Source: Deltaproteobacteria bacterium (GTDB lineage: Bacteria; Myxococcota_A; UBA796; JAFGLY01). Taken from it: a stretch of DNA of 44,956 nt. Shown piece by piece: positions 1-44,956 of this stretch. The stretch is taken from contig JAFGLY010000054.1 of the NCBI GenBank assembly GCA_016927815.1, positions 1 to 44,956 of the forward strand, in the 5' to 3' direction. A program made the translations under genes and the position numbers. Position 1 is the first letter of the stretch; each line of letters starts with the position of its first letter. The notes under the pieces are model-generated. The model did no database searches and was not told the origin of the DNA. It worked only from the letters and a program-made list of their open reading frames with translations.

Positions 1-291
1 AGGGAGTCGTTCTCGTCGTCGGGCGGGGAGGTGGACTACCGTGCCGCCATGTCCCGGGTTCGGGTCCCGACCCTCGTGCTGGCGGGACGCGCGGACCAGG
101 TGGCGCCTCCCGACCGGGTCAAGGCCCTCTACGACGCGCTGGGCAGCCCGGACCGGCGATTCGTGGTGGCCGGCCTGGAGAACGGCTTCTCCAAGGACTA
201 CGGCCACATCGACTTCGGCGTGGGCGACCGTGCCGAGGAGGAGATCTTCCCGCTCATCCACGGGTTCCTGGACACCTACGCCCCCCGGTGA
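1..291 (+). CDS. alpha/beta hydrolase, C-terminal part (5' truncated by window edge)
   Basis: The reading frame is open from base 1 and ends at TGA 289-291, so only the last 96 residues are present. The VPTLVLAGRADQVAPPD segment is the usual alpha/beta-hydrolase strand that carries the acidic residue of the triad (the Asp in GRAD). DYGHIDFG near the end has the catalytic His context. The nucleophile elbow lies outside the window, so the substrate cannot be judged. The gene converges on lgt with 16 bases between stops and no visible hairpin terminator. Confidence 0.8.
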   Translation, partial: RESFSSSGGEVDYRAAMSRVRVPTLVLAGRADQVAPPDRVKALYDALGSPDRRFVVAGLENGFSKDYGHIDFGVGDRAEEEIFPLIHGFLDTYAPR

Positions 292-307
292 GGCCGGCCT
301 GGAGCGC

Positions 308-1198
308 TCAACTGCCCTCGTCGTCCAGGAGATCCTCGTCGGTGGGAGCTGCCCGGGGGGGCGTGAGGGAGGCACGGGCCCGGAGGAGAATCACGAGGAT
401 CCCGAGGACGAGCATGGGGATCCCCACCAGCTGGCTGGTGGACAGGGCGCCGAACCACCCCACGCCGCGCACCGTGTCGCCGCGGTAGACCTCGAGGAAG
501 GCCCGCACGGGCGCGTAGAGCACGAGGAGCAGGCCGAAGACCTGCCCGTCGTGGCGGCGCCGGCGCCAGGCCCACGACAGCACGAGGAAGAGCAGGAACG
601 CCGCCGCCGACTCCCACAGGTGGGTGGGGAGCATGGGCGTGTCGCGCAGGCCCACCCCGTTGTGGAACATCTCCACCAGGAAGGGCGGGGAGGTCGACAC
701 CCACAGCGCGCCGCCCGAGAAGTCCTCGGGCAGGAGGTTCACCGCGCCCTCGGGCACGGCGCAGGCCCGGCCGTGGCAGCAGCCCGCGAAGAAACAGCCG
801 ATCCGCCCGATGGCCAGGCCCAGCATGACCACGGGGGCCAGGAGGTCGGTCACGGCCCAGACCGGCAACCCCCGCCAGCGGGCCCAGAAGACGGCGGCCG
901 CTCCGCCCAGGATCACCCCCCCCCAGAAGGCGAACCCACCCTCCCAGAAGCGGAGGTAGATCAAGGGATCACGGAAGAACCGTTGGGGCTCGGCCATGGT
1001 GAAGTGGAGCAGGCGGGAGCCCAGGAGGCCGGCCAGGAAGGTCACGAGGTACAGGCCCACCAGGCGGTCGCCGTCCACGCCGGCCCGGTCCGCCCGGGCC
1101 TGGGCCGTCAGGGCCGCAGCCAGGAAGGCCAGCGTGATCATCACCCCCCAGGTGTGGACCGGGAGGGCATCACCGATCGTGAACAGGGTCGGCCACAT
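308..1198 (-). CDS. lgt: prolipoprotein diacylglyceryl transferase
   Basis: Inner-membrane enzyme that moves diacylglycerol from phosphatidylglycerol to the lipobox Cys of prelipoproteins. The 296-aa product is polytopic, with the family landmarks FWEGGFAFWGG and GRIGCFFAGCC, the second being the Lgt signature region around the essential Arg. In the first landmark Trp stands where E. coli has the His of its HGG motif; such substitution at this position is my recollection for delta-type Lgt proteins. I chose ATG 1198 because MWPTLFTIGD matches the normal Lgt N-terminus; extension to 1258 would run into radC. It lies downstream of radC on the same strand. The many lipoproteins in this window make an active Lgt functionally relevant. 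Confidence 0.93.
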   Translation of the reverse strand: MWPTLFTIGDALPVHTWGVMITLAFLAAALTAQARADRAGVDGDRLVGLYLVTFLAGLLGSRLLHFTMAEPQRFFRDPLIYLRFWEGGFAFWGGVILGGAAAVFWARWRGLPVWAVTDLLAPVVMLGLAIGRIGCFFAGCCHGRACAVPEGAVNLLPEDFSGGALWVSTSPPFLVEMFHNGVGLRDTPMLPTHLWESAAAFLLFLVLSWAWRRRRHDGQVFGLLLVLYAPVRAFLEVYRGDTVRGVGWFGALSTSQLVGIPMLVLGILVILLRARASLTPPRAAPTDEDLLDDEGS

Positions 1199-1248
1199 GG
1201 CCAGACCCCCTATCCCGACCCTCCCCGCCCCGTGCCCGTCTAGCCCGG

Positions 1249-1941
1249 TCAGGCCCACGCCCGCGCCGTGAGCACGGGCAGGGCGTGGGGCTTCTTCAGG
1301 AGCCCTTCGCCGCGGAGCGATCGCCAGTTCGCCCCTGCGATGACGATGTGGTCCACGAGATCCACGCCCACCAGGCGAGCCGCCTCCTCGAGACGAATCG
1401 TGACTTCCACGTCGGCCGCGGAGGGGGTGGGGTCGCCGCTCGGATGGTTGTGGGCCACGATCACGCCCGCCGCGCCCGCCAGCAACGCCTCGCGCAGCAC
1501 CTGGCGCGGGTCCACGATGGTGTGGCCGTCGGTCCCCCGGGTGAGCACGCGGTAGCCCCGCACGCGCTGGCGGCGATCGAGCAGGAGCCCGTGCAACTCC
1601 TCGTGGGGCAACGCCGCCAGGCGGGGCGTGAACCAGCGCACCGCGTCCACGTCGCAGCGAACCGGGTCTGCGGGAGGATCGGCCGCAGCCAGGGCGCGTC
1701 GGCCCAGGGACAACGCCGCGTGGATCCGGACGGCGCGCGCCGGCCCCACGCCGGCCACCCGGGACAGCGCCCCCACGGGCTGGACGACGAGCCCGGCCAG
1801 CCCGCCAGCGTCGTCGAGGAGCGCCTGGGCCACGGATCGGGCGGATCGCCCGGGCAGGCCGGTACCCAGGATCAGGGCCACGAGCTCGGCGTCCCCGAAT
1901 CCATCGGGGCCTGCAAGGGTGTAGCGTTCACGCGGTCGCAT
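1249..1941 (-). CDS. radC: RadC family JAMM/MPN domain protein
   Basis: 230 aa, normal length for RadC. The N-terminal part has a helix-hairpin-helix-like segment (VGALSRVAGVGPARA, about residues 56-70). The C-terminal MPN/JAB domain carries the zinc-binding motif HNHPSGDPTPS. These proteins are widespread. The historical DNA-repair assignment is not well supported, and the exact biochemical role is open. The start ATG 1941 gives the typical MRPRERY...GDAELVALILGTG opening. It lies between the anti-sigma gene and lgt on the same strand. The 131 bases upstream (1942-2072) show no clear promoter. Confidence 0.92.
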   Translation of the reverse strand: MRPRERYTLAGPDGFGDAELVALILGTGLPGRSARSVAQALLDDAGGLAGLVVQPVGALSRVAGVGPARAVRIHAALSLGRRALAAADPPADPVRCDVDAVRWFTPRLAALPHEELHGLLLDRRQRVRGYRVLTRGTDGHTIVDPRQVLREALLAGAAGVIVAHNHPSGDPTPSAADVEVTIRLEEAARLVGVDLVDHIVIAGANWRSLRGEGLLKKPHALPVLTARAWA

Positions 1942-2072
1942 CCGGCACCTCCGCCCCCTGCTCTTCGCAAGGGTCGTGCCTGCCCATCATCCGCCTGGAA
2001 CCGGGATCGGCCTGCTGGGGTGTCGGACACAAGCCGTCGGTTTCCGACACCTGCCGACACCCCCCCCCAGGG

Positions 2073-2993
2073 TCAGGGGCGGTAGATGACCTCGATGCCC
2101 ACGTCCACGCTTGGCCCCCCGAAGAGGCGCTCCTCGTCGGCCTGGACGGCGAGGAGCCCACCGAGCCGGCGCAGGGCGGGCTCGACCTGCTCCAGGGTGT
2201 TCGCGGGCACCTTGAGCAGCACAGCGGCGTGGTTCTGCTCCACGCTCAAGGTCCAGGGCTCGACGGTCGTGCCCGAAGGGGTCACGAGCGTGCCCCCCAA
2301 CCGCTCCGCCAGGAGCGCGAGCGGACGGAGGACGTCGGGATCCGTAGGGTAGAGGCGGTACACGAACGGGCTGTCCAGGACGCCTGCGGCCCCGTCCGAG
2401 GCCTGTGCCGGCACGGCGTCCTCGCCCGCGGTGCCCAGCGTCTCCCATGCCGGGATGTAGGGGCTGGACGCCTTGGCCGGGGCGCGGGAGGGGGCCTCTT
2501 TGGCGGGGCGGGCCGGCGGTTCCTCTCGGGGCTCGGAAGCGAGGGCCTGGGGCGGCTCCGGGGCCTCGGGCATCTTCGCGGTTTCCGGGGGTTCGACCAC
2601 GGGCTCGGGCGCCGCGGCCTGCCGCGTGGGGGCCGGGGCGGGCGCCGGTTCGGGTTCCGGGAGACGCCAGATCACCCCCAGAACGATCGCTGCGATGGCA
2701 GCCACGCCGGCAGCCTGCACGGGGATCCGGCGCAGGAGGGCCTTCAGTCGGGTCAGCCAGGAAGCGGGCGAGGGCAGGGCCTCGACCGCGGACATCACCC
2801 TCATGTGGAACCGAGCCGGCGCAGCCAGGGGCCCGTGCGCGCGCAGGAAGGCCACGCTTCTACGCATCTCCTCCCAGGCCGCGCGCACCTCGTCGTTCTC
2901 CTCGATGGCGCGTGCCACCTCGGCGGCCTCGACCTCGGAGAGATCGCCGTCGAGGTAGGCAGAGAGCCGGTTCAGGGCGAAGAAGGCATCCAT
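2073..2993 (-). CDS. membrane anti-sigma factor, zinc-motif-free, with Pro/Ala linker and periplasmic domain
   Basis: 306 aa starting 2 bases after the ECF sigma gene, which is the usual position for its cognate anti-sigma factor. Residues 1-75 form a helical cytoplasmic domain (LSAYLDGDLSEVEAAEV...) resembling an anti-sigma domain, but the HxxxCxxC zinc motif is absent. A transmembrane helix spans about residues 92-110. A Pro/Ala/Glu-rich linker (about 112-190) follows, then a C-terminal domain beginning FVYRLYPTDPDVLRP, presumably periplasmic. Inference: it holds the sigma factor at the membrane until an envelope signal is sensed. ATG 2993 is fixed by the spacing from the sigma stop. Confidence 0.78.
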   Translation of the reverse strand: MDAFFALNRLSAYLDGDLSEVEAAEVARAIEENDEVRAAWEEMRRSVAFLRAHGPLAAPARFHMRVMSAVEALPSPASWLTRLKALLRRIPVQAAGVAAIAAIVLGVIWRLPEPEPAPAPAPTRQAAAPEPVVEPPETAKMPEAPEPPQALASEPREEPPARPAKEAPSRAPAKASSPYIPAWETLGTAGEDAVPAQASDGAAGVLDSPFVYRLYPTDPDVLRPLALLAERLGGTLVTPSGTTVEPWTLSVEQNHAAVLLKVPANTLEQVEPALRRLGGLLAVQADEERLFGGPSVDVGIEVIYRP

Positions 2994-2995
2994 CG

Positions 2996-3616
2996 TCAGA
3001 CCTTGACATCTCCTGGATCGATCCGGTTCCTCAAGACCCGGGCCAGCTCGGCGCGCGCCCGGTGGAGGCGACTCTTGACGGTCCCCCGGGGGAGATCCAG
3101 GATCGCGGCGATTTCGTCGTAATCCAGATCCTGGATGTCCCGGAGCACGATCACCTGGCGGTGCTCCTCGGAGAGCGCCTCGAGGCCCTGCCGGACGAGG
3201 GCCTCCGCGTGGCTCTGCTCCGCGCCCGCGTCGGCCCACGGACCGTCGGCTGCCACCTGGCGCTCGGGCCCCTCGTCCCACTGCGCGCCGTCGAGGGGCA
3301 CGTGGCGACCCCAGGCCCTCCGTTCACGGGACATTTTGCGGTTCTTGCAGTGATTCACGGTGATCCGGAAGATCCAGGTGGAGAGGCTCGACTCGCCGCG
3401 GAACCGATCGAGCGATCGATAGAGGGCCACGAACACCTCCTGGGCGGTGTCCTCGGCGCCGGCCCCGTCCCCGAGCCAGCGCAGGCAGAGCCCGTACACC
3501 CGATCCTGGTAGCGCCGGACCAGCGCGCTGAAGGCGTGCAGATCCCCGTCACGGATGCGGGCCACCAGGTTGTCGTCGGACGGGCCGCCCAGCACCGAGA
3601 GGATCGAGAGCAGCAT
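2996..3616 (-). CDS. ECF (RpoE-type) RNA polymerase sigma factor
   Basis: 206 aa, typical for a group 4 sigma factor. Region 2 is seen in FSALVRRYQDRVYGLCLRWL and AEDTAQEVFVALYRSLDRF, followed by STWIFRITVNHCKNRK. Region 4 is seen in LSEEHRQVIVLRDIQDLDYD and AAILDLPRGTVKSRLHRARA, the helix-turn-helix for the -35 box. GTG 3619 and ATG 3616 are adjacent; ATG is chosen, with GGAGG about 13-16 bases upstream. It follows the pentapeptide gene almost without a gap and precedes its likely anti-sigma gene by 2 bases. The target promoters cannot be read from this window. Confidence 0.93.
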   Translation of the reverse strand: MLLSILSVLGGPSDDNLVARIRDGDLHAFSALVRRYQDRVYGLCLRWLGDGAGAEDTAQEVFVALYRSLDRFRGESSLSTWIFRITVNHCKNRKMSRERRAWGRHVPLDGAQWDEGPERQVAADGPWADAGAEQSHAEALVRQGLEALSEEHRQVIVLRDIQDLDYDEIAAILDLPRGTVKSRLHRARAELARVLRNRIDPGDVKV

Positions 3617-3619
3617 CAC

Positions 3620-4018
3620 CTACCTGTCGTCTCCTCCCTCGCGCTCCACGATCCTCCGTCCGGTCCGGACGGAGTCCTGGATCTCGCCGAGGGTCACGTC
3701 GGCCAGCGGGAAGATCGTGCGGCGGACGCGGGCGCCCCGGAACGAGGCCCCGCCGAGCTGCGCCAGGTCGAGGTCCGCGTCCTCCAGGTTGGCGCCCTCG
3801 AAGTCCACGTCGTGAAGGTCGGCGCCCCACAGGCTGGCCCAGGACAGGTTGGCCCTGCGGAACGTGCTGCGGGACAGGTTGGCGTGGGCCAGCTTGGCGC
3901 GCGTGAGATCCAGGCCATCGAAGCACAGACCCGAGAGGTCGAGTCCCCGCATGTCGTGCTCGGCAAGGCTCTCGCGGTGCCGGATCTTGTCTGAAACCTG
4001 CTTCTTGGTGAGCGACAC
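3620..4018 (-). CDS. pentapeptide-repeat protein
   Basis: About 132 aa. After a short Lys-rich N-terminus the chain becomes a run of A(D/N)LxX-type pentapeptides (AHANLSRSTFRRANLSWASL, then GADLHDVDFEGANLEDADL), expected to fold as a right-handed four-sided beta helix. Start GTG 4018 has GAGG eight bases upstream. An alternative GTG at 4063 overlaps the ATP-grasp stop as GTGA and would add 15 residues. It sits in the operon ATP-grasp, pentapeptide, ECF sigma, anti-sigma. No gyrase-targeting evidence is visible. The role is unknown; it may be a partner or target of the sigma switch. Confidence 0.8.
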   Translation of the reverse strand: MSLTKKQVSDKIRHRESLAEHDMRGLDLSGLCFDGLDLTRAKLAHANLSRSTFRRANLSWASLWGADLHDVDFEGANLEDADLDLAQLGGASFRGARVRRTIFPLADVTLGEIQDSVRTGRRIVEREGGDDR

Positions 4019-4059
4019 GGTGCCTGCCTCGTCGGGTTCGGAGCTGAGACGCCTCTGGC

Positions 4060-5028
4060 TCACGCCCCACCCCCAGGGACTTCGCTCTCCATGCGTTGCA
4101 CGATGGTCCTTGCCATGTGCGTGCCCCCGAGCATGTCGCCGAAGTGCACACCGCCCGGATTGTGGGTGTTGACCTCGACGATGCGGCCGTCGATCACGTC
4201 CAGGCCGGCGAGCCAGACGCCGTCCCGGAGGAGAAAGGGGGTGATCCGGTCCACGAGCGCACGGTCCTCGGCAAGGATCTCGCAGGGTGCCGGGGTGCCT
4301 CCCTGGTGCAGGTTGTGCCGGAACTCCCCGGGGGCGCGCCTGCGGAGATATCCGCCGAGCAGTTCGCCGTCGAGCCACACCAGCCGCTTCTCCCCGACCT
4401 CGGCGCCCGGCAGGTAGGCCTGGACCACCACGTACCCGTCGCCGTGCCGGCGGGCCTCCTCGAAACCGGACTCGATGCGCTGCTGCTGCCGGGGGCTGTG
4501 GACCAGGCTCGCCCCCCGCCCGCCCGAGGCCCGCGCGGGCTTGATGACCACGCCGTCCTTGAGCTCCCGAGCGAACAGGAGCGCGGTCGTGTGGCTGCGC
4601 GTGACCAGCGTGCGGGGACGGGGCACGTCGTCGAGCGCCGCGATGTAGCCCTTGTGCCCGGTGAGCAGGAGGGTGCCGGGATCGTTGTGGACCACGACGC
4701 CGCGCTGGCGGGCGATCTGGGCGCAGGCGAGCACCCCGGCATCCATCGGGTTGAGGCGCAGGAGAAGGACGTCGCCCTGCGTGAACTCGACGTAGCGCCG
4801 TGCGGCCCGCCGGCTGGCCAGGAGCCGGACGAGCACCTCGCGGTCGGCAGGTGGGGCATCCAGGGCATGGGCCCGGGCGATGAGCCGGCCCGCGGGATCG
4901 ACCTCGAAGTCCCAGGGCTCCACGAACCGGACGGGGTGTCCGCGCTCCAGGGCCGCCATGGCGATGTGGACGGTGGTGTACGTGGCATCGAGGGAGGCGG
5001 CGCGGGAGATGGCGATGACGAGTCGCAT
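4060..5028 (-). CDS. GshB-like ATP-grasp ligase
   Basis: 322 aa. The glutathione-synthetase-like ATP-grasp fold is visible: VVIKPARASGGRGASLV (ATP-grasp lysine and glycine-rich loop), GEKRLVWLDGELLGGYLRR, GEFRHNLHQGG, and the Mg-binding VNTHNPGGVHF near the end. Such enzymes join a carboxylate to an amine through an acyl phosphate. GshB makes glutathione, but no gshA is nearby and the specificity may differ. ATG 5028 begins MRLVIAISRAASLDATYTTVHI, which matches a GshB-type opening. First gene of the ECF operon and divergent from the AAA+ gene. A promoter-like TTGCCC-17-TACCGA lies just upstream. Confidence 0.82.
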   Translation of the reverse strand: MRLVIAISRAASLDATYTTVHIAMAALERGHPVRFVEPWDFEVDPAGRLIARAHALDAPPADREVLVRLLASRRAARRYVEFTQGDVLLLRLNPMDAGVLACAQIARQRGVVVHNDPGTLLLTGHKGYIAALDDVPRPRTLVTRSHTTALLFARELKDGVVIKPARASGGRGASLVHSPRQQQRIESGFEEARRHGDGYVVVQAYLPGAEVGEKRLVWLDGELLGGYLRRRAPGEFRHNLHQGGTPAPCEILAEDRALVDRITPFLLRDGVWLAGLDVIDGRIVEVNTHNPGGVHFGDMLGGTHMARTIVQRMESEVPGGGA

Positions 5029-5040
5029 GGGGCGAGTCGT

Positions 5041-5069
5041 TCGGTAGCGGGCCCCGCACGCCGGGGCAA
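5041..5069 (-). promoter_or_regulatory. candidate sigma-70 promoter for the ATP-grasp/ECF operon
   Basis: On the minus strand TTGCCC (5069-5064) is separated by exactly 17 bases from TACCGA (5046-5041). The start codon of the ATP-grasp gene begins 12 bases further, so the leader would be only a few bases long. The -10 match is modest. Confidence 0.4.
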
Positions 5070-5122
5070 GCCGAAGCAAGGCGGCAGGCCCGCCGCCGTC
5101 GCCCGGGCTAGGATCCGGCACG

Positions 5123-6610
5123 ATGCACCCCCTCCGACAGGTCGGCCTCCTCGTCCGCTCCCGGTACGCCGTGCTCTACCTCCTCACCCACGAGGAGGCC
5201 CGCGTGGAGGAGGCCCTCTCGGTACAGGCGGCAGAAGAGGGGCTCGAGGTGTGGCGGTGGCGCTCGACCAGCGGCCTCGTGGGGCCCGGCGGCGAGCCGG
5301 TGGCCGGTACGACCCTCCCGGCCGCGGCCCTCCGCCACGTGCTGGGGGTGCCGGAACCCGCCCTGTTCCTCCTGGAGGACATGCACGACGAACTCGGCGA
5401 TCCCGGCGTCCGGCGCCTCGTACGGGATCTCGAGCCCGTGCTGGCCGCCCGGCGCCAGGCGCTCGTGCTCATTGCGCCGCGTCTCGTGCTGCCGGTCGAG
5501 CTGGAGAAGGACGTCGCGGTCCTGGACGTCCCGCTTCCCGACGAAGCGGACCTGGGCGCGCTGCTCGACGAGATCGCCGCACGGGAGGACCTCGACGTCG
5601 AGCCGGACGCCCGGGACCTGCTCGTTCGCTCGGCGCTCGGCCTGACGGCCCAGGAGGCTCGTCGCGCATTCTGGCGGACGCGCCACGCCGGGGGGTGCTT
5701 CACCGCGGCCGACGTGGCGTCCATCCAGGAGGAGAAGCGCCGGGCGCTCGGCCGGACCCGCTTCCTGGAGTACTGGGAGCGCCAGCGCACCCTGGAGGAT
5801 GTCGGAGGCCTGGACGTCCTCAAGGCGTGGCTCCAGGAACGGGCGGCCGCCTTCTCCGAGGAGGCCCGCGCCTTCGGCCTGCCCGTTCCCAGGGGCTTGT
5901 TCCTCCTGGGGGTCCAGGGGTGCGGCAAGTCGCTCATGGCCAAGGCGGTGGCGGGCCTCTGGCAGGTTCCGCTCTTGAGGCTCGACGTGGGTGCGGTGTT
6001 CCAGGTTCGCGAGCGGGCGGAGTCGGGCTTGAGGGAGACCATCCGCGTGGCCGAGAGCCTGGCTCCGGTGGTGCTCTGGATCGACGAACTCGAAAAGGGG
6101 TTTCTGGCCACCGCAGACGACCTCGGCGGCCGGGCCCTGGGGGACTTCCTCACCTGGATGCAGGAGAAGACCCTCCCCGTGTTCGTGGTGGCCACCGCCA
6201 ACGACGTCCGCATGCTCCCCCCGGAGTTGCTCCGCAAGGGACGCTTCGACGAGGTCTTCTTCGTGGACCTCCCGAACGTGCACGAGCGTCTGCGCATCCT
6301 GGAGATCCACCTCCGGAGCCGCGGCCGGGACCCGGATCGGTTCGACCTCACGGCGCTCGCCGAGGAGACCGAGCGGTTCTCGGGAGCCGAGATCGAGCAG
6401 GTGGTGGTCTCGGGCCTCTTTCTCGCCTTCGCCGCAAGCCGGGACCTCGAGGAGGAGGACCTCGTCCAGGTGATCCGGGACACCGTCCCGCTGGCGGTGA
6501 CCATGGACGACCGCCTCAAGGAGCTGCGGGAGTGGGCGCGTCCGCGGGCCCGGCGCGCCAGCGCGGACACCCGTCGCGTGGACTTCTTCGAGGACTGGCA
6601 CGAATCCTGA
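5123..6610 (+). CDS. Ycf46-like AAA+ ATPase
   Basis: 495 aa. The N-terminal 200 residues form an inactive-looking alpha/beta domain (LFLLEDMHDELGDPGVRRLV). They are followed by a AAA+ module with Walker A GVQGCGKS (about residue 265), Walker B VVLWIDELEK (about 315), sensor-1 VVATANDV and the arginine-finger region RKGRFDEVFF. This arrangement is that of the Ycf46 family of cyanobacteria and plastids, also present in other bacteria. The substrate is unknown. Start ATG 5123 has no Shine-Dalgarno sequence. Instead GGGCTAGGATC (5105-5115) puts a possible -10 (TAGGAT) eight bases before ATG, suggesting a leaderless transcript. Divergent from the ATP-grasp operon. Confidence 0.88.
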   Translation: MHPLRQVGLLVRSRYAVLYLLTHEEARVEEALSVQAAEEGLEVWRWRSTSGLVGPGGEPVAGTTLPAAALRHVLGVPEPALFLLEDMHDELGDPGVRRLVRDLEPVLAARRQALVLIAPRLVLPVELEKDVAVLDVPLPDEADLGALLDEIAAREDLDVEPDARDLLVRSALGLTAQEARRAFWRTRHAGGCFTAADVASIQEEKRRALGRTRFLEYWERQRTLEDVGGLDVLKAWLQERAAAFSEEARAFGLPVPRGLFLLGVQGCGKSLMAKAVAGLWQVPLLRLDVGAVFQVRERAESGLRETIRVAESLAPVVLWIDELEKGFLATADDLGGRALGDFLTWMQEKTLPVFVVATANDVRMLPPELLRKGRFDEVFFVDLPNVHERLRILEIHLRSRGRDPDRFDLTALAEETERFSGAEIEQVVVSGLFLAFAASRDLEEEDLVQVIRDTVPLAVTMDDRLKELREWARPRARRASADTRRVDFFEDWHES

Positions 6611-6783
6611 ATCGGGCGGCTCGCCGACTTGCATGGGAAGATAGGAGGGGAGTCGCCGGGTTGCACGATCGGACCTCATCCGGTTCGACGGGTGCGACCC
6701 CAGCCGGTACGTTCCCCCCCCGCCGCGACCCCGGCACAACCCCCCCCCGAAGACCGGACCTCCACCCCGACACGGTATCGCTC

Positions 6784-7926
6784 ATGAAGGCCCTCCCCAT
6801 CGCCATCCTCGGGTGCCTGGCCCTGCCCTGTGCGGCAGGTGCCGCCCCTGATAAGTGCGATCCTTTGCTCGAAGGCATCGATCAGCTGAGCGGAGAACCC
6901 CTCATCGCAGCCTACCAGAAGGTGATCGCCTGCGATCCCAAGGTGGCGCAGCAGGCCTTTCCCCAGTTCATGCGGATGGCCGGGGACGCCGACACCCTGG
7001 TCGCGCTCTCGCTCACCGCCATCGATGCGGACGTGTGGAATCCCGTCTGGGAGATGATCGGCAAGCTCTCGTCCTACGACGCCCGCGACGAGGTGGCCCT
7101 CCGTGTGGGATCCGCCTGCGCCACCGATCCCAAGGTCATCGGGTTCCTGCAGGGCGCCTACTTCAACTTGAGGGAGATCGACTTCCAGCAGTGGGACGAC
7201 GCCCTCCTCACCTGCGACGCCCCCGCGTTCGACGAGTGGCTCGTCCGCCAGGTGACCGACCCACCGCCCAAGGTCTACGACGACAAGTGGTCGGCCCTGG
7301 CCCACGCCGTCGTGAAGCGCAAGCAGCGGGACGCGCTCCCGCTGCTGGCCGAGGCCGCGGCCAAGGCTGCCCGCAACGGAGGGCCCTTCGAAGCCATCCT
7401 CATGTTGATGGAGGACGCCGTGGCGCCCGCGTGGGGCGAGGCCCTTCCCCCTGAGGATCGGGCCGCCCTCGAGTCCATCATGGTGGACATGGCCCGGGAT
7501 CTGGCCCCCGAGAAGGCGCGATCCGTCGCGGATCGCCTCACCGCCATGGGATCCGAGACACGGGCGGGCGGACTGCTCGGCGCGGTCTACCCGGGTCGCG
7601 AGATCGAGGGCGCCTTCTGGTACGGCGCGGCCGCGGTCGAGGCAGGCCAGTGCGGCAACCAGAAGCAGGCGATCGTGCACTTCTCCTTCGTGGTCAACCC
7701 CGCCACCTACTGGATCATCCTCCCGCACGTCCCGGAGCCCGCGCGCAGCGCCAAGCCCAAGCTCGTCAAGTGCAAGGTGGACGAGCCCTGGCCCGTGGCG
7801 TCCACCTCGGAGCCGTTCGCCTCCAAGGCCGACATCACGGCCTGGGTCGCAGAGATCGTCAAGGAGTGGGAGCAGAAGGGCTACGTCGTGAAGACGCGGG
7901 AGGAGAAGGACATCCCGCTCCCCTGA
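6784..7926 (+). CDS. secreted helical-repeat protein of unknown function
   Basis: 380 aa. A signal peptide is clear (MKALPIAILGCLALPCAAGA, cut near residue 20). The mature chain is mostly helical with HEAT-like spacing (DADTLVALSLTAIDADVWNP, KWSALAHAVVKRKQRDALPL) and has several cysteines that could pair in the periplasm (DKCDP, VIACDP, GSACATD, LLTCDAP, GQCGN, KCKVD). The C-terminus contains a predicted beta segment followed by a helix with WVAEIVKEWEQKGYVV. I do not recognise the family. ATG 6784 is chosen by the signal peptide. The 173 bases upstream (6611-6783) contain C-runs but no convincing promoter. Confidence 0.8.
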   Translation: MKALPIAILGCLALPCAAGAAPDKCDPLLEGIDQLSGEPLIAAYQKVIACDPKVAQQAFPQFMRMAGDADTLVALSLTAIDADVWNPVWEMIGKLSSYDARDEVALRVGSACATDPKVIGFLQGAYFNLREIDFQQWDDALLTCDAPAFDEWLVRQVTDPPPKVYDDKWSALAHAVVKRKQRDALPLLAEAAAKAARNGGPFEAILMLMEDAVAPAWGEALPPEDRAALESIMVDMARDLAPEKARSVADRLTAMGSETRAGGLLGAVYPGREIEGAFWYGAAAVEAGQCGNQKQAIVHFSFVVNPATYWIILPHVPEPARSAKPKLVKCKVDEPWPVASTSEPFASKADITAWVAEIVKEWEQKGYVVKTREEKDIPLP

Positions 7927-8117
7927 CGCGCCCCGGGGACGCTCGGATCCGGCGGCACGCATGCAGTACGGCTCCAGGCAGGCCCGGGTCGAGGGATGGG
8001 CCTGGGGTCCCTGGCGCAGGTCTTGCAGGAGGTCTGCCTGCCCCTGGTTCCCGCACCCTCCGATCCCACGATCCCACGCCGTTCCCCCTGCCGCCGCTGC
8101 CTGTCCGGAGTCTCGCC

Positions 8118-8282
8118 ATGGCTCGCTCGCTGACCGTGAACAACGAGGAAAAACCCAGTACGTCGGTACTTCTCAACGCATTCCTCGTCATCGCGTTCGG
8201 CTGCCTGCTCCTCGCGTCCTTCGCCAACGCGTCCCCCTCGTCCACGGACGCGACCAGCAGCCCGATATCTACCAGCCGTTGA
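8118..8282 (+). CDS. small single-pass membrane protein (54 aa)
   Basis: A 54-codon frame starting ATG 8118 with GGAG nine bases upstream. The product has a polar N-terminus (MARSLTVNNEEKPSTS), one hydrophobic helix (about residues 18-38, LLNAFLVIAFGCLLLASFANA) and a short Ser/Thr-rich tail, so it is likely a small membrane protein. No family is recognised. The hydrophobic segment and ribosome site argue for a real gene, but there is no homology evidence. The preceding 191 bases (7927-8117) hold only C-rich sequence with a doubled GATCCCAC and no other gene. It converges on the gene at 8304 with 21 bases between stops. Confidence 0.5.
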   Translation: MARSLTVNNEEKPSTSVLLNAFLVIAFGCLLLASFANASPSSTDATSSPISTSR

Positions 8283-8303
8283 TCGTCGTCTGCAGGAAGT
8301 AGA

Positions 8304-10004
8304 TCAGCGCCCGGGCATCCGGATGCGCCAGGCCGCGGCACCGTCGAGGTCCACCTCGGGGGGGCCGTACAGGCGATCGAGCACCACAGCGGCCTTTTCG
8401 GGGGTTCGGGCGCGCGAGCGGTGGAGCACGACGTAGGCGAATCCCGAATCGATCAAAGCACGCGTGTTGGCCGTGAGCAACGCCTCGTCCTCGATCCGGG
8501 AGAGATCGCGCATCTCGGAAGGCGGCAGTTCGTAGGGCGGCAGCGTGGGCGGGAGCCCGCACAGGGTGTCCAGCATGGCCACCAGGCGATTGCGCATGAG
8601 GAGCGCGTCCCGGCCGTCGTAGTGCTCGGCCACGGGCCGGCCGTGGGAGACCTGCCAACGGTTGTACTGGCGGGCCTCTTCTTCGGTGAAGGGGATGCGG
8701 CCGTTGTCGAAGGGGAGATCGACGACGCCGCCCGGAGCCTCGAGCACGGCGTACACGGCCGGCGCCGAGGCGTCGTACTGGATCCGGGGCCAGTGCGTGC
8801 CCCCGAGCGCGATGCCCTCGACGACGATCGCGACCGCCAGCAGGCGGGCCGTCCAGGGGCGCCGGCCCGCCAGGCGCTCGGCTCCGAGGGCTGCGGTCAC
8901 GGCGAGCAGCACCGTGGCCGGGCCCACGGCGCGGTACCAGTGGGAGAGGCCCCCGAGCGGCGGACAGGCCCGGACGAGCAGGAGCGCGGGGCCGGGCAGG
9001 GGGTGGTCCCCGACCGGGATGGGCTGGTTGGCGACGCGGACCCAGTACCCGAGGGCCAGGAGGAGCAGGGCCCCAAGGGGGATGGCCAGGGGCAGGGCCT
9101 TGCGGGGTGCCGCGATGCAGCCCACGATCCCCAGTACGAGCGCGACCACGCCCAGGTAGACCGAGTGGGAGATGGGCGCCGGCGAGAGGGCGGGCAGGAG
9201 GAGGTTCAGGAGGTCCGTGCCATAGGCGGTCAGCCACCGCCAGTGGCCCTGGTGGAGCGTCGGGAGGCCCGGGGGTACGAACCAGCGGTACTGCCAGACG
9301 TGCCGGATCGAGAGGAAGTAGAGGAAGGAGGGGAGTACGGCGAGCGCGGCGGCGAGCCCCTGGAGCAGAAGTCCCCGCCACCGGCGATGGCGCCACGCCA
9401 GCACCGGCACCAGGAGGATGTCCACCACCGCACCGAAGAACGCGTGGTACCAGCCCGAGTACGCGAAGCCCGCGAGGCAGATCCCCGCCAGGACGGCGTC
9501 TCGGACACGACCCTCCTCGGCGTGGCGCACGAGGAAGGCCAGGTGCAGCGACAGGAGCCACAGGGGAAAGGCCTCGGAGATGCCGAACTCCATGACCCCG
9601 GCCAGAAAGGGGCTCGATCCCGCCACCGCCATGGCCACCCACGCGGCCTGGGGTCCCACGAACCGGCGTGCGAGGAAGCCTGCGGCCAGCATCCCCAACA
9701 GCACCTGGAGCGCCACCATCAGGTTCCAGGCGACGAACGGGTCCACGAGGAAGCCCGGCAGGAAGAGCGGCAGGTTCACCGGGTCCATGAGCGGCACGGG
9801 CGAGCCCACGGGCACGTTTGCCCACGGGCCCGATCGTCCCAACAGGGGCTGGACCGCCCGCCAGAGCATCCAGACGTGGTTGTCGGTCTCGCCGCGCGGG
9901 TGCCCCAGCACGGCGTGCGGATGCAGCACGAGCGGCCACGTGACGACCACCGCCCCCGCGAGGGCGAAGAGGAGGTCCCAGCGCAGGTGTCGGGACAGGC
10001 GCAC
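8304..10004 (-). CDS. polytopic membrane protein, glycosyltransferase-C-like
   Basis: 566 aa with about ten or more hydrophobic helices and a soluble C-terminal part (from about residue 420, including VVDLPFDNGRIPFTEEEARQ). The first loop has GETDNHVWMLWR, an acidic pair after the first helix as in GT-C type glycosyltransferases that use lipid-linked sugars. The exact family and substrate are not identifiable. GTG 10004 follows the sigma-factor stop by 2 bases, preceded by GAAGGA, so the two genes are almost certainly cotranscribed. A membrane glycosylation role for surface sugars is inference only. Confidence 0.72.
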   Translation of the reverse strand: MRLSRHLRWDLLFALAGAVVVTWPLVLHPHAVLGHPRGETDNHVWMLWRAVQPLLGRSGPWANVPVGSPVPLMDPVNLPLFLPGFLVDPFVAWNLMVALQVLLGMLAAGFLARRFVGPQAAWVAMAVAGSSPFLAGVMEFGISEAFPLWLLSLHLAFLVRHAEEGRVRDAVLAGICLAGFAYSGWYHAFFGAVVDILLVPVLAWRHRRWRGLLLQGLAAALAVLPSFLYFLSIRHVWQYRWFVPPGLPTLHQGHWRWLTAYGTDLLNLLLPALSPAPISHSVYLGVVALVLGIVGCIAAPRKALPLAIPLGALLLLALGYWVRVANQPIPVGDHPLPGPALLLVRACPPLGGLSHWYRAVGPATVLLAVTAALGAERLAGRRPWTARLLAVAIVVEGIALGGTHWPRIQYDASAPAVYAVLEAPGGVVDLPFDNGRIPFTEEEARQYNRWQVSHGRPVAEHYDGRDALLMRNRLVAMLDTLCGLPPTLPPYELPPSEMRDLSRIEDEALLTANTRALIDSGFAYVVLHRSRARTPEKAAVVLDRLYGPPEVDLDGAAAWRIRMPGR

Positions 10005-10006
10005 CG

Positions 10007-11002
10007 CTATCCTTCCCGCGGCGTGAACTCGAAGTCGATGTCCTCGCCCAGCTCCTGCTTGAGAAAGGCCAGGAGTTGGGAGCGGATACGCACCTCGATC
10101 TGGCGGATGCGTTCCTTGCTGACGCCGAAGCGCTCGCCCAGCACGGAGAGGCTCACGGGGTCCTGTGCCACCAAGCGCTCCTCCCAGATCACGCGCTCCC
10201 GCTCGTCCTGGAGGCCTGCCGCGAACGTGGCGAGTGCCTTCTGGACGATCCCACCCATCTGGCTCCGGGCCACGTCCAGCTCGGGGCTCCGGCCCGCCTC
10301 GTCTGCGATGACGTCGCCCAGGGTGCGACCCTCGCCGTCGCTTCCCACCGGGGAGTCGATGGACAGAGCCGGGGCCCGCATCTGCTGGTCCACGGCGATG
10401 ACCTCGCTCTCGGGCACCGAGAGGCGCTCGCCGATGAGGTGCGGATGGGGGGTGAGCCCCTCCTTGAGGAGGCGCTCGCGCTCCTTGCGGAGCTGGAAGA
10501 AGAGCTGCCGCGCAGCCCGCGTGCTGCCCAGGCGCACCAGGCGGTAGTTGTCCATGAGGAACCGCAGGATCATCGCCCGGATCCAGTACTGTGCGTACGA
10601 GGAGAAGCGGATCCCGCGGTAGGGGTCGTACCGGGACAGGGCCTGGACCAGCCCGACGTTGCCCTCCTGGATGAGATCGAGCACGTTGGACCACTGGCGA
10701 TGGTACTGAAAGGCCAGCTTCACCACGAGGCGGAGGTTGGCGGTGACCAGGCGCTCCCCGGCCTTGCGGTCTCCCTGCTCGTAGTAGGCCAGGGCGGCCT
10801 CCCGCTCCTCCTCGGGTGAGAGCAGCGGATAGCGTCGCAGCTCGGCGAGGTAGCGCCCGAGGAGATCGCGGCTGGCGACCTCGGCGGAGGGCAGGCGGAC
10901 CGGGAGGAGGCCGGCCTCCAGGGGGCGGCCGTTGGCGGGACCCATCGGGTCCTCGATCTCCGGGTCGCCTTCCAGGATCTCGGGTTCGTCGCTGCCATTC
11001 AT
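10007..11002 (-). CDS. rpoH: RNA polymerase sigma factor, sigma-32 (RpoH) type
   Basis: 331 aa. Region 2 is intact (NVLDLIQEGNVGLVQALSRY, RGIRFSSYAQYWIRAMILRF). It is followed by STRAARQLFFQLRKERERL, which corresponds to the RpoH box that distinguishes sigma-32 from other sigma-70 proteins. Region 4 ends in LGERFGVSKERIRQIEVRIR. It has an extra acidic N-terminus of about 45 residues. Proteobacterial RpoH directs heat-shock transcription; myxobacteria carry several RpoH-like paralogues with developmental roles, so the exact regulon is uncertain. Divergent from the CHAT lipoprotein gene across 126 bases (11003-11128), with no consensus promoter found. Confidence 0.88.
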   Translation of the reverse strand: MNGSDEPEILEGDPEIEDPMGPANGRPLEAGLLPVRLPSAEVASRDLLGRYLAELRRYPLLSPEEEREAALAYYEQGDRKAGERLVTANLRLVVKLAFQYHRQWSNVLDLIQEGNVGLVQALSRYDPYRGIRFSSYAQYWIRAMILRFLMDNYRLVRLGSTRAARQLFFQLRKERERLLKEGLTPHPHLIGERLSVPESEVIAVDQQMRAPALSIDSPVGSDGEGRTLGDVIADEAGRSPELDVARSQMGGIVQKALATFAAGLQDERERVIWEERLVAQDPVSLSVLGERFGVSKERIRQIEVRIRSQLLAFLKQELGEDIDFEFTPREG

Positions 11003-11128
11003 CGGGAATCCGGCACCCGTTTGAGGGTTCGCGGCGCCCCTCTATCCGGGGCTGCGCCCCCGGCGCATCCGGCAAGCCGCGGACCCGTCGTGATAGCATC
11101 GGTGCGCAGCGTCCTATGGGAGTCCCTC

Positions 11129-14100
11129 ATGTCCTCAAGGCTGGCCGTGGCGCTCCTGGGTCTGGGCCTCGCCGCGCCGGGGTGCCGCCGAGAGGAGCCG
11201 CCCGCACCCCTCGAGGCGGTCGAGCGTCCGGCCCCGCCGCCGGCGTCGGTCGTGGATCCGCTCGACGAGGCGCTCGCCAGGGCCGACGTCGGGGAGCATC
11301 GGGCGGCCCTGGCCGCCCTGGAGGTCCTTCTCCCGACCCGGGCCGACGACACCCTCGTCTGGGCCGCCCTCGAGCGGGAGGCCGTGGCCGCGGGTGCGGC
11401 CGGCGACCTCCTCGACCGGCTCTCCACGTCCCAGGCCGTGGGCGGGCAGCGCGCCCGGCACTTCGCGTTGAGGGCCGCGCTCGCGATCGAGGCCCGGCGG
11501 CCCGACCAGGCGATCGAGGCCGCCGACCTCCTCGCGACCGAGGATCCAGGCGCGGCCGCCGCCTTCCGCGCCTGGGCCGCCCAGGCCGGAGCGACACTCG
11601 AGGGTGCCACCCTGGACCCCACGATCCCCGCCGACGCGCTGGCCATCGCGGCCAGCGCCCGCGACGAGCGAACGCGAAGGGCCTCCTTCGAGACGGCACG
11701 GTCCGTTCCGGGCTGGAGGGCCGCCCTGCTGCGTGGCGAGCTGGCCCGGGCCGCGGGCGACGGGCCCGGCGTGGCGCGCGAGGTCGAGATCGCCCTGGCG
11801 GACCCGGATCCCCGCGCTCGCCTGGGAGGCCTGGCGCTCAGGCTGGAGGCGGCGGACGACCCGGCCCAGGTCGCTGCGGCCGCCCTCGAGGCGGCAAGGG
11901 CCGCAGCCGCGTGGCGTGCGGGCGAGGAGGCCGCCGGGTTCCTGGCCCGAGCGGTGGCGGCCGATCTGGCCCGATCGATGCCCGACGGTGCACTCCAGGC
12001 CGCACGCGAGCTGGTGTCGGCCCGACCCCTCGGGGACGATCCGGTGACCGCCCGCATGAAGGCCAGCCTGGCCGAGGTCGCGCTTCTGGCCGGCGAGGCC
12101 GAGGAGGCGCTCCACGCCAGCACCCATGCGCTCGCAGGCGAGATGCGGGAAGGCCCGCGACGCGACGCGGCCTGGAGCCTCGCACGGGCGGCCTGGCGCC
12201 TGTGCAGCCTCCCGGATGTGGAGGAGGCCATCCGGGCCCTGCCCGAGGCCGAAGCCGCGGTGGCCCGAGGGCTGGCCGCAGCCTGCGAGGGAGATGTCGT
12301 CACGGCCCGGAGCGTGCTCCAGCCCTCGGGCCTGCCGCCGGCCGTCGGCGTGGACGTGGCCCTGGCCCGCGCCCTGGCATGGATGGGCCGTCCCCAGGCG
12401 GTCGAGGCCGCCCGGCAGGCGGTGACGCTGGCCGACGAGGGTGGACGACCGGTCACCCGGGTGGAGGCTCGACTGGCCTTGGAACGCCACGCCCGGATCG
12501 CGGGGCAGCCGCGTGTTGCCGCGGAGGTCGTGGCCGATCTCGAGCGCATCGCTCCGACCCCCGCCATGCGGATGGAAGCCTGTGCCCGCCGCATGGCCCT
12601 CGGCCTCCCGGCCCCCCTCCCGCCGGCCGACCCGGACGAGCCCGCCCAGGCCACGGCCTGGCGTGCGTTCGGCGCGTCGGAGACCGGCGGCGGAGAGCCT
12701 CCGGCCGTGGCTGCCTGGGCCGCGGGCCGCCGGGCGCTCGGCCAGCGGGACTGGGCCGCGGCCGCCCGTTGGATCCGTGCCGCCATGGTCTCGCTTCCGG
12801 TGGCGCGGCAGGGCCGCTGGACCCCGCCTCTCGCACTCGACGGCGCGGACGGCCCGGCCTTCGATGCGGACGCGAAGGCCGCGGCGTCCGGTGTTGGGGA
12901 GGGTGCGGAGGACGTGATTCTCGCGCTCCACGAGTGGTCGCGCTTCCGCCAGCTCCAGCGCATCGGCGCTGCCGTGGGCGACGACTTCACGAGAGGCATG
13001 GACCCCGAGAAGGCCACCGCCTTCCGGGCCGCCTGGACGCGCGAGCACGCGCGATCGCTGATGTGGCTGGCGGGGACCGGCCCGTTCCCGCGGGAGGAGC
13101 GGGGCCGGACCGCCCAGGCGCTCGCAGCGGGGCGCAGGTGCGACCGCGCCCTGGGTACTCCCCCCTCGGCGGGGGCGCTCCGATCCCGATTTCCGGGTTT
13201 GGCCCTGATCTCCATTCGCCTGGGGGCGGCCGAGGGCGAGATGCTCGTCCTCACGCCCACGGCCAGCCGCCTGGTCTTGCTGGCGGATGCGGATGGGATC
13301 CGCCGCCTCGCCGTCGACTGGCGTGCCGCCCTCGAGCAGGGTCGGATCGCGACCGGCCAGCGGACCGACCCCGTTGCCGGCGATGCGCTCCGGGCGGCCA
13401 CCATCGACCGGGCCGGAGACATCCTGGCCGGGCTGCCCCACTACGTCCTCGCCCTGGACGCGGACCTCCTCCTCTTCCCCTGGTCCACTCTCCCGGAGCA
13501 GTCCGAGGGTCGGAGGTTCCTCGTGGACATCCGGACCATCGAGACCACGCTCCGGCTCGGCCCGCCCGCGCCGCCGCCCGCCGGCTACCGGATCGACTTC
13601 TACGGGACGGGAGAGGAGGAGACGGTCGTTCCCGCCCAGGCCTCGGGCGAGGCGATCGAGCCGGCGATCCTCGAAGAGGCCCCGCCCGCGCCGCTGCCTC
13701 GGACCGAGATTCCCTCCGTCGCGGGCCCGTTCCGGCGTGGGTACGTGGTGCTGAGGGAGGGTGCCGAGGCCAGCGCCGGCGACTACCGCGCCCACGCCGG
13801 GGGCGCCCGGTTCATCCACCTCGCCGGCCTGACAGCCGCGCCGGACGGTGGGCTCGCCTGGGCCACCAGCCGGCTCGCGCTGCCGGACCTGCGCTGCACC
13901 CCGCTCGACGCCCGGCTCGTCACGCTCTCGCGCCCGGTGGATCCGCTCCAGCAGGTGGCCCGGGCCCACGCGCTTCTCGACGCGGGCGCCCGGAGCGTCC
14001 TCGTCGCCCTGTGGGAGGTGCCCGAGCCGTTGGGCCTCCGCTACCTGACCGCGATGTACGAATCGTTGAGCCAGGACAGGCCGCCGGTGGGGGCCCTCCT

Positions 14101-14197
14101 CGAGGCCCGTCGTGCGCTCCGTTCCGACGAGGCGCTGGCGGAGGACATCGAGGATCCCTCCTCCTGGGGCGCGTACCTCCTCCTCGGGGTTCCGTGA
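11129..14197 (+). CDS. lipoprotein with helical repeats and a degenerate CHAT domain
   Basis: 1022 aa. MSSRLAVALLGLGLAAPGC is a lipoprotein signal with the lipid-bearing Cys at residue 19. Residues of about 30-640 are Ala-rich helical repeats of TPR type. The C-terminal 330 residues match a CHAT (caspase-HetF-associated with TPR) domain: LLLFPWSTLPEQ, RFIHLAGLTAAP, LVTLSRPVDP, DAGARSVLVALWEVPE, SSWGAYLLLGVP. The catalytic His expected two positions after HLA is Leu901, and the Cys of the LSAC motif is Pro936, so protease activity is unlikely. ATG 11129 has GGGAG upstream. The stop overlaps the next start (GTGA), so it is probably translated with the RHS protein. Confidence 0.87.
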   Translation: MSSRLAVALLGLGLAAPGCRREEPPAPLEAVERPAPPPASVVDPLDEALARADVGEHRAALAALEVLLPTRADDTLVWAALEREAVAAGAAGDLLDRLSTSQAVGGQRARHFALRAALAIEARRPDQAIEAADLLATEDPGAAAAFRAWAAQAGATLEGATLDPTIPADALAIAASARDERTRRASFETARSVPGWRAALLRGELARAAGDGPGVAREVEIALADPDPRARLGGLALRLEAADDPAQVAAAALEAARAAAAWRAGEEAAGFLARAVAADLARSMPDGALQAARELVSARPLGDDPVTARMKASLAEVALLAGEAEEALHASTHALAGEMREGPRRDAAWSLARAAWRLCSLPDVEEAIRALPEAEAAVARGLAAACEGDVVTARSVLQPSGLPPAVGVDVALARALAWMGRPQAVEAARQAVTLADEGGRPVTRVEARLALERHARIAGQPRVAAEVVADLERIAPTPAMRMEACARRMALGLPAPLPPADPDEPAQATAWRAFGASETGGGEPPAVAAWAAGRRALGQRDWAAAARWIRAAMVSLPVARQGRWTPPLALDGADGPAFDADAKAAASGVGEGAEDVILALHEWSRFRQLQRIGAAVGDDFTRGMDPEKATAFRAAWTREHARSLMWLAGTGPFPREERGRTAQALAAGRRCDRALGTPPSAGALRSRFPGLALISIRLGAAEGEMLVLTPTASRLVLLADADGIRRLAVDWRAALEQGRIATGQRTDPVAGDALRAATIDRAGDILAGLPHYVLALDADLLLFPWSTLPEQSEGRRFLVDIRTIETTLRLGPPAPPPAGYRIDFYGTGEEETVVPAQASGEAIEPAILEEAPPAPLPRTEIPSVAGPFRRGYVVLREGAEASAGDYRAHAGGARFIHLAGLTAAPDGGLAWATSRLALPDLRCTPLDARLVTLSRPVDPLQQVARAHALLDAGARSVLVALWEVPEPLGLRYLTAMYESLSQDRPPVGALLEARRALRSDEALAEDIEDPSSWGAYLLLGVP

Positions 14198-17100
14198 TCC
14201 GGGTCCTTCCCGTCCTCCTGGGGTCCGCCTTGGCCGCGCCGCTGCTCGGCCCGGACGGCCCGCTCGTGCTCGGTCCGCTGACCGGACCGCCGCCCGCGGT
14301 GGATCCCGCCGCCGGCCGAGGACACGTCGGGGTGGATCCTCAGGACGGAAGCCTTGTCGTCAGCGTGGTGGACCTCGTGATCCCGGGGGAACCGGATCCA
14401 TTCGTGCTCGGTCGAGCGTGGTCCGACGACGGCTGGGAGTGGCTGGGGCTCGACCGGGTTTTCGAAGACCCGGCCGGCGCCCGCCTCGTGGCGCCCGGCC
14501 GGGACTCGGAGCGCCTGGAGGCGCCCCGACCCCGCACCACCGGTGCCTGGCCCGTGGGGACCCGCCTCACCGGGCAAGGGCACCGGACGCTCGAGCGGAC
14601 GGCGGACGGGTGGATCCTGGATCGGGGGAGCGGCTGCACCGAGGCCTTCGATCCGGACGGTCGGATGCTGGCCCGGGACGGCTGCCCGGAAGCCCTCCTC
14701 CGGGCCGAGTGGCGGGAGGGTGCCCTCGTGGCCCTCGCCCTGCCCGACGGCCGCCGGGTGGGGTTCACCGACGCACCGGCCCCCGAGGCCGGGGGCCTCG
14801 TGCGGCGGGCTCGAGGGCCCGCAGGTCTCGAGGCCCGCTACGAGGAGCAGGGCGGACGGCTCACCCTGGCGCGGACCGCCGCAGGGGTCCAGCACCGGTA
14901 CCTGTACGATCGAGCCGGGCGGATCCAGACCATCCTCTGGCCGGATGGCGCCCGGTGCCTGGTGGCTCGGGATCCGGATGGGCGGGTCGCGGACCTGTCC
15001 GGACCGGGCCCGGCCCGGTGGCGGTTCGCGTGGGGGCCCGAGGGGCTCGAGACGGCCTGGGACGGCCGAGAGTCCCCCTGGAAGGTCGACCGCCAGCCGG
15101 GCGTGGTGGCGGTCACGGACCCCTCGGGTCGTACCGCCCGCCTCGAGCACGACCAGGCGCGGGTGACGGGATGGGTGGATCCAGCGGGTGGACGCACGCG
15201 GGTGCTGCGCGATCCGAGCGGGACGATCACCGGGATCGAGGCCCCGGGCCCGGAGCGGTGGGCGCTCCGGCTCGGCGCGACCGGGCACGTCGTGGAGACG
15301 ACCGATCCGGCCGGGCAGCCCTGGCGGGTGGATCGCGATGCCATGGGACGGGTCGTGCGCCGGGTGGGGCCCGACGGTCGAATCGTGCGCTGGCTGAGAG
15401 ACGCTGGCGGTGCGGTCGTGGAGATCCTGCAGGGCGACGAGCGCGTGAGGCTGGGCCGGGACGGGGCGGGCCGGTTGGTGGACGTGCGCGTGGGCGCCGG
15501 GCCCGCCACCCGGGTGGAGCGGGATGCGGCCGGCCGGATCGCGGCGGTGCAGGATCCGTCGGGCGGGCGGACGATCCTGGCCGGAAGGCGCTCGATCCTG
15601 CCGGGCACCGCGACCGGTCCAGATGGCCAGGTCTGGGCTTTCTCCGTCGGATCGCTGGGACTTCCCGTTGGCCTGGAGGTTCCGGGTGGGGTGCGTCTCG
15701 AGTGGCGGTGCGGCCCATCGGGCGCGCTCGCCGAGGTCCACCGGGGCAGTGCACGGACGCGGGTGAGCACGGACGCCGATGGCCGTCCCACGCGGGTCGA
15801 GGATGCCTTCGGCCGCGTGACCGGCTGGACCTGGGACCGGGCGGGTCGCCTCGTGGCCTGGCTGGGGGGAGACGGGTCCCGCCTGGACGTGGGGCGCGAT
15901 GCACGGGGGGACGTGACGTCGCTCGCCTGGGAGGACGTGCGCCTCGCACTGTTACGGGACGCACAGGGCCGCCTCCGCGCGATCGCCCACGAGGCCGGGG
16001 ACAGGCTCCTGGCCGTGGGGCGGGACGCCCGGGGAGCGGTGGTCGAGATGACCTGGAAGACCGGGCGGCTCGGCCTCGGGCGCGATGCCGCCCGACGGGT
16101 GGAACGAGTGGTCCTGGGCGATCGGGAGTGGCGCCTCGAGCACGACGCTGCGGCCCGGCTCGTGGGCGTGGTGGAGGGCTCGGAGCGATGGGTGCTCGAG
16201 CGGGATCCTGGCGGCCTGGTCGCGGCCGTCGAAGGTCCGGACCTCGCCTGGCGCCTGGACCGGGGTCCGTGTGGGGGGGTGGATCGGTTCGAGGCGGGCG
16301 GTCTCGCGCTTCGCTTCGGACGCAGCGCGAGCGGCCAGGTGCTCCGGATCTCGGGTCCGTCCGGGGCGGTCCTGGGCCTCGACCGGGATCCGGCTGGCCG
16401 ACCGGTGACCGTGCGCTTTCCGGACGGCGAGCTCCTCCGCATCCGGCAGGCGGGCGCGAGCGTGGCCCTCGCCTGGGAGGACGCGCGGGGGCACGCAACC
16501 GGAGACGTACGGCTCGAGGTCGACGCGTCGGGTCGACTCGTCTCGGTGCAGGACGGATCCCAGGAGCGTCGGTACCGCTACGGACCGCGGGACGAGGTGG
16601 TGGCCGTGGAGGAGGGCGACGGGGCCTGGTCGCTGCTCCCGGGCCTCCTGGAGACCCCAACGGGCGCGCAGCTCCCCCTCGCAACGGGGGGTCCTGCCCA
16701 GGACGGGCTCGTGCCGGGACCGGTGGCCGCCTGGGGCCTGGCCGGGACCAAGGTGGCCTGGCGGCGCGATCCCGACGGCGGGCTCCTCGGCGTGGAGGGC
16801 GAGGCCGGCGCCGTCCGTCTCACCCACGATCCGCTGGGCCGCCTCCTCGAGGTGGTGTTTCAGGCCGCCGGCGAGCCGGACCGCACCTGGTGCCTCGACT
16901 GGGACCCGCTGGGCGGCCTCCGGTCCGTCGGGAGCCCTGAGGGTCGTACCGACGTCGTCACGGCACTTGGCGGGATCCGGGTCCTGTCCGATGGGAAACG
17001 CCGGGCCGTGGTCCTCGACGGACCCTACGGAACGCGCGTGATCGCGGGGCCGGAGGGCCGGGTGTCGCTTTCGGGAGACGGCCTGCTCGGACCCGGAGGC

Positions 17101-17688
17101 CGGATCGGCGAGCCGAGGGTACGGAGCGCGCCCGGCGGCCTGCCGGACGGGATCGTACCGGGTCCCTTCGGCGCCTTCGGCCGCTTTCAGCTCTTCTGTG
17201 GGGGCCCCCTCGTGGGTCCCCAGGACGCCCTGGATCCCGTGACCGGCCAGCCCACCGGGGCTCCGCCCGTGCGCTGGCCCTGGAGCCCCACGGGTTGGCC
17301 CCGACCGGACGTGCCGCTCCTGTGGCCGGAGCCGGACGGCGTCGCCCAGGTGGCGTGGGATCCCGAGGCCTGGAGCCCCGAGCAGCCCTGGGCGTCCCCG
17401 CTCGCGATCCTGGTTGCCCTGGGCGAGATCGAACCAGAAGCACCGACCTTCCAGGCAGAGGATCCCGTCGCACCCCTGCCTTGGCTCCCGGCCGGTCTCG
17501 CGGACCCACCCCCAGGATGGCCCCTCGCGGTGGATCCGGTCACCGCGGTCTTCCTCCGCGCGGCGATCCGGCCCTGCCGACCGGTCTCGGAGGCGGCCCT
17601 GCTCGACGCGCTCCTCGGCGACCTCGTGGCCGCCCTGCCCCGGCCGGTCCCCGGCCTGCCCTGGCCGGCCGGCCTGCCCCAGCCGTGA
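14194..17688 (+). CDS. secreted RHS/YD-repeat protein
   Basis: 1164 aa starting at GTG 14194, overlapping the CHAT gene stop. The N-terminus MIRVLPVLLGSALAAP is signal-like, and residues 50-110 resemble the DUF6531-type RHS entry (GSLVVSVVDLVIPGEPDPFV). At least fifteen imperfect YD-type repeats follow. One has the classic Tyr (YDRAGRIQTILWPDG, about residue 240); the rest begin R-D, W-D or H-D (RDAMGRVVRRVGPDG, WDRAGRLVAWLGGDG). Near residue 995 GRFQLFCGGPLVGPQDALDP replaces the usual end-of-shell signature. The last 160 residues are Pro/Trp-rich with no recognisable toxin domain. It is probably a beta-cocoon surface protein working with the CHAT lipoprotein. Confidence 0.85.
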   Translation: MIRVLPVLLGSALAAPLLGPDGPLVLGPLTGPPPAVDPAAGRGHVGVDPQDGSLVVSVVDLVIPGEPDPFVLGRAWSDDGWEWLGLDRVFEDPAGARLVAPGRDSERLEAPRPRTTGAWPVGTRLTGQGHRTLERTADGWILDRGSGCTEAFDPDGRMLARDGCPEALLRAEWREGALVALALPDGRRVGFTDAPAPEAGGLVRRARGPAGLEARYEEQGGRLTLARTAAGVQHRYLYDRAGRIQTILWPDGARCLVARDPDGRVADLSGPGPARWRFAWGPEGLETAWDGRESPWKVDRQPGVVAVTDPSGRTARLEHDQARVTGWVDPAGGRTRVLRDPSGTITGIEAPGPERWALRLGATGHVVETTDPAGQPWRVDRDAMGRVVRRVGPDGRIVRWLRDAGGAVVEILQGDERVRLGRDGAGRLVDVRVGAGPATRVERDAAGRIAAVQDPSGGRTILAGRRSILPGTATGPDGQVWAFSVGSLGLPVGLEVPGGVRLEWRCGPSGALAEVHRGSARTRVSTDADGRPTRVEDAFGRVTGWTWDRAGRLVAWLGGDGSRLDVGRDARGDVTSLAWEDVRLALLRDAQGRLRAIAHEAGDRLLAVGRDARGAVVEMTWKTGRLGLGRDAARRVERVVLGDREWRLEHDAAARLVGVVEGSERWVLERDPGGLVAAVEGPDLAWRLDRGPCGGVDRFEAGGLALRFGRSASGQVLRISGPSGAVLGLDRDPAGRPVTVRFPDGELLRIRQAGASVALAWEDARGHATGDVRLEVDASGRLVSVQDGSQERRYRYGPRDEVVAVEEGDGAWSLLPGLLETPTGAQLPLATGGPAQDGLVPGPVAAWGLAGTKVAWRRDPDGGLLGVEGEAGAVRLTHDPLGRLLEVVFQAAGEPDRTWCLDWDPLGGLRSVGSPEGRTDVVTALGGIRVLSDGKRRAVVLDGPYGTRVIAGPEGRVSLSGDGLLGPGGRIGEPRVRSAPGGLPDGIVPGPFGAFGRFQLFCGGPLVGPQDALDPVTGQPTGAPPVRWPWSPTGWPRPDVPLLWPEPDGVAQVAWDPEAWSPEQPWASPLAILVALGEIEPEAPTFQAEDPVAPLPWLPAGLADPPPGWPLAVDPVTAVFLRAAIRPCRPVSEAALLDALLGDLVAALPRPVPGLPWPAGLPQP

Positions 17689-17759
17689 CCCCTGGACCCG
17701 CTACGCCGTTCGTCCCCCCGGAGGGACCGATCCGCGTGGAGGGGCCCGCCCGGGGATCC

Positions 17760-17788
17760 TTGCACGATCCCCGCCGCGGGCTTACAAG
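17760..17788 (+). promoter_or_regulatory. promoter for the tRNA-His/Lys/Leu cluster
   Basis: TTGCAC (17760-17765), a 17-base spacer and TACAAG (17783-17788) lie 14 bases before tRNA-His. Spacing is ideal and the position fits a stable-RNA promoter. The stretch 17689-17759 holds nothing else visible. Confidence 0.6.
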
Positions 17789-17802
17789 GCGGGGCCGTCA
17801 CG

Positions 17803-17879
17803 GTGAGTGTAGCTCAGTTGGTTAGAGTGCCAGGTTGTGGCCCTGGAGGTCGTGGGTTCGACTCCCATCACTCACCCCA
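17803..17879 (+). tRNA. tRNA-His (anticodon GTG)
   Basis: Seven-base acceptor stem GTGAGTG/CACTCAC (17803-17809 with 17869-17875). The anticodon loop gives GTG after TT. The T arm GTGGGTTCGACTCCCAT and D arm GCTCAGTTGGTTAGAGT are normal. A G at 17802 faces the discriminator C at 17876, the extra G-1:C73 pair specific to tRNA-His. CCA is encoded (17877-17879). Confidence 0.96.
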
Positions 17880-17901
17880 TTGCCGCGGACCTTCACATGG
17901 T

Positions 17902-17975
17902 GGGCTCATAGCTCAACTAGGCAGAGCAACGGACTCTTAATCCGCAGGTTGGAGGTTCGATTCCTCCTGAGCCCA
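17902..17975 (+). tRNA. tRNA-Lys (anticodon CTT)
   Basis: Acceptor stem GGGCTCA/TGAGCCC (17902-17908 with 17968-17974), discriminator A. The anticodon loop CTCTTAA gives CTT. T arm GGAGGTTCGATTCCTCC. CCA is not encoded. It lies 22 bases after tRNA-His and is probably on the same transcript. Confidence 0.95.
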
Positions 17976-18056
17976 CTCCCCCCTTCCTTCCCGGCAGTGC
18001 GTCCCGCCGCCCGGACGTGCCGCCCCGGCCGACCCGGTCGCCCCGCCGGGCGACGA

Positions 18057-18137
18057 GCGAGAATGGCGGAATGGCAGACGCGCCGGACTTAGGATCCGGT
18101 GGGGCAACCCGTGGGGGTTCGAATCCCCCTTCTCGCA
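18057..18137 (+). tRNA. tRNA-Leu (anticodon TAG)
   Basis: Acceptor stem GCGAGAA/TTCTCGC (18057-18063 with 18130-18136), discriminator A. The anticodon loop CTTAGGA gives TAG. The variable arm is long (TGGGGCAACCCGT), as expected for a class II leucine tRNA. CCA is not encoded. It sits 38 bases upstream of the tig start. Confidence 0.95.
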
Positions 18138-18175
18138 TTCTTCCACCAGCCCCGCAGCACGCACGGATGGAGAGC

Positions 18176-19609
18176 ATGAAAACCCAGGTCGAACGCCTCG
18201 GTGACGTCACCCGGCGCATCCACTTCGAGGTCTCGGCGGAGCGCATCCGCAGCGAGATGGACGCCTCCTACCGAAAGCTCAAGGGGCGGGTGCGGCTCCC
18301 CGGGTTCCGACCGGGCAAGGTCCCGCGGGAGGTCCTCGAGTTGCGCTACAGCCGCCAGGTGCGGGCCGAGGTCGTGTCCTCGCTGGTGCAGGAGGGGTGG
18401 GAGGAGGTCCAGCCCGACCTCCGGGTGCAGGGACGTCCCCAGGTGGAGGAGGGTTCCTTCGATCCGGGCACGGGCTTCACGTTCACCATCACCGTCGAGG
18501 TCAAGCCCGATCTCCAGGTCGAGGACTACCGCGGCCTCGAGGTCACCTGGCCGGAGGTGGAGGTGTCCCAGGATCAGGTCGAGGCCGCCCTGCGCAAGCG
18601 CCTCGAGCAGGCGTCCCGCATCGTAGAGGCGCCAGCCGACGCCGTGGTGGGGCCCGGCCACATCGCCATCGCCGAGGTCCTGCTCAAGGACGGCGAGGAG
18701 GAGGTAGCGCACGAGATCGGCACCGCGGTCCGCATCGGCCAGGATCCCTACCTGCCGGGCGTGGACGACCTTCTCCAGGGCCTGGCCCGCGGCGGAGAGC
18801 GGGAGGGCGAGGTTCGGATCCACGACACGAGCGAACTCGAGTCCTTGAAGGGCCGCACGCTCCAGGCCTACGTCAAGATCCACGACATCCACGAGACCCG
18901 GGCCCCGGAACTGTCCGACGAGGTCGCCCGGGAGCTCGGCTTCGAGGGCGGTGCGAGCGCCCTGCGGGACGCCGTCCGCGAGGAGGTCCGCCGGCCCCTG
19001 GAGGAGCGGGCCCGGCACACCGCACGCCAGTCGCTGCTCAGGCAGATCGTGGACGCGCATCCCATCGAGGTCCCGAAATCCCAGTGGGACCAGCAGACCG
19101 AACTGCTCGTGCTGGAGCGCAAGGTGCTCCACCAGTACGCGGGCCATGCACCGGGCACCCTCGACCTGGGCCCCGAGGTGATGGCCCAGATCCGCGACCG
19201 GGCGCTCTACGCCACCCGCGCCTCGCTCCTGCTCGAAGCCATCGCCGGCCAGGAAGGGATCACGGTCTCCGAGGACGACATGGAGCGCGCCTACCAGCGC
19301 ATCGCCGACGAGCGAGGCCAGCGGGTGGAGGCCATCAAGGGCTACCTGCAGCGCGAGGAGGGTGCAGTGGACACGCTGCGCCTGAGGCTGCTCGAGGAGA
19401 AGTCCCTGGACTGGCTCCTGGAGCAGGCCAGGCCCAAGGGCGATGCGCCCGCCGCGGAACCGCCGGCCGAGGCCCCGGAGAAGAAGCGGGCCACCCGGGC
19501 GAAGAAGCCTGCCCCGGAGGCTGCTGCCCCGGAGGCCGAGGCGCCCAGGAAGAAGCGCGCGCCACGGGCCAAGAAGGCTGCGACGGAGCCCGAGGGAGGC
19601 CAGGAGTAG
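18176..19609 (+). CDS. tig: trigger factor (ribosome-associated chaperone)
   Basis: 477 aa. Trigger factor binds the ribosomal exit tunnel and shields nascent chains. The ribosome-binding signature GFRPGKVP is at residues 43-50, followed by a PPIase-like central region ([30 protein letters not shown]) and the helical C-terminal chaperone domain. Start ATG 18176 has GGAG just upstream; an in-frame ATG at 18167 would add three residues. Residues of about 419-477 are an unusual Lys/Ala/Pro tail ([20 protein letters not shown] and a second [12 protein letters not shown]) resembling histone H1 tails, beyond the normal end of the family. First gene of the tig-clpP-clpX-lon block. Confidence 0.95.
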
Positions 19610-19665
19610 CCCGCACGCCCTGCGTGTCGTGGGTTACGACGCTTTCCCCACCGGAGGTGAGAGCC

Positions 19666-20280
19666 GTGCCTAGCGACCGCGCCGAGTACTACATCCCCTT
19701 CGTCGTCGAGCAGAGCCATCGCGGCGAGCGCTCGTACGACATCTACTCCCGGCTGCTCAAGGACCGCATCGTTTTTTTGGGCACCGGTGTGGACGACCCG
19801 GTCTCCAACGTCGTGGTGGCCCAACTGCTCTTCCTCGACAGCGAGGATCCCGAGAAGGACATCTTCCTGTACATCAACTCGCCGGGCGGCTCCATCACCG
19901 CGGGCATGGCCATCTACGACACCATGCACTACGTCCGGGCACCGGTGAGCACCATCTGCGTGGGGCAGGCCGCGTCCATGGGTGCAGTGCTGCTGGCTGC
20001 CGGTACTCCGGGCAAGCGCCGAGCCCTCCCGCACGCCCGGATCCTGATCCACCAGCCCATCGGCGGGTACCAGGGCCAGGCCGCCGACGTGGAGATCCAT
20101 GCCCGGGAGATGCGCCGGGTGCGGGAGGTCATGAACAAGGTGCTGGCCGAGACCACCGGGCAGCCCCTGGAGCGGATCGCCCAGGACACCGACCGCGACC
20201 ACATCATGGATGCCGAACAGGCACTCGCCTACGGGATCATCGATGAGATCATCCAGCCCAGGAACCGCCCTCCGGAGTAG
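19666..20280 (+). CDS. clpP: ATP-dependent Clp protease proteolytic subunit
   Basis: 204 aa serine peptidase that forms two stacked heptameric rings and degrades proteins fed by ClpX. The triad is readable: Ser104 in GQAASMGA, His129 in ILIHQPIGG and Asp178 in DTDRDHIMD. The N-terminus [20 protein letters not shown] is canonical. GTG 19666 is chosen because GGAGGTGA lies just before it and it yields the right family length. It follows tig by 56 bases and precedes clpX by 42. Confidence 0.97.
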
Positions 20281-20322
20281 ACTGGGGTCGTTCCGGGAGA
20301 ACCGCCTGGCCGAGGAGATGCC

Positions 20323-21569
<1,247 letters not shown>

Positions 21570-21579
<10 letters not shown>

Positions 21580-24005
21580 AGTCCAAGGGAAGCGTGTTCT
21601 CCCGCGACCGAAGGGACGGCGGGGAGGCCCCGACGGTGCTGCCCCTCCTGCCTCTGCGCAACCTGGTGCTCTTTCCCGGCCAGGCCGTCCCGCTCATCGT
21701 GGGACGGGACAAGTCCATGCGGGCCGTCCAGGCGGCGTCGGGCCCGATCAAGATGTTGCTCCTGGTCACCCAGAGGGACGCCCAGGTCGTGGACCCCGAG
21801 CCGGACGGCATCTACGAGGTCGGCACCATTGGTCTCGTCGTGCAGGCGCTCAGTCTGCCCGACGGCACCATGCGGGTGCTCGTGGAGGGGCAGCAGCGTG
21901 CGCGCGTGGTGCGCGTGCTGGAAACCGACCCCTCCTTCCAGGCCGAGGTGCGCCCTATCGAGGAGGCACCCGTGGAGGGCGCCGAGATCGAGGCCCTGGT
22001 CCGCTCCGTCAAGGAGGCGTTCGAGGGGTACCAGAGCCTGGCCCGCAGCCTCCCGGCCGAGACGACGGCAGCCATCGCCGCGGTGGAGGATGCGTGCCGC
22101 CTCGCGGATCTGCTCGCCTATCGGCTCTCCTTGAAGATCGAGGAGCAGCAGGCGCTCCTCGAGGAGGTCTCCTGTCGCCTCCGCCTGGAGCGGCTGCTCA
22201 AGCACCTCCAGTCGGAGATCGAGATCCTCCAGGTCGAGCGCAAGATCAAGAGCCGCGTCCGCAAGCAGATCGAGCGCACCCAGAAGGAGTACTACTTAAA
22301 CGAGCGGATGCAGGCGATCCAGCGGGAGCTCGGTGAGAAGGACGAGTTTCGCTCGGAGATCACCGAACTCGAGGAGCGGGCGGCCAAGGTCCGACTTTCC
22401 CCGGAGGCCGAGGAGAAGGTCCAGCGGGAGATCCGCAAGCTGAAGCTCATGCCCCCGATGTCGGCGGAGGCCACGGTCGTCCGCAACTACATCGATTGGG
22501 TGCTCTCGCTGCCCTGGCAGGACTACACCCAGGATCTCCTCGACATCGAGGCGGCCCGGCAGGTGCTCGACGAGGATCACTACGGCTTGAGGAAGGTCAA
22601 GAACCGCATCCTCGAGTACCTGGCCGTGGCCCGCCTCGTGGAGGATCGCAAGGGACCCATCCTGTGCCTCGTCGGGCCGCCCGGGGTCGGCAAGACCTCG
22701 CTCGCCCGGTCCATCGCGCGGGCCACGGGTCGCCGGTTCGTGCGGCAGGCGCTCGGCGGCGTGAGGGACGAGGCCGAGATCCGCGGCCACCGTCGCACCT
22801 ACATCGGGGCCCTTCCCGGAAAGATCCTCCAGTGCATCCGCAAGGCCGGATCCTCCAACCCGGTCTTTTTGCTGGACGAGGTGGACAAGATGTCCATGGA
22901 CTTCCGGGGCGACCCGTCGGCTGCCCTGCTCGAGGTCCTGGATCCTGAGCAGAACCATACCTTCAACGACCATTACCTGGAGATGGACTACGATCTGTCT
23001 CACGTGATGTTCATCTGCACCGCCAACACCGTGGAGGGCATCCCGCCAGCGCTGGTGGACCGGCTCGAGATCCTCCGCATCGCGGGGTACACCGAGGCCG
23101 AGAAGCTGGCCATCGCCCGGAAATACCTCTGGCCGAAACAGATGGCGGCCAGCGGCATCACCGCCGACCAGCTCGTCCTCACCCGAGAGGCGGTCCAGAC
23201 CATCGTCCGCTCCTACACCAAGGAGGCGGGCGTCCGGAACCTGGAACGGGAGATCGCCACGATCTGCCGAAAGGTGGCCCGGCGCGTGGTGGAGGAGGGC
23301 GACGGGTTCCACGCGCGGATCACCCGAGCCAACCTCGGCGCCGTGCTGGGGGTGCCCCGCTACCTCGATCACACGGTCGAGGACCGGGACCTCGTGGGAC
23401 TCGTACACGGGCTCGCGGTGACCTCCTGGGGCGGGGAGACCCTCCAGGTGGAGGTGGCCGTGGTCCCGGGCAAGGGCAACCTCGTGCTCACGGGTCTTCT
23501 CGGGGACTGGCTCAAGGAGTCCGCCACCGCGGCCTTCACGTATGTCCGGTCCCGCGCCGAGCGGCTCGGGATCGCGCCGGACTTCCACGAGAAGAACGAC
23601 TTCCACATCCACTACCCGGGCAACGCCGTCCGTACCGACGGCCCGTCGGCGGGCGTCACCATGGCCACGGCCCTGGTGTCCGCGCTCACGGGCATCCCGG
23701 TGCGCCGGGACGTGGCCATGACCGGCGAGATCTCTCTTCGAGGACGGGTATTGCCGATCGGCGGGCTGAAGGAGAAGACGCTGGCCGCCCACCGCCAGGG
23801 CATCGTCCGCGTGCTCGTGCCCGATCGCAACCTGAAGGATCTGCCCGAAATCCCCAAGGCCGTGCGGGACGCCGTCGAGATCGTGGCAGTGGCCCACATG
23901 GACGACGTCCTGCGCCTGGCGCTCGTGCTGGACGATCCCGATCTCCTCTTCCGGCAGGAGGGGATCTTCGAGGGTCCTGCCGGGGACCCGGCCGTCCCCG
24001 TGTGA
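21570..24005 (+). CDS. lon: ATP-dependent protease La (Lon)
   Basis: 811 aa. An N-terminal substrate-binding domain ([19 protein letters not shown]) is followed by a coiled region, the AAA+ module with Walker [10 protein letters not shown] (about residue 370) and FLLDEVDKM, and the protease domain with the Ser-Lys dyad: Ser693 in DGPSAGVTM and Lys736 in [10 protein letters not shown], 43 residues apart as in E. coli. ATG 21570 lies inside the end of clpX. Lon removes damaged and short-lived regulatory proteins; in myxobacteria Lon paralogues also affect development. Followed by tRNA-Val after a fresh promoter. Confidence 0.97.
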
Positions 24006-24019
24006 GCGGGGTCTTTCGC

Positions 24020-24048
24020 TTGACATCCTTCGGGTCCGCGGGTAGAAC
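24020..24048 (+). promoter_or_regulatory. strong sigma-70 promoter before tRNA-Val/tRNA-Asp
   Basis: Perfect -35 TTGACA (24020-24025), 17-base spacer, -10 TAGAAC (24043-24048), 41 bases before tRNA-Val. This is the best consensus match in the window. Confidence 0.8.
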
Positions 24049-24089
24049 GCGGGGCGTCCGCGGTGCCCTTCCCTGGCGGGTCCGGGTAC

Positions 24090-24162
24090 GGGCGGATAGC
24101 TCAGTCGGGAGAGCAGCAGCCTTACACGCTGCGGGTCGCAGGTTCGAGCCCTGTTCCGCCCA
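24090..24162 (+). tRNA. tRNA-Val (anticodon TAC)
   Basis: Acceptor stem GGGCGGA/TCCGCCC (24090-24096 with 24155-24161), discriminator A. The anticodon loop CTTACAC gives TAC. T arm GCAGGTTCGAGCCCTGT. CCA is not encoded (ACCT follows). Confidence 0.95.
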
Positions 24163-24183
24163 CCTCTCGGGCCCTCTTTCAAC

Positions 24184-24260
<77 letters not shown>

Positions 24261-24314
24261 TCGAGGCCCGCCAGAGCCCATGCTCCAGCGGGCCTCCCCC
24301 CTTCCGGTGGTCCC

Positions 24315-24773
24315 TTGCCGTCCCGCCTCGCCCTCCCCGCTGTCGCCGTCGTCCTGCTGGTCGTCGCGGTGGCGGCCCGGGCCGCCACCACGTGGCCCAC
24401 CCGCAGGCAGGACGACGTCACCGAGGGGCGCATCGTGTACGAGCGCTCCTGCTGGATGTGCCACGGCCGCTACGCAGCGGGCGACGGACCGGCCACCGCC
24501 GCGCTCCAGGCCCGGGTCCCCTCCTTGCTCCACGTGTCCTCCCCCGACCGGCACGACGCCCTCATGGCCGTCATCCAGAACGGTCGGGGCGCCATGCCCG
24601 GGTTCTCCTACACGATCACCCGGCCCTACAGCCGGCGGATCCTCGCCTTCCTCGAGAGCCTCGACGAGGACACGCCCGCACGCGAGGCCGCCGCCCGTGA
24701 AGCGGAGCAGCAGGTGCCCGAGGACGTCAACGGCGAGGGCGTCCCCCTCCGGGGCTTCGAGGGCGTCGAGTAG
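24315..24773 (+). CDS. small monohaem cytochrome c
   Basis: 152 aa exported protein with a hydrophobic signal or anchor (residues about 6-23), a single haem-binding CWMCH (Cys46, Cys49, His50) and a likely axial ligand Met94 in GAMPGF, as in class I cytochromes c. The Glu/Ala-rich tail has no recognised domain. It would carry electrons in the periplasm. No oxidase or other redox gene is adjacent. The start is uncertain: TTG 24315 gives a complete signal sequence but has only a weak ribosome site. The 183 bases after it (24774-24956) hold only the tRNA-Trp promoter. Confidence 0.8.
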   Translation: MPSRLALPAVAVVLLVVAVAARAATTWPTRRQDDVTEGRIVYERSCWMCHGRYAAGDGPATAALQARVPSLLHVSSPDRHDALMAVIQNGRGAMPGFSYTITRPYSRRILAFLESLDEDTPAREAAAREAEQQVPEDVNGEGVPLRGFEGVE

Positions 24774-24916
24774 TCCGCCTGCTTTCTCGGCCCCTCGGGC
24801 GGGTTCGAGGAGGGCCAGGGCAGGCGGTGCCATCACTCACCATGTTTTCAAGAACGACCCGAGTTGTGGCGCCTCCTCCAGCGACCGGATCCTGCCCCGC
24901 TCCTCCGCGGCACGCC

Positions 24917-24945
24917 TTGCCCGACCCGAGGGCCGACGATAGAGC
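24917..24945 (+). promoter_or_regulatory. promoter for tRNA-Trp
   Basis: TTGCCC (24917-24922), 17-base spacer, TAGAGC (24940-24945), 11 bases before tRNA-Trp. The same two boxes recur before the gene at 29733. Confidence 0.6.
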
Positions 24946-24956
24946 CGGAGCGCCGC

Positions 24957-25029
24957 AGGGGCATAGCTCAGTTGGCAGAGCAGCTGATTCCAAATCAGCA
25001 GGTCGTGGGTTCGAGTCCCTCTGCCCCTG
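24957..25029 (+). tRNA. tRNA-Trp (anticodon CCA)
   Basis: Acceptor stem AGGGGCA/TGCCCCT (24957-24963 with 25022-25028), discriminator G. The anticodon loop TTCCAAA gives CCA. T arm GTGGGTTCGAGTCCCTC. The CCA end is not encoded. Confidence 0.95.
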
Positions 25030-25085
25030 CCCGTTCGTCCTCCGAGGTCCGCGTCGGTCTCGAGGGAGCGGCGCCGTGTCGCCTC

Positions 25086-25180
25086 GGCCGGCTTCGAAAT
25101 GAACCGGACCACGGGCCAGGAATTTCCTCTGGAGGATGGAATGTGTCCACCTCCGGGTATATCGGCTGGTTACAACGTCC
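25086..25180 (+). promoter_or_regulatory. AT-richer leader of the triple-HTH gene with possible operator
   Basis: Within the 251-base gap 25030-25280 this stretch is noticeably richer in A and T than its surroundings. It contains the odd palindrome AGGAA-T-TTCCT (about 25119-25129) and TATATC (25158-25163), which could be a -10 box, without a good -35. Binding by the downstream HTH protein itself is only a guess. Confidence 0.3.
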
Positions 25181-25280
25181 AGGAAACGATCCCGGACCCC
25201 CGAGGCGCACGTCCCGAACGGTCACTCCTGGACGGGAAGAGGTCGCCTCCATTTTCCAACCCGCAGTTCGAGGAGAGATC

Positions 25281-26522
25281 ATGGTCCGCCCCAGGAAATC
25301 CACCGGACGTCGAGCCACGAGAAAGCAGGACGAGCCCGACGCCAGCGCTTCCCCCGTCGAGGAGAAGGTCGTCGTGGAGCCCGAGGCCGAGCCCGAGCCG
25401 AAGGCGGAACCCCGTCGTCGCCGTCTCGTCCGGCCGGTCGTGGAGGAACCCGTGGTCGAAGAACCGGTAGAGCCGGCCAGGCGGGCGCAGTCCCACCACA
25501 AGGAACCTGTCAGCGGGAAGACGGAGGTCCGGGAGCGGCGCTCCAAGCTGACCCCCTTCGTGGACATGATCGGGGTGCTCCCCGACGCCGAGGTCGCCAG
25601 GCTGGCCGGCGTGACGCGTTCGGCCGTGCAGCTCCACCGCAACCGGCGGGGCATCCCGCCCGCCCCGTCCGCGGCGGCTGCACCGCCCGAGGCCCCCGTG
25701 GCCGCAGAGCGCCCAGGGGAGCCCGTGCCGGCCGAGCCGCCTGCCGCGCTCGCCAGGGTCGAGCCCGCACCCCTGGTGTTCACGGAGGCGCCGGTACCCG
25801 TCCAGAAGGCGGACAGCGCCGAAGTGCCGACCCCTGGCGAGGCGCCGACCCCTGCCGAAACGGCCTTCGAGCCGGAAGCGCCCGAGGCTGCCCCCGTCGT
25901 GGCGAAGAAGCGCGGCAGGCCCTCGAAGATCGATCAGTACGCCGACCAGCTCGGTGTCGTCCCCGACGAGGAGATCGCCCGGTTGGCCGGGGTGGCGCTC
26001 GTGACGGTCAAGGCCTGGCGCACGAAGAAGGGCCTCTTGACGGAGACGCCCGAGAGCAGGCCCGCGAGACCCCCCAGGATCGCCACCGAGCGCAAGCCCC
26101 GACGGTCCAAGTTGGACGCCTTCGCCGACCGGATCGGCGTCCTGCCCGACGCCGAGGTGGCCGCCCTTGCCGGGGTGACACCGGCCAGTGTCGCCCTGTG
26201 GAGGAGGCGCCACGACGTTCCGGCCGCACGCAGGCGGAAGAGCCTGGAGCCGGTCGTGGAGCCCGAGGCGATCCAGGCGGCCGAGCCGGTCGTGGAGCCC
26301 GAGGCGATCCAGGCGGCCGAGCCGGTCGAGAAGGTGCCGATCGAGCCCGTCTTCACGGGCTCGAAGGCCTTCTTCGTGGTCGCCTCCGACGACAGCGAGT
26401 TCGTCGTGCTGGCCGACGACTTCGCATCGGCGGCGGCGATGGCCGTGCGGAGGCTCGCCCGGTGGAAGCCCGAGGCCCAGGTCGTGGGGCTGGAGTACGC
26501 AGCGGACTTCCTGCCGGAGTGA
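25281..26522 (+). CDS. triple helix-turn-helix / AT-hook protein
   Basis: 413 aa. Three copies of one module of about 39 residues occur at 87-125, 214-252 and 274-313, each built as SKxxxxxDxIGVLPDAEVAxLAGVT plus a basic helix (LHRNRRGI, AWRTKKGL, LWRRRHDV). This is a helix-turn-helix-like pattern. KKRGRPSK at 209-216 is an AT-hook core before module two. Modules are separated by Pro/Ala/Glu-rich linkers, and the N-terminus is basic and acidic in blocks. A compact C-terminal domain (about 356-413, FFVVASDDSEFVVLADDFAS) ends the chain. Inference: an architectural DNA-binding protein. ATG 25281 has GAGGAGAG upstream. Its stop abuts that of the opposite gene. Confidence 0.82.
   Translation: MVRPRKSTGRRATRKQDEPDASASPVEEKVVVEPEAEPEPKAEPRRRRLVRPVVEEPVVEEPVEPARRAQSHHKEPVSGKTEVRERRSKLTPFVDMIGVLPDAEVARLAGVTRSAVQLHRNRRGIPPAPSAAAAPPEAPVAAERPGEPVPAEPPAALARVEPAPLVFTEAPVPVQKADSAEVPTPGEAPTPAETAFEPEAPEAAPVVAKKRGRPSKIDQYADQLGVVPDEEIARLAGVALVTVKAWRTKKGLLTETPESRPARPPRIATERKPRRSKLDAFADRIGVLPDAEVAALAGVTPASVALWRRRHDVPAARRRKSLEPVVEPEAIQAAEPVVEPEAIQAAEPVEKVPIEPVFTGSKAFFVVASDDSEFVVLADDFASAAAMAVRRLARWKPEAQVVGLEYAADFLPE
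26247..26328 (+). repeat. perfect 36-base tandem repeat (2.3 copies) inside the triple-HTH gene
   Basis: Two identical 36-base units (26247-26282 and 26283-26318) plus the first 10 bases of a third. They encode EPVVEPEAIQAA twice. Identity at every third base shows a recent in-frame duplication, and the copy number may vary between strains. Confidence 0.92.
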
Positions 26523-28295
26523 TCATCCTCCCTTGAGCAGCACCAGGGCGCCGCCGCTCTCCGGGTGGCGGAGGACGACCTCCCAGCCTGCGGAGGCCCG
26601 CACCTCGGGATGGACCCGGAGGAGGATCCACGTGGGGGTACGCGGTTCCTGCGCGATCAGGCGATGGCAGGCCTGGGAGACGTGCGCTCCGCCCTTGGGC
26701 GACCAGTCCAGGACCGGGTGCGGCCAGAGCCGCTCTGGGAGCCCGGCCCGGGTGCAGTCGACGACGCGGTCGCGTGGCCTCACCCCGCGACGGATGGCGG
26801 AGGCCGCCTCCGAGTAGGCTCCCGACTGCAGCGAGAAGCCGAGCGTGGTGCCCCGGTGCACCTCGGACCAGAGCGTCCCCGGGGAGCGCGCCCATCCCCA
26901 TGCCGACGCGGCGACCACACAGAGGAGCGCCACGGTGGTCGCCACGCCGCGTGGGGTCCACGGCAGCGCGATCGGCGTCACCGTGGGTTCGCGCCTCGGG
27001 GCACCCGCGAGCCACGCGAGCGCCGCTCCACCGGCCACGGCCATACCGGGCGCGGCCGGCAGGAAGTAGCGGTTCTGCACGCCCAGGATGAAGAGGGCGG
27101 GCGCCAGGGGGAGAAGCGGGGCGAGCACCGCCATGCGTCCACGGCGGACCACGACCAGGCCGAGGGCGACGAGCCCGGCGATGAAAGCCGGATCCACCGG
27201 CGTGGCCCGCTGTCCCCTCACGAGGTTCCCCCGCAGCGTGGATCGGCCGCACGGCCCGACGAAGTCGGCCAGCGTGGGGAGTTCCGGCCCCTTCGGCCCG
27301 CAGCCGTGGGCCGTTTCCCGGGCGTGGAGATCGCGCTGCAGGGCGATCTGCTCCTTGAGGGGGAGGAGATCCACGGGGAGCGCGGCCAGCGAACCGGCGC
27401 CCACGACGAGCGCGACGAGCGCGGCAAGGGCGGTCGTGGCGAGGCGCACCCACGCCCGCCGTCCGACGCCCGCAGAGGACCTCCGCGCCTTCGCCCCGGT
27501 GAGGATCGCGGCGCCCGCCTCTCCCAGGAGGACCAGCCCCGCGATCGCACTGGCGCGCGGATCGGTCGCGTACGCGCAACCGAACGCGGTCCCAGCCAGT
27601 ACGGCCCGCGCCCACGCCGTCCTCCGCCCCACCGGCGGGCCCTCCGATCCTCCGGGCAAGGCGGTTCCGTCGTTTCCAGCCACCTCGGCCGGCCCGAGAG
27701 CCGCGACGGTCCCCAGGAGCAGGAGCGCCGCGAAGAGCGCGTAGGGCGTGCTGGCGATGGCGTGGAGCCGTAGATCGGCCCATCCGACCACGAGCGCAGC
27801 AGCGAGGACCCCGGCCTCGGGACCTGCGATCCGACGGCCGAACAGCGCCGTCAGGGGCACGAGCGCCGTGGCTGAGACCAGAGACACGAGGATCGAGCCC
27901 GCCACGAGGCCGCCCGTGACCCGCGCCGCGGCGAGCGAGGCCCAGGCGTAGCCGGGCCCGCGCCAGCGCTTGTAGTGGCTCCAGTCGTCGGTGGCGACCG
28001 CGACGGCGTTCTTCAGGTAGGACATCCAGTCGGTCCCGGTGGGCCGGTCGAGGTCGAGGACGGGGAGCACGGACGCCACGAAGAGCAGGGTGAGGACCCC
28101 AATCGCCGCGATCTCGACGCCCCGCGACGCCCGGGGGTTCCCTCCGAGCCCGGATACGGCGAGGAGGCCGACTCCGAGCGCGATCTCGGCCGGACGCAGA
28201 CCACCCGGCAGGACCAGGCAGGCGAGCGCGATCGCCGACGCCACCCGGAGGGCGCGTCCCCGCTTCGAGGGTCCCGGGCTGGAGGGGGGTGGCAT
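26523..28295 (-). CDS. polytopic membrane glycosyltransferase-like protein (GT-C/PMT type)
   Basis: 590 aa with roughly a dozen hydrophobic helices and a soluble C-terminal segment from about residue 470. The first large loop holds LDLDRPTGTDWMSYLKNAVA with acidic residues, followed by DDWSHYKRWRGPGYAW, a layout typical of ArnT/PMT-like transferases that take sugars from lipid carriers. No specific substrate can be assigned. ATG 28295 is preceded at 6 bases by TAGGCT and an upstream TTGACC, implying a leaderless mRNA. The stop codon touches that of the triple-HTH gene. Confidence 0.75.
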   Translation of the reverse strand: MPPPSSPGPSKRGRALRVASAIALACLVLPGGLRPAEIALGVGLLAVSGLGGNPRASRGVEIAAIGVLTLLFVASVLPVLDLDRPTGTDWMSYLKNAVAVATDDWSHYKRWRGPGYAWASLAAARVTGGLVAGSILVSLVSATALVPLTALFGRRIAGPEAGVLAAALVVGWADLRLHAIASTPYALFAALLLLGTVAALGPAEVAGNDGTALPGGSEGPPVGRRTAWARAVLAGTAFGCAYATDPRASAIAGLVLLGEAGAAILTGAKARRSSAGVGRRAWVRLATTALAALVALVVGAGSLAALPVDLLPLKEQIALQRDLHARETAHGCGPKGPELPTLADFVGPCGRSTLRGNLVRGQRATPVDPAFIAGLVALGLVVVRRGRMAVLAPLLPLAPALFILGVQNRYFLPAAPGMAVAGGAALAWLAGAPRREPTVTPIALPWTPRGVATTVALLCVVAASAWGWARSPGTLWSEVHRGTTLGFSLQSGAYSEAASAIRRGVRPRDRVVDCTRAGLPERLWPHPVLDWSPKGGAHVSQACHRLIAQEPRTPTWILLRVHPEVRASAGWEVVLRHPESGGALVLLKGG

Positions 28296-28301
28296 GGGGC
28301 G

Positions 28302-28331
28302 AGCCTACCCCCAGGACGCGAAGGGGGTCAA
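28302..28331 (-). promoter_or_regulatory. promoter of the 28295 glycosyltransferase-like gene, probably leaderless
   Basis: On the minus strand TTGACC (28331-28326), 18-base spacer, TAGGCT (28307-28302), then six bases to ATG. Transcription would begin at or next to the start codon. Confidence 0.6.
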
Positions 28332-28363
28332 ACGGCGTGAGGGCACGCCTGGGTGGCGGTGCG

Positions 28364-29503
28364 TCAGTCCTCGATGGGCTGGCCCCAGCCGGAGACCATC
28401 AGCGAGAGTTCGTACTGCGTGGATCCGCTGAACGGGATGTCGTCCGCCAGAGGGGTGATCTCCGGATCGTACGGGGCGTCGATGACGATCCGGTAGGCGG
28501 CCGAGGAGGACGGCGAGTAGTAGCCGGTGGCGTAGAGGACCAGCTGGTAGGTGCCGGTGTCGGGCGGGTCGAGGTCGATGACCGGGCAGAGGTACTTGTA
28601 CGGTGGGTAGGTGCAGTCGGCGTTGCCGTGGGCGAAGACGTCCGAGCAGCCGTCGGGCCGGTTCAGGAACGCGCCCATGTCGCAGCCGGTGCTCTTGTCC
28701 TCGGTGTCCACGAAGACGTGGAGCGGATCGGTCGCACCGTCCGGCACGGTGAAGCTCCAGACATCGAGGATGAAGTCCGTGGTGTCGAGCTGCCCGGTGG
28801 CGGACCACTTGCCCGGGTGACTCTTGGTGGCGTCGGAGCGGACCCAGCCCGGGCAGTAGGTGTAGTAGTTGTAGTAGTAATCGTACACGTCGGTCGTGTA
28901 GCCGATGTCCCAGAGCAGCGCCGGGTAGTCGATGTCGGCGGAGCCGTAGGGATGGCCGTCGTACGCGAGGAGCGACCAGTAGGGCCCGGGGTAGTAGCCA
29001 CCGCCGTAGGACGTGTAGTCCACGGCGTACCCGAGGACGAGCAGGTGGGTGTAGAAGTCGTAGCCCGCGTAGGTGTAGGCGTCCCAGTAGGCCAGCACCG
29101 GGGCCTTGAACCACGCGGCCTGGTCCGTGAGGAACGAGAAGGACGGGTTCAGGGTGCCGCAGTCGGGCGTGCTGTTGTCCTTGACCAGGGTGGACAGGAT
29201 GTCGTACCCGAAGTCGCACTGGTCGCCTTTCCGGCTGACGCAGGGGCCCGTGTACGGGGTGCCCAGGAGGGCGATGACCGCGTCGCACTGGGCCTTGCCG
29301 TCCACGATGGTCTGGTAGTGGATCTGGCCCTCCCAGACGGGCGCGTCCACGTCCGCGTCGGTGTCGGCGTCGGCATCGGCGTCCGAATCGGCGTCCGCGT
29401 CGGCGTCGGCATCCGCCTCGAAGCCCGTTTCCTCGAGTTCGAGGGGAGGGCAGCCGAGGACCAGGGGGAGGCCGAGGAGAAGGAGGGAGGGACGAAGCGT
29501 CAT
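28364..29503 (-). CDS. Tyr-rich lipoprotein with Asp-Ala repeat stalk
   Basis: 379 aa. MTLRPSLLLLGLPLVLGC is a lipoprotein signal with Cys18 as the lipid site. Residues of about 30-53 are an Asp-Ala/Asp-Ser/Asp-Thr run, a flexible acidic stalk common in myxobacterial surface lipoproteins. The body is rich in Tyr and Gly (YTSYGGGYYPGPYW, YDYYYNYYTYCPGW) and contains several Cys. The C-terminal 150 residues look like an all-beta domain resembling pre-peptidase C-terminal folds (FILDVWSFTVPDGATDPLHV, TGTYQLVLYATGYY), which is a weak resemblance. Function unknown. ATG 29503 is fixed by the signal peptide; a clear promoter lies upstream. Confidence 0.82.
   Translation of the reverse strand: MTLRPSLLLLGLPLVLGCPPLELEETGFEADADADADADSDADADADTDADVDAPVWEGQIHYQTIVDGKAQCDAVIALLGTPYTGPCVSRKGDQCDFGYDILSTLVKDNSTPDCGTLNPSFSFLTDQAAWFKAPVLAYWDAYTYAGYDFYTHLLVLGYAVDYTSYGGGYYPGPYWSLLAYDGHPYGSADIDYPALLWDIGYTTDVYDYYYNYYTYCPGWVRSDATKSHPGKWSATGQLDTTDFILDVWSFTVPDGATDPLHVFVDTEDKSTGCDMGAFLNRPDGCSDVFAHGNADCTYPPYKYLCPVIDLDPPDTGTYQLVLYATGYYSPSSSAAYRIVIDAPYDPEITPLADDIPFSGSTQYELSLMVSGWGQPIED
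29341..29424 (-). repeat. GTC/GCATC-type repeat encoding the Asp-Ala stalk
   Basis: Degenerate six-base units (GCGTCG, GCATCG on the plus strand) encode alternating Asp and Ala, Ser or Thr. The repetitive DNA is prone to slippage, so stalk length is likely to vary. Confidence 0.8.
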
Positions 29504-29558
29504 GGAGTGCCTCAGGGACGGATGCCTGCAGACGGCCGTAGAATCGCCGCCGCACAGG

Positions 29559-29587
29559 ACTGTAGCCGCCAATGGGGACGAGGGTCA
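29559..29587 (-). promoter_or_regulatory. promoter of the Asp-Ala lipoprotein gene
   Basis: On the minus strand TTGACC (29587-29582), 17-base spacer, TACAGT (29564-29559), 55 bases before ATG 29503. Both boxes are close to the sigma-70 consensus. Confidence 0.65.
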
Positions 29588-29645
29588 ACAGCGAGGGGAG
29601 GTGCGGGCCATGGGCACCTGTACCGCTCGCCCGCCCGTGAGGATC

Positions 29646-29675
29646 TTGCCCCCGGTGCCGAGCGGGGAATAGAGC
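29646..29675 (+). promoter_or_regulatory. promoter of the zinc-ribbon gene and probably the iron-sulfur operon
   Basis: TTGCCC (29646-29651), 18-base spacer, TAGAGC (29670-29675), 57 bases before ATG 29733. The boxes are identical to those before tRNA-Trp. Confidence 0.5.
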
Positions 29676-29732
29676 CCTCCAGGCCCCTTGCCCGCTCCTC
29701 CGGTCCCACCCTCCACCCCGCCAGGAGCGACC

Positions 29733-31118
29733 ATGAATCGGGTTCCCGGGTTCGACGACCGCGTCCTGGCCTGCGAGGCCTGTGCCGCTCCCATCGAGGC
29801 CCCTCTTGAGGGCGGAGAGGTGGCCTGCGGCGCCTGCGGCCGGGTGAACGTCGTGGCTGCCCGGCCCCAGGCGACCCGGCTCTCCTTCGGGACCTCGACG
29901 CTCTCCGAGGAGGAGCGCCTGAACCGCTTGAGAGCGCAGGATCACAAGCCCCTCCTGCCGCCCGAGAGCCTCAAGAGCCTCGTCGAGGGCGGGGGGATCC
30001 CCGACTGGAAGATGCAGGAGGCCACGCTGGTCTGGCTCGCCTCCCGCAAGGAGCTGGTCGCCACGGGCAGCCTCGAGAGCGCCGAACGGTTGTCCTTCCT
30101 GACGCTCCTCTTCTCGAACCGGTTGAAGGGGGACGAGAACCTCCTCAAGCGACGGGCGATGTACGAATCCGCCCTGGAGGCGTTCAACCTGCCCCGGCAC
30201 CAGCAGACGATGCTGTGCGACCTTGCCTCCCAGGCCGCGCGGCACGGCGACGTCCGATCCGCCGAGAAGTGGCTGAATCTCTGCGACCCCCGCTCCGACG
30301 ACCTCCACGCGGACTCCTACTACCGGTATGCCCGCGCCATCGTGGACACGGTTCGGGGGGACGCCCTGGACGTGCTCGAGGTCCTGGGGGAGACCTACGA
30401 CCGGGTGCCGATCATGGACGCCCTGGACGGCCTCTGCACGGTGCTTCGGGCCCATGCGTGGGAACAGCGTGGCGACGTCGCAAAGGCCAAGGAGCAGCTC
30501 GAGGCGCACATGCACGCCTGCGGCGCGAGGGGACAGGCATTGGTGAACGACATCGCCGAGAGCTTCACGCGATCGGGCCTGACCGTCTGCACCCGGAGCC
30601 TGCCCTTGGCCAACGAGGCGTACTCGAGGGCGGCCGCGAAGCAGGCCGGAGGTATCGGTGCCGGGGTGGGCCTGTACCTGATGGGGCTGTCCATCCTGAT
30701 GCTGGCCGCCGTCCTGGCCGGCGCGGTCGCGGCACTCCTGGGGGCCGACCTGAGCTTCCTGGACATCGAACCCGACGAGGTCTGGATCACGTTCGTCGTG
30801 ACGGGTCTCATGTCCCTGCTGCCGTTCACCATCGGGCTCCGCATGAGGCGATCGGCCGTGAGGGCCCGGCGGCTCAGGCTGCACGGCCTGTGCGGCACCG
30901 GAAGGCTGATCGGGATCGAGACGACGGGCCTCCGCGTCAACGATGTCCCCCAGTACCGGCTGACCCTCACGGTGCGCCTCGAGGACCGGCCGCCCTACGA
31001 GGCCCGCACCAAGGTCTTGATTCCCGAGTCGGCCGTAGGGCAGTTCCGGCCGGGCAGCGAGTGGCGCGTGCGGGTGGACCCCGAGGACCCGACCTCCGTG
31101 CTCCTGGAGATGGTCTGA
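29733..31118 (+). CDS. zinc-ribbon, helical-repeat membrane protein
   Basis: 461 aa. The N-terminal zinc ribbon is CEAC...CGAC (Cys14, Cys17, then a CxxC about 18 residues on). Residues of about 60-310 are helical with TPR-like spacing. Two transmembrane helices follow (GVGLYLMGLSILMLAAVLAG and ITFVVTGLMSLLPFTIGL). A C-terminal beta domain (GTGRLIGIETTGLRVNDVPQ) resembles DUF3592-type domains. Function unknown. ATG 29733 has AGGAG five bases upstream. The end overlaps or directly abuts the first iron-sulfur subunit gene, so it may be cotranscribed with that system, possibly as a membrane partner; this is inference from position only. Confidence 0.8.
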   Translation: MNRVPGFDDRVLACEACAAPIEAPLEGGEVACGACGRVNVVAARPQATRLSFGTSTLSEEERLNRLRAQDHKPLLPPESLKSLVEGGGIPDWKMQEATLVWLASRKELVATGSLESAERLSFLTLLFSNRLKGDENLLKRRAMYESALEAFNLPRHQQTMLCDLASQAARHGDVRSAEKWLNLCDPRSDDLHADSYYRYARAIVDTVRGDALDVLEVLGETYDRVPIMDALDGLCTVLRAHAWEQRGDVAKAKEQLEAHMHACGARGQALVNDIAESFTRSGLTVCTRSLPLANEAYSRAAAKQAGGIGAGVGLYLMGLSILMLAAVLAGAVAALLGADLSFLDIEPDEVWITFVVTGLMSLLPFTIGLRMRRSAVRARRLRLHGLCGTGRLIGIETTGLRVNDVPQYRLTLTVRLEDRPPYEARTKVLIPESAVGQFRPGSEWRVRVDPEDPTSVLLEMV

Positions 31119-32182
31119 TCCGCTCCCGCGCCGAGGCGATCCGAGCCCACCGCGCCAGGGGGGGGCGGATCGCGGCGGTGCTGCCCGTCCACCACCCCCG
31201 GGCGCTCTGGCGGGCGCACGGGTACCTCCCGGTGGAGGTGTGGGGCCCGCCAGGCACCGATGCCACGCCCGCCGGTGCCCACCTCCAGCCGTTCCTCTGC
31301 TCGATTCCGCGCTGCGGCCTGGCGTTCCACCTGGCCGGGGGCCTGCGGGACGTGGACGTGGTGGTCGTGCCGCACGCCTGCGACGCGCTCCAGGGCCTCG
31401 GGTCGATCCTGACCGACCTGCCACCGCGGCCGTTGCCCGCGCTCACGCCCTACCTGCCCCGCGCCACAGGCGAGGTGGCGGTGGCGTTCCTGGCCGCCGA
31501 GATCGCGACCCTGTCCACCCGCCTCGCCGAGGGATCCCAGCGCGGTCCCACGGCCGACGACCTGCTCGCGGCCGCGCTCGACGAGGAGGCGGCCGACGCC
31601 GCGTTTCGTGCCCTGCTCGACGCGCGTCCACGGATCTCCCTCTCCAACGCCGCCTTCTACGAGGCGGTCCGCAGCCGGGAGTACCTGCCGCCCGCGGAGT
31701 TCCGGGCCGTGGCCGAGGTGGCCCTGGCCGCGACCGGCCCGGTGGACGGGATCCCGGTGCTGCTGTCGGGGATCGTGCCCGAACCGGCCGGCCTCCTGGC
31801 CTGCCTGGATCGGCACGGTGTACGCGTGGTGGCCGACGACACCGCCTGCGTGGGCCGACGTCGGTACGCGCCCGGGACCTCCACCGAACCGTTCCGCCGC
31901 ATGGCCGAAGCGCTCGGATCGGGCCCGCCGGACACCACGCGGGGCAGCCCCCTCTCGGAGCGCGTCGCCTACGTCGTCGCCCTCGCCGCGCAAACGGGTG
32001 CGCGCGCGGCCCTCCTGGCCATCCCCGGATCCTGCGACCCCGAACTCTTCGCGCTCCCGGTCCTCCGCCAGGCCCTGGAGGCGGCCGGGGTGCGGACCTT
32101 GCATCTCGAGACCGACCTCTCGATGCCCTTTACAGCACAAGCCGACACCCGGGTGGAGGCGCTGCTGGAGTCCCTGCCGTGA
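31115..32182 (+). CDS. 2-hydroxyacyl-CoA dehydratase / benzoyl-CoA reductase family subunit (smaller)
   Basis: About 355 aa. It has the HgdB/BcrB-type pattern: an N-terminal helix, IAAVLPVHHPRALWRAHGYL, then cysteines placed like [4Fe-4S] ligands (LCSIPRC at about 62-67, VVVPHACDALQG at about 89, ADDTACVGRR at about 240). Such subunits remove water from 2-hydroxyacyl-CoA or reduce aromatic CoA esters through ketyl-radical chemistry after ATP-driven electron injection. The start is unclear. The family N-terminus needs a start near CTG 31115, which overlaps the previous stop; the first standard codon is GTG 31178. The stop overlaps the next gene (GTGA). Confidence 0.8.
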   Translation: MIRSRAEAIRAHRARGGRIAAVLPVHHPRALWRAHGYLPVEVWGPPGTDATPAGAHLQPFLCSIPRCGLAFHLAGGLRDVDVVVVPHACDALQGLGSILTDLPPRPLPALTPYLPRATGEVAVAFLAAEIATLSTRLAEGSQRGPTADDLLAAALDEEAADAAFRALLDARPRISLSNAAFYEAVRSREYLPPAEFRAVAEVALAATGPVDGIPVLLSGIVPEPAGLLACLDRHGVRVVADDTACVGRRRYAPGTSTEPFRRMAEALGSGPPDTTRGSPLSERVAYVVALAAQTGARAALLAIPGSCDPELFALPVLRQALEAAGVRTLHLETDLSMPFTAQADTRVEALLESLP

Positions 32183-33489
32183 CCCTCTACGCGAGCGTCC
32201 GACATGGCCTCGCCGTCACCGGCGGGCGGGCGGTGCTGGGCGTGGTGCGCTGGAGGGACACCTTCCGCCGGCCCCGGGCGCACCCCCACCTCGCACCGCC
32301 CCTCCGGAGCGGCGTCCGCCTGAAGGAGCTCATCGCCCGCCACTACCTGAAGGGCCGCACCGCGTCGAGCGCGGTGCCCGTGGCCTGGGTCACCTCGGGC
32401 GCCCCGGTCGAGCCCCTCGTGGCGCTCGGCTACCACGTGCACTACCCCGAGAACCACGGGGCGATCTGCGGCATCCGGCGGGTGGCCGAGGATCTCTGCA
32501 CGGCGGCCGAGTCGGCCGGCTGGTCCCGGGACCTGTGCTCCTACGCGCGCACCGACCTGGGGGTGGTCCTCACCGGCCGCACGCCGGTGGGCCGCCTGCC
32601 CCGGCCGGACCTGCTCGTGTGCTGCACCAACATCTGCCAGACCGTGCTGGGATGGTACCAGGTCCTGGCCGAGCGGTTCGGCGTGCCGATGGCGCTCGTG
32701 GACACGCCCTTCCTCTACGGAACGGCCCCGCCGCACGCCCTCACCTACGTGGAGCGGCAGATCGAGGTGCTCGTGGAAGCGGCCGAGCGCGCGGCCGGGC
32801 GCACCCTCGATCCCGGCCGGCTTCATGCCGTGACGCGCCGCTCCAAGGACGCCTGCACGCTCTGGCGGGAGGTGGTGGACCGCGCCCGGCACCGACCCTC
32901 GCCCATCACCGCCTTCGACACCTTCGTCCACATGGCGCCCATCGTGGAGATGCGCGGGGAGGCCTGCACGGTCGACTACTACGCCGCCCTGCTGGAGGAG
33001 CTCGACGGCCGGGTGGCTCGGGGCGAGGGCGCGCTCCTGGAAGAGCAAGTGCGCCTCGCCTGGGACAACCTGCCCATCTGGCCGCGCATGCGCTGGCTCT
33101 CGGACCGACTGGCCGCCCGGGGCGCGGCGCTGGTGGCCTCCCCGTATGCCCGGGCCTGGGGGGAGCTCGCCGATCTCATCGATCCGGAACGACCCGTGGC
33201 CTCGGCGGCTCGGGTCTACCTCCACCCCATCCTCAACCTCGGCATCGGGCAACGCCTCGCCGCGCTGCGCGCCCTGGCACGCGACTGCCAGGTGGACGGC
33301 GTCCTCCTCCACTCGGATCGCTCCTGCCGGCCGTGGTCTTCGGGTCAGGCCGACATCCGGGACCGTCTCGTCAGGGAGGACAAGATCCCCGCGCTCCTCC
33401 TGGAGGCCGACCACAGCGATCCACGCGCGTTCTCCGAGGCCCAGGCCAGTGCCCGGATCGACGCCTTCCTCGAGGGGCTGGGCGCATGA
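32179..33489 (+). CDS. 2-hydroxyacyl-CoA dehydratase / benzoyl-CoA reductase family subunit (larger)
   Basis: 436 aa. VPVAWVTSGAPVEPLVALGY, HYPENHGAICG, DLCSYARTDLG (Cys120), LVCCTNIC (Cys148/149/153) and LLHSDRSCRPWSSGQADIRD (Cys near 384) reproduce the order of conserved motifs in this family, including the three-cysteine iron-sulfur site. Together with the preceding gene it should form the heterodimer on which the substrate CoA ester reacts. GTG 32179 overlaps the previous stop, and the end overlaps the activator gene as ATGA, so the three proteins are probably made in fixed proportion. The substrate is unknown; no CoA-transferase, ligase or ferredoxin is adjacent. Confidence 0.85.
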   Translation: MTLYASVRHGLAVTGGRAVLGVVRWRDTFRRPRAHPHLAPPLRSGVRLKELIARHYLKGRTASSAVPVAWVTSGAPVEPLVALGYHVHYPENHGAICGIRRVAEDLCTAAESAGWSRDLCSYARTDLGVVLTGRTPVGRLPRPDLLVCCTNICQTVLGWYQVLAERFGVPMALVDTPFLYGTAPPHALTYVERQIEVLVEAAERAAGRTLDPGRLHAVTRRSKDACTLWREVVDRARHRPSPITAFDTFVHMAPIVEMRGEACTVDYYAALLEELDGRVARGEGALLEEQVRLAWDNLPIWPRMRWLSDRLAARGAALVASPYARAWGELADLIDPERPVASAARVYLHPILNLGIGQRLAALRALARDCQVDGVLLHSDRSCRPWSSGQADIRDRLVREDKIPALLLEADHSDPRAFSEAQASARIDAFLEGLGA

Positions 33490-34301
33490 CCGTCGCCGCC
33501 ATCGGGGTCGATGCGGGGTCCACCACGCTCAAGGTGGCCGCGCTCGACGCCGCGGGCACCCTCCTCTGGTCCAGGCTGGAGCCGGCCTCCCCCCGGACCG
33601 CGGAGCAGGCTACGGCCCTGCTCGCCGCCTGCGCGTCCGAGGCCGGGCCCGGGAAAGGCGCGCCCATCGTGGCCACCGGGTATGGCCGGGACCTCGTCTT
33701 GGGGGCCGTCCGCCGGGTCACGGAGATCACCTGCCACGCCCGAGGCGTGTTCGCCCAGGTCGGGGGCGCCTGCACCGTGCTCGACCTGGGGGGCCAGGAC
33801 ACCAAGGTCCTCGCGCTCGGCGCATCGGGCCGGGTGCTGGACTTCGCGATGAACGACCGCTGCGCCGCGGGCACGGGCCGCTTCCTGGAGGTCACGGCGG
33901 CGCGCCTCGGCCTCTCGCTCGAGGCCTTCGACGCGGCCGCGACCGCCGCGCACCACGAAGCGGTGATCTCGAGCACCTGCACGGTGTTCGCGGAGTCCGA
34001 GATGGTGTCGTTGCTCGCCCGGGGCACGCCGGTGGAGGCGATCGCGGCCGGCCTGCACCGGGCCATGGCCCGCCGGGTGGCCGCGCTGGCCCGCCAGGTG
34101 GGGATCCGGCCGCCGATCCTGGCCTCCGGCGGCGTGGCGCTGTCGGGATCGGTGCGGCGTGCCCTTTCCCGGGAGCTGGACCAGGATGTCGGACTGCCCC
34201 GGCATGCCCAACTCCTGGGCGCGGTGGGCGCCGCGCTCGTAGGGCTCGATCCCTCCTCTCCGGGGCCGATCCGCGTGGCCGGCCGCCCTCGGCCGGTGTA
34301 G
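33486..34301 (+). CDS. BadF/BadG/HgdC-type activator ATPase
   Basis: 271 aa, normal for HgdC. The ASKHA ATPase phosphate motifs are [12 protein letters not shown] at the N-terminus and [13 protein letters not shown] in the middle. Cys126 ([11 protein letters not shown]) and Cys165 ([10 protein letters not shown]) are the two conserved cysteines that let a homodimer hold one bridging [4Fe-4S] cluster; they fall almost exactly at the positions known in the Acidaminococcus HgdC. ATP hydrolysis drives one strongly reducing electron into the dehydratase/reductase subunits. Such proteins are very oxygen-sensitive. Last gene of the ATGA/GTGA-linked trio. Confidence 0.92.
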
Positions 34302-34326
34302 GCTCTGGCGTCGTTGCGGAGGTGCC

Positions 34327-35451
34327 ATGCGGTTTGTCGCCCTCGTCCTCCTGGCCGCCTGTGCGCAGGACACCGGGGAGGCACGGCCCGACGCCGACAA
34401 CGACGGCGTCACGGACGCCGAGGACTGCGACCCCGCGGATCCGGATGTCTACAGCGGCGCCGTGGAAACCTGCGACGGTGTGGACAACGACTGTGACGGG
34501 AGGGTGGACGAGGACTTCGACCTCGACGGCGACGGGGCCCTCGCCGACGTGGCCGCCTGTACCGACCTCGACGGGCCGTTCGACTGCGACGACGAGGACC
34601 CCTTCGTGTACCCCGACGCCGCGGAGGCCTGCGACGGGGTCGACAACGACTGCGACGGCGCGATCGACGAGGCGTGGGACGCGGACGGCGACGGATCGGC
34701 CGGCTGCTGGGACGACTGCGACGACGGCGATCCGGACATCGCCCCGCACCTGCCCGAGGTGTGCGACGGGGTTGACAACGACTGCGACGGGATCGTGGAC
34801 GAGGACTTCGACCTCGACGACGACGGCTGGACCACCTGCCGGGGCGACTGTGACGACGGCGATGCAGGGGTCCACCCCGGGGCCGAGGAGCTGTGCGACG
34901 GCGTGGACAACGACTGCGACCCCACCTCGTCGGAGGACGGCGACCTCGACGCCGACGGGTACACCTGGTGCGAAGGCGACTGCGACGACAACGACGCCAG
35001 CGTGAACCCGGCCGCGACCGAGGTGTGCGACGGGGTCGACAACGACTGCAGCGGGTACGCCGACGAGCCCCGGGAGTGCTGGTCCTGCTGGGAGGGGGCG
35101 GGGGATCGGCTCTACTGCACCGACAGCGTGACGTGGGAGGCGGCCAGGGCGGCCTGCCGGATGTGGGAGGGCGACCTCGTCACCCTGGCCGACGACGGGG
35201 AGAACGCCCTCGTGTCGCAGACCGCACGGGACATCTGGAGCAACTCCTGGTGGATCGGCCTGAACGACCGCGACGAGGAGGGGACGTGGGTATGGGCCGA
35301 CGGCAGCCCCGTCACCTTCACCGGCTGGATCCACGGGGAGCCCAACGACTACGCCGGCGAGGACTGCGCAGGCACCAACTACGGGTACGTCGCCGGCTGG
35401 AACGACTTCAGCTGCGCCACCGAGCTGCCGTTCGTGTGCGCCTTCCGGTAG
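34327..35451 (+). CDS. MopE-repeat lipoprotein with C-type lectin-like domain
   Basis: 374 aa. [12 protein letters not shown] is a short lipoprotein signal (Cys12). Five Asp-rich repeats with [10 protein letters not shown] follow (about residues 20-255), of the kind found in MopE and many myxobacterial surface proteins; they probably bind calcium and use disulfides. The C-terminal 120 residues are a C-type lectin-like domain: [29 protein letters not shown] and GWNDFSC. EPN plus WND is the calcium/mannose-type binding arrangement in animal C-type lectins. It is likely a surface sugar-binding adhesin. ATG 34327 has GGAGGT upstream; TAGGCT at 34299-34304 could be its -10 box. Confidence 0.9.
34447..35062 (+). 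repeat. five MopE-type coding repeats
   Basis: The segment TGCGAC-GG-GT-GACAACGACTG recurs five times at irregular spacing of about 110-150 bases, encoding CDGVDND. Between the core units are DDGDPD/DLDxDG calcium-loop-like stretches. The fifth ends CSGY and the fourth CDPT, so the last units are diverging. Confidence 0.85.
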
Positions 35452-35478
35452 GCCCGCCCCCCCGGCGGACGCAGGGAA

Positions 35479-37041
35479 TCAGCGGACGCCCACGTAGGCG
35501 CGCACGGTGTCCGGCCACGTCGTGAGGTTGGAGCGCGTGTACTCGAGGTACGCCATGACGGTGTGGAGGTCGAACTCGCGCCGGGGATCGCTCTCGACGT
35601 CGGCCGCGAGGAGTGCCCACGGCTCGCCCATGGCCGCGACGAGGTCGAGGGACTCCACGAGATCCGCCACCTCCAGCAGGGCCCGCTCGTACCGGGCTGC
35701 ACAGGCGGTGTTCTCGAGGCAGTAGGTGAACACCAGGCCGTAGCCGTACCAGGGGTCGAAGGTGGAGATGAAGGTCTGGTCGGTGCCCCACGGCAGGATC
35801 TGGAAGCGGCCGGTCGCAGGATCGTGGTAGACCCGGTAGTTGTTCTGGGTGGTGTAGCCGTCCCAGTGGAGAACGAGCGTCTCGATCGCCTGGTTGAGGA
35901 TGAACTCGTCGAGGTCGACCAGGGTGCCGAGCCGTGCGATCCCGGCGTCGTCGGCCGGCTGGTCGAGGGCGTCGGCCACCTGGGTGATCGCGGAGCGGTC
36001 GTGGGGATTGTCGCCCTCGTCGTACTCGAAGGACCCCTCGTACCCCTGCTCGAAGTCCACCCCGTACTCGCCCTCGTAGAGGTCGCCCGAGGGGTCCGCG
36101 TACCACCGCTCCAGGAACACGTCGTCCACGCTCTCCACCAGGAGGTAGAGGCCGAAGTCCACGCCATTTACGGCAAGGCGTGTCCACCCCACCCGCGGCG
36201 TGGGGATCCCCGCGGCCCGGTAGACCTCGTAGGCGAGGTACTCGTGCAGGTAGGTGGGGTCCTGCACCATGTTGTTGAAGGTGAGGGACTCCTGGCCGCG
36301 CAGGCGGTGGTCGAAGTCGTCGAGGTCCACCTTGAAGGCGGCCTTCTGGTCGAGCGTGCGCAGCGAGCCCCAGTGGCCCTTGATCCGGACGTGCACGTCG
36401 CCGAACCAGGCCGCGCCGAAGCCCAGGCTCGCCGGGACCTCGGTGGAGGGGTCCTGCGAGAGCGAAGACCAGGACTCCGCCGGGATGAGGAGGTCGAAGG
36501 CGGTGATCTCTTCGGTCTGGAAGAGCGTGTCCGATGGATCGAGGCTGGCGGGCGGCCGGGTGCCGTTGGTCCAGCCGGGGGTGGGTCGGATGGTGGGCTG
36601 CCAGGCACCACCGTCCGGGAAGCGCGCCCAGGCGACATCGCCGGGCACGGGCCCGGTGGCGATGCGATCCACCGGCGCGCCGTCCAGGTAGAGCACGAGC
36701 GTGTCGCCGTCCTTGTCGATCCGGAACGGGAGGTCGCGCCCGTCGGCCCACAGCAGGAGATGCCCGCCGGGCCCGAGGGTACCGGCTCCGCCCTCCCACA
36801 GGTCGTCTTCCGAACCCAGCCTCACCCGGGCGAGATCCACCGGCTCGCGGCTCGCGTTCCACAGCTCTACCCAGTCGGGGAACCCGAAGGCCTCGTCCAT
36901 GACGGTGGACTCGTTGTCCGGCATGACCTCGTTGAGGACGAGGGTGGCCTTGGGACCCAAGACCTCCTCGACCTCGCGCGGATCGGGCGGCAGGGCGCCC
37001 TCGGGAGCGGCGCAGGCGAAGAGGAGCAGGAGGGGGATCAC
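35479..37041 (-). CDS. lipoprotein with lamin-tail domain and CotH kinase domain
   Basis: 520 aa. A lipoprotein signal (VIPLLLLFAC, Cys10) leads to a lamin-tail-like beta domain (VLNEVMPDNESTV, FPDWVELWNASREPVDLARV), then a CotH protein-kinase-like domain: VHVRIKGHWGS, FKVDLDDFDHRLRGQESLTF, HWDGYTTQNNYRVYHDP and FQILPWGTDQTF. The usual PWDLD is PWGTD, so one of the two acidic residues is Gly; this may alter metal binding. GTG 37041 is chosen because AGGAGG lies four bases upstream and it yields the lipobox. It follows the FadL-like gene by 8 bases and is probably cotranscribed. Homologues are cell-surface or spore-coat proteins. Confidence 0.87.
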   Translation of the reverse strand: MIPLLLLFACAAPEGALPPDPREVEEVLGPKATLVLNEVMPDNESTVMDEAFGFPDWVELWNASREPVDLARVRLGSEDDLWEGGAGTLGPGGHLLLWADGRDLPFRIDKDGDTLVLYLDGAPVDRIATGPVPGDVAWARFPDGGAWQPTIRPTPGWTNGTRPPASLDPSDTLFQTEEITAFDLLIPAESWSSLSQDPSTEVPASLGFGAAWFGDVHVRIKGHWGSLRTLDQKAAFKVDLDDFDHRLRGQESLTFNNMVQDPTYLHEYLAYEVYRAAGIPTPRVGWTRLAVNGVDFGLYLLVESVDDVFLERWYADPSGDLYEGEYGVDFEQGYEGSFEYDEGDNPHDRSAITQVADALDQPADDAGIARLGTLVDLDEFILNQAIETLVLHWDGYTTQNNYRVYHDPATGRFQILPWGTDQTFISTFDPWYGYGLVFTYCLENTACAARYERALLEVADLVESLDLVAAMGEPWALLAADVESDPRREFDLHTVMAYLEYTRSNLTTWPDTVRAYVGVR

Positions 37042-37049
37042 GCTGCCTC

Positions 37050-38459
37050 CTATCCACGCGTGCCGGTGGGCGTGCCGAACCGCCAGGAGAGCGCGGCCGA
37101 CACATACAGGAGGCGGCTCGTGAAGTGTCCGTTTCCGACCGTCTTGCCCTGTGTCACCTTCGAGGATTCCGGGTGGGTCGGGTCCACCACGAGCACGAGC
37201 TGCTTCAGGAGGGAGTCCTCGATGTGGCGGTTGGCCACGAACTGCTGCGCGGCCGCGAGGTCCAGGTCCAACGGGCCCAGCCGGACGGTGGCGCCGGTCC
37301 CCACGCCCCACTTGTCGCCGTCCACGAGGCCCACGCCCTGGGTCCTCCGCGGGACCCCGCTGGTCTCGTAGAGCGTTCCCAGGCGCGCGGTGACGCGGTC
37401 GGAGAGGTCGACGGCGCCGCCCAGCCGGAACGACCAGGCGTCCTGGTACCCGGCCACGAGTTCCACGTCGTCGGTGACCACGGCGTCCTCCTCGAGGAAG
37501 CTCCGCTGGGTCCGGATGACGAGGTCCATGTCCGTGACCGTGACCACGTCGAAGGTGCTCCAGTCCTCGAACACGAGGGCGAACTCGAGATCCGTCCTCT
37601 TCGTGGGCCGGACCTGCACGCCGCCGCGCACGAGCAGCGGGACCGACATGAGCACGCGGACGTCGTCGTCGGCGAAGACCTCGCCGTCGATCAGGGTGCC
37701 GCTCCACGCGTGGCCCGTGAAGTCTGTCGCGAGGGAGCCCGCGGCCTCGAAGTGGATGGGGGGCTGGACCGATACCCCGAGGGTCATCCACGGGAGGGGA
37801 TCCACCAGCGCCCCGGCGTTCACGGACGGCGTGAAACGGTCGCAGGCTCGGAGCGAGACCTGCAGGTCCCTGGCGGGATCCTCGCTGAACTCCACCCCTT
37901 CGATGCCCGAGGAGGCCTTGAGCCGCTCCTCGATGCGCAGGACCCACCACTGGAGGCCCAGGCCCAGCGAGATCCGATCGGTGACGCGGTGCGCCACGCT
38001 GGCCACGCCCCCGAACTGCCACCACAGGGCGTCCACCAGGATGTACCGCTGGGGTCCGTCGGGGGGGTAGGCGTAGTCGGGCGCCTGGGGCGTGATCAGG
38101 CCGACGCCGAACGTGGTGCGGGGGACGCCGAGCGTCGAGGAGACCCCCAGGGCGGGGATCGCGATCCAGGGCGCCTCGTTGTGGACCGTGTCGAACGTCA
38201 GGCCCGGCTCGTCGGCCCGGTCGAACGCGACGGACTGCTTCACGCCCGTGAGCGAGGCGAAGACCCGGGGCTCCTCCAGCCGGATCAGCGCGGCGGGGTT
38301 GTGGTAGAGCGCCGTAAGGTCGTCCACGCTGGCGATGATGGCGCACCCCCGGGCGATGCACCGGGTCCCCGAGTCCGGGTAGTAGTAGGCGGCCGCGTGG
38401 ATCGGACGGGACAGGGCTGCCAGGAACCCGAGCGCGGTCGTCGCAAGGAGGCGGATCAT
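37050..38459 (-). CDS. FadL/OmpP1-family outer-membrane beta-barrel
   Basis: 469 aa. The signal peptide MIRLLATTALGFLAALSRPI is followed by a family-like plug region (DDLTALYHNPAALIRL, equivalent to the NPA motif of FadL) and alternating amphipathic strands (ISLGLGLQWWVLRIEERLKA, DRVTARLGTLYETSGVPRR) ending in VSAALSWRFGTPTGTRG. FadL porins let hydrophobic compounds such as fatty acids cross the outer membrane. The final residue is not aromatic, but the terminal strand contains WRF. It probably forms an operon with the CotH lipoprotein. ATG 38459 is fixed by the signal peptide. Confidence 0.85.
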   Translation of the reverse strand: MIRLLATTALGFLAALSRPIHAAAYYYPDSGTRCIARGCAIIASVDDLTALYHNPAALIRLEEPRVFASLTGVKQSVAFDRADEPGLTFDTVHNEAPWIAIPALGVSSTLGVPRTTFGVGLITPQAPDYAYPPDGPQRYILVDALWWQFGGVASVAHRVTDRISLGLGLQWWVLRIEERLKASSGIEGVEFSEDPARDLQVSLRACDRFTPSVNAGALVDPLPWMTLGVSVQPPIHFEAAGSLATDFTGHAWSGTLIDGEVFADDDVRVLMSVPLLVRGGVQVRPTKRTDLEFALVFEDWSTFDVVTVTDMDLVIRTQRSFLEEDAVVTDDVELVAGYQDAWSFRLGGAVDLSDRVTARLGTLYETSGVPRRTQGVGLVDGDKWGVGTGATVRLGPLDLDLAAAQQFVANRHIEDSLLKQLVLVVDPTHPESSKVTQGKTVGNGHFTSRLLYVSAALSWRFGTPTGTRG

Positions 38460-38637
38460 CGGGGGTTCCCCGGAGCGGCCGTGGGTGGAGGCCCGCCAGT
38501 TCGTATCCCACGCGAGACACCGGCACAGGGGGGGTGGCGACGAGGGTGGGGGGAAGCGGGACGCCTGGGGGGTCCGGCGGCGTCGCACCGGTACGATCGG
38601 GCTAGGATCTTCGGGTCCCTGCCACCCGGAGCCGCTC

Positions 38638-41451
38638 ATGGCCGCCCATCCTGCCCTCCTGGTCGTCCTGGCCGCTGCTGCCACGGGCCCCACGCGCGTC
38701 CCGATCCGCCTCGCGGGCGAGTCCGCCCAGACGGTCGAGCGCCTGCGCCCGGCCCCGAGCGGCGACGAGGCGCGGACCGGGCCTTTGTCCGTCACCGAGC
38801 CCTGCGACGTCTTCCTCCCGGGCGGCGAGGTGGCCGTGCTGGCCATCGACCTCGAGGACGGCACGGTCTCGGCCACGCTGCCACCCGATCCGGTCCTCAC
38901 CGAGGACGCCCTCGCGGCTCTCGGCCTCGCCCCGGCCTGGGTCCGGGACCACCTCGCCTTGACGCTCTCGCGCGTGGACGACGACCTTCAGGACGCCGCG
39001 GCCGAGCTGATGTCGACCCTGGACGAACCCGACGCGCGCGATGAGCTCGCGTTCCTGATCGCCTCCACCACGCCCGAGGAGCTGGCCGAGATGGACCAGG
39101 CGGGCGCCCTCGACCTCCTGGCCGAGATCGCCCTGGGCCCCTACGTGGCCGATCCCTACATCGCATTCGCCGATCTCGTGGAGACGGGCAACGCCGGCGT
39201 GGACGACGACTGGTCCACCACCGTGCGGTACACCTACACCGACCTCGAGGGCGACCCCGCCACCTGGGACCTGCCCACGTCCATCTACTACTGGTTCGTG
39301 GTCGGGCCCAAGCTGGACATGGAACTCCCCCTGCGGTTCGACCCGGAGCGGTACACCCTGGCCGACCCGCCGCGCGGGGTGTTCTGGCGCGACTGGTTCC
39401 TGCTCTCCAGCCAGGACGAGCGGACCTTCGACTACCGCACGCACTGGCTCGAGGAGGAGCCCGTGCCGGTGGAGGATCCCATCGTGCAGGCCACGGGATG
39501 GATGAGCGACTTCGAGGTGGACCCGCTCGACGTCGTGGTCGACGCCGAGGGCCGGACGCTCCTGGCCGAGATCGACTGGGGGGCGGGCACGATCCTGGCC
39601 AGCACGATCGACCTCGGGGAGGCCTGGGAGAACCGGTACGAGGATCTCGCGACCAACGCCTTCCTCTACGTCCACCGCCGTGCGGTCCTGGAGCCGGGCG
39701 AGCGCGTGGCCGTACTGGTGGACCCCGACGAGCCCAAGGGGTGGGAGTACGGCATCACCGCGAGCCAGATCCTGGAGGGCCAGGGCTTGGAGGCGGACGT
39801 GCTGCCGCTCGACGCGAACACCCTTGCCAAGCTCTCCGGCTACCCCAAGGTGGTGGTGGTCGCGCACGGGGGCTTCGACTGGAGCGACACCGTGGCGGCG
39901 AACGCCGCCGACCTGGAGGCCTACGCGGCGGCCGGCGGCACGCTCCTGGTGCTGCTGGTCCCCCCCCCGGACGAGGAGGGAGCGGTGTGGCCGGGCGGGT
40001 TCGTCGCGCACCCGAGTGCCGACGATCCCGACAACCAGGCCTTCGAGGGGCATCCCGTGCTCGGCGAGGTGCTTCGGCACACCGCCTCGCTGTGGGACCT
40101 CGTGGAGCAGCCCGGCCTCTCCGGCGACCGCACCCTCACCGGCGACGAGGTGGCCCTGGACGCCATCGGCTGGTGGGTCAGCCAGAACCTGTTCGACAAC
40201 GTGTCCGAGTACAGCGCCACCCACGACGACACCGAGCGCTCGGTCTGGCCCCAGCGGATCCTGCACAACCACTACGGCAACTGTGGCGAGCTCCAGGACA
40301 TGATCACCGCCGCGGCCCGCACCACGCTCATCGCCACGCAGAACGTATGGAGCATCGAGGACCACGTCTGGAACGAGTTCTACTTCCAGGACGCCTGGCA
40401 CCCCTGGCAGGTGTCGTGGTCCGACGGGCCCACCCACATCGACTCCGGCGCAGTGGCCGCGGACGACGAGTTCGGGGGCGGCAAGCACGTCTCGGCCATC
40501 ATGGGATTCCAGGGCAACGGGCGGATCACCAGCGCGTCCATCGCCCACTACTCGGACACGATCACCCTCGACGTGGAGGTCACCGACGGTGCGGGCCTCC
40601 CGGTGGACGGGGCGGCGGTCGTGGTACTCACCCCCACGTTCTACGCGGCCAGCGCCTACCTCGACACCGCTGCCTGGACCCACACCGGCCCCGACGGGCG
40701 GGCCACCGTGCACCTCGGCGAGGACCGCGACTTCTGGGTGGTGGTGCGGGCACCCTTCGACGGCGCGACGGTGTCGTACCCGTTCGACCTGGATGTGGCG
40801 ATGTCGGGCAGCTACCCCACCTGGATCGTGCGGAGCGAGGCCGGAGATCCGTTCATCTCCGCCAAGCAGGCCGTACCGGAGGCCCGCTTCACGTTCACCC
40901 ACGCGTTCGACGAGACCCGGGCCATCCCCGTGGCCGACGACCCCGGCGAGCCGGCCTCGGGCCCGGGGGTGCGGGAGGTGGACCTCTCGTGGTCGTTCGG
41001 CGTGGACGCCTCGTTCCTCGACGTACCCGCCGCGGACACGTTCCTCGGCTGGTACGCCTCCATGGGCTACGCCTACGGCGGTGCGCTCATCCAGCCGCTC
41101 GACGCGCCCGTCGGACTCGACCTCTTCCTGGTGGACCAGGCCGGCTACGACGCCTTCCTGGCGGGCGAGCCCTTCACCCCCCTCTACCGGGAGGACGGCG
41201 TGGTGAGTTCCAGCAGCACCGCCACGGTACACACGGCCGATCCCACCCTGTACCTCGTCGCCTCCAACCGCGGCTCCCAGCGGCACACGCACTTCGCCAC
41301 GCTCACGCTCACCGCCCTCGAGGTGGGGCCCCCGACCGAGGCCGAGGAGGAGCCGGGCGGCTGCGGGTGCGGCACGGCCTCGCCGCGCCGTGGGGCGGGG
41401 CTGCTCCTGCTGGCCGCGGCGCTTGCGGCCCTCGCCCGGCGCCGGCGCTGA
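38638..41451 (+). CDS. transglutaminase-like exported protein with MYXO-CTERM tail
   Basis: 937 aa. A signal sequence (MAAHPALLVVLAAAATG) and a long acidic N-terminal half precede a segment resembling a class I glutamine-amidotransferase fold or a substrate-binding domain (VAVLVDPDEPKGWEYGITAS). A transglutaminase-like core follows with Cys549 in NHYGNCGELQD and His576 in IEDHVWNEF; the third residue is unclear (Asp596 possible). A beta domain and then GGCGCG, a hydrophobic helix and ARRRR end the chain, the MYXO-CTERM sorting signal that is cut and anchored in Myxococcota. ATG 38638 has CGGAG upstream. It converges on the CDF gene with 2 bases between stops. Confidence 0.88.
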   Translation: MAAHPALLVVLAAAATGPTRVPIRLAGESAQTVERLRPAPSGDEARTGPLSVTEPCDVFLPGGEVAVLAIDLEDGTVSATLPPDPVLTEDALAALGLAPAWVRDHLALTLSRVDDDLQDAAAELMSTLDEPDARDELAFLIASTTPEELAEMDQAGALDLLAEIALGPYVADPYIAFADLVETGNAGVDDDWSTTVRYTYTDLEGDPATWDLPTSIYYWFVVGPKLDMELPLRFDPERYTLADPPRGVFWRDWFLLSSQDERTFDYRTHWLEEEPVPVEDPIVQATGWMSDFEVDPLDVVVDAEGRTLLAEIDWGAGTILASTIDLGEAWENRYEDLATNAFLYVHRRAVLEPGERVAVLVDPDEPKGWEYGITASQILEGQGLEADVLPLDANTLAKLSGYPKVVVVAHGGFDWSDTVAANAADLEAYAAAGGTLLVLLVPPPDEEGAVWPGGFVAHPSADDPDNQAFEGHPVLGEVLRHTASLWDLVEQPGLSGDRTLTGDEVALDAIGWWVSQNLFDNVSEYSATHDDTERSVWPQRILHNHYGNCGELQDMITAAARTTLIATQNVWSIEDHVWNEFYFQDAWHPWQVSWSDGPTHIDSGAVAADDEFGGGKHVSAIMGFQGNGRITSASIAHYSDTITLDVEVTDGAGLPVDGAAVVVLTPTFYAASAYLDTAAWTHTGPDGRATVHLGEDRDFWVVVRAPFDGATVSYPFDLDVAMSGSYPTWIVRSEAGDPFISAKQAVPEARFTFTHAFDETRAIPVADDPGEPASGPGVREVDLSWSFGVDASFLDVPAADTFLGWYASMGYAYGGALIQPLDAPVGLDLFLVDQAGYDAFLAGEPFTPLYREDGVVSSSSTATVHTADPTLYLVASNRGSQRHTHFATLTLTALEVGPPTEAEEEPGGCGCGTASPRRGAGLLLLAAALAALARRRR

Positions 41452-41453
41452 CC

Positions 41454-42473
41454 CTACCGCCGCCCGGCCCGCTCCCGCCGGAGGGCCGTGTGATCGACCT
41501 CCACGTCGATCCAGGCTGCCTCGGGGATCGCCGCCCGGACCCGAGCCTCGAGGTCGTCCACCAGGTCGCTCACCGCGAGGGCTGCCCGGTCGGCGAGCGC
41601 CGAGGCGAGCGGCGAGGGCTCCGAGGCAACCTCGGGCGGCAGTGCCTCGGCGAGGCGATCGGCCAGCCACGCCAGGTCCAGCGTGATCTCCGCCTTGAAC
41701 TTGAATCGCTCGGGCGTGACCTGCCGGGACATGACCGCGTGGACGTCCTCGACGCCCGGGGTCTCGGCCGCGATGCGGCGGAACCGGGCCTCGAAGGCCG
41801 GCGGCACGGCTCGGCCGAGCAGGAGCGTGCGGTTCTGGCCCGCGAGGTAGATCGCCATGATCCCGAGGAGGGCGCCCACGAGCGTGGAACCCAGGGCGTC
41901 CCAGCGGGGCTCTCCGGTGGCCCACGCGGCGGCGATGGCCGCGCCGGCCAGGAGCAGCCCGAGGAGCGCGCAGCCGTCCTCGAGCAGGATGGCCAGGGTC
42001 GTGGGATCCGAGCCGTCTCGCAGCCAGGCGCCGAACGACCGGCCCTTCATCTGGGCCCGAACGGCCGCGACGGCGGTGACCATGGAGATGGACTCCAGGA
42101 CGAACGACACGGCCAGCACGGCCACCGTGACCCACCCGAACTCGGGCGCGTGGGGGTGCAGGAACGAGCGGATCCCGTGGTACACGGTGACGCCACACCC
42201 CACGAAGAAGATGCCCGCGGCGGACAGGATGCCGAACACGTACCGCTCGGCACCGTACCCGTACGGGTGCTGCGGATCCCCCGGGCGACGCGAGCGGCGC
42301 AGGCCCACGAAGAGGAGGAACTGGTTTCCCGTGTCTGCCAGGCTGTGCACCCCCTCGGACAGCATGGCACCCGATCCGGACAGGGCGAACGCCACGAACT
42401 TGGCGACCGCGATGCCGCTGTTCGCGACGAGGGCGGCGACGACCGCCCGATGGCTGGAGGCGTCGTGGCTCAT
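41454..42473 (-). CDS. cation diffusion facilitator (ZnT9-like) transporter
   Basis: 339 aa. Six transmembrane helices are expected. Helix 2 carries the metal motif HSLADTGNQ (His43, Asp47), and helix 5 has LLEDGCALLGL, giving the acidic pair seen in ZnT9/SLC30A9-type members. The cytoplasmic C-terminal domain (GVEDVHAVMSRQVTPERFKF, WIDVEVDHTAL) is typical of CDF proteins. It would export Zn, Mn or a related divalent cation by proton exchange. ATG 42473; the divergent gap 42474-42547 to the epimerase gene contains TGTATCGC (minus strand) as a -10 candidate. Confidence 0.92.
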   Translation of the reverse strand: MSHDASSHRAVVAALVANSGIAVAKFVAFALSGSGAMLSEGVHSLADTGNQFLLFVGLRRSRRPGDPQHPYGYGAERYVFGILSAAGIFFVGCGVTVYHGIRSFLHPHAPEFGWVTVAVLAVSFVLESISMVTAVAAVRAQMKGRSFGAWLRDGSDPTTLAILLEDGCALLGLLLAGAAIAAAWATGEPRWDALGSTLVGALLGIMAIYLAGQNRTLLLGRAVPPAFEARFRRIAAETPGVEDVHAVMSRQVTPERFKFKAEITLDLAWLADRLAEALPPEVASEPSPLASALADRAALAVSDLVDDLEARVRAAIPEAAWIDVEVDHTALRRERAGRR

Positions 42474-42547
42474 GGAGCAGGGGGGGCGGGAGCGATACAG
42501 GTTAACGGTGGGGAGGACCGATGGCCCCGTCGACCGGAGGAGATCCG

Positions 42548-42955
42548 ATGATCCGAAGACTCGATCACGTTGCGGTCGCCGTGCCCGATCTCGAGGAGGG
42601 CATCCGGCGGTTCGCCGAGGATCTCGGGCTTTCCTTCGAGGGACGGGAGGACGTGGAGGCAGCCTCGACCTCCACCGCTTTCTTCTCCGTCCCCGGCACG
42701 CACATCGAGCTCATCCACCCGCTCGCCGGCCAGGGCCCGGTGGCCACGTTCCTGGAGCAGCGCGGCGGTGGCCTTCACCACCTCTGCTTCGAAACCGACG
42801 ACATCGAAGGGGACATGGCCCATCTGAAGGAGAAGGGGTACCGCTTCCTGTCCGACGGCCCCAAGCCGGGCGCCCACGGCAAGCGGATCGTGTTCCTCCA
42901 TCCCAAGAGCACCGGCGGCGTGCTCATCGAGCTGTCCCAGCCCACCCGCCCATGA
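42548..42955 (+). CDS. mce: methylmalonyl-CoA epimerase (glyoxalase fold)
   Basis: 135 aa, usual length. Interconverts (R)- and (S)-methylmalonyl-CoA between propionyl-CoA carboxylation and the B12 mutase. The two beta-alpha-beta-beta-beta repeats are seen in IRRLDHVAVAVPDLEEGI and GLHHLCFETDDIEGDMAHLK. Metal ligands fit His7, the second His in HHLCFE and the Glu in VLIELSQP; GTHIELIHPL carries the central acidic site. GGAGGAGAT precedes ATG 42548. No mutase gene is in the window. The stop overlaps a downstream ATG (ATGA, 42952), so translation may continue to the next gene. Confidence 0.92.
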   Translation: MIRRLDHVAVAVPDLEEGIRRFAEDLGLSFEGREDVEAASTSTAFFSVPGTHIELIHPLAGQGPVATFLEQRGGGLHHLCFETDDIEGDMAHLKEKGYRFLSDGPKPGAHGKRIVFLHPKSTGGVLIELSQPTRP

Positions 42956-43002
42956 CCGCTCTTCCACCGGCCGCCCTTCCCGTCGTGGCACTGGACTAGC
43001 CC

Positions 43003-44085
43003 GTGGCGCGCGTCCGGGTCACGGCCCTGGGGGAGGCGACCTCCCTCGCGGATCGCAAGCGCCGAGCCGGCCACCGCCTGCTGGTGAGCCCCGGCGGAAC
43101 CGGGGCGTCCGTGGATCTGAGGGCGCTTCTGCGGACCTTCGTGCCCGCGGGGTTCGTCCTCGGGCCCGGCGACCTCGTGGAGCCGGACCAGGTCCGGGAT
43201 CTCCTGTCCGACCTGGCCGCTCGGGTGCATGCCCGCACGCCACCGCTGGCCGTCCTGGGCGCGGTCCGGGGAGGTCTTGCGGCGCTCCCGGCCCCGGCCA
43301 CCCCGTGGCCGGCCGCCGCCGTGCTCGGGCACGCGGGCGATCCGGACCTCACCCGAGCCGTGGCCCGAGCGCTCGGTTCCGAGGCGGCTACCCTCGGATT
43401 CCACGCGATCTTCTCCCCCTGGCTCGGCCTCCCGCGCGGGGGGCCCGAGGACGAGGCCTCCTACGGGTCGGATCCCGAGGCCGTGGCACGCCATGCCGAG
43501 GCCGCGGTCCGGGGCTTCGACGAAGCTGGGATCCTCTCCTTCGTGGGCCCCTTCCCGGGAGCCGCCCCTCCGGGGGCCGCCGCGGTGGAGCGGGACCGGG
43601 GCGAGGTGGAGGCCGAGGACCTCGTGCCCTTCCGGGCCGTGCGGGATGCGGCGGCGGGCGTGATCCTGTCCGGTGTCTGCTGGCCCGCCTGGGATCCGGA
43701 CCGCCCTGCCTGGGGCTCGGCCGCGCTGGTCTCGGAGCTGCTCAAAGACCTCCTCGGGTATCCCGGGCTCGCGATCGCCCCGGACCTGGGGGCGCTCCTG
43801 GGCGCCGAGCCTGCGGATCGGGTCGTGGCGGACCTCGTCGCTGCGGGTGTGGACCTGGTCCCCTGCTCGGCGGACCCGGCGGTGGAGGTGGCCCTCTGGG
43901 AGGCGCTCGTACGGGCCCAGGAGGACGATCCGGCCATCGATCGTGCCTTCGAGGAGGCGGACCGCCGCCTGGACAGGGCCCGGGCCCAGGCCTTCCGGCC
44001 GCGGGCTCAGGGCGGACTCGGGGCCCTGGGCGCTCCTGAGTACCGGGGTCTCGCCCACGAGGTTCGTGCGAGGGGGGAGCGGTGA
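43003..44085 (+). CDS. degenerate GH3 (NagZ-like) protein
   Basis: 360 aa. The layout of the NagZ-type glycoside hydrolase 3 barrel is recognisable: RTFVPAGFVLGPGDLVEPDQ, TPPLAVLGAVRGGLAALPAP, DEASYGSDPEAVARHAEAAV (parallel to the GEDPE motif), ILSFVGPFPG and YPGLAIAPDLGALLG. The active-site motifs are eroded: VDxEGG is GAVRGG and KHFPGHG is VGPFPGA, so the His-Asp dyad is missing. Only the nucleophile-position Asp (APDLG) remains. It may be catalytically dead or act on another substrate. The assigned start GTG 43003 has no ribosome site; the same frame continues upstream through TAG 42997 to an ATG at 42952. Confidence 0.7.
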   Translation: MARVRVTALGEATSLADRKRRAGHRLLVSPGGTGASVDLRALLRTFVPAGFVLGPGDLVEPDQVRDLLSDLAARVHARTPPLAVLGAVRGGLAALPAPATPWPAAAVLGHAGDPDLTRAVARALGSEAATLGFHAIFSPWLGLPRGGPEDEASYGSDPEAVARHAEAAVRGFDEAGILSFVGPFPGAAPPGAAAVERDRGEVEAEDLVPFRAVRDAAAGVILSGVCWPAWDPDRPAWGSAALVSELLKDLLGYPGLAIAPDLGALLGAEPADRVVADLVAAGVDLVPCSADPAVEVALWEALVRAQEDDPAIDRAFEEADRRLDRARAQAFRPRAQGGLGALGAPEYRGLAHEVRARGER

Positions 44086-44609
44086 GCCTCCTCCTGGGTG
44101 CGCTCCTGGCCATCGGCCTCGCACACGCGCAGGAGGCCTGCGGGCCGCTGGCCGTGCCGCCCGAGTCGATGCAGGTCGCCTGGATCTCCCCGGTGCGCCG
44201 TCGGGCCCATGCCAGGACCTGGCTCTCGGTGGTGCGGGTGGCGGACTTGAGGACCTGGATCCGCACCCGGCAGCCGGACCAGGAGCGCCTCCTACAGCTC
44301 CTGGGCATCTGGGGCCGCCGTGGGGACGGTCCGTTCCGGCACCACCGCTGGAAGATCACGGTGTTCGACGTGCGCACGTCGCTCCTGTGCCGACCCGTGG
44401 AGTACGCCTCGGAGGTCGAGTGGGTGGACGGGGTGGTGGCCTGCCCCTCCACGCGCCAGCAAGGCGTCCGGCACGACACGGGGTGCGGTACTACGCTGGA
44501 CACCGCGACGGGGGAGCGCGGATTGGACCTCTTCCGGATCCGCTGGCGCGATGCGGCCCGCTCGGGGTTTTGCGTCCTGCCGCTGGATCGCTTCCTCTCC
44601 GGGGCCTGA
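44082..44609 (+). CDS. small secreted protein of unknown function
   Basis: 175 aa. GTG 44082 overlaps the GH3 stop as GTGA. The signal peptide MSLLLGALLAIGLAHAQ is cut after AHA. The mature part has five Cys (QEACGP, SLLCRP, VACPS, TGCGT, GFCVLP), suggesting disulfides, and several Trp/Arg-rich strands (VAWISPVRRRAHARTW, RHHRWKITVFDVRTSLLC). No family is recognised. The coupling implies a joint role with the GH3-like protein, perhaps in the cell wall, but this is only positional. Confidence 0.72.
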   Translation: MSLLLGALLAIGLAHAQEACGPLAVPPESMQVAWISPVRRRAHARTWLSVVRVADLRTWIRTRQPDQERLLQLLGIWGRRGDGPFRHHRWKITVFDVRTSLLCRPVEYASEVEWVDGVVACPSTRQQGVRHDTGCGTTLDTATGERGLDLFRIRWRDAARSGFCVLPLDRFLSGA

Positions 44610-44683
44610 TCCGGACCGCCGGGCTAGATCCCCCCCGCGGCACCCGGGTCCCGACCTGCGGGCAGGCGCCGCGCGGAGGCGAC

Positions 44684-44956
44684 ATGAACGTGTGGTTCCT
44701 CGTGGGCGTCGTGGCGTTCTTCGCGGGCAGCCTGCTCAACCGGAGCCTCTATTCGAAGGCGTTCGAGAGCCTCGACGAGACCCAGAGGACCACCTGGACC
44801 CGAACCTTCGCCCGCCTGAGGTGGAGCCAGATCGCCCCGCCTCTGGTGCTCGTCGGACTCTTCCTCCTCGGCATGCGGTTCCTCCCGCACCGCCTCCCGT
44901 TGCTCTCGGCCCTCTTCTGGGTGGGCCTGCTCGGCTTCGTGGCCCTGAGCGGCGCG
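44684..44956 (+). CDS. membrane protein, N-terminal part (3' truncated by window edge)
   Basis: The frame from ATG 44684 stays open to the window end (91 codons). It begins MNVWFLVGVVAFFAGSLLN, a first transmembrane helix, then a charged loop (KAFESLDETQRTTWTRTFAR) and two more hydrophobic helices. GGAGG lies directly upstream. GGGCTAG at 44621-44627 could belong to its promoter. No family is recognised. Confidence 0.65.
   Translation, partial: MNVWFLVGVVAFFAGSLLNRSLYSKAFESLDETQRTTWTRTFARLRWSQIAPPLVLVGLFLLGMRFLPHRLPLLSALFWVGLLGFVALSGA

Follow-up and report, generated by a model that had tools for sequence, protein, structure and literature searches.

Introduction

CHAT proteins are commonly taken for proteases and Rhs proteins for toxin carriers, both acting in conflict and defence. 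A solenoid followed by a caspase-fold domain also occurs in separase, the eukaryotic active protease of chromosome segregation. Csx29, the TPR-CHAT protease of the type III-E CRISPR system (Craspase), is an active protease working with a CRISPR effector and needs H615 and C658 (PMC10028731), and the membrane-linked DdvA of Myxococcus xanthus is a transmembrane anti-sigma factor for the ECF sigma factor DdvS (PMC4374960). In known Rhs toxins a terminal PxxxxDPxGL motif with two catalytic aspartates precedes a variable toxin, and an immunity gene comes next (PMC8765631, PMC8636562).

Here we describe a locus in which a CHAT gene and an RHS gene lie side by side and the products of both carry export signals. 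The window (the whole stretch of DNA analysed, 44,956 nucleotides) is contig JAFGLY010000054.1 of a Deltaproteobacteria bacterium (GCA_016927815.1). The two proteins seem to have been retained as a component of the envelope without enzymatic activity, and not as a weapon.

Results

Organization of the locus

The CHAT and RHS genes overlap by four bases, as a preliminary description of this DNA had reported. The features of the locus are listed with their coordinates and strands.

10007–11002, minus strand: divergent sigma-70 family gene, best match RpoH
11129–14197, plus strand: CHAT lipoprotein gene (predicted), ATG start, 1022 aa
11183–11185, plus strand: codon of the putative lipobox Cys19 (sequence, ortholog alignment)
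Residues ~44–690 of the CHAT protein: alpha-solenoid (AlphaFold2 model)
13427–14188, plus strand: CHAT domain, residues 767–1020 (Pfam match)
13829–13831, plus strand: codon of Leu901, at the His column of CHAT (profile alignment)
13934–13936, plus strand: codon of Pro936, at the Cys column of CHAT (profile alignment)
14194–17688, plus strand: gene for an RHS/YD-repeat protein, predicted to be exported, GTG start, 1164 aa
14194–14197, plus strand: GTGA, RHS start codon over CHAT stop codon (sequence)
Residues ~1–15 of the RHS protein: predicted signal peptide (sequence)
Up to residue ~960 of the RHS protein: closed Rhs-type beta shell (model)
17110–17685, plus strand: C-terminal region of the RHS protein (order-wide conservation)
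17803–18137, plus strand: tRNA-His, tRNA-Lys and tRNA-Leu, order conserved 3' of RHS
18167–24005, plus strand: tig, clpP, clpX and lon, conserved proteostasis genes downstream

The gene order conserved among relatives is an IMPase gene and an RpoH-like sigma gene (divergent), a transmembrane pseudokinase gene, CHAT, RHS, the three tRNAs, tig, clpP, clpX and lon, a wider setting that the preliminary description had passed over; other genes follow RHS, clpP or tig in some members of families f2 and f3. Overlapping or closely spaced CHAT and RHS frames are common in relatives. In the window genome only 126 bases separate the sigma start from the CHAT start, with no pseudokinase between. The sigma gene scores 219 bits against RpoH, below the curated cut-off of 323, and is a conserved neighbour that is present also in family f3, where the pair is absent. 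The order tig-clpPX-lon is common in bacteria. No Cas genes are present in the neighbourhood read. The CHAT and RHS genes have a GC content of 0.76–0.77, compared with 0.72 for the window; a lateral island was considered and rejected despite the higher GC, as the locus is syntenic across families.

The CHAT protein

The CHAT domain is matched by Pfam family PF12770 with an E value of 6.9e-14 and 52.4 bits, against a cut-off of 24. The N-terminus of the protein (MSSRLAVALLGLGLAAPGC|RREE) has a signal with a lipobox that is slightly irregular in the window (Pro at -2); ortholog lipoboxes are clean (SILCATGC, LALSLLGC, LALCATAC, VGFVVGC), and Cys19 is kept in at least 90% of the rows of a 22-row alignment. 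Lipidation is predicted from these features, and cytoplasmic placement is not. The preliminary description had spoken of a CHAT/TPR lipoprotein. The CHAT domain and lipobox bear this out; Pfam calls no TPR in the window protein, and the AlphaFold2 model (22 sequences, pLDDT 86.6, pTM 0.84) has alpha-helical hairpins in a long run there instead, with the alpha/beta CHAT domain after them.

CHAT residues were assigned on a profile shared with canonical CHAT proteins from this phylum, whose dyad is intact and which retain both HxATHG and LSAC when aligned to it (e.g. ADVLHFATHG...LVTLSAC at locus L122); in a plain BLASTP comparison of the window protein with a paralog with an intact dyad, the CHAT domains stayed unaligned. 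In the ortholog alignment HxATHG is replaced by forms like H-L-A-G-L-T, and LSAC by forms like L-S-R-P. None of the 22 aligned sequences has both residues (near the expected place, one carries a Cys and one a His), and no invariant His or Cys was found anywhere in the CHAT domain of these sequences. The lost residues are the counterparts of H615 and C658 of Csx29 (PMC10028731). Given the loss of the His and Cys columns in every aligned ortholog, the CHAT lipoprotein is a predicted pseudo-protease, and the protease activity that the name CHAT suggests is not supported here. The best conserved stretches of the protein are residues 751–800 (LPEQxxGxRxLADIR) and 101–150 in the early solenoid; conservation thus peaks outside the catalytic motifs, as would be expected of a binding protein.

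Sequence searches for relatives gave little (phmmer against the PDB found nothing, and a CHAT profile against the PDB only generic repeat proteins), and folds were compared with Foldseek. Separase, with a solenoid and caspase-fold domain in common, is the top structural match (E 3e-10), although the whole-length TM is only 0.26. The top bacterial structural matches are DdvA (8rw5, 8rot; E 3.9e-9) and Csx29 (E 2e-7 to 5e-6). Csx29 and the window protein both have an alpha-solenoid followed by CHAT; unlike Csx29, the window protein has an export signal, a lost dyad and no CRISPR partner, there being no Cas7-11/gRAMP association in the neighbourhood. Unlike DdvA, it has an N-terminal signal with a lipobox rather than a cytoplasmic anti-sigma domain and transmembrane segment, and its gene lies beside that for an RpoH-like sigma factor, with RHS following. 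The DdvA fold match suggests that membrane-linked CHAT-like proteins are not new as such, which tempers the earlier claim that the pair is not covered by known systems. What stands of that claim is the combination: PADLOC assigns neither protein to a defence family, and Pfam, NCBIfam, PADLOC and the open papers examined yielded no described system that joins an RHS partner, catalytic loss and an order-wide locus.

The RHS protein

The RHS protein matches RHS_repeat (E 5e-36) and YD_repeat (E 1.8e-38). Its N-terminus, (M)IRVLPVLLGSALA|APLLGPDG, comprises a short putative signal peptide and then an order-wide LLGPxG..LGP motif; in many relatives CTG alone fits as the start codon, which leaves the start uncertain there. 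Export signals had been ascribed to both products of the pair, and both signals recur in orthologs. The model (23 sequences, pLDDT 81.7, pTM 0.83) shows beta hairpins in long succession and fits Rhs cocoons best (8qja, TM 0.66/0.74), and a closed YD-repeat beta shell is shared with T6SS Rhs effectors (RhsA, Rhs1/Tre23, Advenella VgrG-Rhs, Salmonella bongori Rhs) and teneurins. Unlike the T6SS effectors, the window protein has a Sec-type signal peptide rather than PAAR or VgrG parts, and lacks an autoprotease motif, a toxin and an immunity gene.

The C-terminal PxxxxDPxGL with two Asp is absent: the sole DPxGL lies mid-shell at residue 671, and the end carries only DPxxG (1014–1018), whose Asp is Glu in some orthologs. 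No variable C-terminal toxin is seen, the last ~200 residues being alignable across all families and the block 1051–1100 the best conserved of the protein. This region is Pro/Trp/Gly-rich and has order-wide motifs (DPxSGQ, WDPxxW, PWxDPLxLL, GLPWLPAS), with one Asp as the sole invariant catalytic-type residue. No linked immunity gene was found 3' of RHS, where tRNA-His follows the stop codon, as a tRNA does in most relatives where tRNAs were read. The T6SS sheath gene (VipA) is absent from nine of 11 pair-bearing genomes, that of the window included. The RHS-type shell of the preliminary description is thus retained as a fold, without the DPxGL end, variable C-terminus or immunity gene that go with an Rhs toxin; a T6SS toxin was considered and rejected. 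With its fixed C-terminus and no recognisable toxin, the RHS protein is probably something other than the usual toxin-bearing shell.

Distribution of the pair

Distribution was examined in 58 genomes of the order, including that of the window, and in 284 genomes of the phylum. A direct search for related loci with the window protein returned no relatives, and the 22-row CHAT alignment has no stretch conserved enough to scan with. Within the order, CHAT homologues are present in 33 of the 58 genomes and RHS homologues in 37, two of the latter being weak (f3). Adjacent same-strand CHAT-RHS pairs occur in the window and 30 relatives (29 counted by reading regions, plus L051), in families f1, f2, f4, f5 and f6. 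The pair is therefore not unique to the window genome, and its recurrence in these relatives together with its signals is not chance. These relatives span four other families and the sister genus of the window genome; one of the loci (L007) is from Deltaproteobacteria bacterium UBA2957. Contig ends cut the locus in G014, G009, G019 and G048.

One genome (G031, locus L049) has CHAT without RHS, and in another (G033, L063) the pseudokinase is followed directly by RHS, without CHAT. The pair is absent from all 18 genomes of sister family f3, and in one of these (G013, L104) the pseudokinase stop at 10774 lies 114 bp from tRNA-His at 10888, exactly at the CHAT-RHS site. In a tig tree the families cluster and f3 forms one group (90/96), whose placement fits either before or after f5; with this branching order ambiguous, loss in f3 and later gain are both possible. 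Full-length CHAT homologues are confined to the order among the 284 phylum genomes, and matches outside it cover part of the protein only, mostly CHAT or helical-repeat stretches. The RHS C-terminal region is found in 30 genomes of the order, with two weak partial matches elsewhere in the phylum genomes.

The upstream pseudokinase

Most relatives have a third gene upstream of CHAT, coding for a transmembrane pseudokinase (cluster 6) of ~600–860 aa in well-called cases. Its N-terminus is kinase-like, and one member reaches Pfam PF07714 there (E 2.3e-5); a linker rich in Pro, a single transmembrane helix and a Pro/Ala stalk lead to a C-terminal domain with four Cys. The kinase Lys, HRD and DFG are missing from all 11 aligned rows: Arg takes the place of the beta-3 Lys, an HPG-like motif that of HRD (with one row further off) and xG(F/L/V) that of DFG. 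The window genome has a membrane kinase of its own, C190, predicted to be active and with a similar four-Cys end. C190 was considered as the missing pseudokinase and rejected: it shares the architecture, but its HRD and DFG are intact and it is not syntenic. Its last 121 aa have no match in 14 relatives.

Correlated evolution of CHAT and RHS

The evolution of CHAT tracks that of RHS more closely than tig accounts for. Their pairwise distances correlate with r 0.95, and with a partial r of 0.69 after control for tig, a value reached in none of 5000 permutations; partial correlations of either with clpX, clpP or lon are 0.23–0.38. The sigma correlations (0.56 and 0.80) come from five shared genomes only and give no useful control. 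The single losses, the lack of a pseudokinase at this place in the window genome and the absence from f3 are easier to reconcile with a loose partnership than with an obligate complex, and our present reading is of CHAT and RHS as a loose module.

Discussion

We favor the view, at a probability of roughly 0.6, that the locus codes for an order-specific, vertically inherited envelope module assembled from disarmed conflict-type and signalling folds and serving as a scaffold or sensor. From the sequences, export signals, catalytic-motif loss, conservation, synteny and correlated evolution we infer the physical contact, the location (periplasm or surface) and the scaffold or sensor role. The signals indicate export; the surface assembly suggested in the preliminary description would be one possible form of the module. 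The CHAT lipoprotein would be exported and lipid-anchored, and would act as a binding scaffold, with no protease role, through the long alpha-solenoid and the inactive CHAT domain. The RHS protein would be exported via its signal peptide and fold into a closed Rhs shell, with a fixed C-terminal region where a toxin would sit. Coupled expression from a single transcript is probable, as is binding of the two proteins to each other or to a common partner, and in most relatives the pseudokinase, with its extracytoplasmic four-Cys head, may link the module to the cytoplasm. A bolder picture can be offered tentatively, of an order-wide envelope machine made wholly of disarmed parts: the pseudokinase would span the membrane, the lipoprotein would be a pseudo-caspase and the Rhs shell, empty or with a fixed cargo, would lie outside. 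Such a machine might report to the RpoH-like sigma factor and the proteostasis genes.

A more specific proposal is an envelope-to-cytoplasm stress sensor, in which RHS and CHAT would respond to a signal from the envelope or from contact. The pseudokinase, or some other membrane kinase, would relay this signal to the RpoH-like sigma factor, through which it would reach tig-clpP-clpX-lon. The conserved sigma and proteostasis neighbours are consistent with this proposal, as are C190 with its similar four-Cys end and the control of sigma factors by other CHAT proteins, Csx29 cleaving Csx30, a binder of CASP-sigma (PMC10028731), and DdvA being an anti-sigma factor. Family f3, however, has the sigma-tRNA-tig order without CHAT-RHS, such that the neighbourhood predates or outlives the pair; this lowers our rating of a role towards sigma. 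The downstream genes stand in a common bacterial order and no sigma-binding domain was found in any member, and we consider this proposal unlikely. Part of the neighbourhood could be explained by conserved synteny alone, and CHAT and RHS themselves might be two exported proteins without shared function in one slowly rearranging locus. That either is lost without the other and that the whole neighbourhood is syntenic would agree with this, but both are absent together in f3 at an otherwise intact locus, their frames overlap or nearly so, and their rate correlation is well above the clpX, clpP or lon values, making chance neighbours improbable.

It is similarly doubtful that RHS forms a cocoon around a fixed, unrecognised toxin made up of its own C-terminal ~200 aa, with the CHAT lipoprotein as carrier or immunity protein. 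The closed shell and the mostly toxin-bearing nature of characterised Rhs proteins (PMC8765631, PMC8636562) speak for a cocoon; the lack of a C-terminal DPxGL, the conservation across families and single invariant Asp of the C-terminal region, the tRNA gene directly 3', which leaves no downstream immunity gene, and the lack of a T6SS sheath gene in nine of 11 genomes speak against it. Least credible of all is a CHAT protease with displaced catalytic residues that processes the RHS protein. The CHAT fold is retained and a separated protease-substrate pair would account for the coupling, but in the 22 sequences neither column holds a conserved nucleophile or base and the domain has no invariant His or Cys; an active protease-substrate pair was rejected on the loss of the catalytic columns.

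Under the envelope-module reading, the CHAT and Rhs folds and the pseudokinase have been inherited order-deep at a housekeeping locus with their catalytic or toxic part gone. If they act together, they would clearly exemplify the conversion of conflict proteins to a structural or sensing role in the envelope. Automatic labels such as 'CHAT protease' and 'Rhs toxin' would mislead for whole lineages.

The RHS start and the borders of the pair

Nine of the loci read (L032, L041, L043, L044, L045, L051, L052, L054 and L055) have a possible RHS start codon, CTG, that falls exactly on the CHAT stop as CTGA and keeps the register of the window's GTGA, and several of them contain no ATG, GTG or TTG that would preserve the RHS signal peptide. 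It is possible that RHS translation in the CTGA loci starts at CUG under translational coupling. An 18-bp GC-rich repeat occurs three times at the extreme 3' end of the window RHS gene (17628-17685), and the same genome has a second, short cluster of RHS-repeat matches (G000:C106:59320-60159, 393-aa open frame).

A small conserved protein of ~230 aa (cluster 13) is encoded on the opposite strand immediately upstream of tig. It adjoins RHS in L056 and L061, and occupies the position of the missing RHS in L049:

3315-4004 (-), L049: cluster 13 protein; L103 and L107 likewise have it upstream of tig

Loci L104 and L106 of the sister family f3 have the transmembrane pseudokinase and lack the CHAT-RHS pair; L104 shows a cleanly empty site, with 114 bp between the pseudokinase end and tRNA-His.

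Related genes elsewhere in the genome

A Ser/Thr kinase on contig C190 shares the pseudokinase-family plan of Pro-rich linker, transmembrane segment and four-Cys C-terminal domain, with both HRD and DFG intact:

7693-9813 (+), L087: Ser/Thr kinase

Contig C22 contains a further CHAT set (L065):

904-2127 (-): sigma-70 gene, divergent
2615-3499 (+): 294-aa ORF
5689-8067 (+): CHAT protein

The CHAT protein has an HxxxCxxC N-terminus resembling a zinc anti-sigma domain, a second such N-terminus is present in the 294-aa ORF, and the CHAT catalytic residues appear intact (LLHLGLHA, LLSGCTT). The set is DdvA-like, with a sigma / anti-sigma-CHAT arrangement.
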